Shown here in pieces: positions 1-64,000 of a DNA stretch of 64,000 nt. The stretch comes from Rhodothermales bacterium (GTDB taxonomy: Bacteria > Bacteroidota > Rhodothermia > Rhodothermales > Bin80). Both the position numbers and the translations under genes were made by a program. The notes below the pieces were generated by a model, which did not search any database, was not told where the DNA came from, and saw nothing but the letters and a program-made list of their open reading frames with translations. The stretch is taken from contig OX638318.1 in assembly GCA_951812585.1 (NCBI GenBank), positions 1,689,058-1,753,057 on the forward strand, read 5' to 3'. How positions within the stretch are numbered: the first letter of the stretch is position 1; each line of letters starts with the position of its first letter.

Positions 1-108
1 CAGCGCCGCGTCGGCGTGGAACTGTGGCGCGTCCTCATGGTGCTGGCACTGGTGTTCATGGTGCTGGAGATGGTGGTTTCCACACGACGCAGGGAGCAAA
101 CTGGATAG
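1..108 (+). CDS. C-terminal end of an integral membrane protein (partial)
   Basis: Frame 1 is open from the window edge to a TAG at 106-108 and gives 35 residues: about 20 hydrophobic residues (LMVLALVFMVLEMVV) followed by a basic tail STRRREQTG. This is a single C-terminal membrane helix with a cytoplasmic positive tail. Such tails occur in large von Willebrand/BatA-type membrane proteins, but too little is visible to name a family. Its stop overlaps the GTG start of hflX by one base (TAGTG), so the two genes are probably co-transcribed. Confidence 0.6.
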   Translation, partial: QRRVGVELWRVLMVLALVFMVLEMVVSTRRREQTG

Positions 109-1427
109 TGTTGCACAGCACGGAAGCGCCCAAAGAAAGAGCGGTCCTGGTCGGTGTGATGCACCCCCGGGCGGGCGCGACGGACCTGGAGGATTCGCTC
201 GATGAGCTTGCGCTGCTCACGTCAACGGCAGGGGCGCATGTGGTGGGACGGCTTACGCAAGCGCGCGCTCGGCTCAGCCCGGCGACGTATATCGGATCTG
301 GAAAGGTTGAGGAGCTGTGCCGCTTGGCAGCGGACACCAGGGCCGACATGGTGGTGTTTGACGATGATCTCAGCCCGGTTCAGATCCGCAATCTTGAGCG
401 GGCGATCGGATGCAAGCTCCTGGACCGATCCGCGCTTATCCTGGACATCTTCGCCCGGCGTGCGCAGACAGCCGTGGCCAAGACGCAGGTGGAGCTAGCA
501 CAGCTGGATTATCTTCAGACAAGGCTGACCCGCCAGTGGACACACCTGTCGCGCCAGCAGGGTGGCATCGGGACGCGCGGCCCGGGAGAGACGCAGATTG
601 AGACAGACCGGCGCCTGATCGGCCAGCGCATGGCGACGCTGAGAAAGCGCCTGATGCGGGTGGATCGGCAGCGGGCTACGCAGCGGCAGAGTCGCAGGCA
701 GCATCGTACCGTGTCGCTGGTGGGATACACCAATGCGGGCAAGTCGACGCTGCTCAACAGCTTGGCCGGGTGCAACGTGTTGGCGGAAGACCGCTTGTTC
801 GCTACGCTGGATTCCACCACACGCCAGGTGATGCTCGCGCCGGGCGATGCGGTGCTGCTCTCGGACACGGTCGGCTTCATCCGGAAGTTGCCGCACAAGC
901 TCATTGAGAGCTTCAAGAGCACGCTGGACGAGGTGCGTGCAAGCGATCTTCTGCTGCACATTGTAAGCGCCGTGCATTCGAGGTACGAAGACCATATCCA
1001 GGTTGTGCGCGCCACGCTGGAAGAGATCGGCGCAGCCGACAAGCCGATGCTCCTCGTGTTCAACAAGATGGATGCACTGCGGTATCCCGATCAGGTCGAA
1101 GCGCTGAAGGCCGCACATCCGGAATGCGTGGTCATTTCAGCGCTTGAAGGGACAGGACTGGGCACCCTTCGGGCGCGCATAGCATCCGCGCTGCGCAGCG
1201 GCGAGGTGGAGGGTATCGCATATATTCCAGTAAGCGACGGCCAGGTGGTGGCCAGGATTTACCGGACCGCATCGGTGCTTGCCCAGGACCATATCTATGC
1301 GCGCGGCAATGGACGGGACCTGCAGATGGTGACACGCATCCGCTTCCGGGTGCCGCGCCGCGATGCGGATGCGCTTTTGGCCATGCTGGCACCCTACCGC
1401 GGGCTCGAGCCCGCGGTGCAGGAGTGA
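108..1427 (+). CDS. hflX: GTPase HflX (ribosome-splitting, heat-shock linked)
   Basis: HflX is a ribosome-associated GTPase that splits stalled or idle 70S ribosomes. The protein has the HflX N-terminal domain (about residues 15-195), including the glycine-rich GIGTRGPGETQ segment, then a G domain with Walker A GYTNAGKST at about residue 206, DTVGF switch II, NKMD (G4) and SALEG (G5). I chose the GTG at 108 (439 aa). It overlaps the upstream stop by one base, and the family-like sequence begins right after it; the upstream in-frame extension to 24 would overlap the previous gene. GTG and TTG (111) are both possible starts. The stop precedes gyrB by about 70 bases. Confidence 0.93.
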   Translation: MLHSTEAPKERAVLVGVMHPRAGATDLEDSLDELALLTSTAGAHVVGRLTQARARLSPATYIGSGKVEELCRLAADTRADMVVFDDDLSPVQIRNLERAIGCKLLDRSALILDIFARRAQTAVAKTQVELAQLDYLQTRLTRQWTHLSRQQGGIGTRGPGETQIETDRRLIGQRMATLRKRLMRVDRQRATQRQSRRQHRTVSLVGYTNAGKSTLLNSLAGCNVLAEDRLFATLDSTTRQVMLAPGDAVLLSDTVGFIRKLPHKLIESFKSTLDEVRASDLLLHIVSAVHSRYEDHIQVVRATLEEIGAADKPMLLVFNKMDALRYPDQVEALKAAHPECVVISALEGTGLGTLRARIASALRSGEVEGIAYIPVSDGQVVARIYRTASVLAQDHIYARGNGRDLQMVTRIRFRVPRRDADALLAMLAPYRGLEPAVQE

Positions 1428-1475
1428 ACAGGTCGGCATCGCTTCCCTGAACATCAGGGCCCGGTGCGCGTCTAA

Positions 1476-3422
<1,947 letters not shown>

Positions 3423-3433
3423 GGGTGCCGGTG

Positions 3434-4396
3434 ATGTCAGTGGACGTAAGCATTGTGGTTCCCGTTTACGGCGAGGCTGCATCGCTGGGCGCGCTGGCAG
3501 ACGAGATTCAGCGCGCCTGCATGGACGCTTCGCTCACGTTCGAGGCCCACTTCATCGACGATGGCTCCCAAGATGATTCCTGGGATGTGATCTGCGCGCT
3601 GCATGCGAACGATCCGCGCTTTGTTGGCGTCCGCTTCAGGAAGAACTATGGCAAGAGCGCTGCGCTCATGGCCGGCTTTGCGCGGGCACGTGGACGCGTA
3701 GTCGTGACCATGGACGCGGATCTGCAGGATGACCCGGCAGAGCTGCCTGCGCTGGTCAGCATGATTGATGGCGGTCTGGACCTGGTCAGCGGGTGGAAGC
3801 AGCGCCGCCAGGATCCGCTGGGCAAACGGCTGCCTAGTGCGATATTCAACGGGGTCACACGCACCGTGTCGCGCATCAAACTGCACGACTTTAACTGTGG
3901 CCTCAAGGCGTATCGTTCGGAGGTGGTCCGCACCCTGCGTGTGTACGGGGAGATGCATCGTTACATCCCGCTGCTGGCCAAGTGGGAAGGCTACGACCGG
4001 ATCGGCGAAAAGAAAGTGCATCACCGGGTGCGCCGGCATGGGCGCTCCAAGTTCGGGGCGGAGCGCTACGTACGGGGCTGCCTGGATCTCTTGACCGTGA
4101 CCTACCTGACGCGTTTTGGTGCGCGTCCCATGCACTTTTTTGGATCTTGGGGCCTGTTGGCGTTTCTGGGCGGATTTGGGCTAAGCCTGTGGATCAGCAT
4201 CGAGAAATGGTTCTTCGGCCGTCCCATCGGGGACCGGCCTGCGCTTCTGCTCGGAGCGCTCATGATCATGGTTGGGCTGCTGCTTATGAGCACGGGCTTC
4301 GTGGCTGAACTGATCGTTCGGCAGCGCATGGAGCACACGGCGCCGTATGATATCGTCGCCGAAGCGCGCGCTCACCCCTCGGCAGAACGCTTATGA
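3434..4396 (+). CDS. Family 2 glycosyltransferase, polyprenyl-phosphate type, with C-terminal membrane helices
   Basis: Likely transfers a sugar from a nucleotide sugar to a polyprenyl phosphate at the inner membrane face, like GtrB/ArnC/dolichol-phosphate-mannose synthases. The GT-A fold shows VSIVVPVYGEAASL, DDGSQDDSW and the metal-binding MDADLQDD (Asp94 and Asp96), followed by two predicted membrane helices (about residues 232-255 and 272-295). ATG at 3434 (320 aa) sits 8 bases after AAGGG, which overlaps the gyrB stop region, so I prefer it to GTG at 3425. The sugar and acceptor cannot be told from sequence. The next gene is a methyltransferase, suggesting a glycolipid or surface-glycan context. 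Confidence 0.88.
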   Translation: MSVDVSIVVPVYGEAASLGALADEIQRACMDASLTFEAHFIDDGSQDDSWDVICALHANDPRFVGVRFRKNYGKSAALMAGFARARGRVVVTMDADLQDDPAELPALVSMIDGGLDLVSGWKQRRQDPLGKRLPSAIFNGVTRTVSRIKLHDFNCGLKAYRSEVVRTLRVYGEMHRYIPLLAKWEGYDRIGEKKVHHRVRRHGRSKFGAERYVRGCLDLLTVTYLTRFGARPMHFFGSWGLLAFLGGFGLSLWISIEKWFFGRPIGDRPALLLGALMIMVGLLLMSTGFVAELIVRQRMEHTAPYDIVAEARAHPSAERL

Positions 4397-4455
4397 TGAT
4401 GTGTTCGCGCCGGGCACGTTTGTTCCTATGATGGCGCTTTGCGCCCGCTCCCTGC

Positions 4456-5262
4456 ATGCAGTACGATCCCATCAAGGATAAGCTGGGTGTACTCTTCGGG
4501 CGGCACCCCTGGCTGCAGCTCTTGTTCTTCAAGCTCATCGATGTGCTGCTTCTGCGGGCCTGGCATGTGCACCGCGCGATGCGCGTATTCCTCAAAGACA
4601 AGCCGATGCCCGTCCGCATTCTGGATGCCGGCACGGGCTTTGGACAGTATGCCTGGTTTGCGGCGCGCACCTTCGACTGCGCCGAGATCGTCGCCGTAGA
4701 TATCAAGTCAACGTATTTGCAGCGCGCGCGCACGCTGTTCGCGCGGCGTGCGCCTAAAATCACCGTCGCCTACGACGACCTGACCATGCTCAGCGTCCCG
4801 GGCCCCTTTGATGGCATCCTGGCGGTGGATGTCCTGGAGCACATCGAAGATGACCGGCGCGTTCTGGCGCATTTTGCGCGCGTACTTGCGCCGGGCGGCG
4901 TTGTGATCATCAACACGCCCTCAGACATGGGCGGCTCTGAAAGCTCTGCGGAGGACACGCAGGGCTTCGTGGATGAGCATGTCCGTGATGGCTACAACAA
5001 GGCGGCGCTGGAGGACAAGATTCGCGCGTCGGGTCTTATGATCGTCGCCAGCCGATACACCTATGGAACCTTCGGCGCGCTGGCTTGGCAGATGCTGATG
5101 AAGGTGCCGATGCGTCTCTTGAACCGTGCCTGGGCGTTGGGTCTTCTTTTGCCGTTCTACTATGTGGTGACCATGCCGCTGGGCCTCGTACTGCACCTGG
5201 TCGATGTGCGCCGCGCCAATGCGCGCGGCAGCGGCCTCCTGGTCGTGGCCCGGAAACCCTGA
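4456..5262 (+). CDS. Class I SAM-dependent methyltransferase
   Basis: A 268-residue Rossmann methyltransferase with motif [12 protein letters not shown] (about residues 56-66), an acidic residue ending strand beta-2 (VAVDIKS), and a post-motif [10 protein letters not shown] of the Methyltransf_11 type. A hydrophobic N-terminal stretch ([17 protein letters not shown]) and a C-terminal one ([23 protein letters not shown]) suggest membrane association and a lipid or quinone-like substrate, but the substrate is unknown. It follows the glycosyltransferase by about 60 bases and is followed almost immediately by pyrG (4 bases between its TGA and the pyrG TTG). Confidence 0.82.
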
Positions 5263-5266
5263 CGCT

Positions 5267-6895
5267 TTGACCGTCCAGACCAAATACATCTTCGTCACCG
5301 GGGGCGTTTCCTCGTCGCTCGGCAAAGGCATCTTCTGCGCGTCGCTGGGGCGGCTGCTCAAGGCTCATGGCTTGCGCGTAACCATTCAGAAGCTGGATCC
5401 CTACATCAATGTGGATCCGGGCACAATGAATCCGTACGAACATGGCGAGGTCTACGTCACCGATGATGGCGCAGAAACTGACTTGGACCTCGGCCACTAC
5501 GAGCGCTTTTTGGACGAGACGACCACGCAGGCGAACAACGTAACTACGGGACGGGTCTATAGAGAGGTCATCAACAAGGAGCGCGCGGGAGACTATCTGG
5601 GCAAGACCGTGCAGGTCGTGCCGCACATAATCGATGAGATCAAGCGCTGGATCCTGCGCCTGGCCGAGGCAGCGGAATACGATGTGGTGCTGTGCGAGAT
5701 CGGAGGCACCGTTGGTGACATCGAAAGCCAGCCCTACCTGGAAGCCATCCGGCAGCTGCGCTACGAACTGGGGGCGACTAACACGTTGAGTGCCCACCTG
5801 ACGCTGGTGCCCTATTTGGCCGCAGCGGGAGAGCTCAAGACGAAGCCCACGCAGCATTCGGTCAAGATCCTGCTTTCATACGGCCTGCAGCCGGACATAC
5901 TCGTATGCCGGAGCGACCGGCCGCTGGACGAGGATCTGCGCCGCAAGATTGCGCTCTTCTGCAATGTGGCACCACAGGCCGTTATCGAAGCGGTGGATGC
6001 CCGAACCATTTACGAAGTACCGCTGAAGCTGGCCGAGCAAGGCGTAGAAAAGCTGGCACTGCAGAAGCTGGATCGCTGGCACGGAATCGCTACGCGGGAG
6101 CCGGACCTTTCCGGATGGATGCGTTTTCTGCGCCGTCTCAACAGTCCCAGGGACACGGTTACGCTAGCCCTGGTGGGCAAGTATGTGGCGCACCAGGATG
6201 CGTACAAATCCATCTCGGAGAGCTTCATACTGGCGGGTGCGGAGCTGGGAGTGAAGGTAGCGGTGCGATATATCCTTTCTGACACCATACTGGAGGTGGG
6301 GGTGGCGGAAGCGCTGCGCGAAGTCGGCGGCATCGTGGTGGCTCCAGGATTCGGGAGGCGCGGCATTGATGGCAAGATTGCCGTGGCGCGTCATGCGCGC
6401 GAGTGCGACATACCGTATTTCGGGATCTGCCTCGGGCTGCAGTGCGCGATCATTGAGTTTGCACGCAATGTTTGCGGCTGGGAGGATGCGCACTCAACGG
6501 AATTTATGCCGGAAACCCCGCATCCCGTTATCGACTTCATGGAGGAGCAGCGCCACCAGGTGGCCAAGGGCGGCACGATGCGCCTGGGCGGCTATGCCTG
6601 TCACCTGGTCGAAGGCTCGCTGGCCCACCGCATCTACGGCAAGGTGAATGTACGTGAGCGCCACCGCCACCGTTACGAGGTCAGCAATGTGCACCGCAGC
6701 GCGCTAGCGGCGCACGGGCTTCGCTTCAGCGGGTTGAATCTGGCGCGCGACCTGGTGGAAATCGCAGAACTCCCAGACAAGCGCTGGTTCCTGGGGACGC
6801 AGTTTCACCCGGAGTATCGTTCCAGGGTCGGTGCACCGCATCCGCTGTTCACCTCCTTTGTTCAGGCGGCTCTGGCGTACAGCACTGGGACCTAG
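5267..6895 (+). CDS. pyrG: CTP synthase (glutamine-hydrolysing)
   Basis: Makes CTP from UTP, ATP and glutamine. The amidoligase domain begins with [17 protein letters not shown], and the class I glutamine amidotransferase domain carries GICLGLQ with nucleophile Cys388 and the [10 protein letters not shown] His/Glu pair. The correct start is a TTG at 5267, giving [13 protein letters not shown] exactly where the family begins (542 aa). The longer frame from 5204 would run through the preceding methyltransferase. The TAG stop overlaps the end of a convergent, decayed lexA-like gene. CTP supplied here is also the donor expected for a CTP-dependent kinase encoded at 43.5 kb, though no functional link is implied. 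Confidence 0.96.
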
Positions 6896-7529
6896 ATCCA
6901 TCGCATGACCGCGACGACGCGCCCGATGATGTGGGCCTTGCCAGGGACAAAGATCATCGCGGCGTAGCGATGGTCTGCAGGTGACAGGAGAACCTTGTGT
7001 TGCACGGCCGAACAAACTGGCGTGCCCGCAGCCCCTCACCGACGCGTACGGCGGCGGTTTTCTCCGTGCGCAGTCTGTGCACCGGCAGCGCTTCGATCAC
7101 CAGGAAGTCTCCCTTGCGGATCCCGACCGCATTTAGGCCGTCGTCGGTACAGGCGCTAAGCAGGCATGCCTCCTGCTTTCCGCCTTGGCCAATATGGATC
7201 CACGCGCACGTAAGCCGCCGGCCTGTGCCGTAATGCGCTGCCTCCCGCGCGGGCTGACTACTGGCAAGGCCACAGAACCCAGCCCTGCCGCAAACGGATC
7301 CAGGTTCGCCTCCACCAGCCGCACGCCGAGGGCCGCATGTGGCTGCCGCTGCAGATAGCCCTTGCGCTCCAGCGCAAGGGCTTGCATACCCCTGCAGGTG
7401 GTGCGATCCGCAGTGCGGCACCGCTCTCCCTCAAGGTCAGCTCTCCTTCAAGGTTGGCGGCCGGCCGTGGTCTCGGAGACAAGCCCGGACATAGACCTCG
7501 TTCTGTCGCTGCGTAAGAACCGGGCGCAT
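6892..7529 (-). pseudogene. lexA: Decayed LexA-like SOS repressor
   Basis: Read on the minus strand from ATG at 7529, LexA features appear in order but in shifting frames: LTQRQNEVYVRACLRDHGRPPTL (winged-helix start), LRESGAALRIAPPAGV, then LALERKGYLQRQP, then the peptidase half with VGIRKGDFLVIE, and finally [30 protein letters not shown] before a TAG at 6892-6894. An in-frame TGA and at least three frameshifts separate these blocks. A duplicated TTGARGGAGAGC unit (about 7423-7451) marks one lesion. The catalytic Ser position reads Gly and the Lys position reads Arg, so even the peptidase would be inactive. Total length fits a full-size lexA, so this is a whole gene in decay. Confidence 0.8.
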
Positions 7530-7680
7530 GGCGAGTCAAGGACAGGTGAAAAATCTGCACTTCTTGCGCAAAGAACGCAAATCAGCATATATACACATAT
7601 TCTGCACTACTTGAGCATTACGATTCCGACTTAAAGCTGCGCAAAAAAAAGTTACATCTGTGGCGATGAATGATCTAATG

Positions 7681-7713
7681 GTGGGGAAAAGTGGGGAAAA
7701 TTTCCTACCTTTG
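7681..7713 (+). promoter_or_regulatory. MraZ operator repeats and dcw promoter
   Basis: Two perfect tandem copies of GTGGGGAAAA at 7681-7690 and 7691-7700 match the spaced TGGG repeats bound by MraZ upstream of mraZ in other bacteria. Directly after them, TACCTTTG at 7706-7713 fits the TANNTTTG -7 element of Bacteroidetes-type promoters. The ATG of mraZ is at 7734, with no clear Shine-Dalgarno, as is usual in this group. The arrangement predicts autoregulation of the whole dcw operon by MraZ. Confidence 0.75.
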
Positions 7714-7733
7714 TGTTTGCTTCCTAGTGCTTC

Positions 7734-8177
7734 ATGCCAGGCTTTAAAGGACAAGCGGTGTACAGCGTCGATGCGAAGGGTCGCGCGGCGATCCCAGCCA
7801 AGATGCGTACGGTCTTACGACCGGAGGCAGAGCAAACATTCACGGTCACGCGGGGCCTCGAGCAGTGCATCTTTGCGTACCCGCTGGACAAGTGGCGAGA
7901 CATGGAGGAAGAAATCGCCAAGCTGAGCGCGTACGACAGAGAGGCGCGCACCTTTGTGCGTCTCACCATGATGTGGGCCGAAGAGGTGAAGCTGGACAAC
8001 CAAGGACGTATCGGCCTGCCCAAGGTGCTCGTTGAGTACGCGGGAATCCAGGACAAGGTTTTGATCCTGGGCGTCTACGATCGTGTTGAGATATGGAATC
8101 CGCAGACCTACGAGGACTATCAGTCGCGGGAAGCGCAGGACTATGAGACACTCGCGGCCCGAGTCATGCGAGGGTAG
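7734..8177 (+). CDS. mraZ: Transcriptional regulator MraZ
   Basis: DNA-binding regulator that forms rings and represses its own dcw promoter. At 147 aa it contains two SpoVT/AbrB-like halves, each with the swapped-hairpin signature (YSVDAKGRAAIPAKMR near residue 10 and VKLDNQGRIGLPKVL near residue 88). It is the first gene of the dcw cluster, starts 20 bases after a TACCTTTG promoter element, and is preceded by two GTGGGGAAAA repeats that are its likely binding sites. rsmH follows after 5 bases. Confidence 0.95.
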   Translation: MPGFKGQAVYSVDAKGRAAIPAKMRTVLRPEAEQTFTVTRGLEQCIFAYPLDKWRDMEEEIAKLSAYDREARTFVRLTMMWAEEVKLDNQGRIGLPKVLVEYAGIQDKVLILGVYDRVEIWNPQTYEDYQSREAQDYETLAARVMRG

Positions 8178-8182
8178 GTGCG

Positions 8183-9118
8183 ATGTCGTCGGCGTTCCAC
8201 ACGCCTGTTCTTTGTCATACTGTACTGGAAAAGCTTGTAACCGATGCGGATGGCATCTATGTGGACGCGACGCTCGGGGGCGGCGGGCATAGCGCGGCGC
8301 TCCTGGAGGCATTGTCGCCGCGGGCGCGCGTGATCGGTATTGACTGCGACAGAGAGGCGATCCAAGCGGCACAGGCACGCCTGGGCGGCGCATCCAACTT
8401 CACGGCGGTGCGCGGCACCTTTGCGAAGCTGTGCGCGCTGCTGGAGGAGCAGCGGCTGGCGCAGGTTGACGGACTGCTTCTGGACCTCGGCGTTTCTTCT
8501 CATCAGCTTGACCATGCGCCGCGCGGCTTCAGCTATCGGAAGGCGGCTGCACCAGATATGCGAATGGACCAGCGCAGTGCGGTATCGGCTGCGACACTGC
8601 TCAACAGCTGGACGCAGGCGGCGCTGACGCAGGTGCTCTTTGCGTGGGGCGAGGAGCCGCGTGCCCGCCGCATTGCCCAGGCGATCACAGCCGCGCGGCC
8701 AATAGAGACGACCACGGACCTGGCCACGGTCATCCGGCGCGTCGTGCCGACGCGGGAGGAAACCAAGATCCTTGCCCGCGTCTTTCAGGCGCTTCGAATC
8801 GCCGTCAACAACGAAATGGAGGCGGTTGAAGCTGTGCTGTCGCAGGCCGCAGGTGCGGTGGCGGTCGGCGGACGCCTGGTAGTCATCAGCTACCACTCCC
8901 TGGAAGATCGCCGCGTCAAACGCATGATGCGTCACGGCAACCTGGCCGGCACGCCCATACGGGATGTGTATGGCCGGTCGCTGTCATGCTGGCGTCCGCT
9001 GCACACGAAACCCATCATGGCCAGCGAAGCGGAGGTTCAGCGCAACCCGCGGGCGCGGAGCGCCAAGCTCCGCGCGGCGGAGCGGGTGCGCATTCCAGAT
9101 GGTATTACAACAAACTGA
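8183..9118 (+). CDS. rsmH: 16S rRNA (cytosine-1402-N4)-methyltransferase
   Basis: RsmH (MraW) methylates N4 of C1402 in the decoding centre of 16S rRNA. The 311-residue protein has FHTPVLCHTVLEKL at the N terminus, the SAM-binding VDATLGGGGHSAALL (about residues 27-41), LLLDLGVSSHQLD and the C-terminal HSLEDRRVKRMMR motif. Its TGA overlaps the ATG of the FtsL-like gene (ATGA, bases 9115-9118 region), indicating translational coupling in the dcw operon. Confidence 0.96.
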   Translation: MSSAFHTPVLCHTVLEKLVTDADGIYVDATLGGGGHSAALLEALSPRARVIGIDCDREAIQAAQARLGGASNFTAVRGTFAKLCALLEEQRLAQVDGLLLDLGVSSHQLDHAPRGFSYRKAAAPDMRMDQRSAVSAATLLNSWTQAALTQVLFAWGEEPRARRIAQAITAARPIETTTDLATVIRRVVPTREETKILARVFQALRIAVNNEMEAVEAVLSQAAGAVAVGGRLVVISYHSLEDRRVKRMMRHGNLAGTPIRDVYGRSLSCWRPLHTKPIMASEAEVQRNPRARSAKLRAAERVRIPDGITTN

Positions 9119-9498
9119 TGGCTAAAAAGCATCACCAACATACGCTGACGCGGCCCCGTGTCGCCGAGGGCTTCAAACGCTGGCAGAGCCTGCGGAGCGA
9201 ACCGCTAGGCTCCGCCGCGGGGCACGAGGTCGAGTCGATCTCTACGGCCAGGTTTGCACTCTTGGTGCTGGGCATCGCCACCATCTTCACGCTGTACATA
9301 GGACATGTGTATAGCACGCAGGACCTGCTCGATGCGCTGCACCAGATGCGGCGGGAAAACCTGCGCCTACACCTGCAGGCCAACCAGCTCAGAGGTGAAC
9401 TGGATAAAGCCACGGGACCATCAGTGATCTACGAACAAGCCGCCGTCCTGGGTCTGGAAGATGGCTTTGCCTATGCACCGCTGGTGCGCGCCCAATAG
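9118..9498 (+). CDS. ftsL: Cell division protein FtsL-like
   Basis: A 126-residue bitopic membrane protein: basic cytoplasmic N terminus, one membrane helix (about residues 43-60, FALLVLGIATIFTLYIGHV), then a short coiled-coil-like segment rich in heptad Leu (LLDALHQMRRENLRLHLQANQLRGEL). Sequence similarity to FtsL is always low, so the call rests on topology and on its fixed place between rsmH and ftsI. I chose the ATG at 9118 that overlaps the rsmH stop; the frame is open further upstream only as a shadow of rsmH. In the divisome, FtsL with FtsB and FtsQ activates FtsWI. No ftsB is seen in this cluster. Confidence 0.8.
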   Translation: MAKKHHQHTLTRPRVAEGFKRWQSLRSEPLGSAAGHEVESISTARFALLVLGIATIFTLYIGHVYSTQDLLDALHQMRRENLRLHLQANQLRGELDKATGPSVIYEQAAVLGLEDGFAYAPLVRAQ

Positions 9499-11475
9499 AT
9501 GACTACGCCGAGCACAAAAGATCAAATCACAGGGCGCATGTACGTCGTGCTAACGCTCCTTGCGCTGATGCTGCTTCTGATCGTAGGGCAGCTGGCCTGG
9601 ATCCACCTGGTGGACGGAGAGGAACTGCGCAACGCAGGGCTGCGGCAGGTCCGTTCCCAAATCGTTTTGGCTGCCGAGCGCGGTGCCATAGTCGACCAAG
9701 CCGGGCGTGCACTGGTGGTCAATACGCCGCGCTACGATCTGGCGCTGGATCCCATGTTTCCCGGCTTTGAAGAGCGGCGTGCAGACTATATGGCGCAGCT
9801 TGCCATCATCACAGGATGGCGCCCGTCTTCTATTGAAGAAAGAGTCAAAAGGCGCTCCAGTCCGCAGTATGTGCGACTGGGCGAGATCACGCCTGCGCAG
9901 CATGCGGCCGTGGACACGACCGATGTGCCGGGTCTCATCGTGGTGGAAAGTTTCACGCGGCAGTACAACTACGGCACGACAGCGGCGCATTTGCTCGGGC
10001 ATGTAGACCGCGACGGCGTGGGGCAGGCCGGGCTGGAGCTTGAATACGATGGGTTTCTGCAAGGCATCCCAGGTCGCAGGGCGTTGCTGCGAGACCGGCG
10101 CGGGTATCGCCGCGTGGACGCCGCGGGCATCGTGGTGGAGCCCATAGATGGCCAGACCATCGTTCTGACCATTGATCTGATCAGGCAAACGATACTGGAG
10201 GAAGAGTTGGCCCGGGGCGTGCAGGAGGCCCGGGCCCGCCGGGGTAGCGCGATTGCGGTAGATCCGCGCACCGGAGCCATCTTGGCCATGGCCAATATCC
10301 CGTCGTTCGATCCGAACAATCCTTTGGGGACACCGCCGCACACTTGGCGCAATACCGCGATCACAGACCGCTTGGAGCCCGGCTCCAGCTTCAAGCTGGT
10401 AGGCGCGACTGCTGCCATCGATCTTGGGCGCACCTCCATGGACCGCATCATTGACACCGGAAACGGAACGCTGAACATATTCGGGCACGTCATGCACGAT
10501 GTGCATGCCCACGGCGAAATCCCCTTTAGGGATGTCATTACGATGAGCAGCAATGTGGGCATGGCCAAGACGGCGCAGAGACTAAGCCAGGGCGAACTGT
10601 ACAGCTACGCGCGGAGCTTCGGATTTGGGCAAAAGACATGGATAGACTTGCCTGGGGAAGTATCGGGGCTGCTCAAGAAGACAACGCGCTGGAGCAAGAT
10701 AACGCTGACCTCTATGGCCATCGGCTACGAGGTCGACGTGACGCCCCTGCAGCTCCTTATGGCCTATGCAGCACTAGCCAACGGTGGCCTCTTGCGGCAG
10801 CCTTATGTCGTTGCCGAGCGGAGGGACATGACCGGGCGTGTGCTCTGGCGTGCTGCGGATGCGCCTGCCAGGCAGGACTCGGTCAGAAGAGTCATGGACG
10901 AGGCGACCGCGCGTGCCCTGTTGCCTGCCTTTACCGGAGTCGTAGGGCGCGGTACAGCCAAGCGCGCCCAGGTCCGCGGCCTGGCCATCGCCGGCAAAAC
11001 GGGCACGGCCCGCAAGGTGATCGCGGGCCGCTATGGGGGCGGCTACCGTGCAACCTTTGTAGGCTTCTATCCAGCCGAAAACCCACAGGTAGCAATGATC
11101 GTCGTCATGGACGAACCCCGCACCAGCATCTATGGGGGCGTGGTATCGGCGCCGGTCTTCAAGCGCGTCGCAGAACGCTGGATCGGCACCTTGCCCCAGG
11201 TGGCCGAGCAGTTGATCGCGGGCGACCCTGAGTTGGATTTAGCCGATTCCGCGCCGGCTGCGCAGACCGTACGTCTGGGGGCGTCTGCGCCGGTGCAAGA
11301 CACGCAGACGATGCTCATGCCGGACCTGACCGGACTCAGCGCCCGCGACGCGCGGCAAGTCCTGCGAAGGCGCGGCCTCAGCGTACGCCTAGATGGACAC
11401 GGCGCGGTGATCCGGCAATACCCTGCGCCCGGCGATTCGAGCAAGCAGGAAATAGTGTTGACGTTACAACGGTAA
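9499..11475 (+). CDS. ftsI: Peptidoglycan transpeptidase FtsI (PBP3-type) with one PASTA domain
   Basis: Septal class B penicillin-binding protein that cross-links peptidoglycan with FtsW. It has an N-terminal membrane anchor (about residues 14-36), a pedestal domain, and a transpeptidase domain with SxxK at Ser296, SSN at 350-352 and KTG at 500-502. The C terminus (about residues 605-658, MPDLTGLSARDARQVL) is one PASTA repeat, a feature of Spo-VD/PBP2x-like forms and of this group's FtsI rather than E. coli FtsI. ATG at 9499 follows the ftsL stop with no gap. 658 aa. Confidence 0.95.
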   Translation: MTTPSTKDQITGRMYVVLTLLALMLLLIVGQLAWIHLVDGEELRNAGLRQVRSQIVLAAERGAIVDQAGRALVVNTPRYDLALDPMFPGFEERRADYMAQLAIITGWRPSSIEERVKRRSSPQYVRLGEITPAQHAAVDTTDVPGLIVVESFTRQYNYGTTAAHLLGHVDRDGVGQAGLELEYDGFLQGIPGRRALLRDRRGYRRVDAAGIVVEPIDGQTIVLTIDLIRQTILEEELARGVQEARARRGSAIAVDPRTGAILAMANIPSFDPNNPLGTPPHTWRNTAITDRLEPGSSFKLVGATAAIDLGRTSMDRIIDTGNGTLNIFGHVMHDVHAHGEIPFRDVITMSSNVGMAKTAQRLSQGELYSYARSFGFGQKTWIDLPGEVSGLLKKTTRWSKITLTSMAIGYEVDVTPLQLLMAYAALANGGLLRQPYVVAERRDMTGRVLWRAADAPARQDSVRRVMDEATARALLPAFTGVVGRGTAKRAQVRGLAIAGKTGTARKVIAGRYGGGYRATFVGFYPAENPQVAMIVVMDEPRTSIYGGVVSAPVFKRVAERWIGTLPQVAEQLIAGDPELDLADSAPAAQTVRLGASAPVQDTQTMLMPDLTGLSARDARQVLRRRGLSVRLDGHGAVIRQYPAPGDSSKQEIVLTLQR

Positions 11476-12947
11476 TGGCTCCAGTGCCCTACAGCAGACT
11501 CCTTCACCGCCTCTCGATGGCGGGCCTGGTGGCCGGGCCCTGCCCGGATGCAGGCCCGGAGGTATGCGATGTCACGGCCGACAGCCGCACCGTGACGCCG
11601 GGTGCTTGCTTTGTAGCGGTCCGCGGCACGCAATTGGATGGGCGCGCATTCGTGGACGATGCGCTCCGACGAGGCGCGGCGATGGTCGTGTCGGAGTCTC
11701 TTCAGCCGGAACACGCAGGCGTGCATGTCCCGGTTACGCATGCAGGCGAGGCGCTGGCGCTGTGCGCTGCAGCATTTTACGGCGAGCCCTCAAAGGCACT
11801 GACATGCGTGGGCATCACAGGCACCAACGGCAAGACCAGCACGGCCTGGCTGCTCTATGAGACCCTGTCGAAGCTTAACGTCCAGAGCGGCCTCTTGGGC
11901 ACCGTCCAGTATGCGTACGGCTCGGCTCGCCGCCACGCGTCCCTGACCACGCCGCCGGCACCGGACCTGCAGCGCATGCTGCGCGAGATGGCGGCCATGC
12001 AATGCCGGTGGTGCGTCATGGAGGTGTCCTCGCACGCATTGGATCAGCGCAGGGTGCACGGCATGGACTTTGACGTTGCGGTGTTCACGAACCTGCAGCA
12101 TGACCACTTGGACTACCACAAAACGGACACGGCATATGCCCGGGCCAAGAAGCGCCTGTTTGACAGCCTTTCGCCGGATGCCTTTGCCGTGGTCAATGCG
12201 GACGACCCGCGTGCTGACACCCTGGTGCACGACTGCGCGGCAACGGTGGTTACGTATGGACAGCGTCGCGACGCCGACATCTCCTTTGCCATTTGCCGCA
12301 GCGCACCGAGCCGCCTCTCTATGCGGCTAGATGGACAGCGGTGCGATACGCGTCTCAGCGGGTTGTTCAATGCTTACAACATTGCCGGCGCATATGGCGC
12401 GGCCATAGCGCAGGGACTTCCCTCTGCAGAGGTGTGCGACGCCCTCGCACAGGCCGATCCGCCCCCGGGTCGGTTCGAGCCGATCCGCTTTGAGGATGGC
12501 GCGCTTGCCATCGTGGACTACGCCCATACGCCCGATGCACTGGAGCAAGCCCTCCGCGCCGCGCGAACCTGCGCGCCGCACGCCCTGCTCTGGTGCGTGT
12601 TCGGATGCGGCGGCGACCGCGACAGAGCCAAGCGCCCCCTCATGGGTGCGATAGCCGAGCGGTATGCAGACTATGTAATTATCACCAGCGACAACACGCG
12701 CAGCGAATCGTACGACGCCATCAGCGACGACATCGTTCAGGGCATGGCGCACCCGGACGAGGCGCTGTGGATCGAAGATCGGCGCGAAGCCATCGGCTAT
12801 GCGGCCGGCCGTTCCAGAGAAGGCGATGTGGTGCTGATCGCGGGCAAGGGACACGAACGGTTTCAAGACCGTGGCGACGAAATCGTCCCGCTAAGCGACC
12901 GGGAACTTGTAATCGAGGCTTTTGCACCACGCGTGCACATCAACTAG
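11475..12947 (+). CDS. murE: UDP-MurNAc-tripeptide synthetase MurE
   Basis: Cytoplasmic Mur ligase adding the third residue to UDP-MurNAc-L-Ala-D-Glu. The 490-residue protein has a Mur N-terminal domain, P-loop GITGTNGKT (113-121), the middle-domain signature EVSSHALDQRR and a C-terminal domain with DNTR at 406-409. In meso-diaminopimelate enzymes this motif is usually DNPR. The conserved Arg favours diaminopimelate over lysine, but the Pro to Thr change makes this less certain. The ATG shares one base with the ftsI stop (TAATG). Confidence 0.95.
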   Translation: MAPVPYSRLLHRLSMAGLVAGPCPDAGPEVCDVTADSRTVTPGACFVAVRGTQLDGRAFVDDALRRGAAMVVSESLQPEHAGVHVPVTHAGEALALCAAAFYGEPSKALTCVGITGTNGKTSTAWLLYETLSKLNVQSGLLGTVQYAYGSARRHASLTTPPAPDLQRMLREMAAMQCRWCVMEVSSHALDQRRVHGMDFDVAVFTNLQHDHLDYHKTDTAYARAKKRLFDSLSPDAFAVVNADDPRADTLVHDCAATVVTYGQRRDADISFAICRSAPSRLSMRLDGQRCDTRLSGLFNAYNIAGAYGAAIAQGLPSAEVCDALAQADPPPGRFEPIRFEDGALAIVDYAHTPDALEQALRAARTCAPHALLWCVFGCGGDRDRAKRPLMGAIAERYADYVIITSDNTRSESYDAISDDIVQGMAHPDEALWIEDRREAIGYAAGRSREGDVVLIAGKGHERFQDRGDEIVPLSDRELVIEAFAPRVHIN

Positions 12948-12951
12948 AGGG

Positions 12952-14115
12952 ATGCTCTACTACTTGATGCAGTATCTCGAAGCGCAGTATCACCCGCCGG
13001 GGTTCCAGGTGATAGAGTTTATCACCGTCCGGGCGACGCTGGCCGCCATCACCGCCCTGGTGATCGCGCTTCTGGTTGGCCGCCGCGTCATACGGTGGCT
13101 CGGGAAGAAGCAGATTGGCGAAACCATCCGCCACGGCCCCGCCTCCGGCGTCGTGGACCATTCGCACAAGGCCGGCACCCCCACCATGGGTGGCGTAATC
13201 ATTGTGCTGGCCATCCTTGTGAGCACCCTCCTCTGGGGTGCCCTCACAGAGGTGTACGTGTGGCTCATTGTGCTGGCTACGGTCTGGATGGGGGCTTTCG
13301 GCTTTGCGGACGACTATATCAAGGTGGTGCGCAAAGACAAGGCGGGCCTTGCACCGCGCATCAAGGTGGTAGGTCAGGTCGGGTTGGGGCTCATCGTCGG
13401 GAGCGTGCTGTATTTCCATGCGGATTTTGCTTCGGTTCGAGACCTTACCGACTTGCCCTTTGTGCGCAATTGGCACTTTGACTACAACGTCCTGGCCTAC
13501 GTCTTTCCAGAGGCCGGCCTGGAGCTGGGATGGGCCCTGTTTATTCCGGTGGCTGTCTTCACGGTCACGGCAACGTCCAACGCGGTCAACCTGACCGATG
13601 GGCTGGATGGCCTTGCAGCCGGCACCACGGCGATTGTAGCCCTCGGTCTTGTGGCCCTCTGCTATATCAGCGGCAACAGCGTGCTGGCGGAGTACCTGGG
13701 CGTGATGCACCTGCCTACCGCGGGGGAGCTGACGATCTATGCGGGTGCCATGGCCGCCGCGTGCTTGGGCTTCTTGTGGTTCAACGGCTACCCCGCCTCG
13801 GTCTTCATGGGCGACACCGGCGCGCTCTCGCTCGGCGCGGCCATAAGCACGCTCGCGCTCATGGTGAAGAAGGAGCTGCTCTTGCCGCTTCTGTGCCTGG
13901 TCTTCTTTGTAGAGACGGTCTCCGTCATTATCCAGACTTGGTATTTCCGCCGCACCCGCAAGAGAACAGGGGCAGGCAAGCGCGTTTTTCTGATGGCACC
14001 GCTGCACCACCATTTCGAAGCACAGGGATTACATGAAGTCAAGATCGCTGTGCGCTTCTGGATTGTGACGGTGCTGACCGTTCTCGCAACGCTGCTTACG
14101 CTACGCATACAATGA
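12952..14115 (+). CDS. mraY: Phospho-MurNAc-pentapeptide transferase MraY
   Basis: Integral membrane enzyme that makes lipid I from UDP-MurNAc-pentapeptide and undecaprenyl phosphate. Seen are GTPTMGG, the catalytic Asp pair in FADDYIKV, NLTDGLDGLAAG and the HHHFE motif, with about ten membrane helices. I chose ATG at 12952 (387 aa, starting MLYYLMQYL like other MraY proteins), 4 bases after the murE stop; the frame upstream overlaps murE. The tight spacing indicates coupling to murE. murF, usually found between them, is absent here. Confidence 0.96.
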   Translation: MLYYLMQYLEAQYHPPGFQVIEFITVRATLAAITALVIALLVGRRVIRWLGKKQIGETIRHGPASGVVDHSHKAGTPTMGGVIIVLAILVSTLLWGALTEVYVWLIVLATVWMGAFGFADDYIKVVRKDKAGLAPRIKVVGQVGLGLIVGSVLYFHADFASVRDLTDLPFVRNWHFDYNVLAYVFPEAGLELGWALFIPVAVFTVTATSNAVNLTDGLDGLAAGTTAIVALGLVALCYISGNSVLAEYLGVMHLPTAGELTIYAGAMAAACLGFLWFNGYPASVFMGDTGALSLGAAISTLALMVKKELLLPLLCLVFFVETVSVIIQTWYFRRTRKRTGAGKRVFLMAPLHHHFEAQGLHEVKIAVRFWIVTVLTVLATLLTLRIQ

Positions 14116-15473
14116 AGCGCATCCAGGGAACCCGCGTAACGGTGCTTGGCGCCGCGCGCAGCGGCTGTGCTGCAGCCCGCCTGCTTCATGCCCATGGGGC
14201 GGAGGTGCTGCTTTCGGAGGCGCGTCCGTTGACGGGCGTGCACCTTGCCGCGCTGCAAGCGTCCGGCATTGCGCTGGAGGTGGGCGGCCACACGGCGCGC
14301 GCACTGGAGACGGATGTAGTGGTGCTGAGCCCTGGCGTGCCGTCGAACAGCGCGATCCCGCAGGCGGCAGCCGCACGGGGCATACCGTGTTACTCGGAGC
14401 TGGAGGTTGCGTCCTGGTTCTGCCAGGGGACGATGGTGGCCATCACAGGCTCCAACGGCAAGACCACCACCACTGCGCTCATCGGCCACATATTCAGTCA
14501 GGCAGGCTACGAAACGGTCGTCGCGGGCAACATCGGGACCCCGCTATCCATCTACGCTGACCGCACGCGCCCAGAAACGATCATCGTGGTGGAGGTATCC
14601 AGTTTTCAGTTGGACCACATCAAGACGCTGCGGCCGAAGGTGAGTGTGTTGCTGAACATTACGCCCGATCACCTGGACCGCTATGACGGCGACTTTGAAA
14701 GCTATGCACAAAGCAAGTTGCGCATTGCCATGAACCAGTCCGGTACTAACGACATCTTCGTGTACAACTACGACGATACGCGACTAAGGGCCCACGCGCT
14801 TCAGCTGACGACCACCAGCGGCGTGCAGGCTATTCCCTTCAGCTACCACCAGACGCTTTCGGAGGGTGCCTCGCTGCATGGCGGCACGCTGGTGCTGTGC
14901 CTCGGTCAGCACACCGAATGCCTCTTGCCGGCAAAGGAGCTTGCCCTGCCCGGCCCGCATAATGTGCAAAACTCCATGGCGGCGGCCATTGTCGGCCGCG
15001 TGATGGACATACCGGCAGCGTCGCTGCGCGAAAGCCTGCGCGGATTCGAAGGGGTGGCGCACCGCCTGGAGCTGGTTCGCGAGGTCGGCGGTGTGCGCTA
15101 TGTCAACGACTCCAAAGCGACCAACGTCAACGCGGTTTGGTACGCGCTGCAGACCTTTGCAGCGCCGCTGGTGCTCCTGGCGGGCGGACGCGACAAGGGA
15201 AATGACTACGCGGTACTCAAGCCGCACCTGCCCGGGCGTGTGCGTACGCTCATTGCTTTTGGCGAAAGCCGGGACACGATCATGCGCGAACTCGGTCCGC
15301 ACGCAGGCCAGATGATGGCCGTCGAAACGCTGGAGGAGGCCACGCGCTATGCGCGTGCGTGCGCCCGACCAGGGGATGTGGTGCTGCTCAGCCCTGCCTG
15401 TGCCTCCTTTGATCTCTTCGAGAACTATGAACATCGGGGCGACACCTTCAAAGCCCTCGTGAACCGGTTCTGA
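14112..15473 (+). CDS. murD: UDP-MurNAc-L-alanine:D-glutamate ligase MurD
   Basis: Cytoplasmic Mur ligase adding D-Glu. 453 residues: N-terminal Rossmann-like domain (TVLGAARSGCAAARLL), P-loop GSNGKTTTT (113-121), central NITPDHLDRY and C-terminal VNDSKATN, all MurD hallmarks. ATG overlaps the mraY stop as ATGA. The D-glutamate it consumes is also the substrate class of the DgcN-DgcA pair at 59.7-61.8 kb, which would degrade excess or salvaged D-Glu. Confidence 0.96.
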   Translation: MKRIQGTRVTVLGAARSGCAAARLLHAHGAEVLLSEARPLTGVHLAALQASGIALEVGGHTARALETDVVVLSPGVPSNSAIPQAAAARGIPCYSELEVASWFCQGTMVAITGSNGKTTTTALIGHIFSQAGYETVVAGNIGTPLSIYADRTRPETIIVVEVSSFQLDHIKTLRPKVSVLLNITPDHLDRYDGDFESYAQSKLRIAMNQSGTNDIFVYNYDDTRLRAHALQLTTTSGVQAIPFSYHQTLSEGASLHGGTLVLCLGQHTECLLPAKELALPGPHNVQNSMAAAIVGRVMDIPAASLRESLRGFEGVAHRLELVREVGGVRYVNDSKATNVNAVWYALQTFAAPLVLLAGGRDKGNDYAVLKPHLPGRVRTLIAFGESRDTIMRELGPHAGQMMAVETLEEATRYARACARPGDVVLLSPACASFDLFENYEHRGDTFKALVNRF

Positions 15474-15474
15474 C

Positions 15475-16632
15475 ATGCAGCGGCGTGCCGGACATACCAT
15501 CATGACGCAGCTGCGCGCCAAGGCGCCGCTGGACAAGTATGTACTGTGGGTGGTTCTGGTGCTGAGCGCCGTGGGGACGCTGGCGGTCTACAGTGCGATC
15601 GGTTTCCTGGCAGAGGTGAGAGCCGGGGGCGACACGGAGCTCTTTCTTATGCGCCATATCCTGCGCGTGGTGCTGGCCCTTGCAGCGCTGGTCATCTTCA
15701 GCATGACGGATTACCACGTTTTGGCCCGTTGGGCGCGCGTAGCGCTGCTTGGTTCTCTGGCGCTCCTGGTGCTCGTCCGCATCTTCGGCGTCTCCTTCGG
15801 CGGTGCAACGCGGGCCTTTCATCTGGGGCCGCTCAGCGTGCAGCCATCCGATCTGGCAAAGGTCGCGCTAGTGCTGTACGTAAGCGTACTCCTGGTGCGA
15901 AAGCAGCACTACATCCAGAGCTTCCGGCGCGCCGTCATGCCAGTGCTGTTCTGGGTTCTCATCACGGTGGTGCTTATCGGGCTTGAGGATGTGTCTACAG
16001 CCGCGCTGCTTCTGGTTGCGGTAGTGGTGGTCTGCTACGTAGGGCGTATACGCGTGGTGCACCTGGGGGGGCTCACGCTGACCTGCGCGGCGCTGGCGCT
16101 ATTGATGCTGGTGAGTTCGCCGCCGCGCGCCGCGCGTCTGGAAGCGTATGTGGGCAAGGACCTGTTTGCGGCCACCGACTCCGCCGAGGTGCTCAGCGAT
16201 CAAACGGAAGGCTATCAGGCGCGCCAGGCCCGCATTGCGTTTGCGATGGGAGGCCTCACTGGACGCGGCCCGGGCAAGAGCGTGCAGCGGGACTTCCTGC
16301 CAGCGCCGTACAACGATTTCATCTTTGCGATCATCGGTGAGGAGTACGGCATGCTGGGTTCGCTGGCGCTCCTGGGCCTTTTTGCCACGCTCATGCTGCG
16401 CGGCTATTTGCGCATAGCGCGGCATGCACCGGATCCGCTGGGACTCTTTTTGGCCACGAGCTTCACGACGATTATCACGCTGTACGGCTTTGTCCATGCC
16501 GGCGTGTCTGTGGGGCTCTTACCCGTGACCGGCCTGCCCCTGCCTCTGGTGTCTTACGGCGGGACGAGCATGATCGCCGCGGGCGTGATGATCGGCATAC
16601 TGCTCAACATATCCAAGCAGATTCGCCGATGA
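15475..16632 (+). CDS. ftsW: Lipid II polymerase FtsW
   Basis: SEDS-family glycosyltransferase that polymerises lipid II at the septum as partner of FtsI. 385 residues, about ten membrane helices, with QPSDLAKVAL, the periplasmic-loop PAPYNDFIFAIIGEEYG, and LPLPLVSYGGTSM near the C terminus. The start at 15475 lies 1 base after the murD stop. A second ATG at 15502 (MTQLRAKAPLDKYV) would remove nine charged residues and is also possible. The stop overlaps murG as ATGA. Confidence 0.94.
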   Translation: MQRRAGHTIMTQLRAKAPLDKYVLWVVLVLSAVGTLAVYSAIGFLAEVRAGGDTELFLMRHILRVVLALAALVIFSMTDYHVLARWARVALLGSLALLVLVRIFGVSFGGATRAFHLGPLSVQPSDLAKVALVLYVSVLLVRKQHYIQSFRRAVMPVLFWVLITVVLIGLEDVSTAALLLVAVVVVCYVGRIRVVHLGGLTLTCAALALLMLVSSPPRAARLEAYVGKDLFAATDSAEVLSDQTEGYQARQARIAFAMGGLTGRGPGKSVQRDFLPAPYNDFIFAIIGEEYGMLGSLALLGLFATLMLRGYLRIARHAPDPLGLFLATSFTTIITLYGFVHAGVSVGLLPVTGLPLPLVSYGGTSMIAAGVMIGILLNISKQIRR

Positions 16633-17753
16633 CACGTGCACCGCGCATACTGTTGGCAGGCGGCGGCACCGGTGGCCATGTCTACCCTGCGATCGCGATT
16701 GCCGATGCCATCCGGGCGCTGGAGCCGGAGGCAGCGATCGCCTTTGCGGGTACGCGAGATCATCTGGAGTGGCGAGCGGTGCCGCGCGCAGGCTACGCCA
16801 TACACCCGATCACAGTCAGCGGCTTCCACCGCAAGGCGTTTTTCAAAAATCTCAGCTTTCCCTGGAAGCTGGCACGCGGCTTCATGCAGAGCTGGAGCCT
16901 GGTCGGTGACTTTGATGCGGATGTGGTGCTGGGCACGGGCGGATACGTGTCGGGTCCGGTGCTGCTGGCGGCGCACTACCGCCGGCGCGTAGTCGTGGCG
17001 CAAGAGCAGAATGCCTATGCGGGCGTTACCAATCGCCTATTGGCGCGGCATGCGGCGCAGATCCATATCGCCTTTCCTGAGGCCCGCGCGTGGTTTCCGA
17101 AGGAGAAGTGCCGCCTGAGCGGCAATCCGACGCGGGCCGCGCTGCGCGCCGCGGACCGCGAAGCGGCCCGCGCGCGCCTGGGCGTGCCCTCTGGAGCCCA
17201 GGTGCTGTTTGTCTTTGGCGGTTCGCTCGGCAGTCAGGCCATCAATCAGGCAATGCAGCGCCATGTGGCAGCGCTGCTGCAGCACGAGCGCCTGTTTATT
17301 CTCTGGCAGACGGGGCCTATGTATTACCAGAAGCTTAAGGCGGCGGCCCCAACGCACGCGCGATTACGCCTCGTGGCGTATGTCCATCGCATGGACGAGG
17401 CGTACGCAGCTGCTGACCTGGTGCTCTGCCGTGCGGGCGCGATCACCTGCGGCGAGCTCCTGGTGACCCAAACACCTTCGATCCTGGTGCCATCGCCGAA
17501 CGTGGCGGCGGACCACCAGACAAAGAACGCCGCCAGCATGGCGCAGCAGGGTACAGCCCTGACAGTCAAGGATGAAGACCTGGACGAGGCGGTGTGCGTG
17601 CACAGCGTGGCGCTGCTGATGGACGAGAAGCGGCGGGCGGCGATGCGGGGCGCAGCCGCGAAGGCGGCGCGTCCCCACGCTGCGCGAACGATTGCGGAGC
17701 AGGTGCTGCTTTTGGCGGGTTGGGAAGCACGCACAAATGGTGCGGAAGCATGA
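16629..17753 (+). CDS. murG: UDP-GlcNAc:lipid I GlcNAc transferase MurG
   Basis: Peripheral membrane GT28 enzyme that converts lipid I to lipid II. 374 residues with the N-terminal glycine loop LLAGGGTGGHVYPA (about residues 8-21), the second loop FGGSLGSQAIN, and the UDP-GlcNAc-binding RAGAITCGELL segment. The ATG overlaps the ftsW stop and the TGA overlaps the murC start, both as ATGA. Confidence 0.96.
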   Translation: MTRAPRILLAGGGTGGHVYPAIAIADAIRALEPEAAIAFAGTRDHLEWRAVPRAGYAIHPITVSGFHRKAFFKNLSFPWKLARGFMQSWSLVGDFDADVVLGTGGYVSGPVLLAAHYRRRVVVAQEQNAYAGVTNRLLARHAAQIHIAFPEARAWFPKEKCRLSGNPTRAALRAADREAARARLGVPSGAQVLFVFGGSLGSQAINQAMQRHVAALLQHERLFILWQTGPMYYQKLKAAAPTHARLRLVAYVHRMDEAYAAADLVLCRAGAITCGELLVTQTPSILVPSPNVAADHQTKNAASMAQQGTALTVKDEDLDEAVCVHSVALLMDEKRRAAMRGAAAKAARPHAARTIAEQVLLLAGWEARTNGAEA

Positions 17754-19165
17754 GCGAACAAAGAAGTCGTACTAGGCGCCGGCAGCCTCTTCTGGGCCGG
17801 ATCCGCCATGTGCACATGGTGGGGATCGGGGGCATCGGCATGAGCTCGATTGCGCGCGTGCTGCTGGATCGTGGATACCGGGTGACGGGATCGGATCTGC
17901 AGCAGAGCGAAGTCACCGCGAGCCTGGTCGAAGCCGGTGCCACCGTCTACCTGGGGCATGCGGCTTCGCAGGTGGGCGAGGCGGATGTTGTCGTGTACTC
18001 CTCTGCAGTAGAGCCGAACGAAAACGCAGAAACGCGCGCGGCGATCACCCGCCGCCTTCCGCTGATTCCGCGGTCTGAGATGCTCGGCGAACTTATGCGC
18101 ATGAAGTTCGGCATAGGCGTCGCAGGCACGCACGGCAAGACGACGACGACCTCCATGGTAGGACTGGTGATCGCCGAAGGGGGCTTTGATCCAACGATCA
18201 TCGTGGGTGGCAAGGTGAGCGTGCTTGGCTCCAACGCCGTCACGGGCGAGGGCGACATCATTGTCATCGAGGCCGATGAATATGATCGGACGTTTCTGCG
18301 CCTGACGCCTGCCCTGGCGGTGATCACCTCCATTGAAGCCGAGCACATGGACACTTACCGCGACCTGGAGGATGTCCGTTTGGCTTTTACGGAATTTGCC
18401 AACTCCGTGCCCTTCTTCGGGGCCGCTATCGTGTGCCTCGATGATGAAGGCGTGCAGCAGATTTTGGGCGATGTGGAGCGTCGCCTGATCACCTACGGCA
18501 TCGCGCGACAGGCCATGGTGCGGGCTGCTGCGATCACGCGAAGCGGATCGGCCACGCAGTTTGTGGTAACGCGCGGCGCGCAGCGTCTCGGCATCGTAAA
18601 GCTTCAGGCGCTGGGAATTCACAATGTGCGCAATGCGCTGGCGGCCATCGCGGTGGGATTGGAGCTGGAGGTACCCTTTGCACGCATCCAGGCGGGTCTG
18701 GCCCGTTTCTCCGGGGTTCATCGCCGCTTTCAGGTGCTCGGCGAGGCGCAGGATATTCTGGTCATTGACGACTACGCGCACCATCCCACGGAAGTCATGG
18801 CGACGCTTCAGGCGGCCAGCGATGGTTTTCCGGCGCGCCGCATCGTGGCCGTGTTTCAGCCGCATCTGTACTCGCGTACGGAAGACTTCAAGGAGCACTT
18901 TGCGCGGGCCTTTTTCAACGCCGATGTGGTGGTGGTCACCAGCATCTATGCGGCGCGGGAGGCGCCCAGGACGGCCGTGAGCGCGCGCGACATTGCGGAT
19001 TTGGCGCGACAGCGCGGGCACCGCAAGGTCTACTACGAGCCGGACCTGAAGGCATTGCCTGCGAGTCTGCGGGCGCACTGCAAGGCCGAAGACGTAGTCA
19101 TCTTCCTGGGCGCTGGAGACATCTGGCGTACCGCCCGCCGCTTTCTGGCACTGATTGAGTCATGA
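17750..19165 (+). CDS. murC: UDP-MurNAc:L-alanine ligase MurC
   Basis: First Mur ligase of the stem-peptide pathway. With ATG at 17750 (overlapping the murG stop, 471 aa) it begins with a basic stretch, then HMVGIGGIGMSSIARVLLDRG (Rossmann), the P-loop GTHGKTTTT from residue 126, EADEYDRTFL, and FSGVHRRFQ and DDYAHHPTE motifs specific for MurC. The in-frame region upstream of 17750 is murG read in another frame. TGA overlaps ftsQ as ATGA. Confidence 0.96.
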   Translation: MSEQRSRTRRRQPLLGRIRHVHMVGIGGIGMSSIARVLLDRGYRVTGSDLQQSEVTASLVEAGATVYLGHAASQVGEADVVVYSSAVEPNENAETRAAITRRLPLIPRSEMLGELMRMKFGIGVAGTHGKTTTTSMVGLVIAEGGFDPTIIVGGKVSVLGSNAVTGEGDIIVIEADEYDRTFLRLTPALAVITSIEAEHMDTYRDLEDVRLAFTEFANSVPFFGAAIVCLDDEGVQQILGDVERRLITYGIARQAMVRAAAITRSGSATQFVVTRGAQRLGIVKLQALGIHNVRNALAAIAVGLELEVPFARIQAGLARFSGVHRRFQVLGEAQDILVIDDYAHHPTEVMATLQAASDGFPARRIVAVFQPHLYSRTEDFKEHFARAFFNADVVVVTSIYAAREAPRTAVSARDIADLARQRGHRKVYYEPDLKALPASLRAHCKAEDVVIFLGAGDIWRTARRFLALIES

Positions 19166-19926
19166 ACGTACGCAGTCATAGCAGGAAGTTTGGTTCGCTC
19201 GACAGGCGGCTCGGCGCGGCCCTGTGCGCCGCAATGATCGTGGCAGGGGCCACCTTCGGCATCTCCTGGGTTCAGAAGCAGCCGTGCACCCGCATGGATG
19301 TCCGAGGCCTGAGCCAGGCGGATTCAGCCTCCATCTTTCGCCTGGCAATGCCGACGGATTCCTTCCTCGTTTCTGCGCTTGTTGCAGACCGCATTCGCAG
19401 ACATCCCTGGGTGCGCTCTGCGGCGGTCGCTTGCTATCCCTCTGGAACGTTTCACGTACGCATCCATGAGCGGACGCCGGTGCTTCTGGCTATTGACGAA
19501 GCCGGTCACGCCGCATTCTTCATTGATCCGGCCGGGTTCATGATGCCCCTAACGATGCACAGCATGTTTGATGTGCCGCTTATAAGCGGCCTGCGCAGCA
19601 CGTATCACCCGATCATGCCCGTGCCGAATCCCCAGGTGCTGGCGTTGGCCAAGGCCTTGACGCAGGTGGACTCCGACACCGAACGTCTGCTGTCGGAGTT
19701 CATGCTGACACCCGCGGGCATCACTGCATTCGCGACGGTGCAGCGCGGCAAGACCGTCGAAATCCGACTTGGGCGAGAAGACATTGCGCCGCGCCTTCAT
19801 CGGCTGCGCGCATTCTGGGATCAACGCGTGGTGCCGCATCCTGCCCAGAACTTTGAGATGATCGACCTTCGTTTTGAAGGTCAGATTGTCACCAGGGAAG
19901 ATCCAATCCAGCACAAAACACCCTAA
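19162..19926 (+). CDS. ftsQ: Cell division protein FtsQ
   Basis: Bitopic divisome protein linking FtsL (and FtsB) to the rest of the septal machinery. 254 residues: short basic N terminus, one membrane helix (about residues 17-36), then a POTRA-like segment (MDVRGLSQADSASIF to VRIHERTPV) and a beta domain. Similarity is weak as usual; the position between murC and ftsA and the POTRA pattern support the call. The start overlaps the murC stop. Confidence 0.85.
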   Translation: MNVRSHSRKFGSLDRRLGAALCAAMIVAGATFGISWVQKQPCTRMDVRGLSQADSASIFRLAMPTDSFLVSALVADRIRRHPWVRSAAVACYPSGTFHVRIHERTPVLLAIDEAGHAAFFIDPAGFMMPLTMHSMFDVPLISGLRSTYHPIMPVPNPQVLALAKALTQVDSDTERLLSEFMLTPAGITAFATVQRGKTVEIRLGREDIAPRLHRLRAFWDQRVVPHPAQNFEMIDLRFEGQIVTREDPIQHKTP

Positions 19927-19930
19927 CGCC

Positions 19931-21205
19931 ATGAATGACCGAATCGTCGTAGGGATGGACATCGGCACCACGAAGGTGTGTGCCGTCGTGGGCGCTGTAG
20001 ACAGCTTTGGCCGCATCAACGTGCTTGGCATGGGCCTGGCGGAGTCCCAAGGCCTAAACCGAGGTGTGGTCGTCAACATCGACAAGACCGTCGCATCCGT
20101 GCAGAAAGCGATCGGAGAAGCGGAGCGAACGGCAGGCGTCGCGGTGAAGGAAGTCATCGTGGGCATCGCGGGGGACCACGTCCAGAGCTTTCAAAGCCGT
20201 GGCGTGGTGACGATTGCGCATCGTGACCGGGAGATTTCGCTACGCGATGTGCAGCGCCTGGTCGAGGACACGACGCATGTCGCGATGCCTGCCGACCGTG
20301 AGATTCTGCATGTGATCCCGCAGGAGTTCATTGTCGATGGCCAGGACGGCGTGTTGGACCCCGTGGGCATGAGCGGCGTGCGCCTCGAGGCCAATGTGCA
20401 CATCATCACCGGCCTAGTGTCGGCCGCCAAGAACATTTACCGCTGCATCGAAAAGGCGGGCTATCAGGCCGCCGATATTGTCCTGGAGCCCCTCGCGTCC
20501 TCGTTCTCCGTGCTGCATTCCGATGAGAAGGAGGTGGGCGTTGTGCTAATAGACATTGGGGGTGGCACGACTGATATGGCGGTGTTCGAGGACAGCACTA
20601 TCCGGCACACCGCTGTCATCGCCGTAGCCGGCAACAAGGTTACCGACGACATTCGGAAAGGCCTGGGCGTGATGCGCGATCAGGCCGAAGCGCTCAAGTG
20701 TGACTACGGATCGGCGCTGGTGGATACGATCGATCCCGGCGAGGAGATCCTGATCGAAGGCATTGGGGGTCGTGCACCCAAGACCATCAGCCGCTCTACG
20801 CTGAGCCAAGTCATACAGCCGCGCATGGAGGAGATCCTTGAAATCGCGGCGATAGAGATCGAGCGCAGCGCGTATGCGCGCCATCTGGCGGCGGGTGCCG
20901 TGCTCACGGGCGGTGGCTCGCTGATCCCGGGCACGGCGGAGCTGGCCGCGGAAAAACTAGGGATGGAGACCCGGGTCGGTCTACCTTCCGGACTGGCCGG
21001 CGGCCTGGTCGAGGAGGTCAGCGATCCGAAGTACGCCACCGGCGTCGGCCTGGTGCTGTACGGCCTGCAGCCATCCTTGCTTGGCGCGTCGCAGCTCAAC
21101 GGATACGAAGGCGGCCGATTGGCTGCCACGCAAAGCGGCAACGGCGGCTCTTCGCTGGTGCACCGGATTGCCGGTCGCATGAAGGGCTGGTTCGACGAAC
21201 TTTAA
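19931..21205 (+). CDS. ftsA: Cell division protein FtsA
   Basis: Actin-like ATPase that tethers FtsZ filaments to the membrane. With ATG at 19931, 4 bases after the ftsQ stop, it is 424 aa. It shows phosphate 1 GMDIGTTKVCAVVG, the SHS2 insertion (1C domain, about residues 85-165), phosphate 2 DIGGGTTDMAVFE and the adenosine motif GAVLTGGGSLIPG. The C-terminal end has VHRIAGRMKGWFDEL, a short amphipathic membrane-targeting helix. Confidence 0.95.
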   Translation: MNDRIVVGMDIGTTKVCAVVGAVDSFGRINVLGMGLAESQGLNRGVVVNIDKTVASVQKAIGEAERTAGVAVKEVIVGIAGDHVQSFQSRGVVTIAHRDREISLRDVQRLVEDTTHVAMPADREILHVIPQEFIVDGQDGVLDPVGMSGVRLEANVHIITGLVSAAKNIYRCIEKAGYQAADIVLEPLASSFSVLHSDEKEVGVVLIDIGGGTTDMAVFEDSTIRHTAVIAVAGNKVTDDIRKGLGVMRDQAEALKCDYGSALVDTIDPGEEILIEGIGGRAPKTISRSTLSQVIQPRMEEILEIAAIEIERSAYARHLAAGAVLTGGGSLIPGTAELAAEKLGMETRVGLPSGLAGGLVEEVSDPKYATGVGLVLYGLQPSLLGASQLNGYEGGRLAATQSGNGGSSLVHRIAGRMKGWFDEL

Positions 21206-21225
21206 TCACATCCTTTACCGGTACA

Positions 21226-22497
21226 ATGAACCCTACACAGAGTACTCCAACAGGTGACAACGCGGGCTTAGGCTGGTCCTTCGACACAGTACGGGAGGAA
21301 GTAGCCAAGATATGCGTGGTCGGTGTCGGTGGTGGCGGTGGCAACGCGATCAATAACATGGTCCGCAAGGAGCTGCAGAATGTTGAATTCATGGTGATTA
21401 ACACCGACGCGCAGGCGCTAAGCCATACGCTGGCACCGCTGCGTATTCAGTCGGGTCGGATGTTGACCAAGGGGTTGGGCACCGGCGCACGGCCAGAGGT
21501 CGGACGTGAAGCCATGTGGGAAAGCGCAGAAGAGGTCAAGACGATGTTGCATGGCTTTGACATGTGCTTTATCACCGCAGGAATGGGCGGCGGCACGGGG
21601 ACCGGCGGGGCCGCTGTAGTGGCAGAGATTGCGCGGCAGATGGACATACTGGTAGTGGCGATTGTGACCAAGCCGTTTGACTGCGAAGGCGACAAGCGCA
21701 TGGCGATGGCCCTGGACGGCATCCAGTGCCTGGAGGAGCATGTAGACACCATCATTGCGATTCCCAATGAGCGACTTCTGGACATTGCCGAAGACGACAC
21801 GACGCTGATTGAGGCATTCCAGCGGGCGGACGATGTGCTGTACGATGCTACGCGCGGCATTGCAGATCTGATCACCTGCGCTGGACTGATCAACCTTGAC
21901 TTTGCTGATGTGCGCACCACGATTCAGAACGGCGGCACGGCGCTCATGGGCACAGGTACCGCTGGGGCCGGCGACAAGCGCGCGGAGCAGGCTGCGCTGG
22001 AGGCGATCAGCAGTCCGCTGATGGACGGGGCATCTATTGCTGGTGCGCGCAATGTTCTTGTGAACATTACCGCTGGCAAGAATCTAGGCATCAAGGATGC
22101 GACGAGCGCTACGCAGGTAATGAAAGACGAGGCTGGCAGTGATGCTGAGGTGATCTGGGGCACCGTGATTGACGAGACGTTGGACGACGACGAGTTCCGC
22201 GTAACGGTTATCGCCACCGGCTTCGGCCAGTCGGGTGCTGGACAGGCCGAGAAGCGGATGCTGTCAACCGTTTCCCCACGCATCGATTACAAGGGAGAAG
22301 AGAACCTCAAGGTGCTGGACATTCCAGCCTTCGAGCGCCGCGGCCCAGCAGAGCAGGGCACAGCATGGCAAGGCGAGGGGGCCCAAGGCAAGGCGCAGCT
22401 GAGACGCGTTGGAGGGGCTGGCCGCGACGAATCGCGCCGCCGCACGCGCGGAAGCGACGATGAGCCGCCATCGTTCCTTCGCAAAATGATGGACTAG
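21226..22497 (+). CDS. ftsZ: Cell division GTPase FtsZ
   Basis: Tubulin-like GTPase forming the division ring. The 423-residue protein has GVGGGGGNAINNM, the tubulin signature GGGTGTG at 121-127, the T7 loop NLDFADV (about 223-229), a variable Gly/Arg/Gln-rich linker, and a C-terminal conserved peptide PPSFLRKMMD that binds FtsA. It is the last gene of the dcw cluster; the 63-base gap to rpsT contains an AT-rich ATATTTAAT stretch that may hold an rpsT promoter. Confidence 0.97.
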   Translation: MNPTQSTPTGDNAGLGWSFDTVREEVAKICVVGVGGGGGNAINNMVRKELQNVEFMVINTDAQALSHTLAPLRIQSGRMLTKGLGTGARPEVGREAMWESAEEVKTMLHGFDMCFITAGMGGGTGTGGAAVVAEIARQMDILVVAIVTKPFDCEGDKRMAMALDGIQCLEEHVDTIIAIPNERLLDIAEDDTTLIEAFQRADDVLYDATRGIADLITCAGLINLDFADVRTTIQNGGTALMGTGTAGAGDKRAEQAALEAISSPLMDGASIAGARNVLVNITAGKNLGIKDATSATQVMKDEAGSDAEVIWGTVIDETLDDDEFRVTVIATGFGQSGAGQAEKRMLSTVSPRIDYKGEENLKVLDIPAFERRGPAEQGTAWQGEGAQGKAQLRRVGGAGRDESRRRTRGSDDEPPSFLRKMMD

Positions 22498-22560
22498 ACC
22501 CGGAACCACGCCGCCGGATGCATATTTAATCGTGTCTGAGGTTTTCCAGACGGTACCAGC

Positions 22561-22821
22561 ATGCCACAACACAAATCCGCAGCCAAGCGGGTTCGACAGA
22601 ATGCCCGCGCCCGCGCCCGCAACAGGATTCATCGGAGTCGGATGCGCACCATGGTCAAGAGCGTGCTCCAAATGGAGGACCATGGGGAGGCATCTGTGGC
22701 CTTTTCTGTCGTGCAGTCCTACGTGGATCGCCTCGCAACCAAGGGTGTCATACACAGGAACAAGGCGGCCAACTGCAAGCGGCAGCTGCAGCGACGTATT
22801 GCTGCCTTGGCCTCTGCCTGA
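22561..22821 (+). CDS. rpsT: 30S ribosomal protein S20
   Basis: Small basic protein of 86 residues that binds the 5' domain of 16S rRNA. The N terminus MPQHKSAAKRVRQNARARAR and the ending VIHRNKAANCKRQLQRRIAAL are typical S20 features. It lies alone between ftsZ and an outer-membrane protein gene, separated by about 60 and 96 bases. Confidence 0.94.
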   Translation: MPQHKSAAKRVRQNARARARNRIHRSRMRTMVKSVLQMEDHGEASVAFSVVQSYVDRLATKGVIHRNKAANCKRQLQRRIAALASA

Positions 22822-22917
22822 CTACAGCGGCGGCCCAACGATCAAGCGGGCGTCGGGATACTAGCGAGAAACTAACTGGTATTTCTGCGCAATAAATCAC
22901 AACAGCAGGGTAAATCA

Positions 22918-24459
22918 ATGACTTACCGCTACTTGACGACAACACTGGTGATACTGGCAGTTTTCACCACGACAGCTGGAGAGGCATGGGCGCAGTCGAA
23001 GGTATATCGGCCCAGCGGCACCGCCTTTATCAAGCCGAAAGTAGGACTGTCCAACTACCTGGGCGACAACGAAAAGTCCCCGATCAACTTCAATGGTGAC
23101 GCTTTTGACGTAGCTACGCCGTTTGGTCTGGCAGCTGAGGTGGGATACCAGTTCAGCGTGTCGTTTTCTACCAGCTTTGCTATTGCCTACGGCGACTATC
23201 CTGTCATTACGCAGTTTCCGCCGCCCAACACGCGCCCCAACGATGCGGTAGCCGACGACCCGTCGTCGCGCACCTCCATACAGGTGTTTGGGCGGATGAC
23301 TGCTGGCGAGGCCGAGCAGCGGGCGGCACCATATTTCAACTTTGGCCTGGTCGCCTCCTTCGGCACAGCCACGCAGATTGATCATCCATCGTACACTGCG
23401 GAGGAAAGTGCCGTCGGCTTCGGGCCGCTTCTGGGCGTAGGGGTGGATATTGCGATGAATGCGCGGACTTCGTTCTTCGTTGAGCTCAACAGCGGATTTC
23501 ATTTTGGGGACGACCAGTTGGATGCCAATGCAGACAACGGCCTGGGGCCCACGGATATCCTATCCGGCTTGGGGTTAGGTTTCAAGGTCAACTTCAAGCC
23601 TGCGATCACGCCGGTGGGCGTGCAGCGCCTGACTTGCCCAACGGGGAATGTGATGCTGGGCGTGGACGCAGACTTCAGCGCGGAAACGAACCCAGCGGCC
23701 ACGCTGCCTGTGGCTATGACCTGGGCCTTTGGTGACGGGACCACTGCAAGCGGTGCAACGGCGACGCATGCATTTACGACCGATGGCGCGCACACGGTTA
23801 CCTTTACCGCGGAAAACGAGGCGGGCCCCGCCAGCGCGGACTGCGTGGTAACCGTGATTGAGCCCGCCGAGATCGTGACGATCACCGCCAGCAAGCCGAC
23901 GGTCAGCATCTGTGATGAGAATCCGTCTATGACCTTCAGCGCCAATACGCGCGGCTCCGTTCCGCTCACGTACAGTTGGGACTTTGGCGATGGCAACACC
24001 AGCAGCGAGGCGGAGCCGTCCCATGCCTATGCGGAGCCTGGCACGTATGAGGTTACGTTGACGCTCACCAATGTGGGGGGTACAGCGACGCAATCCATGG
24101 AGATGGAAGTCACGGAGGAGGGTTGTTTCGACTGCAACATCTCGTCCATGAATTCAGTGTACTTTGATCGCAACTCCTCGGTGCTCAACGAGGAAGCACG
24201 GCCGCTCCTTGCGGAAAACCTGGAGATTCTGCAAAACTGCGAGTTTGCTGTGCGGGTTGAAGGACATGCTTCTCGCGATGAGCGCCGCCCGCAGCAGCTT
24301 TCGGAAGATCGGGCCCACGCCGTTGCGCAGTATTACACCGACAACGGTATTGCAGAGGACCGTCTGATGGTCCAGGGAATGGGCGCTTCGGAGCAGACCG
24401 GCAAGAAGAGTGGTGCGTCCCAGTTCCGCCGCGTAGACACTATTCCCGACGACCAGTAG
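22918..24459 (+). CDS. Outer-membrane protein with two PKD domains and OmpA C-terminal domain
   Basis: A 513-residue secreted protein. A signal peptide (about residues 1-26, ending GEAWA-Q) is followed by a region of alternating hydrophobic residues resembling an OmpA-type beta barrel (27-225), two PKD domains marked by AFGDGTTASGA...HAF and DFGDGNTSSEAEPSHAY, and an OmpA_C peptidoglycan-binding domain (VYFDRNSSVLNEEARPLL, VEGHASRDE). It probably links the outer membrane to the wall. The late part lacks the classic NxxLSxxRAxxV but has QLSEDRAHAV. An AGGG precedes the ATG by 9 bases. A different role for the middle region cannot be excluded. Confidence 0.82.
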   Translation: MTYRYLTTTLVILAVFTTTAGEAWAQSKVYRPSGTAFIKPKVGLSNYLGDNEKSPINFNGDAFDVATPFGLAAEVGYQFSVSFSTSFAIAYGDYPVITQFPPPNTRPNDAVADDPSSRTSIQVFGRMTAGEAEQRAAPYFNFGLVASFGTATQIDHPSYTAEESAVGFGPLLGVGVDIAMNARTSFFVELNSGFHFGDDQLDANADNGLGPTDILSGLGLGFKVNFKPAITPVGVQRLTCPTGNVMLGVDADFSAETNPAATLPVAMTWAFGDGTTASGATATHAFTTDGAHTVTFTAENEAGPASADCVVTVIEPAEIVTITASKPTVSICDENPSMTFSANTRGSVPLTYSWDFGDGNTSSEAEPSHAYAEPGTYEVTLTLTNVGGTATQSMEMEVTEEGCFDCNISSMNSVYFDRNSSVLNEEARPLLAENLEILQNCEFAVRVEGHASRDERRPQQLSEDRAHAVAQYYTDNGIAEDRLMVQGMGASEQTGKKSGASQFRRVDTIPDDQ

Positions 24460-24887
24460 GCATGTGCTGCTTGCAGCATTGTGCCGCACGCCGGTATATG
24501 CTGTAGGATCCTTCCCAGTGCCCCGCCAGCAGCGAGGTACTGGGGGTTGATTCGTACTACAGCACCTAAGAAAAGCCTGTCGTAGCCCGCCACCAGGGTT
24601 TTGAATCGCCATACATCCGAGGCGTTTGCAGGCGTGGGTTCCCGGCTTGGGAGCGCAAATGCTGATTCTCGCCTTCTGGAGCATTTAGCCGGCGACAGCA
24701 AGCAAGGGCAGCCGGAAGGCTGAAGTACTGTAAATTCAGGATAGACGGCGTTTGACGGCGTTGGAATTCGGTGCCTGGCGCAGGCCCCGGCAGTCAGCAT
24801 GCGCTGAGAACGCCCCGCACCCAGTTGTGCCTCCCAAGACGGATTCGCCGCCTTGACGAGGGGTCACCACAAAGCAGTCGCCGGGGT
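24460..24887 (+). other. Intergenic region without recognisable gene
   Basis: 428 bases between the OmpA-type gene and the end of hutF. I see no conserved reading frame on either strand. A short tandem repeat of GACGGCGTTK occurs near 24743-24762. No convincing terminator hairpin with a T-run was found for either flanking gene. Confidence 0.4.
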
Positions 24888-26249
24888 TCAGAGGCCCCGT
24901 AGCCGCTTAAGTACGGGCCGCACGGTACGCGTAATGGCCGTCCTTCGTATGTGCCTGCCCCCACGCACGAGGTGACGCCCGGCACACCAGACGTTCCGTA
25001 CCAGGCGGTTGCTACCCGCAAATATCCACGCATCCAGTATCGCATCTCCACTCAGGCCTTGCAGGCTAATGCTGTCGCCGTCAAGCTCCAGAAGATCTGC
25101 CCACGCACCTTTTGCGATACTTCCGCCGGGGCGGCCGGCGGCCAGTGCACCGCCCCTACAGGCCCCCTCAAACAGCGTGCGACCCACTGAAGGGTAACCG
25201 ATGGCGAGCGCAGCACGCGTGCGGTCGCGCAACCGCTGCGAGTATTCCAGTGCTCGCAGCTCTTCCACCAGCGAAATCTGCACATTGGAATCAGAGCCGA
25301 TTCCATACTGTCCCCCCAGCCGTATGAATTGCACGCCGCTGAAGATTCCATCTCCCAGGTTGTTTTCTGTGATTGGACACAGGCCGGCAACGGCTCCGGT
25401 GGAGGCAAGCGCCCGCGTCTCTCGCTCATCCATCTGGGTACAGTGAACCAGACACCAACGACGGTCCACAGCAAAGTTATCCAGCACCCAGGAGACGGGC
25501 CGCGCATCCAGTGCCGATTCGACCTCGTGCACTTCTAATGGCTGCTCCGCCAAGTGCATATGAAACGGCGCATCAGGCCGCAGCCTTTCGGCCCAGGCCA
25601 GAGCCTCTGGACTCACGGCGCGAAGGGAATGCACGGCAACCCCTGTGCTCGCGTCGCCGTCCAGCAGCCTGACGGCCTTTCCAGCAGCATCGAGAAGCGC
25701 TGCAAACTGATCACGCGTACAGGCGAAGCGGTACTGAGTCGGTGCCAGTGGTGCGCCTCCGCATCCACCCTGCTGATACAAGGCCGGCACGAGCGTAAGC
25801 CCAATGCCGCTCACGGCGGCGGCGGCCGCGATTCGCGACGACATCTCCGCTGGATTCTCGTACGCCGTGCCTCCCTTGTCGTGATGCAGATAGTGAAATT
25901 CAACCACACTTGAAAATCCTGCTTCGAGCATTTTCATTTGGGCATAGGCCGTGATTGCTTCGATATCCTCGGGCGTGAGATGCTCCAGGAAACGGTACAT
26001 GAGACGTCGCCAACCCCAGAAATTATTAGCACCTCCTGGACCACGTGTCTCGGTCAACCCGGCCATGGCTTGCTGAAACGCATGGCTGTGAAGGTTCGTG
26101 GGAGCGGGCAGCAGCACGGAGAAGTGGTTGCCCACCGCAGGCTGATTTGCCTGCACATGCGCAATCCGGCCATTCGCATCAATGGTTATCGCAACAGCGT
26201 GTTTCCAGCCGTCTGGCGTAAGTGCTGCTTTTGCCCAAAGCTTGTTCAT
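24888..26249 (-). CDS. hutF: Formimidoylglutamate deiminase HutF
   Basis: Amidohydrolase converting N-formimidoyl-L-glutamate to N-formyl-L-glutamate and ammonia, the branch of histidine breakdown that avoids formamide release. With ATG at 26249 the 453-residue protein begins MNKLWAKAALTPDGW like other HutF proteins; an upstream in-frame ATG (26327) would add 26 residues and cannot be excluded. Metal ligands are visible as HxH in NLHSHAFQQAMAG (His54, His56), with later FHMHLAEQ, LVHCTQMD and GIGSDSNVQISL. It is transcribed away from hutIHU. The expected next enzyme, N-formylglutamate deformylase (HutG2), is not in the window. Confidence 0.93.
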   Translation of the reverse strand: MNKLWAKAALTPDGWKHAVAITIDANGRIAHVQANQPAVGNHFSVLLPAPTNLHSHAFQQAMAGLTETRGPGGANNFWGWRRLMYRFLEHLTPEDIEAITAYAQMKMLEAGFSSVVEFHYLHHDKGGTAYENPAEMSSRIAAAAAVSGIGLTLVPALYQQGGCGGAPLAPTQYRFACTRDQFAALLDAAGKAVRLLDGDASTGVAVHSLRAVSPEALAWAERLRPDAPFHMHLAEQPLEVHEVESALDARPVSWVLDNFAVDRRWCLVHCTQMDERETRALASTGAVAGLCPITENNLGDGIFSGVQFIRLGGQYGIGSDSNVQISLVEELRALEYSQRLRDRTRAALAIGYPSVGRTLFEGACRGGALAAGRPGGSIAKGAWADLLELDGDSISLQGLSGDAILDAWIFAGSNRLVRNVWCAGRHLVRGGRHIRRTAITRTVRPVLKRLRGL

Positions 26250-26921
26250 ACTTGACAGCGTCGCATGCCCTTGCTGCAAAAGGTACTGGCCTGCCAGCGG
26301 AGGTGCAGCATGGGACTCCGACATCATCGGCCCTGTTCACAAATCTTCACAAATCAGAAGCCCATGCTCCTGATCGATACGCAGCGTCCTTTCTGCTTCG
26401 CAGTCGAAGTCAGCCTGGCAGGATTGCACTACGCTGCGCCTATGCCCCCTCAGTGGCGACTCCAATGGATCGATCGTGCCCGTTAAGCGTGCGCTGTGTG
26501 CAATCACGCTTGTTGCGCCGTACCTTATGCCACCAGCGGTGCACGCAGCATTCGGCTTTTGCCTGTGCGGCTACCGTGCTAGGCCCATAACGCATGCTTG
26601 TGCCCTGCCAGGCCAAGCGTGCGTCTGAAGGGGATTGCCGCATGGCGGTGATTGTGCAATGGCCTGGTACGGCGCATGGACACGGCAGGAATGCTCCTGT
26701 CTGCACGTTGCCGGGGCTTGTGGCGCCCGGTGGCTGGCTGTACACCGGCGGCTAGCCTTGGCGCATGTCTGATCACTAGCCAGGCGGGCATCGTTGCAGC
26801 AGCGAATCGGCACAAATTCTACTATGCAATGTGCGGCACATGAAGGGCCTTAGGCGGCTCTTCCCAAGGCAAGCTGCACGAGGTCAGCGGCCAACGAACG
26901 GGCACGGAGTCTTCTTGCAGT
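26250..26921. other. Divergent intergenic region between hutF and hutI
   Basis: About 600-670 bases with no convincing gene. Short open frames exist on both strands (for example 26440-26745 minus, 101 codons) but are Cys/Pro/Arg-rich, lack family features and look like chance frames. The region must contain the promoters of hutF and hutIHU, yet I cannot pick out a clear TANNTTTG element or a convincing operator. No hutC-like regulator is encoded nearby. Confidence 0.4.
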
Positions 26922-28133
26922 ATGGCGCTGAAAACCTTTTCTAACTGCCGGATTGCCACCATGGAGCCTGGCATCGGTCCCTACGGACTGATACCCGATG
27001 GCGCGCTCGTTGCAGACGGTGAAGTGATCGCATGGGTCGGAGCACAAAGCGCCCTGCCTTCGGCCTGCCGGCACGCGCCAACCATAGACCTCGATGGAGC
27101 CACGGTGACGCCAGCGCTCATTGATTGCCACACCCATCTCATCTTTGGCGGCAACCGAGCACAGGAATTTGAGTTGCGCCTGCAGGGAGCAAGCTACGAA
27201 GCCATTGCCCGCCAAGGAGGCGGCATCGCGTCAACGATGCGCGCTACCAGAATAGTGACAGAAGACGACCTGGTAGGGTCGGCGCTTCCCCGACTGGATG
27301 CGCTGCTCGGTGAGGGGGCAGCAGTGGTAGAGGTGAAGTCAGGCTACGGACTGAGTATTGCCGATGAGCTCAAGATGCTGCGGGCAGCTCGCCGGCTCAC
27401 CGAAGAGCGCCCCGTACACATTGTTACTTCGTGGTTGGCGGCGCATGCGGTCCCACCCGAATATCAGGGCATGCCTGACACCTACATAGACGAGGTTGCT
27501 GTGCGCGGTCTTACGGCAGCACACGCGGAAGGACTGGTAGACGCCGTAGATGGTTATTGCGAGAGCATTGCCTTTACACCGGCGCAAATCGCCCGCATAT
27601 TTGAGGCCGCTGACGAGCTCGGCCTTCCAAAGAAGCTACATGCCGAGCAGCTGACAAACCTCGGCGGTGCAAAGCTGGCTGCTTCATTCCATGCGCTCTC
27701 GGCTGATCATCTGGAGCACCTTGATATGGAGGGGGTGACGGCCATGGCTCAATCTGGAACCGTTGCCGTGCTGCTGCCCGGCGCATACTATACGTTGCGC
27801 CAGTCGCAACGGCCGCCCGTTCAGGCGCTGCGTGCAGCCGGAGTGCTGATGGCTGTCGCGACAGATGCAAACCCAGGCTCTTCTCCCCTGTTTTCCCTGC
27901 TACTGGCCATGAATATGGCGTGCACGCTGTTTGGTCTGACGGCAGAAGAAGCACTTATCGGCACTACCGCCGCCGCGGCCCGGGCACTGGGATTGCACCA
28001 CCGCTATGGTACGCTGTCAGTCGGCAAGCGTGCGGACCTTGCCGTCTGGGACATTGCGCACCCATGCGAGCTGGCCTACCGCTTAGGATTGAGTCCGCTA
28101 AGCATGCGTGTCATCGGAGGTACCGTATGCTGA
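26922..28133 (+). CDS. hutI: Imidazolonepropionase HutI
   Basis: Hydrolyses 4-imidazolone-5-propionate to N-formimidoyl-L-glutamate. 403 residues of the amidohydrolase fold, with metal ligands in [15 protein letters not shown] (His70, His72), the EVKSGYGLS motif, [15 protein letters not shown], and [10 protein letters not shown] near the end. First gene of hutI-hutH-hutU; its TGA lies within the first codons of hutH (the ATG at 28127 overlaps by 7 bases), so the two are translationally coupled. Confidence 0.95.
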
Positions 28134-29647
28134 TTGATCCCGGCAATCTTTCGCTGGCAACGCTAGAAGCGGTCTATCGCGGTGCGCACGCCGAGCTGAC
28201 ACCAGGCTGCAAGCCCAAGGTGGAAAGGAGCGCCGCCACGGTTGCGCGTGCTGCTGCCGAAGCCGCGCCCATTTATGGCATCAATACCGGATTCGGAAAG
28301 CTGGCTGCGGTGCGCATCTCAGCGAACGCTGTTGGCACGCTGCAGCGCAACCTTGTGCTAAGTCATTGTGCGGGGGTCGGAGATCCGTTGCCCGAGGAGA
28401 TCGTTCGCCTGATAATAGCGCTGAAGATGATTGGGCTGGGGCGCGGCGCCTCCGGTGTGCGATGGAAGCTGATAGCTCTGCTCTCGGATATGCTCAAGGC
28501 CGGCATCCTGCCGGTGATTCCGTCCCAGGGATCGGTGGGTGCCTCGGGAGACCTTGTGCCCCTTGCCCATCTGGCCGCCACCATGATTGGCGAAGGCAGC
28601 GTGGTGAGGCGCGGGGCGCTGATGCCGGCAGCCCGGGCGCTGCGGGCGGCGGGGCTGGTACCCGTACGACTTTTGGCAAAGGAAGGGCTTGCGATAATCA
28701 ACGGGACTCAGGTGTCAACCGCGCTGGCCCTGGCCGGACTCTTTGAAGCCTGGAATAATGCGGTCAGCTCACTGACGACCGGCGCACTGTCTACGGAAGC
28801 GGCTATGGGCTCTCCTGTGGCGTTTCGCGCGGAGATTCATCAGCTGCGGGGTCACAAAGGCCAGATTGATGCAGCATTCACGCTTCGTCACCTGTTCACC
28901 GGCTCACAAATCCGCGAAGAACACCGTCAAAGAGATCCCCGAGTCCAGGATCCCTATTGCCTGCGCTGCCAGCCGCAAGTTCTTGGCGCTGTGCTGACTC
29001 TATTGAGGCAGGCAGCGGAAACACTCTGCATCGAAGCCGGTGCCGTCACGGACAACCCGCTGGTGCTCGAAGACGGCACGATCGTGTCGGGTGGCAACTT
29101 TCATGGAGAGCCTGTGGGCTTCGCGGCGGATCAGATTGCCATGGCCATCGCGGAAACTGGTTCGATTGCACAGCGTCGCATCTCGCTCCTTATTGATCCT
29201 GCACTTTCTTACGGCCTCCCCGCCTTTCTGTCTCCGCACCCCGGCCTGAACTCGGGCATGATGGCAGCGGAGATAGTGTCCGCGGCCCTGGCATCTGAAA
29301 ACAAGGCCCTGTCCAACCCGCGCGTCGTGGACAGCACGCCGACATCGGCTAACCAGGAGGATCATGTCGCGATGTCCTGCCATAGTGCATATCGGCTTCT
29401 CGCGATGAACAACAATCTTGCGCGTCTCATTGGGATTGAGGCGCTTTGCGGCGCGCAAGGCGTTGAGCTGCGGGGACCGCTGAAGACGAGCTTGGCGCTG
29501 CAGAAATTTGTGTCGGTCATTCGCGAGGTCTCCACCCCTGTCGAAGAAGACCGGCCTTTGGCATCTGACCTGGAACGCACAGCCGCCCTGGTGCGGGAAG
29601 GTGCGCTGATTCCAGCGAGGCCGCCTGAGCTGTGGGACTACAGGTAA
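28127..29647 (+). CDS. hutH: Histidine ammonia-lyase HutH
   Basis: Deaminates L-histidine to trans-urocanate. With ATG at 28127 it is 506 aa; the frame upstream is hutI in another reading. The MIO prosthetic group forms from Ala139-Ser140-Gly141 in [15 protein letters not shown]. Also seen are [11 protein letters not shown], a conserved SSANQEDHV-like segment here reading TSANQEDHV, and NNPL-like TDNPLV. It is followed 9 bases later by hutU. Confidence 0.95.
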
Positions 29648-29656
29648 TCGGGGCTT

Positions 29657-31342
29657 ATGGACATGAGCAACAGCAATCGTTCTGTGCGCGCACCGACAGG
29701 GTCTCAGCTGGTTTGTGGCAGCTGGCAGGTGGAAGCCGCGTACCGCATGATTCAGAACAATCTTGACGCCGAAGTTGCAGAAAACCCCCGCGATCTGGTA
29801 GTCTACGGTGGCATTGGTCGTGCGGCCCGATCCTGGCAGGATTTTGACCGGATTCTGCATGCGCTGGTATCGCTGCAAGACGATGAAACGTTGCTCGTAC
29901 AGTCAGGCAGGCCCGTCGGCATCTTCCAGACGCATAAGGATGCGCCGCGCATTCTTATTGCCAACTCCAACCTCGTACCCCACTGGGCCACCTGGGACAC
30001 GTTCAACGCGCTGGACCGCAAAGGCCTGATGATGTACGGCCAGATGACGGCCGGATCGTGGATCTATATCGGCACGCAGGGAATCGTTCAAGGTACCTAC
30101 GAGACCTTCGTTGAGGCAGGCCGGCAGCACTACGGTGGAGATTTGCGCGGCCGCTGGATCCTGACGGGCGGGCTCGGCGGCATGGGCGGCGCCCAGCCGC
30201 TTGCCGCAGTGATGGCAGGTGCCTGCTGCCTTGCTGTGGAATGTGATCCGGCCAGGATAGATTTCCGATTACGTACCGGGTACCTGGACCAGCGGGCTGA
30301 CAGCATTGAGGAGGCGCTCGCGCTGGTAGAGCGGTGGACACGCGCTAAAGAGGCAAAGTCTGTTGGACTGTTGGGAAACGCCGCGGATGTCTTTCCCGCG
30401 CTCCTTCAGGCAGGGGTTCGACCGGACCTCGTGACGGATCAGACTTCAGCCCACGATCCGCTCAACGGCTATCTGCCGCGGGGGTGGACACTGGCGCAGT
30501 GGCGCAGGCAGCGCACGCGTGATCCCAAGGCAACGGAATCTGCGGCGCGGGCATCTATTCGTGCACATGTTGCGGCGATGGTGGGGTTCTGGGATGCCGG
30601 AATTCCGACCTTTGACTATGGCAACAACATTCGGCAAGTGGCGCTGGAGGGGGGTCTTGCCCGTGCATTTGCCTTCCCGGGATTCGTGCCGGCCTACATT
30701 CGGCCGCTTTTTTGCAGGGGCATCGGTCCGTTCCGGTGGGTGGCGCTCTCCGGTGATCCCGAGGATATCTACCGCACCGATGAAAAGGTCAAGGAACTGC
30801 TGCCAGAGAACCGCCCTCTTATCAACTGGCTGAATCTGGCACGAGAACGCATCCGCTTCCAGGGTCTTCCGGCGCGGATTTGCTGGGTCGGCCTCGGTGA
30901 GCGCGACCGCCTGGGGTTGGCCTTCAATGCGATGGTGCGCCGAGGTGAGCTCTCTGCGCCGATCGTGATCGGCCGGGATCATCTTGATTCCGGTTCGGTC
31001 GCGTCGCCCAATCGGGAGACCGAGTCCATGCGCGATGGCTCCGATGCGGTTTCTGACTGGCCCCTGCTGAACGCGCTGCTTAACACAGCATCTGGTGCGA
31101 CATGGGTTGCCTTGCACCACGGCGGCGGCGTAGGTATGGGCTTTTCGCAGCATGCCGGCATGGTTGTGGTAGCTGACGGTACGGAAGATGCCGCAAGGCG
31201 GCTGAAGCGGGTGCTGTGGAATGATCCGGGCTCCGGCGTAATGCGGCATGCCGATGCAGGCTACAAGGACGCCATAAGCTGCGCACAGGAATACGGTCTT
31301 AAGCTCCCGGCTCTCGAGGCGCAGGGTACGGGTGCTGGCTGA
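29657..31342 (+). CDS. hutU: Urocanate hydratase HutU
   Basis: NAD-dependent enzyme converting urocanate to 4-imidazolone-5-propionate, the substrate of HutI. The 561-residue protein contains [11 protein letters not shown] near the N terminus, [19 protein letters not shown] (NAD-binding), [13 protein letters not shown] with the conserved active-site segment, [20 protein letters not shown], and [22 protein letters not shown]. It ends the hutIHU operon. No terminator is obvious in the 200 bases before queG. Confidence 0.96.
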
Positions 31343-31544
31343 CGGCTGTCATGCCCACAAGTATGCGTGTATACGGCGGGCCATTGGTTTTATTCTCGGT
31401 ATACTAATGGCTGCGTAGATGCGCGGTGACGGGTGCGCAACGCGGGGCAGCGGGCCTGCGTGCTCTACCGGCGGTAGCGCAGAGCGCTTCGCATGAACGC
31501 GAAAAAGCACGCTCAAGACGACACAGTCATTACACTGAAGGGCC

Positions 31545-32540
31545 ATGCCAGGGCACGATCAGGCGCAGCGCGAGCGGGTGGCACACGCGATCAAGCGCGA
31601 GGCCCGACGTCTGGGGTTTGACGCATGCGGCATTGCGAAGGCCACTAAGCTGGACAAGGAGGCTGAGCGGCTGGAAGCATGGCTACATCAAGGGCGCCAC
31701 GCGTCCATGGCGTACATGGAGCGGCATTTTGAGAAGCGCGTGGACCCCACGCGGCTCGTGGATGGGGCGCAGTCCGTCATCAGCGTGCTGCGCAACTACT
31801 TCCAGCCCGTTTCGCAGCCGGAAGGTGCCGAGGCGGGCAAGGTGAGTCGCTACGCGTGGGGCGACGACTACCACACAGTGCTCAAGCAGGGACTGTATGC
31901 GCTCTTTCACTGGATTGGCGAAAACCATGGACCCGTCGCAGGTCGGGCGTTCGTTGATTCGGCTCCGGTGCTGGACAAGGTGTGGGCGCAGCGCGCGGGG
32001 TTGGGCTGGATCGGCAAGCACACCAATCTGATCAGCCGCACCATGGGTTCCTATTTCTTTATAGGAGAGCTCATCCTGGATTTGCCGCTGGCATACGACG
32101 GCCCGATTGCGGATCACTGCGGCAGCTGCACGCGCTGCATAGACGCGTGTCCGACTGATGCCATCTACCAGCCGTACGCCGTGGACAGCAACCGGTGCAT
32201 TGCCTACTGGACGATTGAGCATCGCGGCGACGGTGCGCCTGAGGATCTCTCTCGCGAATTTGGCAACTGGATCTTTGGCTGTGACATATGCCAGGACGTA
32301 TGCCCGTGGAATAAGTTCAAGTTTGCCACAAGTGAGACGCGGTTCATGCCCAGGAGCGGCATTGTGGGCACACCGCTCAAGACGTGGGCGGAGTTGGATC
32401 TCGCCGCTTACAGGAAGCGATTCAAGGGCAGCGCGATCAAGCGGGCGCACCTGGAGGATCTTAAGCGCAACGTGCAGGTGGCCATGGGCAACAGCGTCAG
32501 GCTGGACGCAGCAGCGGAAAGAGAATCACGTCCCGAATAG
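31545..32540 (+). CDS. queG: Epoxyqueuosine reductase QueG
   Basis: Cobalamin- and iron-sulfur-dependent enzyme that performs the last step of queuosine synthesis on tRNA. 331 residues: N-terminal cobalamin-binding region, conserved VDSAPVLDKVWAQRAGLGWIGKH, and two 4Fe-4S motifs, CxxCxxCxxxCP from Cys192 and CxxCxxxCP from Cys246. The ATG at 31545 has AAGGG 4 bases upstream. The last 44 bases overlap the end of the convergent lysS. Confidence 0.95.
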   Translation: MPGHDQAQRERVAHAIKREARRLGFDACGIAKATKLDKEAERLEAWLHQGRHASMAYMERHFEKRVDPTRLVDGAQSVISVLRNYFQPVSQPEGAEAGKVSRYAWGDDYHTVLKQGLYALFHWIGENHGPVAGRAFVDSAPVLDKVWAQRAGLGWIGKHTNLISRTMGSYFFIGELILDLPLAYDGPIADHCGSCTRCIDACPTDAIYQPYAVDSNRCIAYWTIEHRGDGAPEDLSREFGNWIFGCDICQDVCPWNKFKFATSETRFMPRSGIVGTPLKTWAELDLAAYRKRFKGSAIKRAHLEDLKRNVQVAMGNSVRLDAAAERESRPE

Positions 32541-34008
32541 AGGGCTGATTCGTGAGCAGCATGGCGAGGCGGTCGATGCCGACGCCGAGGCCTGCCGTCG
32601 GCGGCATGCCGTACTCAAGGGCACGCAAGTAGTCCTCGTCGATTTGCATGGCTTCCATGTCGCCTTGGGCACGCAGGCGATATTGCTCTTCGAAGCGGGC
32701 GCGCTGATCTTCCGGGTCGTTGAGCTCACTGAAAGCGTTGCACACCTCTTTGCCGTTGCAGATTACCTCAAACCGTTCCACCAGTCCGGGCACTGTGCGG
32801 TGGCGTTTTGCCAGCGGGCTCAGGGCTACCGGATAGTCAATCATGAACGTGGGCTGCGTAAAATGGGGCTCGACAAAGGTGCTGACGATCGCGTCCAGAA
32901 TCTTGCCCTCGCCCATGGCTTGGTCCACCTCCAAGCCAAGGGCTTGTGCGGCTTTCTGCAGCGTGCCGCGATCAGCGCCATACAGGTCATGTCCGGTGTG
33001 TTCCTCTATGGCTTGGAACATCGGTATCCGCGGCCACGGCCTGGCAAATGATATTTCCTTTCCGTCGACCGGTATGGTAGCGGTGCCGTGAAGCGCCAGC
33101 GCTACGCCTTCGATCATCTCCTCAACCAAGTCCATCATCCACTCGTAGTCCTTAAAGGCCACGTAGAGTTCCAGCATGGTGAACTCCGGATTGTGATACC
33201 GGCTTAATCCTTCGTTGCGAAAGTCTTTGGCTATCTCGTAAACGCCGTCAAAGCCGCCCACAATCAGGCGCTTCAGGTAGAGTTCATCCGCGATGCGCAA
33301 GAAGAACTGCATGCCCAGCGCGTGGTGGTGTGTCACAAAGGGGCGCGCCGTGGCCCCGCCATAGAGCGGCTGCAGCGCAGGGGTTTCTACCTCCACATAG
33401 CCGCGTGCGTCCAGGAAGCGACGCAGCGCCGTCACCATGCGGGCCCGCTGCCTGAAGACCTCACGCACTGCAGGGTTGACGACCAGGTCCACATAGCGCT
33501 GACGGTACCGGAATTCCTTGTCGGTCACCTCGTCATACACGGTTCCGTCCTGCTCCTTGACCGTGGGCAGCGGGCGCAGACTCTTGGTGAGCAGCACCAG
33601 GGTCTTTGCGTGCACGGTAATCTCTCCACGCCCCGTGCGAAACACAAAGCCGCTGATGCCCACGATATCGCCGATATGCAGAAGCCGCTTGAAGACCTCG
33701 TTGTAAAAGCCTTCCGGCAGGTCATCGCGTCGCACGTAGACCTGCATGCGCCCGCTTGCATCCTGCAGGTCGAAGAAAGAGGCCTTACCCATGATGCGCC
33801 TGGACATCATGCGTCCAGCCAGCGCAACGCGATAAGACTGCCTCCCGTGCTGCGCGTCGTCAAAGGTGGCTAGAATCTCTGCGATGGACGTGTCTACGTC
33901 CCACTGATACGCGTACGGATTGACGCCGCGCTCATCCAAGGCTCGCCGCGCAGCTCGTCGCGCCGCTTCCTGATCCGACAACGCACGAGGCGCAGTCACA
34001 GCACGCAT
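32497..34008 (-). CDS. lysS: Lysyl-tRNA synthetase, class II
   Basis: Charges tRNA-Lys. 503 residues: N-terminal OB-fold anticodon domain (YRVALAGRMMSRRIMGKASFF), then the class II core with motif 1, motif 2 (FRNEGLSRYHNPEFTMLE) and motif 3 (GLGVGIDRLAMLL), and the lysine-specific NGKEVCNAFSELNDP. Length and motifs are normal. It converges on queG with a 44-base 3' overlap. Upstream lies decayed DNA, including a tRNA-like relic. Confidence 0.96.
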   Translation of the reverse strand: MRAVTAPRALSDQEAARRAARRALDERGVNPYAYQWDVDTSIAEILATFDDAQHGRQSYRVALAGRMMSRRIMGKASFFDLQDASGRMQVYVRRDDLPEGFYNEVFKRLLHIGDIVGISGFVFRTGRGEITVHAKTLVLLTKSLRPLPTVKEQDGTVYDEVTDKEFRYRQRYVDLVVNPAVREVFRQRARMVTALRRFLDARGYVEVETPALQPLYGGATARPFVTHHHALGMQFFLRIADELYLKRLIVGGFDGVYEIAKDFRNEGLSRYHNPEFTMLELYVAFKDYEWMMDLVEEMIEGVALALHGTATIPVDGKEISFARPWPRIPMFQAIEEHTGHDLYGADRGTLQKAAQALGLEVDQAMGEGKILDAIVSTFVEPHFTQPTFMIDYPVALSPLAKRHRTVPGLVERFEVICNGKEVCNAFSELNDPEDQRARFEEQYRLRAQGDMEAMQIDEDYLRALEYGMPPTAGLGVGIDRLAMLLTNQPSIRDVILFPLLRPA

Positions 34009-34142
34009 ATGGCTTGGGGCCCGATCTCCATGGGCCTGACTTCACAGCCTCGTCCCGCTAGAAGTTTGCCGCCGAAAAATCCTGAGGCGGTGGCCATGCT
34101 GCTTTTCGTATGGAAGAGCGTAATCGTGATCACAGTAGGTAC

Positions 34143-34204
34143 TCAGCCAACCGCCGGATCGTCTAACGAATAGGGGCCATGCGGGTTCGATTCCGCGGCC
34201 ATTG
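34143..34204 (+). pseudogene. tRNA-like relic (D-arm and T-arm without anticodon arm)
   Basis: The plus strand reads ...GATCGTCTAACGAATAGG followed shortly by GCGGGTTCGATTCCGC and, at the end, TTGGC that could pair with GCCAA at 34143-34147. GTCGTCTAACGG-TTAGG and CGGGTTCGATTCCCG are typical of tRNA-Glu-type genes, but only about 62 bases separate the ends, no anticodon stem-loop is present and the T stem has a mismatch. I read it as a deleted tRNA gene, or a chance likeness. Confidence 0.25.
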
Positions 34205-34289
34205 GCAGCACAGGGTCGGCCAACCGCCGCGAGGCACCAAGGCCGACCTTGTTCCAAGAGGCAGATTCCCGACTCATCCGTGCGCTGCA

Positions 34290-34585
34290 CGCCGCATCGC
34301 ATCCAGGCCGACTGCGCGCGCCGCTTGAAGGAGTCGGTCGCGACGCGCGGCAGTCTGACCGCAATGCACTGGTCGACTTCTTCTCCGGTATGCTTGATCT
34401 TCTGACCCAAGCGCTGCAGCGCGTCGTCTTCGACTGTTTTCGCCGGTGCATACTCCGTCTCAATAGCAACGGTGAGCCCGCCCACATGGGATACGACGAT
34501 ATCCGGCTGCTTCATCTTTTCCACAAACACATGGGACTGCCCAGCACCAACCCTCCACCCTGGAAGCTGATTCGCTCAAAACCGG
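34290..34585 (-). pseudogene. Fragment of a PD-(D/E)XK-like nuclease-associated protein
   Basis: On the minus strand, just after a TGA near 34588, the frame reads QLPGWRVGAGQSHVFVEKMK, then QPDIVVSHVGG, VAIETEYAPAKTVEDDALQRLG and GEEVDQCIAVRLP. The PD...ExE spacing resembles a PD-(D/E)XK core, and the pattern recalls uncharacterised proteins seen beside DNA methylases or restriction systems. No start codon fits the upstream part, and downstream residues to 34042 lose any family character and cross the tRNA-like relic. It is most likely a broken remnant. Function is not assigned. Confidence 0.45.
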
Positions 34586-34588
34586 GTA

Positions 34589-34891
34589 CCGCTGACCTGT
34601 ACGCCTCCCTGCCCATGGCCATGGCCATGCACCGAATGCTCACCGCCAATCAGCTTGAACTTGGCCTCCGAAAACCCCTTTTTCGGGCAAGCACTACATA
34701 GTGCATGCATAGTGCAGGGAAGCGGGCTGCGAAGCTCGTGCAGCCTTGGCCGCTGATGCGGAGCGTGTGGCTGCGAGCAGCACGGCATCCCATGCGTAGC
34801 ACATGAAGGGGCTCCGGCTGAGAAGCACTTGCCCAGTCAGAATGGTGCTGCGGTTTAATCCCCGTTATACAGTGGCGCGTCTTAAGCGGCG
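34589..34891. other. Gene-free stretch between the nuclease-like remnant and the PPIase gene
   Basis: About 300 bases with only short frames on either strand (for example 34576-34788 minus). I see no conserved motif. The bases 34009-34142 before lysS are likewise empty and should hold the lysS promoter, for which I found no clear consensus. Confidence 0.35.
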
Positions 34892-35749
34892 TTACTTCCC
34901 GTAGTCATACAGCGGACGCACGGTCATCGGCACATCTTCGATTGGCCGGTTGGGCGGCTGCCGGTAGTTGCCCGTAGTCGGCGTGGCGGCAATCGCGTCC
35001 AGTACATCGAAACCTTCTACAAGCTCGCCAAAGACGGTGTAGGAATCATCCAGAAACGGTGTGCCGGCATTCGAGGTGTAAAACGTGCGCCGTTCAGCCG
35101 TGATCGAAAACTCAGGGTTCTCCTGCCGGGCCTGCAATTCCAGCTGGTCCAGCTCATCGTCAGTCCACTGCCTGCCATGGACTATATAGAACTGGCTACC
35201 GCTCGAGCGGCGCTCGGGGTTGACTTGATCCCCTTGCCGTGCCGCCGCCAATGCGCCGCGTTTGTGGATCAGCCGTGCATCAAACTCCGCTTCAATAGTA
35301 TAGCCCGGTCCGCCGCCGCCATCATTGTTCGGATCGTCGTCCTTGGAGTTGGGGTCGCCCCCCTGAATCATGAACCCGTTCATTACGCGGTGGAACAACG
35401 TGCCACTTAGAACGCCCTCTGCAACGAGCTTTCTGAAGTTGTCGCGGTGGCCCGGCGTTTCGTCGTACAGGTGCACGACCATCCGCCCCATCGGCGTGGT
35501 GATCTCGTAGTAGTTTGTCACATCAGGCGGGGTTGGTGCGGGCACTTCGGTAACAGCCTCTTGGGCGGCATCGGGCAACGCTTCGTCCTGTGCAGCATCG
35601 GATGCGGCTTCGTCCTGTGCAGCCGACGCACTCGTATCCTGCTGCGTTAGTTCAGGCGCGACGGCGTCTACCTGCTCACCGGCAGGTCGCTGACATGCGG
35701 CCAGCAGAGCCAGCACTGCCATCATCAACAAGTGTCCGCTATGACTCAT
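34892..35749 (-). CDS. Lipoprotein cyclophilin-type peptidyl-prolyl isomerase
   Basis: Folds proteins in the cell envelope by proline isomerisation. I chose ATG at 35749 (285 aa), which gives a lipoprotein signal with lipobox LLAAC at Cys19; the frame extends upstream without family sequence. After an acidic Ala/Asp/Gln repeat linker (about 35-85), the cyclophilin domain shows NFRKLVAEGVLSGTLFHRV, GFMIQGGDP and SGSQFYIV. The insertion of about 35 residues after SQFYIV (WTDDELDQLELQ...) is common in bacterial lipoprotein forms. Its start overlaps the upstream gene by 11 bases. Confidence 0.88.
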   Translation of the reverse strand: MSHSGHLLMMAVLALLAACQRPAGEQVDAVAPELTQQDTSASAAQDEAASDAAQDEALPDAAQEAVTEVPAPTPPDVTNYYEITTPMGRMVVHLYDETPGHRDNFRKLVAEGVLSGTLFHRVMNGFMIQGGDPNSKDDDPNNDGGGGPGYTIEAEFDARLIHKRGALAAARQGDQVNPERRSSGSQFYIVHGRQWTDDELDQLELQARQENPEFSITAERRTFYTSNAGTPFLDDSYTVFGELVEGFDVLDAIAATPTTGNYRQPPNRPIEDVPMTVRPLYDYGK

Positions 35750-36137
35750 CAGTCCACTGCTTAAGATTGTTGTCAAAATAGCGGAGCACTGCGCGTTGCA
35801 GCATCCGTTCTTCGGCCTCGGGAGACAAATCCGCGGGCAACGGTGATCGAAGCTCCCAGATCCAATGGCCGTTGTTTTCCATGCCGACGCGCTCGTAGTA
35901 TCCAAGCGTTTCCAGCGCGCTGTAGGTACCTTCAAGCACCAGTTGCTCTTTCCTGGCCTTGTCCAGATCCGACAGGTACCCGTGGCCCAGCTCCTGTATG
36001 CCGATCAGGAAAAGGATGCCTTCGAGGTCCGGCTCCCTGCCGAAACGGTTGAAGGTCCACCGCTGAAGCATTGCCCACCGCGCGCAGAGCGCGTCGTCTT
36101 TGCGCGCGGTGGGAATCGTTCCTGGACTCGACGCCAT
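35739..36137 (-). CDS. Conserved small protein of unknown function
   Basis: 132 residues from ATG at 36137 (MASSPGTIPTARKDDALCARW); the longer frame to 36248 adds only low-complexity basic residues. It is soluble, acidic and mostly helical, with the striking segment LEGILFLIGIQELGHGYL followed by KARKEQLVLEGTYSALETLGYYE. I do not recognise the family. The 3' end overlaps the lipoprotein PPIase start by 11 bases, so the two form an operon. It may be a small conserved protein of this phylum. Confidence 0.6.
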   Translation of the reverse strand: MASSPGTIPTARKDDALCARWAMLQRWTFNRFGREPDLEGILFLIGIQELGHGYLSDLDKARKEQLVLEGTYSALETLGYYERVGMENNGHWIWELRSPLPADLSPEAEERMLQRAVLRYFDNNLKQWTDES

Positions 36138-36280
36138 GGCTGCGTAGAGTGGGTACAAGCGTGCTGCACAGCCAACGGCGCGAGGCCTTACTTTGTTTCT
36201 GCGCTGCGCCATTCTGGGCGCCCGATGGAACCACTTGCGCACCTGCATGCTACAAGTCCGCGTACCAACTGTTTATTCTG

Positions 36281-38587
36281 ATGCTTAAGATCGTTGTCAC
36301 CTCGCTGCTTCTTGTCCTTGCGGCACAAACCGCCGATGCCCAGCGCTTTGGGGGTGCTGTCGCAGCAACTGGGAACGAGGTATTCGTAGGGGAAACCGCC
36401 AACATGAGTTTCCCTGCTGAGGTCTACATATACAGCCGCACGGCCGGCTGGGCCGAATCGGGTCGTCTGAGCGTCTCTGACGAGGCGGACCGGTTCGGCA
36501 GCGCGCTGGCTGTCTCTGCGAATGTGCTTCTGGTCGGTGCCAGCCGGGCGAATGCCGAAACAGGCGCAGTCCATGTGTTCCACCGGGCCGATGATGGCAC
36601 ATGGAACCACGCGGGCGCACTTACGGCTTCCGACGGGGCCGAGGGCGACCAGTTCGGCAGCAGCATCGCCTTTGATGGCAGCACGGCCCTGGTAGCGGCG
36701 CTGGGAAAAGGTGATGGTGCAGTCTACGTGTTCGCAATGGACGAGAACGGTGCCTTTGCAGAGACGGAGATGCTCACAGTCGACGAATCCGCCGGCTTTG
36801 GATCGGTCATGGCGGTGCAGAACGGGGTGGCGCTTTTCGGCGTGCCGGGCCATGATGAAAGCCGCGGCATTGTGTATGCCTTTGCGCTGCACGAAGGTCA
36901 GTTTGTCCAGACTGGAAGCCTGGAGCCGGATGCAGGCGTGGAGGGTGGCCGTTTTGGCTCCTCTGTGGCGCTGCATGGAGAGATGGCCTTCGTGGGAATG
37001 CCGTTTGTTGCGCAGCGCCAAGGCGCTGTGCTGGTCTATCAGAAAGGTGAAGCGGGTGCTTTTGAAGCACTGCCTGAGCTGCGGGCCTTTGAACCGCAAC
37101 GCGGCGCACAGTTTGGTGCCAGTCTGGCCTTCGTCGATGATGTCCTGTGGGTTGGGTCGCCCGGCGAAAACCAGCGCAGCGGCGCGTTGTACCGCTTTGA
37201 GCGCGATCAGAGCAGCTGGGGCGGCGCGCAGCGGCAGCTGAGCGGCGCTGCGCCCAGGGGGGCAGGCTTTGGCACAACGCTAGCCATCGCCTCGGATGTG
37301 GCCGTAATTGGCGCCACCGGGGTGGACCGGCGGGAAGGCGCTGCGGTGATTCTGGTGCAGACAACAGAATGGGAAGAGCAAGGCATGGTGGTCAACGACA
37401 TAAGGAGCTTCGATCCCGTGCTCGGTGCCGAGGTGCAGTGCGCGCAAGGTGAAGCACGCGGATGGGACTGCGACCAGATTGACCTGGTCTCCTTCCTGCC
37501 GACACACCAGTTGGGCGGCGGGCGCGGCACGATGTCCAATGATGTCTGGGGCTGGACGGATCCGGCCACAGGCCATGAGTACGCGCTGGTCGGGCGCTCT
37601 GACGGGACGGCGTTTGTCGATATCACCGACCCAGAAACGCCCCTGTTCGTTGGCGACTTGCCCATGACGCCGGGCGCGCGCGCGAGCGTATGGCGCGATA
37701 TCAAGGTGTACAAAGACCACGCGTTCATCGTGGCCGACGGCGCGGGCGAACATGGCATGCAAGTCATTGACCTGACGCAGCTGCGCACTTTGGACAAAAT
37801 GCCCGCATCGTTTGAGCCAACGGTGCACTATACAGGGATCCACAGCGCGCACAACATCGTCATCAACGAAGACACCGGATACGCCTTTGCGGTCGGCGCC
37901 AGCGGGGGCGGACAGACCTGCGGCGGCGGTCTGCACATGATCAACATCCAAGATCCTGCAGCACCCGCATTTGCGGGGTGCTTCGCGGATCCCACCACCG
38001 GGCGGCGCAAGACCGGCTATTCACACGATGCGCAATGCGTCGTTTACCATGGCCCAGATGCGGAGCACCAAGGCAAGGAAATATGCATCGGCTCCAACGA
38101 AACCGCGCTGAGCATTTCTGATGTGACAGACAAAGACAATCCTGTGGCGCTGGCGATGGCCGTATACCCAAAGGTGGCCTATGCACATCAGGGCTGGCTG
38201 ACCGATGATCATACCTTCTTCTACATGAACGATGAAGGCGACGAGCCGCAGCAGCTGGTGGAGGGCACGCGCACGCTCGTGTGGGACTTCACCGACCTGG
38301 ATGACCCTGTCCTGGTGAACGAGTACATCGCCAAGACGACCACCACGGACCATAACCTCTACATCAAGGGGAACCTGATGTACCAGGCGAACTATGGCAG
38401 CGGCCTGCGCATTCTAGACATCACCACGCCGGAGAACCCTGTGGAGGTAGGCTTTTTTGACACCACGCCGGGCGAGGGCGGCGGTGGGGCCTGGAGCACC
38501 TATCCGTACTTTGAAAGCGGCGCGATTATCGTGACCAGCATGGGTGAGGGGCTGTTTGTCTTGAAACAGCGCCCCGCCGACATATAG
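36281..38587 (+). CDS. Secreted beta-propeller plus choice-of-anchor B protein
   Basis: A 768-residue extracellular protein from ATG at 36281 (signal peptide ending ADA-Q). Residues about 25-350 consist of some seven FG-GAP-like repeats, each with a core such as DRFGSALAVSANVLLVGASR and GAVHVFHR. The second half (about 370-765) is a choice-of-anchor B/LVIVD-repeat domain: THQLGGGRGTMSNDVWGWTD, VDITDPETPLFVGDLP, WRDIKVYKDHAFIVADG, HGMQVIDLTQLR, HNIVINEDTGYAF and SYGSGLRILDIT-like NYGSGLRILDIT. Such proteins are common in Rhodothermia. The natural ligand or enzymatic role is unknown. Divergent from the 132-residue gene, with 143 bases between. Confidence 0.82.
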   Translation: MLKIVVTSLLLVLAAQTADAQRFGGAVAATGNEVFVGETANMSFPAEVYIYSRTAGWAESGRLSVSDEADRFGSALAVSANVLLVGASRANAETGAVHVFHRADDGTWNHAGALTASDGAEGDQFGSSIAFDGSTALVAALGKGDGAVYVFAMDENGAFAETEMLTVDESAGFGSVMAVQNGVALFGVPGHDESRGIVYAFALHEGQFVQTGSLEPDAGVEGGRFGSSVALHGEMAFVGMPFVAQRQGAVLVYQKGEAGAFEALPELRAFEPQRGAQFGASLAFVDDVLWVGSPGENQRSGALYRFERDQSSWGGAQRQLSGAAPRGAGFGTTLAIASDVAVIGATGVDRREGAAVILVQTTEWEEQGMVVNDIRSFDPVLGAEVQCAQGEARGWDCDQIDLVSFLPTHQLGGGRGTMSNDVWGWTDPATGHEYALVGRSDGTAFVDITDPETPLFVGDLPMTPGARASVWRDIKVYKDHAFIVADGAGEHGMQVIDLTQLRTLDKMPASFEPTVHYTGIHSAHNIVINEDTGYAFAVGASGGGQTCGGGLHMINIQDPAAPAFAGCFADPTTGRRKTGYSHDAQCVVYHGPDAEHQGKEICIGSNETALSISDVTDKDNPVALAMAVYPKVAYAHQGWLTDDHTFFYMNDEGDEPQQLVEGTRTLVWDFTDLDDPVLVNEYIAKTTTTDHNLYIKGNLMYQANYGSGLRILDITTPENPVEVGFFDTTPGEGGGGAWSTYPYFESGAIIVTSMGEGLFVLKQRPADI

Positions 38588-38717
38588 GTCAGAACATAGT
38601 CACACCCAGGCCCGGTTTGTTGGCCTATCACCTCGCCAGGCAAGATCTGGGCCATCACGGTCAGAACATAGTCACGCCCAAGCCCGGTTTGTTGAGCAGC
38701 TCCAGGCGGCCTTCACG
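38587..38717. repeat. Duplicated dgcA-tail sequence with internal 36-bp repeat
   Basis: The bases from about 38622 to 38717 repeat those at about 59699-59794 almost exactly (TATCACCTCGCCAGG, then GATCTGGGCCATCACGGTCAG, the dgcA stop and its last 18 codons). Within this copy, a 36-bp unit starting GGTCAGAACATAGTCAC occurs twice, at 38587-38622 and 38659-38694. The dgcA end at 59736 is the third occurrence. This is a segmental duplication of a gene 3' end. Confidence 0.85.
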
Positions 38718-38948
38718 CAGCCAGACTTCCATCCGGAGCGCAAAGTCGCCGTAGGACTTATCGGTCGCCAGGAAGGTGTTTGGGGTACCCATGATTGTGG
38801 TACCAACAATGGCGCCGTCCTTAGCGACATATGGGGCCGATCTATTCAGAACCGTCCAACCGTGGAGCGAATTGTTTGGCACGAGGTCAACCCAGGCATC
38901 TTCTTGTCCGACAGCGAGCTGCGGAAGTGCAGCCGAAAAGCATAACAC
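38661..38948 (-). pseudogene. Truncated DUF1080 (3-keto-disaccharide hydrolase-like) N terminus fused to the dgcA tail
   Basis: The 95-residue frame begins with a partial signal-like MLCFSAALPQLAVGQ and then DUF1080-type sequence (WVDLVPNNSLHGWTV, VAKDGAIVGTT, PNTFLATDKSYGDFALRMEVWL). Normally this domain continues for another 130 residues. Here it switches after EVWL to RLELLNKPGLGVTM, the exact tail of the dipeptide-epimerase-like dgcA at 59.7 kb. It is a chimeric remnant made by a rearrangement next to an IS. Whether the short fusion is expressed is unknown; a functional enzyme is unlikely. Confidence 0.7.
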
Positions 38949-38994
38949 CGCAATGACTTAGGGTCCGAAGCATAGCGTAGCAGAGTAACGGGGG

Positions 38995-39014
38995 ATGCCC
39001 AAACAGTTTGGTTT
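38995..39014 (+). pseudogene. 5' fragment of a small gene split by the composite transposon
   Basis: ATG CCC AAA CAG TTT GGT TT at 38995-39014, preceded by GGGGG, is cut by the left IS copy. Removing the transposon joins it in frame to the sequence after 42870 to give MPKQFGLEERAAKDGDYE (Gly or Asp at position 6, depending on which target copy is kept). It is a short but coherent start; see the 3' fragment at 42863-43057. Confidence 0.5.
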
Positions 39015-39087
39015 GGTGGTTATATAGTTAACTGAAGCATTTTTTCCGATCGGCCGCATAGAGGGGATACACCAGATCGGGGAATTC

Positions 39088-40026
39088 ATGGCGGTTAAAT
39101 CGGGGCCTGGACGCAGGTATCGCAAGGGAATCAGCATGGCCAAACTGGCCGAAATGTTTCCGGATGAGCAGGCGGCCGTCCTGTGGCTCGAGGCTGTGAT
39201 TTGACCGGACGGTCGTCTGTGCCCGCGCTGCAAGGGCACAGACACGTATGCGGGCACACACAGGCCAATGCCGTACCGATGCCGTCCGTGCAAGCGGTTC
39301 TTCTCGGTGCGCACAGGTACCGCATTGGCCAGTAGCCGGCTGCCGTTGAAGAAGTGGGTATGGGCCATTTATCTTGAAATGACCTCCCTGAAGGGCGTCT
39401 CCAGCATGAAGCTCCACCGCGACCTCGATGGGACGCAGACTACGGCCTGGTTCATGTTGCAGCGCGTACGGGCCGCCTTTGCGCCCCTGCTGGCCGCTGC
39501 GTTCGAGGGACCGGTGGAGGCCGACGAAGCGTACGGGGGTGGCTTGGAGAAAAACAAGCACGAGCACAGGAAGCAGAAAGCCGGACGCGGGCCGGTAGTC
39601 AAGACGGCGGTGGCCGGCCTGAAAGACCGTGCAAGCGGGCAGATTCGGGCCGAAGTGGTAGAGAGCACGAATGCAGCGACCTTACAGCCGTTCGTCTACG
39701 ATAACACCTCGGCACAACGGTCTACACCGATGAGGCACACGCCTACTAAGGGCATGCTTGGGATGCAGCACGAAACCGTCAAGCACTCGGTCGGCGGGTG
39801 GGTCAATGGCATGGCGCACACGAACGGGCTGGAGTCATTCTGGAGCATGTTCAAGCGGGCGTATCATGGTAGGTACCACCACTGGAGCAAGAAGCACGTG
39901 CACCGCTACGGGCACCAGTTTGCGGGCAAGCACAACGTACGCACAATGGATACGCTGGAGCAAAGGCAGCACGTCGTGGCTGGTATGGTGGGCAAACGGC
40001 TCATGTACGCTACGCTGACAGCGTAG
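39088..40026 (+). pseudogene. IS1595 transposase, copy A (nonsense and compensated frameshift)
   Basis: From ATG at 39088 the frame meets TGA at 39202-39204 (codon 39), where copy B has TGG. After it, the zinc-ribbon (CPRCKGTDTYAG, PYRCRPCKRFFSVRTGTA) and DDE_Tnp_IS1595 domain follow, with first catalytic Asp in VEADEAYGGG. At TCGGCACAACGG (about 39709) the frame slips by one base, so the second Asp block (VYTDEAHAYKG in the other frame) is misread; an extra T at 39747 restores the frame for HTNGLESFWSMFKRAY. The main open part is 39268-40026. The missing second Asp makes it inactive. Confidence 0.8.
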
Positions 40027-40076
40027 CGTTGTGCACCAACTCAGTGGATCAATGCATACGGACACAGGACACTGAA

Positions 40077-40265
40077 ATGACAAGAGACGACCGGCAGGAG
40101 CGCAAGCGTAAGCGCTTGCAGGACACGTGGGGCAACACGCCAGCGGCGAATCCGCGCTACGGCGGGCTAACGATACAGGAAGCTACGCGGCAGTTCTTGA
40201 AGGGCGGGAGGCCGGAGGCATCGAAGGCCAAGCCCGCCGCCCAGAATGAAGTAAGCTTCAGTTAA
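40077..40265 (+). CDS. Small passenger protein of the IS1595 element, copy A
   Basis: 62 residues from ATG at 40077 (MTRDDRQERKRKRLQDTWGN), rich in Arg/Lys at the N terminus, then NPRYGGLTIQEATRQFLKGG. No signal or membrane segment. The same ORF is open in all three IS copies here, with mostly single residue changes, although the transposase is broken in each. The TAA stop sits inside the right inverted repeat. The function is unknown; nucleic-acid binding is a guess from charge. Confidence 0.6.
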   Translation: MTRDDRQERKRKRLQDTWGNTPAANPRYGGLTIQEATRQFLKGGRPEASKAKPAAQNEVSFS

Positions 40266-40446
40266 TTATATAATCGTCAATAATTTCGCACTGCACAGTG
40301 GGCGCTCGTGGAGGGAGTAGCGTCCCATCCTTCCAGTCGAAAAGTGCCGCAGCGGTTCTGACGTGCTCCACACCCTTGTCTGTGCGCGGATATCTCAGGC
40401 TGCGTGCGACATGCCTTGCCCGCCGGGCATGTCCCTCATTCGCGGC

Positions 40447-41160
40447 TTAGGATCTTTCCGATAATGTCGATGCATGCGTGGGCGATTTGCCATGCGTGTG
40501 ACGCGGCAGTGGTCGACCAGTCTTCCTTCGGATACGTACGTTCCACCAGATGATTAGCGGAGTGATGGCGACTGTGGGCAGAATCCATGCCAGCCACGCC
40601 GGGTCCGTGTCTACGTTTACAACGAATACGGCGGTAACGGTGCTGATGGTACCGGCGAGCATATTGGTAAGGTGCCGGCTGATGCGCTTGGTCCCAGACG
40701 GTCTCTGCCCGCTAGTGATAGTGAGTCGAAAATAGTATCGAGTGTCATTGAGGCTCAAGGCCACCGCGATGGCACCGAGTAAGAGCATGGTGACCCAGTG
40801 CTCGTTGCTGTCACCGGCAAGGGTGATTCCATAGCCCCACATCGCCAAGCCTGTTACTCCCATTGTTGCGGCAGCGGACCAGTCCAACCGTTGAGGGCTC
40901 CCTCGACGGTTGCGAGCAAAGCGCCAACCGGCGAAAACCAGGTAGAAGCTGAATACGGCTATCAGCAGTAGGAATACGTTTGAACCGAGTACTGCCAGCG
41001 GTACTGCGGTAAGAAATATCACAGTCATTGCGGAGGCGTAGATTCTTCCCGCCAGTACGTGATGACGCCTGCCTTTCGCTGTGACTAGCGCGATCACCGC
41101 CATAAGCAGGGCGACCGATCCTGATGTAATGTGTATGACCAGCAATAAATTGAATACCAT
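40447..41160 (-). CDS. DUF2306 multipass membrane protein
   Basis: 237 residues with about seven hydrophobic helices, beginning with LLLVIHITSGSVALLMAVIAL and HHVLAGRIYASAMTVIFLTAVPLAV, the HVLAGRIY pattern of DUF2306. The function of this family is not established. It lies 150 bases downstream of a PadR-type regulator gene on the same strand, between two IS copies, so it is probably the regulated cargo. The C terminus is basic and His-rich (RKTGRPLPRHTHGK). Confidence 0.72.
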   Translation of the reverse strand: MVFNLLLVIHITSGSVALLMAVIALVTAKGRRHHVLAGRIYASAMTVIFLTAVPLAVLGSNVFLLLIAVFSFYLVFAGWRFARNRRGSPQRLDWSAAATMGVTGLAMWGYGITLAGDSNEHWVTMLLLGAIAVALSLNDTRYYFRLTITSGQRPSGTKRISRHLTNMLAGTISTVTAVFVVNVDTDPAWLAWILPTVAITPLIIWWNVRIRRKTGRPLPRHTHGKSPTHASTLSERS

Positions 41161-41230
41161 CAGACGAAGGCCTCCAATGGGATGACTAGGATGACAGAGG
41201 AGTAAGATCGTAGCCTGGTAGAGGTGGCCA

Positions 41231-41314
41231 CTAACGCAGCGCCCTGATTACTGCATGGCCAGCAAACACGGTGGCGATGTGCGGCCAGAGGAGGGGGTAA
41301 AGTACCAGGGTCAT
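41231..41314 (-). CDS. Possible 27-residue hydrophobic peptide coupled to padR
   Basis: The ATG at 41312-41314 overlaps the padR TGA as ATGA and opens 27 codons to a TAG at 41231. The peptide, MTLVLYPLLWPHIATVFAGH followed by AVIRALR, has one membrane-helix-like stretch and a basic end. The exact ATGA junction and the hydrophobic pattern favour translation, but the ORF is very short and may be a chance frame or the stump of a deleted gene. It lies between padR and the DUF2306 gene. Confidence 0.3.
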   Translation of the reverse strand: MTLVLYPLLWPHIATVFAGHAVIRALR

Positions 41315-41952
41315 CCACTGCAGTCCTCCCTGGCTTCAAGCGCTTGTCGATGAGTGGGCTGAGCGAGAGAAATGTTCGGTTTGTTGTCGAGTGGGCCACC
41401 CGCAAGGCGCCGGTCGATCGACTCGATGGTTTCATCGCACCAGACCACCTTTGACTTGACGGAAAGAATGCCCATGCGGAGCGTCACGAAGCGATGGAAG
41501 TCGGCGTCGCTATAGCACTCCGGCATGTGGCCGGCGGTATCAGTAACCTCACATTCAATTGCTTGAAGGTGGGCGAGCACGCGGGAGAAATGGTCCCGAA
41601 CACTGATCATGAATGCCCGCGTTTCCCTGAAATCGCCAAGAGCATCCATGAAGTAGACCTGTGCCAAATAGGCGAATCGTTCCGTGCCGATCACAGGCCC
41701 ACCCCGAAGCCAGTCCAGCAGCTCCTCCCGTCCTTCCTCCGTGAGCATGTAAATCTTCCTGTTCGGCCCCTTCGGCGACGGCTCCACCCGGCTCTGGAGT
41801 AGACGGCGCTGCTCGAGACGCTTCAAGGCGGGGTAGATCTGACTTATCTCAGCCGACCAGAAATGCCGAATTCGATCAGAAAGCACTGCCTTGAGGTCGT
41901 AGCCGGTCGACGGTTCGCGTAGCAGACCGAGAAGAATGTGGGAAAGGCTCAT
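41311..41952 (-). CDS. PadR-family transcriptional regulator
   Basis: 213 residues: an N-terminal winged helix of the PadR type (SLSHILLGLLREPSTGYDLKAVL, IYPALKRLEQRRLLQSRVE, NRKIYMLTEEGREELLDWL) and a C-terminal helical dimerisation domain. PadR proteins repress their own or a neighbouring gene, often for a transporter or detoxifying membrane protein. It is transcribed from an AT-rich stretch (41953-42005) directly against the right IS copy, toward the DUF2306 gene. Confidence 0.88.
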   Translation of the reverse strand: MSLSHILLGLLREPSTGYDLKAVLSDRIRHFWSAEISQIYPALKRLEQRRLLQSRVEPSPKGPNRKIYMLTEEGREELLDWLRGGPVIGTERFAYLAQVYFMDALGDFRETRAFMISVRDHFSRVLAHLQAIECEVTDTAGHMPECYSDADFHRFVTLRMGILSVKSKVVWCDETIESIDRRLAGGPLDNKPNISLAQPTHRQALEAREDCSG

Positions 41953-42005
41953 CTAGTGTATCACTTTTCATATAGTAGTATATAAAGATAGATATAGACT
42001 GTCAA
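41953..42005 (-). promoter_or_regulatory. AT-rich promoter/operator candidate of padR
   Basis: 53 bases between the padR start and the right IS copy are unusually AT-rich, with several TATA steps (TCATATAGTAGTATATAAAG). PadR operators are typically AT-rich dyads close to the start. I see no perfect palindrome, so the assignment rests on composition and position only. Confidence 0.35.
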
Positions 42006-42078
42006 GGTGGTTATATAGTTAACTGAAGCATTTTTCCCGATCGGCCGCATAGAGGGGATACACCAGATCGGGGAATTC

Positions 42079-42610
42079 ATGGCTGTTAAATCGGGGCCTG
42101 GGCGCAGGTATCGCAAGGGAGTCAGCATGGTCAAACTGGCCGAAATGTTTCCGAATGAGGAGGCGGCCGTCCTGTGGCTCGAGGCTGTGATTTGGCCGGA
42201 CGGTCGTGTGTGCCCGCGCTGCAAGGGCACAGACACGTATGCGGGCACACACAGGCAAATGCCGTACCGCTGCCGTTCGTCTACGATAACACCTCGGCAC
42301 AACGGTCTACACCGATGAGGTGCACGCCTACAAGGGCATGCTTGGGATGCAGCACGAAACCGTCAAGCACTCGGTCGGTGGGTGAGTCAATGGCCTGGCG
42401 CACACGAACGGGCTGGAATCATTCTGGAGCATGTTCAAGCGGGCGTATCATGGTACGTACCACCACTGGAGCAAGAAGCACGTGCACCGCTACGGGCACC
42501 AGTTTGCGGGCAAGCACAACGTTTACACAATGGATACGCTGGAGCAAAGGCAGCACGTTGTGGCTGGTATGGTGGGCAAACGGCTCATGTACGCTACGCT
42601 GACAGCGTAG
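42079..42610 (+). pseudogene. IS1595 transposase, copy B (internally deleted)
   Basis: Opens at ATG 42079 and keeps TGG at codon 39 (42193), unlike copies A and C, so this copy preserves the ancestral Trp in VIWPDGRVCPRCKG. The zinc-ribbon then runs into a 406-base deletion that removes the first catalytic region and shifts the frame (stop at 42318). The shared TCGGCACAACGG lesion follows, and an extra TGA replaces the Trp of the VNG segment near 42385. Not functional. Confidence 0.8.
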
Positions 42611-42660
42611 CGTTGTGCACCAACTCAGTAGATCAATCCATACGGACACAGGACACTGAA

Positions 42661-42849
42661 ATGACAAGAGACGACCGGCAGGAGCGCAAGCGTAAGCGCT
42701 TGCAGGGCACGTGGGGCAACACGCCAGCGGCGAATCCGCGCTACGGCGGGCTAACGATACTGGAAGCTACACGGCAGTTCTTGAAGGGCGGGAGGCCGGA
42801 GGCACCGAAGGCCAAGCCCGCCGCCCAGGACGAAGTAAGCTTCAGTTAA
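42661..42849 (+). CDS. Small passenger protein of the IS1595 element, copy B
   Basis: 62 residues, MTRDDRQERKRKRLQGTWGN at the start, differing from copy A at only a few positions (Gly for Asp, Leu for Gln, Pro for Ser, Asp for Asn). It is intact although about a third of the neighbouring transposase is deleted. The stop again lies in the right inverted repeat. Confidence 0.6.
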   Translation: MTRDDRQERKRKRLQGTWGNTPAANPRYGGLTILEATRQFLKGGRPEAPKAKPAAQDEVSFS

Positions 42850-42862
42850 CTATATAATCGCC

Positions 42863-43057
42863 TTTGATTTGGAGGAACGTGCGGCCAAAGATGGAGATTA
42901 CGAAGCATCTGCTGCCGAAGCCTGGGTTGAAGGCGAGGCGCGCGGCGGCGCATGCATGCGTGGTGCGGTGTGGGTCTTGGCAGTCCTTGATCGATCGCTG
43001 GACAAGCTCTTGCTCGCCGATTTTAGTTCAGTGCGGACTGGTTTACGCGCAGGTTAG
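42863..43057 (+). pseudogene. 3' fragment of the small gene split by the composite transposon
   Basis: Directly after the right IS end the frame reads F-D-L-EERAAKDGDYEASAAEAWVE and continues to a TAG at 43055-43057. Joined to 38995-39014, it would encode about 68 residues starting MPKQF. The first half is acidic and looks like a real protein; the second half (MRGAVWVLAVLDRSLDK) may be frameshifted. I do not recognise the family. Confidence 0.45.
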
Positions 43058-43459
43058 TGGCTCACCGATGCGTTGAAACAACTAGAGTTCTGCAAACGCC
43101 ACATGCACTGCTGTTGGCACATGTTACTTGGCCCTATCGCCGTGGTCTTGCACTGACAGGGCGCGGCGGTACAAAGCGTAGGGCATACAAGACCTCGCTC
43201 GAGTGCTGTGCGATTCTGAGTAGTCTGGGCACCTGGCAACTTACCGTGTAAGAGTAAGTGCATATGCTGATTGAAAGTGCAGGTGATCGGCCGATGCCCC
43301 GCCCTTGCCCGCCCGTTCAGCTTGATGTACTCCTCGTTCATGTCGGTCGGCGGCGGCCCGGGCACCTTCTACAGACGGTGCGCTGGCGCTGGTGCCCAGC
43401 GGGGCGTGGATCCCGGCCAGTAGCAGCGTGGCAACACGGATGAGCTTCACCTCATGCTC
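43058..43459. other. Gene-poor stretch with a possible secreted-protein remnant
   Basis: About 400 bases between the composite transposon and the biosynthetic cluster. On the minus strand, 43450 downward gives a signal-like MKLIRVATLLLAGIHAPLG followed by ASAPSVEG; a shifted frame then reads PPPTDMNEEYIKLNGRA. This may be the decayed start of an exported protein, but the frames are short and I cannot identify it. No RNA gene is apparent. Confidence 0.3.
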
Positions 43460-44827
43460 CTATATCAACCACCGCAGCCCAGCCACAAGCGACGCCAGCA
43501 TGCAAAGTGCGGCGAAAGTGGGATTGATCGCGGTCGCGCGCAGGGGAGGACCGTAGATTCGCGGTGCCACCCGGTAGAAGATGAACGCAACCAGAACGAG
43601 GGCCAGCAGGCCGAGTCCGAGGTCGGTTAGAAGACTATGGGCATCGGGGCGCGCAGCGCTTGCATCGCCGAAGCCGCTGCCGGAAGCAATGAGAAGGATC
43701 GGGCAGTGAACGACGAGCCAGCCTATCCCGATGCTGCCGAAGAGGTGCAGCGGGCGTCGTCTGCGGTCGGGCTGAAGACGGATCCGCGACACACCGTACA
43801 GGGTGATCTGGGCCGCGAAGGTGCTGGTGAATAGGATGACGAGCCATCCGGCCCCGGCGATGGAGTGGATGAACAGCCAGACCAGTCCCGCGGCCGTGGC
43901 CCAGAACATGGAGAACACGGTATGTGGACGACGGTCGGTGGAGCGCGTGCGAAACAGGATCTGGGTGAAGAAGAAGACGGCCGGTCCGAGGAACCATAGC
44001 CAGCCACCCAGCGTCACGGTGGTGTAGGCGAAGAGCGCACACCCGATCAGCGCGCTGTCGTCGAGCTTGCTGCGACCCCGCCAGGCCAGGGCAAACGCCA
44101 TGAACACGGCCGCGACGAGCAGGTGAATGACGAGACTCTGCACGTCTTCGCCCAGGTAGAGGCGCAGAAACGCGTGGGCCCCGAGGGGGATGAAGAGGTT
44201 GTCAAGCCCGCGCCACGCCACGCTCTCTAACATCATGACGAGGAGGGCCAAAATCGCCGCGATGAGAATGGATTCGGCGCGACCGGTATTGGTCAGGAGC
44301 AGGATGGGGAGGTGGGCGCTGAAGAAGGCCACCAGGAAAAATGCGAGAGAACCCTCAAGGCTCTTCACGCCGTCCGCAGTTTGGTACTGCACCTGTCCGT
44401 AGCGAATACCCACCAGGGCGGCGACGGCGTCCGCCAGCGCCAGCATCAGGATCGGCACGACATACAGCAGCCAGTGGTCGCCACTGAGGATGAAGAGGAG
44501 AACGACGGAGATAGGGTAGTAGATCTCCCCCAGGCTGTCCCGCCCAACTCCGTCCATCACCGTTCCGACGCCGCGGCGCAGCCACCTGATCGAGCGCGTC
44601 GCCAACAGGGCACTGCAGGCGAGAGCGGCCAGCACGATCACGGGCCAGACATGGTCGAAGATCCAGGGAAAGGGGAGCACGACCAGCCCCATGCCAACAT
44701 GGACCCCCTTACGCAACGCCTCGGGGTGGAAGCGGCCCCACTTTTCTGCCCCTTTGAGACCGAACAGGAGGCCGGCGAAGGCGGCGAGTACGGCCCCTAT
44801 GGCGAGGAGGGTGGCGGTGAGCGTCAT
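43460..44827 (-). CDS. Phytol/dolichol-kinase-like membrane protein, possible two-kinase fusion
   Basis: 455 residues with about twelve membrane helices. The N-terminal half has RKGVHVGMGLVVLPF and ALADAVAALVGIRYG...KSLEGSLAFFLVAF, the pattern of CTP-dependent prenol (phytol/dolichol) kinases and CDP-diglyceride-type enzymes. The C-terminal half (about 240-455: DDSALIGCALFAYTTVTLGG, LGPAVFFFTQILF) resembles DUF92/VTE6 phytyl-phosphate kinases, though more weakly. If both hold, the protein could turn a prenol into its diphosphate. It is the last gene of the minus-strand cluster, its ATG overlapping the DUF3419 stop (ATGA). The kinase substrate is unknown. Confidence 0.65.
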   Translation of the reverse strand: MTLTATLLAIGAVLAAFAGLLFGLKGAEKWGRFHPEALRKGVHVGMGLVVLPFPWIFDHVWPVIVLAALACSALLATRSIRWLRRGVGTVMDGVGRDSLGEIYYPISVVLLFILSGDHWLLYVVPILMLALADAVAALVGIRYGQVQYQTADGVKSLEGSLAFFLVAFFSAHLPILLLTNTGRAESILIAAILALLVMMLESVAWRGLDNLFIPLGAHAFLRLYLGEDVQSLVIHLLVAAVFMAFALAWRGRSKLDDSALIGCALFAYTTVTLGGWLWFLGPAVFFFTQILFRTRSTDRRPHTVFSMFWATAAGLVWLFIHSIAGAGWLVILFTSTFAAQITLYGVSRIRLQPDRRRRPLHLFGSIGIGWLVVHCPILLIASGSGFGDASAARPDAHSLLTDLGLGLLALVLVAFIFYRVAPRIYGPPLRATAINPTFAALCMLASLVAGLRWLI

Positions 44828-45999
44828 CAGTGCTCGGCCTCCGTTTCAGCTTCTGCCGGCTGGACCGTTCCCTGCGCCTCGGTCCTCGCGGCTGCCTCGT
44901 CCGTCTCCGCCACCTCCACGACGAACCGGCTGTAGAAGAACGCCTTGTCTTGGCGGTGGAGCCGCTCGGCGAGCTCGCTGCGCGGGGTGAGGACATGCGC
45001 CAGTGCCGCCGGCCGGCTGCGGGGCACCAGCATGTTCCAGTAGGCGAATCGGGCCCCGTCGCGGGCGTGTCCCGCCAGGGTGGCGAGCAGCTGGTGGAAG
45101 CTGTCGTCGGACATGTACTCGAAGATATCGCTCAGGTTGAAGCAGTCGACGCGTAGCCCGGGCTCGGAGTTAAGTAGCTGTTCGATCGACACACAGTGCC
45201 ATTCGAGCCGGTCAAGGTTCGCCTGGATCGCTTCGAAGTTCTCCCTGCGCAGGGCGTGAGGAAGGGCGGTGGGATGGCGGCCGGTCAGGATCCACTGAAG
45301 GTAGGGATTGGCCGCGGGATCGAGCTCGGTGAGGGCGTGCTCCGCACGGGCTAGGATGCGCTCGGCCACCGAGCCCTGCACATAGCGGAAGAAAGCCGGA
45401 TCGCGCCCCATCTTGCCCATCACAAAACGGGAAAAGAAGAGCCGGAAGAGTAGACGCCAGCGCAGGTTGTTCCAGCTCCTGGTGTAGAACCGGCGGCGCT
45501 CGTCCAGGGTGCCGCCTGCCAGCAGCCGGTCCACCCGGCGCGCGGGATGGATCCACGGCAGCACCCGGTTGCGAAAAGCCGCGAAGTAGCGCTCGAACTT
45601 GCCGGCGGCTCCGATGCCGGCCTGGACGAGCTCCGGGCGGGCATCCCAGAATGCGCGGGAATCGCCGTCGAGGGCCGCGCGGCAGCGCCGGTAGAGAGAT
45701 TCCCGGTCGTCACATTCGCGCGAGCCGACGAGTTGCAGGAGCTCCTGGTGTTCGAGCGTGCGGTAGGCTGCGACGCGCAAAGCGAGACAGGCAAGCTGCG
45801 CCGGGTTCATGTCGACGGCGATCACGCGTGCCGGGCCATGGGCGAGGAGCGAGAGCGAGTTGTCGCCGGCCGACGCGATTGAAAGGCAGACATCGCCTTC
45901 GCCCACATCGAGCGCTTCCAGCAAGATGTCGGCGTCCTCCCAGCACTGCGCGTAGCGGACGAAAGAGAAGTCAGCTCGGTCTTCGGCTTCGGTGCTCAT
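44827..45999 (-). CDS. DUF3419 / BtaA-like 3-amino-3-carboxypropyl transferase
   Basis: 390 residues from ATG at 45999, preceded by GGGGGG at 7 bases. The pattern RYAQCWEDADILLEAL, LSIASAGDNSLSLLAHGPARV and VIAVDMNPAQ matches BtaA, which transfers the 3-amino-3-carboxypropyl group of SAM to diacylglycerol in betaine-lipid synthesis. No BtaB N-methyltransferase is nearby, so the product would stay an unmethylated homoserine ether, or the acceptor differs. An Ala/Glu-rich tail (EAQGTVQPAEAETEAEH) ends it. Cytoplasmic, probably membrane-associated. Confidence 0.75.
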   Translation of the reverse strand: MSTEAEDRADFSFVRYAQCWEDADILLEALDVGEGDVCLSIASAGDNSLSLLAHGPARVIAVDMNPAQLACLALRVAAYRTLEHQELLQLVGSRECDDRESLYRRCRAALDGDSRAFWDARPELVQAGIGAAGKFERYFAAFRNRVLPWIHPARRVDRLLAGGTLDERRRFYTRSWNNLRWRLLFRLFFSRFVMGKMGRDPAFFRYVQGSVAERILARAEHALTELDPAANPYLQWILTGRHPTALPHALRRENFEAIQANLDRLEWHCVSIEQLLNSEPGLRVDCFNLSDIFEYMSDDSFHQLLATLAGHARDGARFAYWNMLVPRSRPAALAHVLTPRSELAERLHRQDKAFFYSRFVVEVAETDEAAARTEAQGTVQPAEAETEAEH

Positions 46000-46045
46000 G
46001 GGCAAACCCCCCGTGCCAGATACGTCTGCGGCCGCACTTGAGCGC

Positions 46046-48784
46046 TCATGCGTTGGCTGCCTGTTGCGGTTGCACCGGCACACCACTGGGGGCCGAGTTG
46101 GTCGCTGGCGGCGGCGCGACGTCCAGCTTCACCGTGCCGCGCGCGCCGTCCATCTCGACCCAGCTGCCGCTCTTGATCCGGCTGGTGGCGCCGGCGATCG
46201 AGACGATGGCGGGAATCCCCATCTCGCGGGCCACAATTGCCGAGTGCGAGAGCAGGCTGCCACGCTCGACCAGAATGGCGGCAGCTGCTGGGAACAGCAT
46301 GATCCAACCTGGGTCGGTGCGCTCCGCTACCAGGATCTCTCCCTGCTGCAGCTGGGCCCCACGCGGATCGCGGATCACGCGCGCCCGACCCCTCACGACG
46401 CCCGGGCAGCAACCGATGCCGCGGAGACCGTTCGCTGCTTCGCCATCACCCTCCCCAGCGGCGCTTGCGGGGCTCTTCGTGTAGCTGTTGGCGATGTACG
46501 GAGCACCGAAGGTCTCGAAGCGGTCGGCCGGAGCTTCGAGCTCCGCGTAGCGCTCAAAGGCGCGCTGCCGTACGTCCGCGAGACCGCGCAGGTCTTCACA
46601 CGCCGCGGCCCCCTCGGTGTAAGCGACGATCTCGTCGAGTTCGAGAAAGAAAATGGCGCGCGGATCATCGAGGACCCCTTCCGCGAACAATCTGCGGCCG
46701 GCTTCAAGGAAGATCCGGCGCACGCGGCCGAAGAGGCGGGTGCGCTCGAACCTGAGATTCTCCCTATCCCGGACCCGCCCGCGCGCATTGTGCAGCACCC
46801 ACGCGAAGATCGCTCGGCGCAACGGGCGTCGCGCCAGCGCCACGCGCACCTTCTCTTCCGCCTTCTCGCGCACGCTCGACTGGATGCCGGCATCGAAGGC
46901 CTGTCCGCGCACGAGGCGTGCCGCGGCGTGGCCTATCGAGCGGAGCAGCGGCTCTGGATCGTCGTAGAGCGTGGCGGATTCGAGCTTGAGCTCGTCGAGG
47001 CAGCGGTCGCCGAAGGTGTCGAGATAGTCGTCGTAGAGTCGTGCCAATTCCTCATGGCCGCGCAGGGTTCCCTCGGCCGCCTTCACCGACCCGTCGCAGA
47101 GCGTGCCGGTCAGCTCGGAATCGCGCGCCGCGACGGTGGCCATCTCGATGATGCGCTTTGCGGGCTCGGCGCTGATCATGCCGCCCTGCTCACATACCAG
47201 GTCGTTGTGCAGGGGACCGTGTTCATCCTCTTCGTCCGGGCACCACTTTGCCGTAAGGCGGCCCAGCAGGCCGAAGAAGATCATTGCGAAGAAGTCGTTG
47301 ATCAGCGGTGCGTCCCAGCGAGTTAGCAGATTCACCTCCAGGGCGCGGTAGTCGGCGACCACCTGGTCGAGGCGCCTTGCTTCGAGCGGTGGATCCGGCG
47401 GGGTGAGCGCGCGGTCGAGACGAGCATGGAATCGGTCGATCATGCGGGGGAGCCGAGCCAGGTTGACGACCATGCCACCCATGGTGCGGACCAGCCGAAG
47501 TAGATCAGCGAGGCGCGCCGAGCGGGAGGCACTGGATGCGGCGGCGGTGATCTCATCAGGAAGGCTCTCCCGCACGCCCATCATCTGTTCCATGAAGCGG
47601 CGATTGAAGGTGTAGCCCGGGAGCAGCGCGATGACGCGGTACCAGTTCAGGAGGTTATAGTAGACCCGGCCGCGCACCAGGCCGAGCATGCGGCGGAAGG
47701 TGAGATCGTTGGCCGCGATTTTTGCCTTGGTCACGCCCAGAAGGCGGCAAAACTCGCGGTAGACACCCTCGTAGGCGTGCAGCGCGAAGCTGAAGGTCAG
47801 CGGAGTGGTGATGCCACTGTAGCTCTCGATGATGTTCGAGTTGTCCCAGATGGCGCGGACGCCATCGGGATCGGGTGTGATGGCGAGGGAGGTTATCGGC
47901 CGGGACTGGAGGAGGAAGAATTCGCCGTCGCGCATCGCCCATTCGATGTCCTGCGGCCGCCCGAAATGCCGCTCCGCTACGCGCGCGAGCTCCGCTACGC
48001 TAGCGGCCTGCTCGTCTGTGAGCGCCGGCTCTGAGGCCGCAGGGTCCGCGATCTCTTGCGCCGCAACGCCCGCTGGACTGTCGGGGGCCGGCCGGTGCGC
48101 CAGGTTCTTCGTAACGATGTCCCGCTCGAGGATCGATCCGTCGAAGTTGACGCGCCAGGTATCCGCGTCGGCGTCTCCGCCGACCAGCGCCGTTCCCAAT
48201 CCGTGGAGTGCCGACACCACCGCGACCGAGCGGCGGCCAGTCACCGGATCGGCGCTGAAGGCGACCCCTGAGACCTCGCTGTCCACCATCTCCTGCACCA
48301 GAACAGCTGGAGCCTGTGGCAGCTCCTCGAGGTTGTTTTGCCGCCGGTAGGCCAGGACGCGTTCACTGAAACCGGACCTCCACACGTCGATGATTCGGGC
48401 CGGCAGGCGCTCGCGCGTGACCGAAAGGAAGCTGTCGAACTGGCCGGCAAAGGAGTGCTCGACGCCGTCCTCCTGCACGCCGGAAGAACGCACCGCCACG
48501 TACCGGGCGTCGCAGTCCAGCGCTGCAAAACGCGCCTCGACTTCCGCCATGACCTGGGATGCGGGCGTCATGTGGGCGAAGAATTCCCGTAGTTCGCGCT
48601 GATCCTCCACCTGCAGCAGGGCCCGACGCTGCCCGGGCGAGAGAGTGGCGTTGAAGGCTTGCGGTGCGATCACGAACCAGGCCGGGATCTTCAACCCCGT
48701 GCCGGCGAGGGAGGAGAGGGCCGCAGCCTTGCCCCCCATTCGGGAGAGGTCCACGCCATCGGAAAACGAGAGAACGAAAGTCAT
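46046..48784 (-). CDS. ATP-grasp/phosphohistidine phosphotransferase (rifampin-phosphotransferase or PEP-synthase-like)
   Basis: 912 residues from ATG at 48784, which overlaps the ubiA-like stop (ATGA). The N terminus is a PPDK-type ATP-grasp domain (GGKAAALSSLAGTGLKIPAW; VAVRSSGVQEDG...SFAGQF at about 97-115; EWAMRDGEFFLLQSRPIT), the C terminus a swivelling phosphohistidine domain with GSLLSHSAIVAREMGIPA, catalytic His847. The PEP/pyruvate TIM barrel is absent; a roughly 450-residue helical middle domain replaces it. This is the layout of rifampin phosphotransferase, which moves the ATP beta-phosphate to a hydroxyl. In this cluster I infer phosphorylation of a lipid or prenol-like metabolite; antibiotic inactivation remains possible. 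Confidence 0.75.
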   Translation of the reverse strand: MTFVLSFSDGVDLSRMGGKAAALSSLAGTGLKIPAWFVIAPQAFNATLSPGQRRALLQVEDQRELREFFAHMTPASQVMAEVEARFAALDCDARYVAVRSSGVQEDGVEHSFAGQFDSFLSVTRERLPARIIDVWRSGFSERVLAYRRQNNLEELPQAPAVLVQEMVDSEVSGVAFSADPVTGRRSVAVVSALHGLGTALVGGDADADTWRVNFDGSILERDIVTKNLAHRPAPDSPAGVAAQEIADPAASEPALTDEQAASVAELARVAERHFGRPQDIEWAMRDGEFFLLQSRPITSLAITPDPDGVRAIWDNSNIIESYSGITTPLTFSFALHAYEGVYREFCRLLGVTKAKIAANDLTFRRMLGLVRGRVYYNLLNWYRVIALLPGYTFNRRFMEQMMGVRESLPDEITAAASSASRSARLADLLRLVRTMGGMVVNLARLPRMIDRFHARLDRALTPPDPPLEARRLDQVVADYRALEVNLLTRWDAPLINDFFAMIFFGLLGRLTAKWCPDEEDEHGPLHNDLVCEQGGMISAEPAKRIIEMATVAARDSELTGTLCDGSVKAAEGTLRGHEELARLYDDYLDTFGDRCLDELKLESATLYDDPEPLLRSIGHAAARLVRGQAFDAGIQSSVREKAEEKVRVALARRPLRRAIFAWVLHNARGRVRDRENLRFERTRLFGRVRRIFLEAGRRLFAEGVLDDPRAIFFLELDEIVAYTEGAAACEDLRGLADVRQRAFERYAELEAPADRFETFGAPYIANSYTKSPASAAGEGDGEAANGLRGIGCCPGVVRGRARVIRDPRGAQLQQGEILVAERTDPGWIMLFPAAAAILVERGSLLSHSAIVAREMGIPAIVSIAGATSRIKSGSWVEMDGARGTVKLDVAPPPATNSAPSGVPVQPQQAANA

Positions 48785-49740
48785 CCGAATTCCCTCAAGA
48801 GCAGCGGCACCGGACCCAGGCTCAGGTATAGTACCAGCGTCCAGACCCCAGACCAGTTCTCGATCCAGCTGCCCGCACCCGGCGTCGGGCGTCGCAGGAA
48901 GCCAATCCCGATGAGCACCGCGGCACCGAAGACCATTCCGAGGGCAATGGAAAGCGGCAGGACGAAGCCGATGCGACGCGCGGCCAGGAAGGCACAGGCG
49001 AAGGTGAGTCCCAGCACCAGCCACCACATGCCCAACGCACGCCGGCGTCCCCATACTACGGAATAGGTGGGGACGCCTTCCTCCTCGTCCACGGGGCTGC
49101 GGATTTTGCGTCCGATCTCGATCACCATGCCGTTGAAGAGGCTGGCGAGCAAAAACCAGAAGAGTCCGGATGGAGGGTGGCCCTGGAAAACCAGCCAGTC
49201 GCTGCTGGTCGCATAGAGGTCGATGAGCGGCATGATGGCCATGTGGGTGACCATGTATAGGAGGTGTTTGCCCCGCAGCCACGCTCCGATGAAAAACTCC
49301 TTGCTCATCAGGGCCAAGTAGGTCCAGGTGACGAACAGCAGCACCAACAGCTTCTGGTCCAGCCAGAGGGCCAGACCGAGTTGCAGAAGCCCCGTGAGCA
49401 CGAAGAGAACGCGCAGCTCCTGGAGCGTCACCAGGCCACGTGGCACGGGGCGGAAGGGCCGGTACCGTCTGTCCTCCTCTTCATCCTTGAACTCGTCCGC
49501 GATGCGGAGCTGGAGAAAGAAGCATAGGCAGGAAAAAAAGGCGACGACCGCCGAGAGCGGGCTAGGCCACCCGCTGTCCGAACGCAACATCCACGAGAAG
49601 GCGACCGCGCTAAAGCTGAAGGCGAGGATGAGCGGGCCGTGGCGCACGAGGGGGAAGCGCTCCGCCTGATAGACCCACCAGCGCTGCAAGCCCTGCTCCT
49701 TCGGGCCGTCTGACCCGGCGCTGCGCGTCGCACCGCTCAT
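48781..49740 (-). CDS. UbiA-family prenyltransferase-like membrane protein
   Basis: 319 residues, about eight or nine membrane helices. The first Asp-rich motif reads RIADEFKDEEEDRRY (Asp82, Asp86, Asp90), followed by RPFRPVPRGLVT; the second lies near NGMVIEIGRKIRSPVDEEEG. These match a distinct UbiA branch sometimes mislabelled as a permease. UbiA enzymes join a prenyl diphosphate to an aromatic or lipid acceptor. The ATG overlaps the HMG-CoA reductase stop and its own stop overlaps the phosphotransferase start, so three steps are translationally linked. Confidence 0.78.
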   Translation of the reverse strand: MSGATRSAGSDGPKEQGLQRWWVYQAERFPLVRHGPLILAFSFSAVAFSWMLRSDSGWPSPLSAVVAFFSCLCFFLQLRIADEFKDEEEDRRYRPFRPVPRGLVTLQELRVLFVLTGLLQLGLALWLDQKLLVLLFVTWTYLALMSKEFFIGAWLRGKHLLYMVTHMAIMPLIDLYATSSDWLVFQGHPPSGLFWFLLASLFNGMVIEIGRKIRSPVDEEEGVPTYSVVWGRRRALGMWWLVLGLTFACAFLAARRIGFVLPLSIALGMVFGAAVLIGIGFLRRPTPGAGSWIENWSGVWTLVLYLSLGPVPLLLREFG

Positions 49741-51095
49741 GTCGCGCCTTCGTTCTCTCGGGGTTTCCGGCGGCTGCCGTCACGATGTGCCGGTGTACCT
49801 GCCTTCTCCGCACCCTCGGCGGGCCTCCGTGCCAGCGTCTGGTGTGCCTGCGTGAAGTGACCTGATGCCAGCGCGGCGATGATCGACAGCTCGCCGGCAA
49901 GCACCAGGGCGGCGCATACCTCGGCAAAGGCAGCTGCCTTGCCCGGCCCGGACAGGTTCATCATATCCAGGCAGGCGTTCTGGCTTGGGAGACCCGTTCC
50001 GCCTCCCACCGTTCCGACGATGATGTTGGGCAAGGTGACCGCAGCATAGAGACTGCGGTCTCCCACAGGCTCGAAGCGGGTTACGCCGACAGCGGACTCA
50101 GCCACGCACGCGGCGTCCTGCCCGCAGGCAATGTAGAGCGCAGCGATCCCGTTAGAATAGTGCCCCTGGATCCCGATATTGCCGCTCATCACCCCGCCGA
50201 TCGACGAGACCCGGTAGAAGTCCAGCATCTGTCTAGCGCTCGACTTCAGGTGTCCACCGAGAATAGTGGGTGTGAGGGTCACCTCCGCGGTCACCTTCCT
50301 TCCACGAACGTTCTGAAAGGACAGGTGCGAGGCCTTCTTGTCCCCCGACAGATTCGCCTCGACGAACCAGTAAGCGGGCTGCACGGGTGTGTTCTCGAGA
50401 ATGAAGCGACAGATGGCGTCGGTTGCGATCGTGACCATGTTCTGCCCAGCCGCATCGCCGGTGCTGTACTCGAAGATCAAGTAGACGTGATTGCCTTCCA
50501 GGTTGATGCGGGTGCGCTTGAGTTGACCGTGGCGGGTCGTGGACGCGGCAATGGTGCGGAAGGTATCCTCGTGGCCGCCGGCCCACAACAGGAACTTGCC
50601 GACCTCGATCAGGCTGTCGAACGCAAAGACCGGCGCCCGCGTCACGCCCTCCCAGAACATTGCCGCCGTGCAGCCGCCGGCCAGGGTGATGGCCTGCGCC
50701 CCCCGCGTGTAGGACGCCACCAGAGCGGCTTCCGTCGTCGCCAGCGGCGCATAGTAGTCCCCTTGGGCGTACAGCCCTCGCACCCGTAGCGGTCCAGCCA
50801 GCCCGACGGGGAGCTTCACGGTGCCGATGAAGTTCTCGATGTTCTTGCTGTAGACCCCCATCTGTTCGAGTGTCGTAGCATCGAGGAGGCTTGCCCTAGA
50901 GTGCGCCGCGCCATCGAGTAGTTGCCAGCGCTGGTGCACCGCTTCGGGGGTAATCTGCGAGGTCGAATCACCGCGAGGGACGTGCGGCGAGAGGTTCTCC
51001 CGGGCAGGCGTAAGAGCCTGCTCAATTTCCTCCTCTGAGCGATGGGCGAGGAGCCGCCCGAAGTATTTGTGCGTGCTGCGGAGATCAATGGCCAT
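49737..51095 (-). CDS. HMG-CoA reductase, class I type
   Basis: Reduces 3-hydroxy-3-methylglutaryl-CoA to mevalonate with NADPH. From ATG at 51095 it is 452 aa; further upstream the frame only shadows the ligase gene. Catalytic residues are visible: Glu122 in ATTEAALVAS, Lys in SGDKKAS (253/254), Asp327 in GQDAAC, His418 near the C terminus, plus ENFIGTVKLPVGLAGPL and the nucleotide-binding GTVGGGTGLPSQ. No N-terminal membrane region. Other mevalonate-pathway genes are not in the window. The start overlaps the upstream ligase by 11 bases. Class I rather than class II (Pseudomonas) sequence. Confidence 0.9.
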   Translation of the reverse strand: MAIDLRSTHKYFGRLLAHRSEEEIEQALTPARENLSPHVPRGDSTSQITPEAVHQRWQLLDGAAHSRASLLDATTLEQMGVYSKNIENFIGTVKLPVGLAGPLRVRGLYAQGDYYAPLATTEAALVASYTRGAQAITLAGGCTAAMFWEGVTRAPVFAFDSLIEVGKFLLWAGGHEDTFRTIAASTTRHGQLKRTRINLEGNHVYLIFEYSTGDAAGQNMVTIATDAICRFILENTPVQPAYWFVEANLSGDKKASHLSFQNVRGRKVTAEVTLTPTILGGHLKSSARQMLDFYRVSSIGGVMSGNIGIQGHYSNGIAALYIACGQDAACVAESAVGVTRFEPVGDRSLYAAVTLPNIIVGTVGGGTGLPSQNACLDMMNLSGPGKAAAFAEVCAALVLAGELSIIAALASGHFTQAHQTLARRPAEGAEKAGTPAHRDGSRRKPRENEGAT

Positions 51096-52755
51096 AACGG
51101 TCCAGCTCTTTCTCCAGTTGAGGGTAGTCGACTTTCGCGTTGTGGCGGCGATCGACCGGGATTCGGGGCAGTCGCACGATTCTGTCGAGCTGCGCCCAAC
51201 ATAATGTTTCTTCCACGCGTAGCGCCGCATCCGCAGGCGCCCGCGGTGCCAGTTGCACTGCAAGCACCCGCTCGCCATTGCGGCTGGCGAGGGCGCTCCG
51301 CTCAATCCAGGGCAGCTGGCTTGCCGCGCATTCGGCGGCGAAGGGATAGATCGTACCGCGTTCGTCGCGAATGACGGCGCCGGCGCGTCCGAGCAGCCAG
51401 AGTCGACCTCGGACGTCAAGGTAGCCGGCGTCGCCGGTGCGGTGCCAGACTACTCCTTCAACGCGGAACTTGGTTTCCTTGTTGCCGACGCCGTTAAGAT
51501 AGCCACCGAGCACATGGGGGCCGGAGACCACGATCTCGCCGCCTTGCTTTGGAGAGAGGGTCAGGCCGGCGAACTCCACTGCTGTCATTGCCTGAAGGGG
51601 CTCGCCCCAGCGGTTGGGCAGGATGCGCAGATCGACCTGGCGCACTGGCTCTCCAACCAGAAGTCCCATACCGGCATACATGGCGTCTAGGTCGGCGGGT
51701 TCCGCCTCATTCCAATCCAGGTGGGCAATGGGTTCCGCCTCGGTGGAGCCGTAGACCACGATTACCCGGCCCTTGGGCAGCGCCGACCGGAGTTCCTGCA
51801 AAAAAGGGGGGAAGACGGGCGCACCACCGGTGTAGAGCTTCTCAAGTGTGCCGAGGCTGGACTCCCCGCTCTCGCTTCGCAGCTCCGGGCTGGCATGCCC
51901 CCGCGCGTTGTGAACCCTGACTCCGCGTGCCCCGTGAAGCAGCCGGGCGTACAGCGCCGGCGATCCAACCGTGCGAGTGACGCGGTGACGCTCGAGCTGC
52001 GCGAGAATCGGTTCCGGATCGATGAAGCCAGGACGCCGGAGGTCCCCCCTTGGGATGACCGTTGTCACGCCCGACGCCAGGTTTGCGAGCACGAAGATCG
52101 GCAGCGTCGGGAGATCCACCTCGCCTGCCTCCAGCTCGATGGACTCTGCCAGTGCCTCGTGCTGTGCCAGCAGAAAGCCGTGGCTGCGCACCGCTGCCTT
52201 CGGGATTCCGGTGCTGCCGCTGGTAAAGGTCAGCAGGGCGTCGTGCGACGCATTGCAGGGGGTGATCGAGTCCAGTGCCTCGAACCGTTCGAGAGTGGAC
52301 CAGTGGGTCGCCCACGGGGCCCAGCCCGCGGTCACGAAGTGCCGTTCGATTCGACGCAGGCCCCGACAGAGGAACCGCAGGATGTGTGCCCGGGCCGGCC
52401 CGATGAACGCTTTGGGCCGCGCGATGTCGCAACACTGTTCTATGTGTCCGCGTCCTGCCGTAGGGTCAAGCACGGTCGCCACTAGCCCCAGTCGGAATAT
52501 CGCCAGCAGCGCGGTGTAGAGCTCGATGGACATCGGCTGGAAGACGAGTACCCGGTCTCCGTTGCGGAGCCCCGCGGATCGAAGCAAGGCGGCGGCCCGC
52601 GCCGAGCGGTCCGCGAGCTTGGCAAAGGTGAGTGCACGCTTGCCCTCTCCCGCTGACTCGACGATGGCGAGCGCATCGGGCCGCTGCCTGGCTTGATCGA
52701 CCAGGATCTGGGTGATGTTCACGACAGGGAAGCCACCGAATTGAAGGGAGGACAT
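51085..52755 (-). CDS. OleC-like acyl-adenylate / beta-lactone synthetase
   Basis: ANL-superfamily enzyme, 556 aa from ATG at 52755 (a TTG at 52767 would add four residues inside the promoter element). It shows the P-loop LLTFTSGSTGIPKAAV, YGSTEAEPI, the RTGDAGYLD motif and the C-terminal RHNAKVDYPQLEK with the catalytic Lys. VDLPTLPIFVLANLASGVTTVIP and the GSPALYARLL segment are close to OleC, which adenylates beta-hydroxy acids and closes a beta-lactone. No OleA, OleB or OleD partner is present. Next to HMG-CoA reductase, a beta-hydroxy acid such as HMG or mevalonate is a conceivable substrate (inference). A general acyl-CoA ligase is the alternative. Confidence 0.75.
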   Translation of the reverse strand: MSSLQFGGFPVVNITQILVDQARQRPDALAIVESAGEGKRALTFAKLADRSARAAALLRSAGLRNGDRVLVFQPMSIELYTALLAIFRLGLVATVLDPTAGRGHIEQCCDIARPKAFIGPARAHILRFLCRGLRRIERHFVTAGWAPWATHWSTLERFEALDSITPCNASHDALLTFTSGSTGIPKAAVRSHGFLLAQHEALAESIELEAGEVDLPTLPIFVLANLASGVTTVIPRGDLRRPGFIDPEPILAQLERHRVTRTVGSPALYARLLHGARGVRVHNARGHASPELRSESGESSLGTLEKLYTGGAPVFPPFLQELRSALPKGRVIVVYGSTEAEPIAHLDWNEAEPADLDAMYAGMGLLVGEPVRQVDLRILPNRWGEPLQAMTAVEFAGLTLSPKQGGEIVVSGPHVLGGYLNGVGNKETKFRVEGVVWHRTGDAGYLDVRGRLWLLGRAGAVIRDERGTIYPFAAECAASQLPWIERSALASRNGERVLAVQLAPRAPADAALRVEETLCWAQLDRIVRLPRIPVDRRHNAKVDYPQLEKELDRYGH

Positions 52756-52762
52756 TACATTT

Positions 52763-52803
52763 TGCAAAGTTACCTTTGCACCAATGAACCGACAAGTCAG
52801 CCA
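52763..52803 (-). promoter_or_regulatory. Promoter with overlapping palindrome ahead of the OleC-like operon
   Basis: On the minus strand TAACTTTG (52765-52772) matches the TANNTTTG -7 element, with a TTG about 20 bases upstream as the -33 part. It sits within a perfect inverted repeat TGCAAAG-N4-CTTTGCA (52763-52780). Placement ahead of the six-gene coupled block, between the GNAT gene and the ligase, suggests a regulated promoter; the dyad would block polymerase if bound. Confidence 0.5.
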
Positions 52804-52807
52804 CGCT

Positions 52808-53797
52808 TTATGTAAGCGCCTTCTCGTAGAGCGTATAGCGCCGGATCGTAGTGCCGTAGCGGGCCGAGATGTTACGCGACCGGTTTGTCTCGTGCATCAG
52901 GGCGTGAATGGCGCGCCTTAGCCCGAGCTTCCTTGCGGCCTGCTGGCAGTCATCCATCAGCAGTCCGCCCAGCCCGTTTCCGCCGCACGCCGGATCTACG
53001 GCCATCGACTTCACGATCACCGTGCGTAGCGGCTGGCCGCGTGCCAACTCCATGAGATCCGGGATGCCGAAGATGAAGCCCACGAGTTGCTGGCCGCGCT
53101 CCGCGAGCAGGACCAGCTCGGGCACCAGATGCGGACGGATCGGGGTGTATGAGGCGAGGAATGCATCGAGCCCGATGGGGCTGTAGAGGAAATTGCCGCT
53201 GAACGCCACGAGCGACAGTTCGTGAATGGCCGCGAGTTCAGCGTCGAAGCGCTTGATGTCGATCGTCCGAAGGGTGATGCCGTCGCGTTCGAGCTCGGCA
53301 CGGCGCTGCTCGGAGCGTGGATCGCAGCGGGTCAGGTCCGCGTTCAGCGCCGAGAAATAGGTGGCCAACGGCTCGAATCCGGCGTCGGTGAAGTGCCGGG
53401 GCCAATCGTCGGGATTGTCGGGTTCCAGGAAGAAGATCGGCTCGGTTCCGCGATCGGTCAGCAGTCTGTAGCGGTGCCAGGTAGAGCCGTCCATCGGGCC
53501 GATGATGCGTTCGCAACCGTTTGCCCGGTGCCAGCTCAAGGCGCGTTCCAGCAGTTCGTTGCCGGCCTGCGCGTCGGCAGCGACGTAGTGGCCGGCCAGG
53601 CCCGTTGTAGTCGAGGCGCCGTGGGCGTCGCGGGCTCGCCATAGCGAACAACGGGCGATCAGGGCGCCTGCCGCGTCCTGCAGCGCGAGGTGGCGGGCGG
53701 GGGTGGTAAGGTGGAACGCTGCGGGTTCCAAAGGCTCCACCGGGCCGGCCGGCAGAGATGCCAGGTCTTCACGATTGTTGATGATGAGCGCTCTCAC
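52808..53797 (-). CDS. GNAT-family acyltransferase
   Basis: 329 residues. The N-terminal half looks like a degenerate GNAT repeat (LERALSWHRANGCERIIGPMDG); the C-terminal half carries the acyl-CoA-binding motif A (SMAVDPACGGNGLGGLLMDD) and ends NRSRNISARYGTTIRRYTLYEKAL. It probably transfers an acyl group to an amine. It is on the same strand and directly upstream of the OleC-like operon but is separated by 52 bases containing a promoter, so it may belong to the same regulon without being in the coupled block. The substrate is unknown; acylation of an aminocarboxypropyl group is a guess. Confidence 0.7.
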   Translation of the reverse strand: MRALIINNREDLASLPAGPVEPLEPAAFHLTTPARHLALQDAAGALIARCSLWRARDAHGASTTTGLAGHYVAADAQAGNELLERALSWHRANGCERIIGPMDGSTWHRYRLLTDRGTEPIFFLEPDNPDDWPRHFTDAGFEPLATYFSALNADLTRCDPRSEQRRAELERDGITLRTIDIKRFDAELAAIHELSLVAFSGNFLYSPIGLDAFLASYTPIRPHLVPELVLLAERGQQLVGFIFGIPDLMELARGQPLRTVIVKSMAVDPACGGNGLGGLLMDDCQQAARKLGLRRAIHALMHETNRSRNISARYGTTIRRYTLYEKALT

Positions 53798-54261
53798 GTC
53801 AGCGTGCCCCCGCGCGACCTGAAAAATAAGCCGGTTTTACAGGATAGGATACATACGGGTTGACTTTCGTTCCCAAAAGAGCCGGTTCGGTACTGGCTGA
53901 TCGCGGCGTGTTTTGGATCCGATTTAAGGGATCAACCCATTGTAGTTGATAGACTTAATGCCCGAGAGATTTGGTGTTAGGGTCGGAGTTATGGGGTTTT
54001 GGTTTGAGTGCTAGGACCAAGACCGGGTCAACCTTCCATCGATGGGTTTCAAGCGGGCTGCCCAATGGCAGGAGGTAGCAGCGCACCATCGATATCGCTG
54101 TTGTGAGTTTTGCCATCGCGTACAGAATTGTAGTCTCGTCGGGCAGACACCATTCAGAAGGGGATTAGAGCCCATTCTTTCGGCACATGCCGCTATTTGA
54201 ATATAAATGGGTGTCTATTGGGTGTCTATCTTTGGTTACCTGAAAACTACCGAGGAGTAGC
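53798..54261. other. Intergenic region with tandem repeat and promoter element
   Basis: 464 bases without a gene between two divergent genes. It is AT-richer than the surrounding genes. Near its right end an 11-bp unit TGGGTGTCTAT is repeated in tandem (54208-54218, 54219-54229) and runs into TATCTTTG (54227-54234), a TANNTTTG -7 element for the next gene. The left end should hold a promoter for the GNAT gene, which I could not define. Confidence 0.5.
54208..54234 (+). promoter_or_regulatory. Tandem 11-bp repeat overlapping a -7 promoter element
   Basis: Two direct copies of TGGGTGTCTAT end in TATCTTTG, which fits the Bacteroidetes-type -7 box. The gene start at 54262 is 28 bases on and has a good GAGGAG ribosome site. 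The direct repeat resembles a two-site activator or repressor target. Confidence 0.45.
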
Positions 54262-55956
54262 ATGAACTTCAAGATGAAGCTTAGGAAGGGCACTCTTTTC
54301 TGCTATTCTGCTATCTTGTTCCTTAGCCTGTGCGGTTCAGCGCACGCGCAAGTTACGTTGAACGTTAAGCTGCTGGGTTACGATGGCAGTCCAATGGAAC
54401 AGGCCCACATAGCGCTGAAGGGAGGCACCGAGCTATCGCTCATTGCACAAGTAGACGAGGAGGGAAGGCACTCACTTGTGCTTCCCAAGCCCGGTGGGTA
54501 TGGGTTGTACGCCATGGGGTCATACCATGAGACCATTGAAGTCCCAATCATTGCATCAGGGGACGGATCCATTGACCTTACGATTCGGTTGGCACCGAGG
54601 TATGTTGCGCAAGACCCTGACTCCGTATGGATTGTTACAACTGATACTGAGGAAGCGGTTCGGCACCTGATGGAGAGGCGGTCTGATGGTATGTATGGGG
54701 TCCGCGTGCCAGTCGCTTCCGATACCCTCGCTTATCAGGTTAAAGCTCAGAAGAGTGGAATCGGGACCGCGATGCTGGCGGGCACTCAGCACGACCGGCT
54801 TATCCTCAGCGACGCGGGTCTACTGTGGGATGCGGCTAGTGACTATTTCAGCGTCATGCCGATCAGTGGCGGGATGGCGGAAATAACCTTCGATCCCGCC
54901 AGATTGCCGGAGCATGAAGCTGAAGCTGGCATTGAGACCGACCCGCCGGTGCTTGCCGACATTGCCGCCGCACACTGGTTCGTACAGGGACAGTCACAGC
55001 TTGAGGTCGATGCCTTTTGGGCGATGCAACGAGGCAAAATCGACAAGAAAAGGTACGAAGCCCAGTTGGAAGAGCTGCAGGCTCCTGTTCGAGATCGGAT
55101 CGCAGCTCTGCAGGATGGGCCACTACGCCAGTGGCTACTTCTGCGCTACTTCAATTCGCTCATGCCTGCAGCTGCGGACTCGCTGCTTGCTCGTCAGGTG
55201 CTGAATGAAGTTATCCCCACGTCCGTCCTGTGGTCCTACTTTACGCGCAGAGCTTTGGAGGCCTCACTTCTCATCCAGAACATTGACTACCGCGCCAATG
55301 ATACGGACTTGGTCCTCTCCTATCTCCGGCGGGCTATAGACAATCATGCCGATGCACAGGTGCGCGCACAGTTCCTTCTGGCCGGGGTTACGCTGGCCCA
55401 CGAGATCGGTGACGAAGGTCTCAAGTGGGAGTATTACTTCCAGTTGCAGGGAGAATACGCGGAATCCTCGCAGGCTGAGAGTGCACGAGAGGGCTTCAGC
55501 CCTGATCGCAAGCTCCAGCCCGGGAAAACCATCCCGGTGTTCAGCTTTCCAGCATTGGGGGAAGAAAGCGTAACGTATACGGACGAATTGCTGCGTGGAA
55601 AGGTATTCCTGCTGGACTTCTGGGGCACATGGTGTAAGGGCTCGCTTGCACAAATGTCCGAGCTCCACGAAGCCTATAAGAAACACCGTGATTCCGGGTT
55701 TGAGATTTTGAGCATTGCCATGAGGGACACCGAGGAATCGATAGCCGCATTCAGGGCGGATCAGTTCCCTATGCCATGGCTCCATTCAATTGCGAAAAGC
55801 GAAGACTTCGAAGCAGTGGTGAGTACATTTGAAATATCGGTATACCCATGGCCCATTTTGGTTGACAAGAACGGCACCATTATTGCTTTGGGACTTGACT
55901 TGCTCAAAAGAGATCTCTCCGAAGAGCTGGAAGACGCAATGGCACCAATAAACTGA
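54262..55956 (+). CDS. Secreted thioredoxin-fold (TlpA/AhpC-TSA-like) protein with modified active site
   Basis: 564 residues with a signal peptide ending AHA-Q (about residue 29), an N-terminal carboxypeptidase-regulatory-like beta domain (VTLNVKLLGYDGSPMEQAHIALKGG), a long helical middle, and a C-terminal TlpA domain (about 415-564). The redox motif reads WGTWCKGSL instead of WCxxC, so the second Cys is Ser, and the cis-Pro loop reads YPWPILVDKNG. Such a protein could still reduce by a monothiol mechanism or act as a chaperone. GAGGAG precedes the ATG by 6 bases. Codon use and style look more AT-rich than the neighbouring cluster. Unknown partner. Confidence 0.75.
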   Translation: MNFKMKLRKGTLFCYSAILFLSLCGSAHAQVTLNVKLLGYDGSPMEQAHIALKGGTELSLIAQVDEEGRHSLVLPKPGGYGLYAMGSYHETIEVPIIASGDGSIDLTIRLAPRYVAQDPDSVWIVTTDTEEAVRHLMERRSDGMYGVRVPVASDTLAYQVKAQKSGIGTAMLAGTQHDRLILSDAGLLWDAASDYFSVMPISGGMAEITFDPARLPEHEAEAGIETDPPVLADIAAAHWFVQGQSQLEVDAFWAMQRGKIDKKRYEAQLEELQAPVRDRIAALQDGPLRQWLLLRYFNSLMPAAADSLLARQVLNEVIPTSVLWSYFTRRALEASLLIQNIDYRANDTDLVLSYLRRAIDNHADAQVRAQFLLAGVTLAHEIGDEGLKWEYYFQLQGEYAESSQAESAREGFSPDRKLQPGKTIPVFSFPALGEESVTYTDELLRGKVFLLDFWGTWCKGSLAQMSELHEAYKKHRDSGFEILSIAMRDTEESIAAFRADQFPMPWLHSIAKSEDFEAVVSTFEISVYPWPILVDKNGTIIALGLDLLKRDLSEELEDAMAPIN

Positions 55957-56439
55957 CGATAGATTCCAAAGGGGATTATACGCCTGGCTTGACGGTGAAG
56001 TTCTCCATCAGTCACCTCGCCAGTGGTGTGACGGACTGGCTTGCCGAGGAAGGCCCGGGCAACTTCCGCAGGCGTGGCTCCCTACTACACCCATAGGGGC
56101 ACGAGCTCGCGCACAACAATCCGCACTTTACCCGTCCATTGCTGCCCACACTAATTAGTTATGGCCGGCTCCAAACCCGTACGCGTTCATCGATAACGTT
56201 TCGCAATAGAAGACAGCACAATGGGTCTGCCTTGGCGATCCGGGGTCGCCCGCTTGCGATTTGCCTGTCCCTGGTTTTGGCCGCACCAGTCGCAGCAGGT
56301 CAAGCGTGGAGTGCGGTGGCGCCAACAGTTTTCTCTGACACTTCTGGCAGTCCGAGGCAGCTGTGGTCCAGGGCGGAAGGGGGAAGCCAACTGTATTGAT
56401 CAACCCTTCCTGATTAAAGGGTGATTCGGCTAAAACAAT
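55957..56439. other. Intergenic region up to IS copy C
   Basis: About 480 bases without a supported gene. A plus-strand frame (56139-56399) contains a signal-peptide-like stretch LAICLSLVLAAPVAAGQAW followed by SAVAPTVFSDTSGS and may be the start of an exported protein cut by the IS, but no clear start or homology is seen. A 12-base match to the repeat at 38.6 and 59.7 kb (TCACCTCGCCAG) occurs near 56014. Confidence 0.35.
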
Positions 56440-56512
56440 GATGATTATATAGAGAACTGAAACCTTCTTTCCGATCGGCCGCATAGAGGGGATACACCAG
56501 ATCGGGGAATTC

Positions 56513-57450
56513 ATGGCGGTTAAATCGGGGCCTGGACGCAGGTATCGCAAGGGAATCAGCATGGCCAAACTGGCCGAAATGTTTCCGAATGAGCAGGCGG
56601 CCGTCCTGTGGCTCGAGGCTGTGATTTGACCGGACGGTCGTCTGTGCCCGCGCTGCAAGGGCACAGGCACGTATGCGGGCACACACAGGCCAATGCCGTA
56701 CCGATGCCGTCCGTGCAAGCGGTTCTTCTCGGTGCGCACAGGTACCGCATTGGCCAGTAGCCGGCTGCCGTTGAAGAAGTGGGTGTGGGCCATTTATCTT
56801 GAAATGACCTCCCTGAAGGGCGTCTCCAGCATGAAGCTCCACCGCGACCTCGATGGGACGCAGACTACGGCCTGGTTCATGTTGCAGCGCGTACGGGCCG
56901 CCTTTGCGCCCCTGCTGGCCGCTGCGTTCGAGGGACCGGTGGAGGCCGACGAAACGTACGGGGGTGGCTTGGAGAAAAACAAGCACGAACACAGGAAGCA
57001 GAAAGCCGGACGCGGCCCGGTAGTCAAGACGGCGGTGGCCGGCCTAAGAGACCGTGCAAGCGGGCAGATTCGGGCCGAAGTGGTAGAGAGCACGAATGCA
57101 GCGACCTTACAGCCGTTCGTTTACGATAACACCTCGGCACAACGGTCTACACCGATGAGGCGCACGTCTACAAGGGCATGCTTGGGATGCAGCACGAAAC
57201 CGTCAAGCACTCGGTCGGCGAGTGGGTCAATGGCATGGCGCACACGAACGGGCTGGAATCATTCTGGAGCATGTTCAAGCGGGCGTATCATGGTAGGTAC
57301 CACCACTGGAGCAAGAAGCACGTGCAACGCTACGTGCACCAGTTTGCGGGCAAGCACAACGTACGCACAATGGATACGCTGGAGCAAAGGCAGCACGTCG
57401 TGGCTGGTATGGTGGGCAAACGGCTCACGTACGCTACGCTGACAGCGTAG
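56513..57450 (+). pseudogene. IS1595 transposase, copy C (nonsense plus frameshift)
   Basis: ATG at 56513, then TGA at 56627-56629 (codon 39), the same nonsense as copy A. The zinc-ribbon and first catalytic Asp (VEADETYGGG) follow in frame from 56693. At TCGGCACAACGG (about 57133) the frame is lost as in the other copies; the continuation with YKGMLGMQHETVKHSVGEWVNGM is in another frame (57178-57450). No compensating insertion as in copy A. Not functional unless ribosomes both read through and shift. Confidence 0.8.
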
Positions 57451-57500
57451 CGTTGTGCACCAACTCAGTAGATCAATCCATACGGACACAGGACACTGAA

Positions 57501-57689
57501 ATGACAAAAGATGACCGGCAGAAGCGCAAGCGTAAGCGCTTGCAGGACACGTGCGACAACACGCCAGCGGCGAATCCGCGCTACGGCGGGCTAACGATAC
57601 TGGAAGCTACACGGCAGTTTTTGAAGGACGGGAGGCCGGAGGCATCGAAGGCCAAGCTCGCCGCCCAGGATGAAGTAAGCTTCAGTTAA
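57501..57689 (+). CDS. Small passenger protein of the IS1595 element, copy C
   Basis: 62 residues starting MTKDDRQKRKRKRLQDTCDN, again open throughout, with conservative Lys/Arg changes relative to copies A and B. The stop is in the right inverted repeat. Persistence of this frame in all three copies is notable given the damage to each transposase. Confidence 0.55.
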   Translation: MTKDDRQKRKRKRLQDTCDNTPAANPRYGGLTILEATRQFLKDGRPEASKAKLAAQDEVSFS

Positions 57690-57702
57690 CTATGTAATCG
57701 CC

Positions 57703-58396
57703 AAAGAAAACGCTCGGCGGCATCAGGTGCGTGCCCTCATCGCGTTCTGCAGACGATGGCACGCATCCTCCAGCCTATTGACTCGAGTCGGGAGCCCGCT
57801 TTCCTCTTCTTGACCAGTGTCGCTGAGGCCCTGCCGCTGGCAATCGCGCTGGCTGCAGCAGACGCGGTGCTGACCTGTGCCGATGCGGCTCATCTGCCCA
57901 GCATGTACCAAGAGACTGTAGACAAGTAGCCGCGCAAGGCGCGAGTAGGAAGCTGCCGAGTGCGTTTGCGTGCATTGGTGAACAATCGGGCTCGGGCTCA
58001 GCCTGCCAGCACAGATCAGTAATCCATGCGACTTTAGAATAGCTCGTATTCGGACACGGCGGAGATGAATGCAACGCCACGGCGACCCAGGATGTAGGTG
58101 GCATTGCGGGTCCCTGTGAGCGGATATCCGTAGCCGTGGACAGCCTCGCACAGGTAGAGCTCATGTATCGAAGAACGGAGAAGCGGTAGAGAGTAAGGGT
58201 TTTCCGTCCAATCCACTACTGGCTCTATCCTACAAACAGCCATGCATTGCGGCACCGGATAATAGCCTTAAGGCGGCAACTTTTCTGTTAGTTCGTCATC
58301 TAGTCTCTAAAGGAAGACGCAACCGGGCACGGCTATCCTGTGGCTGTGTCCGAAGTCCTCCGCGGCTAATGCCTAACCAATCTGAATTGTAGCATT
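57703..58396. other. Intergenic region with uncertain small frames
   Basis: About 690 bases. Two frames look slightly protein-like: plus 57756-57929 (57 codons, hydrophobic ALPLAIALAAADAVLTCADA) and minus 58034-58255 (73 codons, ending GRRGVAFISAVSEYELF). Neither has a ribosome site or recognisable family, so I do not call genes. The stretch right of the IS may hold relics of a disrupted gene. Confidence 0.3.
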
Positions 58397-59242
58397 ATGA
58401 CTCTACGGAAGGATTCCGAGCTCTCCGACGCCTCGAAGGCAAATACCCGTCCCTACTACTTGCTATCGATCGCCACCATTCTAGTCTGCATTCTGGCAGT
58501 CAAAGCAGGGTGTGATAGCTTGGGAGGCTCTGATGTATTGGGAGGCTCTGATGTAAACGAGCCGCCTCAGCCTGTCGGCGGCCTTAACGCGGTGGCAAGC
58601 GAGATCAAGTATCCTGACATCGCCAGGAAGGCTGGCGTTGAAGGCAAGGTATTCGTGACCTTTGTTGTTGACGAGCAGGGCAACGTGTCCGATGCCAGCG
58701 TATCACGTGGGCTCGGAGCAGGCCTTGACGAAGAAGCCCTGCGGGTGGTGGAACAGGCCAAGTTCTTGGCCGGCCGGAAGGATGGAAAAGCAGTCAAGGT
58801 CCGGATGACTCTCCCGATTCGGTTCGAACTCGGCGGGTCGAGCAAGCAAGCAGTTCCGATTCGGTTCGAGCTCGGCGGGTCGAGCGAGCGAGCGAGCGAG
58901 CAAGCAGTTGCGTCGGACGGTGACGTTTTAAACGCAGGCCCGCCGGTGTTTCTCGACGTAGAATCGCAGCCTGAATTAATCGGTGGCTTAAGGGCACTGC
59001 AAGACAAGATCAATTACCCGAGCATTGCAAGAAAGGCTGGCATTGAAGGGGAGGTATTGGTCTCATTCGTCGTGGATGAGCAAGGCAATGTCGAGAGCCC
59101 TGAGGTCGAGCGCGGCATTGGCGCTGGGTGTGACGAGGAAGCCCTGCGTGTGGTACGGTTGGCTAAATTCGTTCCTGAGCAACAAGAAGGTGAGCCGGCC
59201 AGAGCTCGTGTAGTAATTCCGATCCAATTCAAGCTCGATTAG
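58397..59242 (+). CDS. TonB-like protein with two tandem TonB C-terminal domains
   Basis: 281 residues: one N-terminal membrane helix (about residues 21-38), a doubled LGGSDV hexapeptide, then two copies of a TonB_C domain: IKYPDIARKAGVEGKVFVTF...RFELGG and INYPSIARKAGIEGEVLVSF...IQFKL. Energy transducers normally have one such domain, which contacts outer-membrane receptors. ExbB/ExbD are not nearby. Between the domains the peptide PIRFELGGSS is repeated, followed by five GAGC tetranucleotide units (58882-58901). A role in receptor energising or as an envelope-spanning structural protein is inferred. Confidence 0.75.
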   Translation: MTLRKDSELSDASKANTRPYYLLSIATILVCILAVKAGCDSLGGSDVLGGSDVNEPPQPVGGLNAVASEIKYPDIARKAGVEGKVFVTFVVDEQGNVSDASVSRGLGAGLDEEALRVVEQAKFLAGRKDGKAVKVRMTLPIRFELGGSSKQAVPIRFELGGSSERASEQAVASDGDVLNAGPPVFLDVESQPELIGGLRALQDKINYPSIARKAGIEGEVLVSFVVDEQGNVESPEVERGIGAGCDEEALRVVRLAKFVPEQQEGEPARARVVIPIQFKLD

Positions 59243-59737
59243 CGCTGGCGCCGCGTCGTGGCAAAGGGGTGGACGGCCCTCTTCGTTTCGGGCAGAAGAC
59301 GGTGCGCATCACCTTGAGTGTGCGCACCGTCTCAGGCTAGAAACCCCTCCGCTGTCGCTTGATGCATATTATTGTCGCGACCCTGCCATTGGAGCTAGTG
59401 GCACGGGGAGCACTGGCCTGATGATGACTGGCAACGCAGTGGTACAGTTGCCGAGCGTGCATACGGCGGCAGTTAGCAGATAGCCGCTTAAGACCTGGAG
59501 TTGAGAACAGCCTGGGACGTTGACATGCTGCCCAGGCCAGTCGGTGGCGCGCCCCAACACACAGGTAGAAAAGATCAGATAGCCGTGTCGCTGCTAAGCG
59601 GCCCGCTTTAAAGCCAAGGTGAGAATGTCAGCTTCATTGCCGACGCAGCCATGGGAAGCTTTGGACATTCCTGCAAACGCAAACCTTCGAGCAGCTAAAG
59701 CCTATCACCTCGCCAGGTAGGATCTGGGCCATCACGG
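59243..59737. other. Convergent intergenic region with hairpin and dgcA-tail repeat
   Basis: About 495 bases without a gene between the TonB-like gene and the convergent dgcA. It holds a strong inverted repeat at 59297-59332 and, from about 59699, the sequence that is duplicated at 38.6 kb. The middle shows nothing recognisable. Confidence 0.45.
59297..59332 (+). terminator. Strong hairpin, possible terminator after the TonB-like gene
   Basis: AGACGGTGCGCA (59297-59308) pairs perfectly with TGCGCACCGTCT (59321-59332) around a 12-base loop, about 55 bases after the stop. No T-run follows, so it may act as a Rho-assisted or bidirectional terminator, or protect the transcript end. Confidence 0.55.
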
Positions 59738-60799
59738 TCAGATCATAGTCACGCCCAAGCCCGGTTTGTTGAGCAGCTCCAGGCGGCCATCACGCAGGCA
59801 GAATCCACCCGTAGCCACGTCGCGGGACAGATCAAAGCTGCCATCGAGGTCCAGGTAGCGCGTCGCAGGAGAGGCGTACGCGGCGTGGAGCGCCGCGGCG
59901 ATGCTGATGACACTCTCGTCCATGCATCCCCACATGCAGTGCAGGTTGGCCCATGCGGCCATGTCAGCGATAGCCAAGCCGCTGGTGATGCCGCCGCACT
60001 TCATCAGCTTGATGTTGTAGATGCCAAATGGCGACGCATGCGCCAGTGCAAGCGCATCGGATTCGTCGTGGAGACTCTCGTCGGCGGCCATTAGGGGCGC
60101 GCACTCATCGGGCAAAGAGCGCATCTGATCAACGGCCCCAGCGGGCAGTGGCTGTTCAATAAACTCAAGGCCGAGCGCCTCCGCCTGCGCATGCAGTGCC
60201 TGCGCCTCCGCAGAAGTATATCCCTGATTGGCATCCACGCGGATGCGTATCTGCGGCCCATGCTGACGGCGGAGCGCGCGCAGGCGCGCGAGGTCCTGCG
60301 CAAAGTCGTGCCCAAGTTTGATCTTGAGCACCCGGAATCCGCGCCCCACACATTCGTCCGCTTCCGCTAACGTTTCGTCCACAGGCAGGATACCGATTGT
60401 GATGGAGGTTGCGAGTCCGCTGCGCCGCCGACCCAAAAGGTCCACAACCGGCACGCCTGCACGCTGGGCCACCAGGTCATACAGTGCCATATCCAAAGCA
60501 GCTCGCGCCGCCGGCGTGCGCGGCATATGGTGGCGCAGCGCCCGCACGAGGGCGGGCAGATGCCGGGGATCCTTGCCGGTCAGCAGGTCGTGACCCATAT
60601 CGGAAAGCGCCTGTGCGCACGCTTCCGACGACTCTCCCGTGATATCGGTAGGCGCGGCAGCGCCTAGCCCGACGAGCCTGGAGGAAGTCACCAGCTGCAC
60701 AAAGTGGAGCGTGACGCGGTCTACACGCTTGAAGGCAATCTCGTAGGGACGCGCCAGCGGCAGCTCCTGAGCAAATGTCTCTGCGCGAACGATTTTCAC
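59738..60799 (-). CDS. dgcA: N-acetyl-D-glutamate racemase / dipeptide epimerase-like enolase-superfamily enzyme
   Basis: 353 residues with enolase-superfamily catalytic residues: KIKL (Lys159, Lys161), Asp189 in VDANQGY, Glu215 in EQPLP, Asp240 in ADES and Lys264/Lys267 in NIKLMKCGG. This fold is known as L-Ala-D/L-Glu epimerase. Next to a DUF1611 protein it forms the DgcN-DgcA pair, in which DgcA racemises N-acetyl-D-glutamate. The start is GTG at 60799, overlapping the dgcN stop (GTGA). The last 18 codons and 3' flank are duplicated at 38.6 kb. Muropeptide recycling (L-Ala-D-Glu) is an alternative role. Confidence 0.8.
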   Translation of the reverse strand: MKIVRAETFAQELPLARPYEIAFKRVDRVTLHFVQLVTSSRLVGLGAAAPTDITGESSEACAQALSDMGHDLLTGKDPRHLPALVRALRHHMPRTPAARAALDMALYDLVAQRAGVPVVDLLGRRRSGLATSITIGILPVDETLAEADECVGRGFRVLKIKLGHDFAQDLARLRALRRQHGPQIRIRVDANQGYTSAEAQALHAQAEALGLEFIEQPLPAGAVDQMRSLPDECAPLMAADESLHDESDALALAHASPFGIYNIKLMKCGGITSGLAIADMAAWANLHCMWGCMDESVISIAAALHAAYASPATRYLDLDGSFDLSRDVATGGFCLRDGRLELLNKPGLGVTMI

Positions 60800-61848
60800 A
60801 GGTTCTCCTGGATGATCTCTACGATGGGGGCCACACCCTCCTCCAGTGGCAGCACCACCGGAAGTCCGAGGTGGTCTGCAAGCCCTTCTTTTTCTGCCAG
60901 CGCCTCCGCGCGCGACATGCCCCGCGTGAACAGCGTTACGGCCCAGACCGGGGCTCCCAGTAGGCGGACGAGCGCGATCTCCTCATTTAGAGGCGGCAGC
61001 ACGCAGCCGCGCTCCTCGAAGTCCTCAAAGTAGAGGCGCCGCGGTGCATGCTGCATGATGACGCCATGGGCCGCCCCGGAAAGCACCAACTCCGATCCTG
61101 CTGGCCCGGCCGGATTGCGCAGGCCCGACTGTCCTTCCATCAAAATGACATCGGGGGCGGTCTCTGCATAGCACCGCAGGATTGCCCCCTCCAATTCGCC
61201 GGACACGAAGTCGTTCAGCGTCGCGTCAAAGATGAAGCCATGCTTAAGGCCCTGAAGCCAGCCTGTCTGACCCGTATAGATCATCTCGGCACGTATGTCC
61301 CGGGCGCGGCACGCCTCGCGCAGCATCATGCAGGTGGTGCGCTTACCGATGGCGCAGTCCGTGCCCAGCACGGCGACGCGGCAGATCGGCAGCAGCAGCA
61401 CGTCGCCGGACCAGAACCGCAAGGCAGCCGCAGGCCGCGGCTTGCGAATGTCAACGATGCGTGCGCTGTGCGCCGCCGCGATGGTTGCCAGCTGCATATC
61501 CTCGCTGAGAAGGTAGTGGAGCCCGTTGACGAGCGTCAACCCAGCGCGGGCCGCTGTCTCCAAGTCCTTGCGCAGGGCGTCCGGCAAGTGGCCGCCAACG
61601 GTTGCAACGCCCACAATGCAGTGTGTAATAGGCTCCAGACTATCGCGCAGCGCATGGGCCACGCTGTCGTAAAACGGGATCCCTCTCCGCCTGCCATCCA
61701 GCACCATACCGGCATCCTGTCCGACGTATGACGAATCAATGACGCCGGCTAGCGGGAAGCGGCTGGGGCCCCGGATCAATCCATGGGTGGTCTTGGCAAA
61801 GACGGTATCAAAGAGGCCGTTGGTGAGCGCCAGAGCTCGCTCTGCCAT
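60796..61848 (-). CDS. dgcN: DUF1611 protein, D-glutamate N-acetyltransferase-like
   Basis: 350 residues with an N-terminal Rossmann-like domain (PLAGVIDSSYVGQDAG) and a C-terminal P-loop domain (GTDCAIGKRTT, 162-172; MEGQSGLRNPAG). This is the DUF1611 family, of which DgcN N-acetylates D-glutamate in marine proteobacteria and haloarchaea, followed by racemisation by DgcA and deacetylation to L-Glu. The coupling to a dgcA-like gene by a GTGA overlap supports that role here. The expected third enzyme, a deacetylase, is not in the window. Confidence 0.75.
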   Translation of the reverse strand: MAERALALTNGLFDTVFAKTTHGLIRGPSRFPLAGVIDSSYVGQDAGMVLDGRRRGIPFYDSVAHALRDSLEPITHCIVGVATVGGHLPDALRKDLETAARAGLTLVNGLHYLLSEDMQLATIAAAHSARIVDIRKPRPAAALRFWSGDVLLLPICRVAVLGTDCAIGKRTTCMMLREACRARDIRAEMIYTGQTGWLQGLKHGFIFDATLNDFVSGELEGAILRCYAETAPDVILMEGQSGLRNPAGPAGSELVLSGAAHGVIMQHAPRRLYFEDFEERGCVLPPLNEEIALVRLLGAPVWAVTLFTRGMSRAEALAEKEGLADHLGLPVVLPLEEGVAPIVEIIQENL

Positions 61849-61991
61849 GGGTCAGCGCATGTAGTGGCAGGGCAGAAGATACCAACTACGAACGCGTTCG
61901 CGTATTGGCGGCAGTATTCGCGGATTCTTACCCGCACCGTTTCTCCGGGTACAGGATATTTCCGCCGGCTCCCGGACCATCCTGTAGATCG
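61849..61991. promoter_or_regulatory. Divergent promoter region with CGAACGCGTTCG palindrome
   Basis: 143 bases between divergent dgcN and the glucan phosphorylase gene. A perfect 12-bp palindrome CGAACGCGTTCG at 61889-61900 lies about 40 bases from the dgcN start and is a plausible operator. No clear TANNTTTG box was found for either gene. Confidence 0.35.
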
Positions 61992-64000
61992 ATGAAGCCT
62001 CGCGCACTTTGCACCTTTACGGCCATCCCCTCCCTGCCGCCAGCGCTGGAGCGCCTGCGTGCGCTCGCCTATAATGTGCGATGGGCCTGGCACGCAGACA
62101 CCCTGGACCTTTTTCGCCGCCTGGGCGACAGCCATTGGAGCGCTGCAGGCAACAACCCGGTCAAATTACTTGGAATTATTCCCCAATCGCGCCTGCAGGA
62201 GGCCGCCGAGGATGAAGGGTTTCTGGCGCACCTGGCGCAAGTGTGCGCAGACTACGATACCTACATGCGTGCGGAGTCTACGTGGTGCAAGCGCCATCAC
62301 GGGGCGGTCCCTGTCCCGCTGGCAGCCTACTTTTCTGCAGAGTTCGGCATTACCGAATGCCTGCCCATCTTTGCCGGGGGGTTGGGGGTACTGGCAGGAG
62401 ATCACCTCAAGAGTGCCAGTGATCTGGGCGTCCCGCTCGTAGGCATGGGGCTGCTGTATCAGCAGGGATACTTTCGGCAGCGTCTTGGCAAGAACGGGTG
62501 GCAGCACGAAATCTACGAAGCCAACGATCCGGGCGTTTTGCCGATCAATCCCGCATGCGATGCGCATGGCAAGCCGGTGGTGGTCTCCGTTTCGCTTTCA
62601 GGACACCGGGTGCATGCCAGGGTGTGGCAGCTGCAGGTGGGCCGCGTGCCGCTGTACCTCCTGGATACCAACTTTGCGGCCAACACGCGGATCGAAGATC
62701 GCAACCTTACCGACTATCTGTACGGCGGCGACAACGAGCTGCGCATCCGCCAGGAAGTGATGCTCGGCATTGGAGGATATCGCGCCCTGAAGGCGCTGGG
62801 CCTCTCGCCCCGCGTGTACCACATCAATGAGGGTCACTCGGCGTTTTTGACGCTGGAGCACATTCACGATTTCATGCAGACGGCGCATCTCAGTTTTGCA
62901 GAGGCCAGCATTGCTGCCTCGGCGAGCACGGTCTTTACGACGCACACGCCGGTCGAAGCGGGCCACGACCGGTTTCCAGCGGAGCTGATGGACCGTTACC
63001 TGACCCAATACGCGGAGCGCGCACTGGGGCTGTCGCGGAAGGCGTTTCTGGCGCTGGGTAGGCAGAACCCTGATGACGAACGCGAGCTGTTCGGCATGAC
63101 CAAGCTTGCCCTGCGCATGAGCGCTGCCAGCAACGGCGTTGCGCGATTGCATGGCGAGATCAGCCGCAAGATGTGGCAGCGACAGTGGCCGTCGGTACCC
63201 AAGGACGAAGTGCCGATAGGCCATATCACCAACGGCATGCATGCCTCATCGTGGTGCGCAGAGCCGTTGAAGCGGCTCTTAGGTCGATATCTGGGACCTC
63301 GCTGGCATGAAGGATCAGCCGGCGACGCCATGTGGGCGCGCGTACATCAGATTCCAGATTCGATGCTGTGGCGCACACACGTAAACCGGCGCGAGCGGCT
63401 GATCACCGTCGCGCGCCAGTGTGTTCGGCGTCAGCTGGCGCGCACAGGCGCATCGCAATCACAGCTGGAGGCGGCGGCCCAATGCCTCGATCCCAATGCG
63501 CTCACCATCGGGTTTGCGCGGCGGTTCGCCACCTACAAGCGTGCTACACTCCTGTTGAAGGATCCCGCGCGCCTTGCAAGAATCCTTGGAAGACCTGAGC
63601 GTCCGGTCCAAGTGATCTTTGCAGGCAAAGCCCACCCGCGCGACGAGCCTGGCAAGCGTCTGATCCAGGAGATTGTGGCACTTTCGCGCACCGCACCTTT
63701 TAGCGGCCGGATCGTGTTTCTCGAAGACTACGACATGAACCTGGCGCGCTACCTGGTGCAGGGTGCAGATCTGTGGCTCAATACGCCTCGCCGTCCGCGC
63801 GAAGCGAGCGGCACCAGCGGCATGAAGGCCGCCGCCAATGGGGTGCTCAACCTTAGCATTCTGGATGGCTGGTGGGACGAAGCCTATGATCCGGCGCTGG
63901 GTTGGGCGATAGGAACACGTACACCCTACAATGACCACGACTACCAGGACGCGCGGGAATCATCGATCCTGTACGATATCCTGGAGCAGGAGGTGGTGCC
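61992..64000 (+). CDS. Alpha-glucan phosphorylase (partial, runs off the window)
   Basis: Degrades glycogen or maltodextrin to glucose 1-phosphate with pyridoxal phosphate. The frame from ATG at 61992 is open to the window end (669 codons). It starts with a DUF3417-type N-terminal segment (ALERLRALAYNVRWAWHADT), then PLAAYFSAEFGITECLPIFAGGLGVLAGDHLKSASDLGVPLVG, YHINEGHSAFL, FTTHTPVEAGHDRF, IGFARRFATYKRATLLL and RRPREASGTSGMKAAANGVLNLSILDGWWDE. These define the Thermotoga/archaeal-type phosphorylases rather than E. coli GlgP. The C terminus, beyond the PLP-phosphate region, is outside the window. Confidence 0.93.
   Translation, partial: MKPRALCTFTAIPSLPPALERLRALAYNVRWAWHADTLDLFRRLGDSHWSAAGNNPVKLLGIIPQSRLQEAAEDEGFLAHLAQVCADYDTYMRAESTWCKRHHGAVPVPLAAYFSAEFGITECLPIFAGGLGVLAGDHLKSASDLGVPLVGMGLLYQQGYFRQRLGKNGWQHEIYEANDPGVLPINPACDAHGKPVVVSVSLSGHRVHARVWQLQVGRVPLYLLDTNFAANTRIEDRNLTDYLYGGDNELRIRQEVMLGIGGYRALKALGLSPRVYHINEGHSAFLTLEHIHDFMQTAHLSFAEASIAASASTVFTTHTPVEAGHDRFPAELMDRYLTQYAERALGLSRKAFLALGRQNPDDERELFGMTKLALRMSAASNGVARLHGEISRKMWQRQWPSVPKDEVPIGHITNGMHASSWCAEPLKRLLGRYLGPRWHEGSAGDAMWARVHQIPDSMLWRTHVNRRERLITVARQCVRRQLARTGASQSQLEAAAQCLDPNALTIGFARRFATYKRATLLLKDPARLARILGRPERPVQVIFAGKAHPRDEPGKRLIQEIVALSRTAPFSGRIVFLEDYDMNLARYLVQGADLWLNTPRRPREASGTSGMKAAANGVLNLSILDGWWDEAYDPALGWAIGTRTPYNDHDYQDARESSILYDILEQEVV

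Follow-up and report, generated by a model that had tools for sequence, protein, structure and literature searches.

The window, the whole 64,000-nucleotide stretch of Rhodothermales bacterium DNA analysed here, carries a block of seven minus-strand genes that almost certainly form one self-contained pathway, whose product is probably lipid-like. As the best explanation of the whole, we tentatively propose that this mobile, self-contained operon makes a single membrane-associated, lipid-like metabolite.

Organization of the seven-gene block

The genes occupy positions 43460-53797 (Table 1). Profile searches confirm the families that the earlier note had given them, except that the window copy of the membrane protein gives no significant match to any family. 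The same note had described six of the genes as coupled by overlaps of 4-11 bases. Such overlaps are found at three junctions only, ligase/HMG-CoA reductase (HMGR) homologue (11 bases), HMGR/UbiA (4 bases) and UbiA/dikinase (4 bases). The DUF3419 and membrane-protein genes overlap by 1 base, and gaps of about 40-50 bases lie between the GNAT and ligase genes and between the dikinase and DUF3419 genes.

Table 1. Genes of the block and IS1595-family elements around it, with their coordinates in the window.
Feature	Coordinates	Strand	Details
IS1595-family element, copy A	39014..40280	+	PF12762 82.9 bits; 96.8% identity with copy C across 1267 bases
IS1595-family element, copy B, internally deleted	42006..42862	+	aligned by blastn in two pieces (42006-42280, 42272-42862), with 93-96% identity to A and C
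Polytopic membrane protein, N-terminal half putatively prenol/polyprenol-kinase-like	43460..44827	-	455 aa; no family match of its own
DUF3419 (BtaA-family) SAM-dependent transferase	44827..45999	-	390 aa; PF11899 254 bits
PEP-synthase-like dikinase of Rph/PigC/RedH architecture, lacking the PEP barrel	46046..48784	-	912 aa; PPDK_N and PEP-utilizers
UbiA-superfamily membrane transferase, degenerate second Asp motif	48781..49740	-	319 aa; PF01040 60 bits
Class I-type HMG-CoA-reductase homologue, altered HMG pocket	49737..51095	-	452 aa; PF00368 370 bits
AMP-forming acyl ligase, PRK09274/OleC-like	51085..52755	-	start uncertain, 52755-52767; PF00501 180 bits
Tandem-GNAT acyltransferase	52808..53797	-	329 aa; PF00583 43.7 bits
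IS1595-family element, copy C, far side of block	56439..57704	+	PF12762 / blastn

Conservation of the gene set

A GTDB scan with the window UbiA protein as query yielded 303 relatives. The same genes recur in the best 80 of these 303, on a Roseinatronobacter plasmid and in three further genomes from the same phylum. Culturable carriers include Luteolibacter pohnpeiensis, Argonema antarcticum and Roseinatronobacter sp. S2. Near-identical gene order was observed in some 15 phyla, the usual order being HMGR-UbiA-dikinase-DUF3419-membrane protein-GNAT-ligase. Across the 84 loci compared, no family apart from these seven recurs widely, which supports one self-contained pathway and bears out the single-pathway gene set proposed in the earlier note. 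In the three distant genomes of the same phylum, the full set is clustered, at 26-52% identity.

Independent occurrence of the genes, the outcome that the earlier note had named as refuting its reading, was tested for. UbiA, dikinase and DUF3419 genes occur together in 38/38 long loci (UbiA being there by selection), and HMGR, membrane protein, GNAT and ligase are each present in 30-33 of the 38. The HMGR subfamily also stands alone, outside the cluster, in some Bacteroidota; in L030 a stand-alone relative of this subfamily lies near an acyl-CoA-synthetase-type gene. Searches confined to the open-access literature, by gene and family names, found no description of the operon or its pathway, in agreement with the earlier note, to which no described pathway with this set was known.

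An altered HMG-CoA reductase

The catalytic Glu559, Lys691, Asp767 and His866 of class I HMGR from the mevalonate pathway, the target of statins (human numbering), have equivalents in 50/50 cluster copies. The HMG pocket, however, has changed: S684 is replaced by E and M657 by Q in 50/50 copies, and position 735 is Lys in 0/50. Three further HMG-contacting residues, R590, D690 and K692, are kept, which leaves room for a related hydroxy-acyl substrate. The pocket changes are not specific to the cluster, since the stand-alone Bacteroidota copies carry the same ones.

In G000 and G016, Dxr is present and mevalonate-PP decarboxylase is absent. Among 29 further cluster genomes, Dxr was found in 27/29 and a credible mevalonate-PP decarboxylase in 0/29, the best score being 23 bits against 160-165 in mevalonate users. 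No HMG-CoA synthase was detected in G000 by PF08540, a weak test given that this profile also missed G064 and G158, which have the decarboxylase. These two relatives and G025 use the mevalonate pathway, and each encodes another HMGR in addition to the variant; two of these additional enzymes were inspected and proved to be divergent proteins of class II type.

The earlier note had assumed an isoprenoid pathway fed by the HMGR. With the pocket residues replaced in every copy, and nearly all cluster genomes using the MEP pathway without a lower mevalonate pathway, this role in isoprenoid supply was rejected; judged from its residues and genomic context, the cluster HMGR very probably does not feed isoprenoids. 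Its substrate is probably a different acyl group from HMG.

UbiA-like transferase, dikinase and membrane protein

The first Asp-rich motif of the UbiA protein is kept as DEFKDxxxD, with D in place of the usual N. The second is lost and reads GRK...E.GV.TY in 54 aligned relatives, which argues against an ordinary diphosphate donor. Among solved UbiA structures, those of digeranylgeranylglyceryl phosphate synthase and chlorophyll synthase are the closest.

The dikinase contains a PPDK_N domain (about 16-301) and a PEP-utilizers domain (about 814-884), and its swivelling-domain His is conserved in the motif LSH.AIVARE. It scores 797 bits against NF004881, under the cutoff of 883. Profile searches did not find PEP-utilizers_C, the C-terminal PEP/pyruvate-binding barrel, and a function as PEP synthase was rejected for this reason. 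An ATP-grasp domain, a large middle domain and a C-terminal swivelling His domain, in this order and without a PEP barrel, are also the architecture of Rph, PigC and RedH, so that the label "rifampin-phosphotransferase-like" is right at the level of domains. The cluster protein nevertheless falls far under the curated cutoffs of Rph/PigC/RedH (320.8 vs 999, 303 vs 1300 and 360 vs 1350), and its partner genes are different.

For the membrane protein, no solved relative was found in the PDB, and the window copy gives no significant match to the prenol/phytyl-phosphate kinase families (DUF92, DolK). A weak similarity to DUF92 was detected in 5/36 homologues (best E 2e-4), and the family shares the invariant motifs RK..H, D...A..G...G, EGS and G.DN...P. 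Its assignment as a putative kinase is weak. A close parallel in logic is the VTE5/VTE6/VTE2 route of tocopherol phytol salvage in plants and cyanobacteria, in which an alcohol is converted to a phosphate, then to a diphosphate, and is transferred by a UbiA enzyme. VTE6, the phytyl-phosphate kinase, is a DUF92-type protein, and the weak DUF92 match makes the cluster membrane protein a candidate for a membrane kinase of this type. The operon differs from this route in the lost second Asp motif of UbiA, in the absence of aromatic acceptor genes and in having additional genes for HMGR-like, DUF3419, GNAT and ligase proteins.

The product might alternatively be a prenylated, meroterpenoid- or quinone-like metabolite. 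The ligase would then activate an aromatic acid, UbiA would add an MEP-derived prenyl chain, the membrane kinase would recycle the prenol, and HMGR and the others would tailor the product. Family membership of UbiA, its first Asp motif and its nearest solved structures are in favour of such a metabolite, but the second Asp motif is lost in all the aligned relatives, and genes for aromatic rings, cyclases, oxygenases and prenyl diphosphate synthases are missing from the conserved set. We regard this alternative as rather unlikely.

DUF3419 protein and comparison with betaine-lipid synthesis

The DUF3419 protein matches PF11899 over its full length (positions 6-382 of 385). Its AlphaFold model (pLDDT 93.2) consists of a class I methyltransferase-like core with a helical insert, and a fold search with this model retrieved generic methyltransferases only, the best with a Z of 13.1 over 160 residues. 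A DUF3419 protein whose methyltransferase-like fold binds SAM is common to the operon and to BtaA/BtaB (DGTS) synthesis. The cluster protein is, however, only 26-30% identical to rhizobial BtaA-type proteins, and the cluster copies have AGDN where Sinorhizobium BtaA has GGCN. The Sinorhizobium BtaA gene is followed by a BtaB-like methyltransferase gene, whereas the BtaB N-methyltransferase is absent from the conserved gene set of the 84 loci and the operon has six other partner genes. The homoserine-like head group suggested in the earlier note may still be present, but these differences weaken the comparison on which it was based.

That suggestion as a whole, a BtaA-made homoserine head-group lipid on an isoprenoid chain supplied via HMGR and mevalonate, is improbable. 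The full-length DUF3419 match and the intact catalytic residues of HMGR are in its favour; against it stand the changed HMG pocket, the lack of a lower mevalonate pathway in most carriers and the differences from BtaA/BtaB.

Ligase and tandem GNAT

The ligase is of the PRK09274/OleC type. It scores 379 bits against NF006754 (cutoff 478) and only 240.8 against the OleC equivalog (cutoff 900), and OleA, OleB and OleD are all missing from the conserved gene set of the 84 loci. An OleC beta-lactone synthetase of an OleABCD hydrocarbon or beta-lactone pathway was therefore rejected.

The AlphaFold model of the GNAT (pLDDT 93.7) aligns end to end with the tandem GNAT 7q3a, its best PDB match (Z 22.7), with MshD 2c27 (20.5) and with NMT 1nmt (14.8), indicating two GNAT domains per chain. 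A ceramide-synthase-type GNAT was considered as a possible identity for this protein, and a literature search on it yielded nothing informative.

The joint presence of HMGR, AMP ligase and acyltransferase genes in MEP genomes could also mean that mevalonate serves as a building block, made by HMGR from leucine-derived HMG-CoA, activated by the ligase and transferred by the GNAT. SidI and SidF handle anhydromevalonyl likewise in fungal siderophores, and the retained R590, D690 and K692 agree with this idea. Yet S684, K735 and M657 are changed in all copies, and UbiA, the membrane protein and the dikinase are left without a role, making it slightly less probable still than the homoserine lipid on a mevalonate-derived chain.

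Horizontal transfer

Three IS1595-family copies (PF12762), all in the same orientation and 93-97% identical over aligned pieces, bracket the block. The cluster is also richer in GC (65.3%, GC3 0.80) than the left-flank genes (61.9%, GC3 0.72). Both observations agree with the IS-flanked acquired island described previously, and the window copy of the operon is horizontally acquired, its donor probably being a member of the Gemmatimonadota or a donor shared with them. The run from UbiA to the ligase is carried on the alphaproteobacterial (Roseinatronobacter) plasmid, and the operon has spread at least partly by horizontal transfer.

Assembly by chance, or as genes without a common function carried as passengers in a composite transposon, would account for the IS copies on both sides, but is already refuted by the same set recurring in near-identical order in some 15 phyla without other shared genes, and by the translational overlaps.

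Proposed pathway

For the substrates, the order of steps and the product of the lipid-like pathway, we infer the following route, which in its exact steps is rather doubtful. A lipophilic carboxylic acid would be converted to an acyl-CoA or acyl-adenylate by the AMP ligase. The HMGR-like enzyme, using HMGR hydride chemistry, could produce a primary alcohol from this non-HMG acyl thioester. Phosphorylation of the alcohol, possibly to a diphosphate, may then be the task of the dikinase and the prenol-kinase-like membrane protein, comparable to phytol activation by VTE5/VTE6; as the Rph/PigC/RedH relatives perform differing chemistries, a condensation driven by the dikinase is an alternative. The UbiA-like enzyme would transfer the activated chain onto a membrane acceptor. 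Finally, the DUF3419 protein might add a SAM-derived group, perhaps aminocarboxypropyl, and the tandem GNAT would acylate an amine.

Possibly, though with considerable doubt, the operon makes a new class of bacterial lipid, present in some 15 phyla and spread at least partly by horizontal transfer. A repurposed HMGR, acting as acyl-thioester reductase, would supply the chain alcohol of this lipid, and a UbiA enzyme with a non-prenyl donor would link it to the head. The HMGR subfamily probably does not produce mevalonate, and annotations that deduce a mevalonate pathway from such genes are likely wrong. With its marker gene in about 300 sequenced species and its product unassigned, the operon marks a gap in the chemistry of bacterial lipids or natural products.

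Organization of the gene block

The window represents positions 1689058-1753057 of a 3.2-Mb single-contig genome, and those of its relatives that have named records belong to the Rhodothermales. The cluster is transcribed in the order tandem GNAT, AMP ligase, HMG-CoA reductase (HMGR) homologue, UbiA homologue, dikinase, DUF3419 protein and polytopic membrane protein. An earlier note had six genes coupled by 4- to 11-base overlaps. Such overlaps exist at three junctions, ligase/HMGR, HMGR/UbiA and UbiA/dikinase (11, 4 and 4 bases), but the DUF3419 and membrane protein genes overlap by 1 base, and GNAT/ligase and dikinase/DUF3419 are separated by gaps of ~40-50 bases. A short ORF in the latter gap is possibly a translational coupling leader.

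Features of the window discussed in the text
Feature	Positions	Strand	Remarks
mra/mur/fts-type cell-division cluster (~8.2-22.5 kb), then histidine-degradation-type hutF, hutI, hutH, hutU (24.9-31.3 kb)	8183-31342		identities from translations by eye only
IS1595-family copy	39014-40280		same orientation as the two other copies
IS1595-family copy	42006-42862		internally deleted; same orientation as the two other copies
Seven-gene cluster	43460-53797	minus	span filled by all seven genes
ORF of ~17 codons	45998-46049	minus	starts in dikinase stop codon (ATGA), ends at DUF3419 start codon
Thioredoxin/AhpC-type gene, secreted-looking product	54262-55956	plus	between cluster and third IS copy; GC below that of the cluster; outside the conserved gene set
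IS1595-family copy	56439-57704		same orientation as the two other copies

Conservation and transfer of the cluster

By tblastn against HMGR-bearing genomes of the phylum, all seven window proteins were found clustered in three genomes (G016, G064 and G158). Scanning GTDB r220 with a UbiA alignment detected 303 relatives, and the best 80 among them were retained. These best 80 are labelled Gemmatimonadota, Verrucomicrobiota, Planctomycetota, Acidobacteriota, Cyanobacteriota, Nitrospirota, Pseudomonadota, Thermodesulfobacteriota (Geobacter), Deinococcota (Trueperaceae), Chloroflexota, Armatimonadota, Hydrogenedentota, Rokubacteriota, Actinomycetota, Bacillota and Bacteroidota/Rhodothermota; individual phylum labels may be wrong, given that metagenome-assembled genomes predominate. 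Luteolibacter pohnpeiensis and Argonema antarcticum are among the isolates.

Grouping all ORFs from 84 loci (including the window), with no labels assigned beforehand, yielded seven families, each in 46-74 loci. No eighth shared family was found there, the next being spurious overlapping frames (10 loci) and all others reaching at most 6 loci. A few short contigs carry part of the set only. Among the 38 loci of at least 18.5 kb, UbiA (by selection), dikinase and DUF3419 are always present, followed by ligase (33/38), HMGR and GNAT (32/38 each) and the membrane protein (30/38), some absences reflecting a gene past the contig end or removed by the overlap filter. The commonest order is HMGR-UbiA-dikinase-DUF3419-membrane protein-GNAT-ligase; in the window and its near relatives, the GNAT-ligase pair comes first instead. 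Plasmid unnamed3 of Roseinatronobacter sp. S2 carries the order from UbiA to ligase, annotated only generically; no HMGR was seen between UbiA and the end of the linearised record, a stretch of 522 bases. Two copies of the cluster occur on different contigs (L073, L076) of a single Nitrospirae metagenome-assembled genome, GWC2_56_14.

Transfer of the cluster is argued most strongly by incongruence with GyrB. By GyrB, the window is closer to Rhodothermales (71-72% identity) than to Gemmatimonadota carriers (58-59%), whereas its cluster proteins share 71-89% (mostly 81-89%) with Gemmatimonadota copies (L035-L037) and 61-81% with Rhodothermales-type copies (L039, L042, L043). The HMGR tree places the window with Gemmatimonadota (SH-aLRT 99), apart from the Rhodothermales-type copies, which make up a group of their own (98). 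Of nine genomes sampled from the window's own family, five have the UbiA gene, a patchy distribution. Cluster genes have 65.3% GC (GC3 0.80), compared with 61.9% (0.72) for 13 left-flank genes.

The HMGR homologue

Fifty cluster HMGRs were aligned with sequences 6hr7 and 8ecg, the roles of positions being those in the human enzyme. As in textbook HMGR, the catalytic Glu559, Lys691, Asp767 and His866 equivalents are retained in all 50, likewise Arg590, Asp690 and Lys692. In contrast, Ser684 is always Glu, Met657 always Gln, and Lys735 is replaced by Ser, Gly, Ala or Thr. These changes are near-complete in ten Bacteroidota relatives outside the cluster.

Dxr, the MEP-pathway marker, occurs in 27 of 29 named cluster genomes, and mevalonate-PP decarboxylase in none above 24 bits. 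G000 and G016 agree (Dxr present, decarboxylase absent); G064, G158 and G025 show the reverse, each with a second HMGR, the two inspected being divergent class II-type proteins. The altered residues, together with Dxr without decarboxylase, therefore make a role in mevalonate-based isoprenoid supply unlikely in nearly all carriers.

Stand-alone HMGR-like genes of Rhodothermia and other Bacteroidota (L024-L033) show Ser684 to Glu, Met657 to Gln and loss of Lys735; their hosts are MEP users where tested, and the proteins probably do not form mevalonate. One (L030) lies near an acyl-CoA-synthetase-type gene.

Other proteins and the putative pathway

The UbiA homologue retains DEFKDxxxD, with GRK...E.GV.TY in place of the second Asp motif. 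The dikinase combines ATP-grasp, middle and swivelling-His domains and lacks a PEP barrel, an architecture seen in Rph, PigC and RedH. A 36% identical dikinase on a Streptomyces clavuligerus plasmid (L138, 7969-10812) adjoins AfsA-like and isoprenylcysteine-methyltransferase-like genes, another genomic context for this type. The DUF3419 protein is predicted to fold as a methyltransferase core interrupted by a helical insert; it has AGDN where Sinorhizobium BtaA, whose gene is followed by a BtaB-like methyltransferase gene, has GGCN. Predicted model comparison confidently identified the GNAT as a tandem GNAT, nearest to MAB_4324, mycothiol synthase and glucosamine N-acetyltransferase, and also alignable with N-myristoyltransferase. 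The membrane protein is weakly similar to DUF92.

Systems known to us have two or three of the seven parts at most, and no description of the operon was found in the full text of open-access papers, an absence that does not prove novelty. Ordered by the chemistry each family normally performs, the ligase would activate an acid, HMGR would reduce it to an alcohol, the dikinase and membrane protein would phosphorylate it, UbiA would transfer it, DUF3419 would add a head group from SAM, and the GNAT would acylate an amine. We regard the cluster as a biosynthetic operon.
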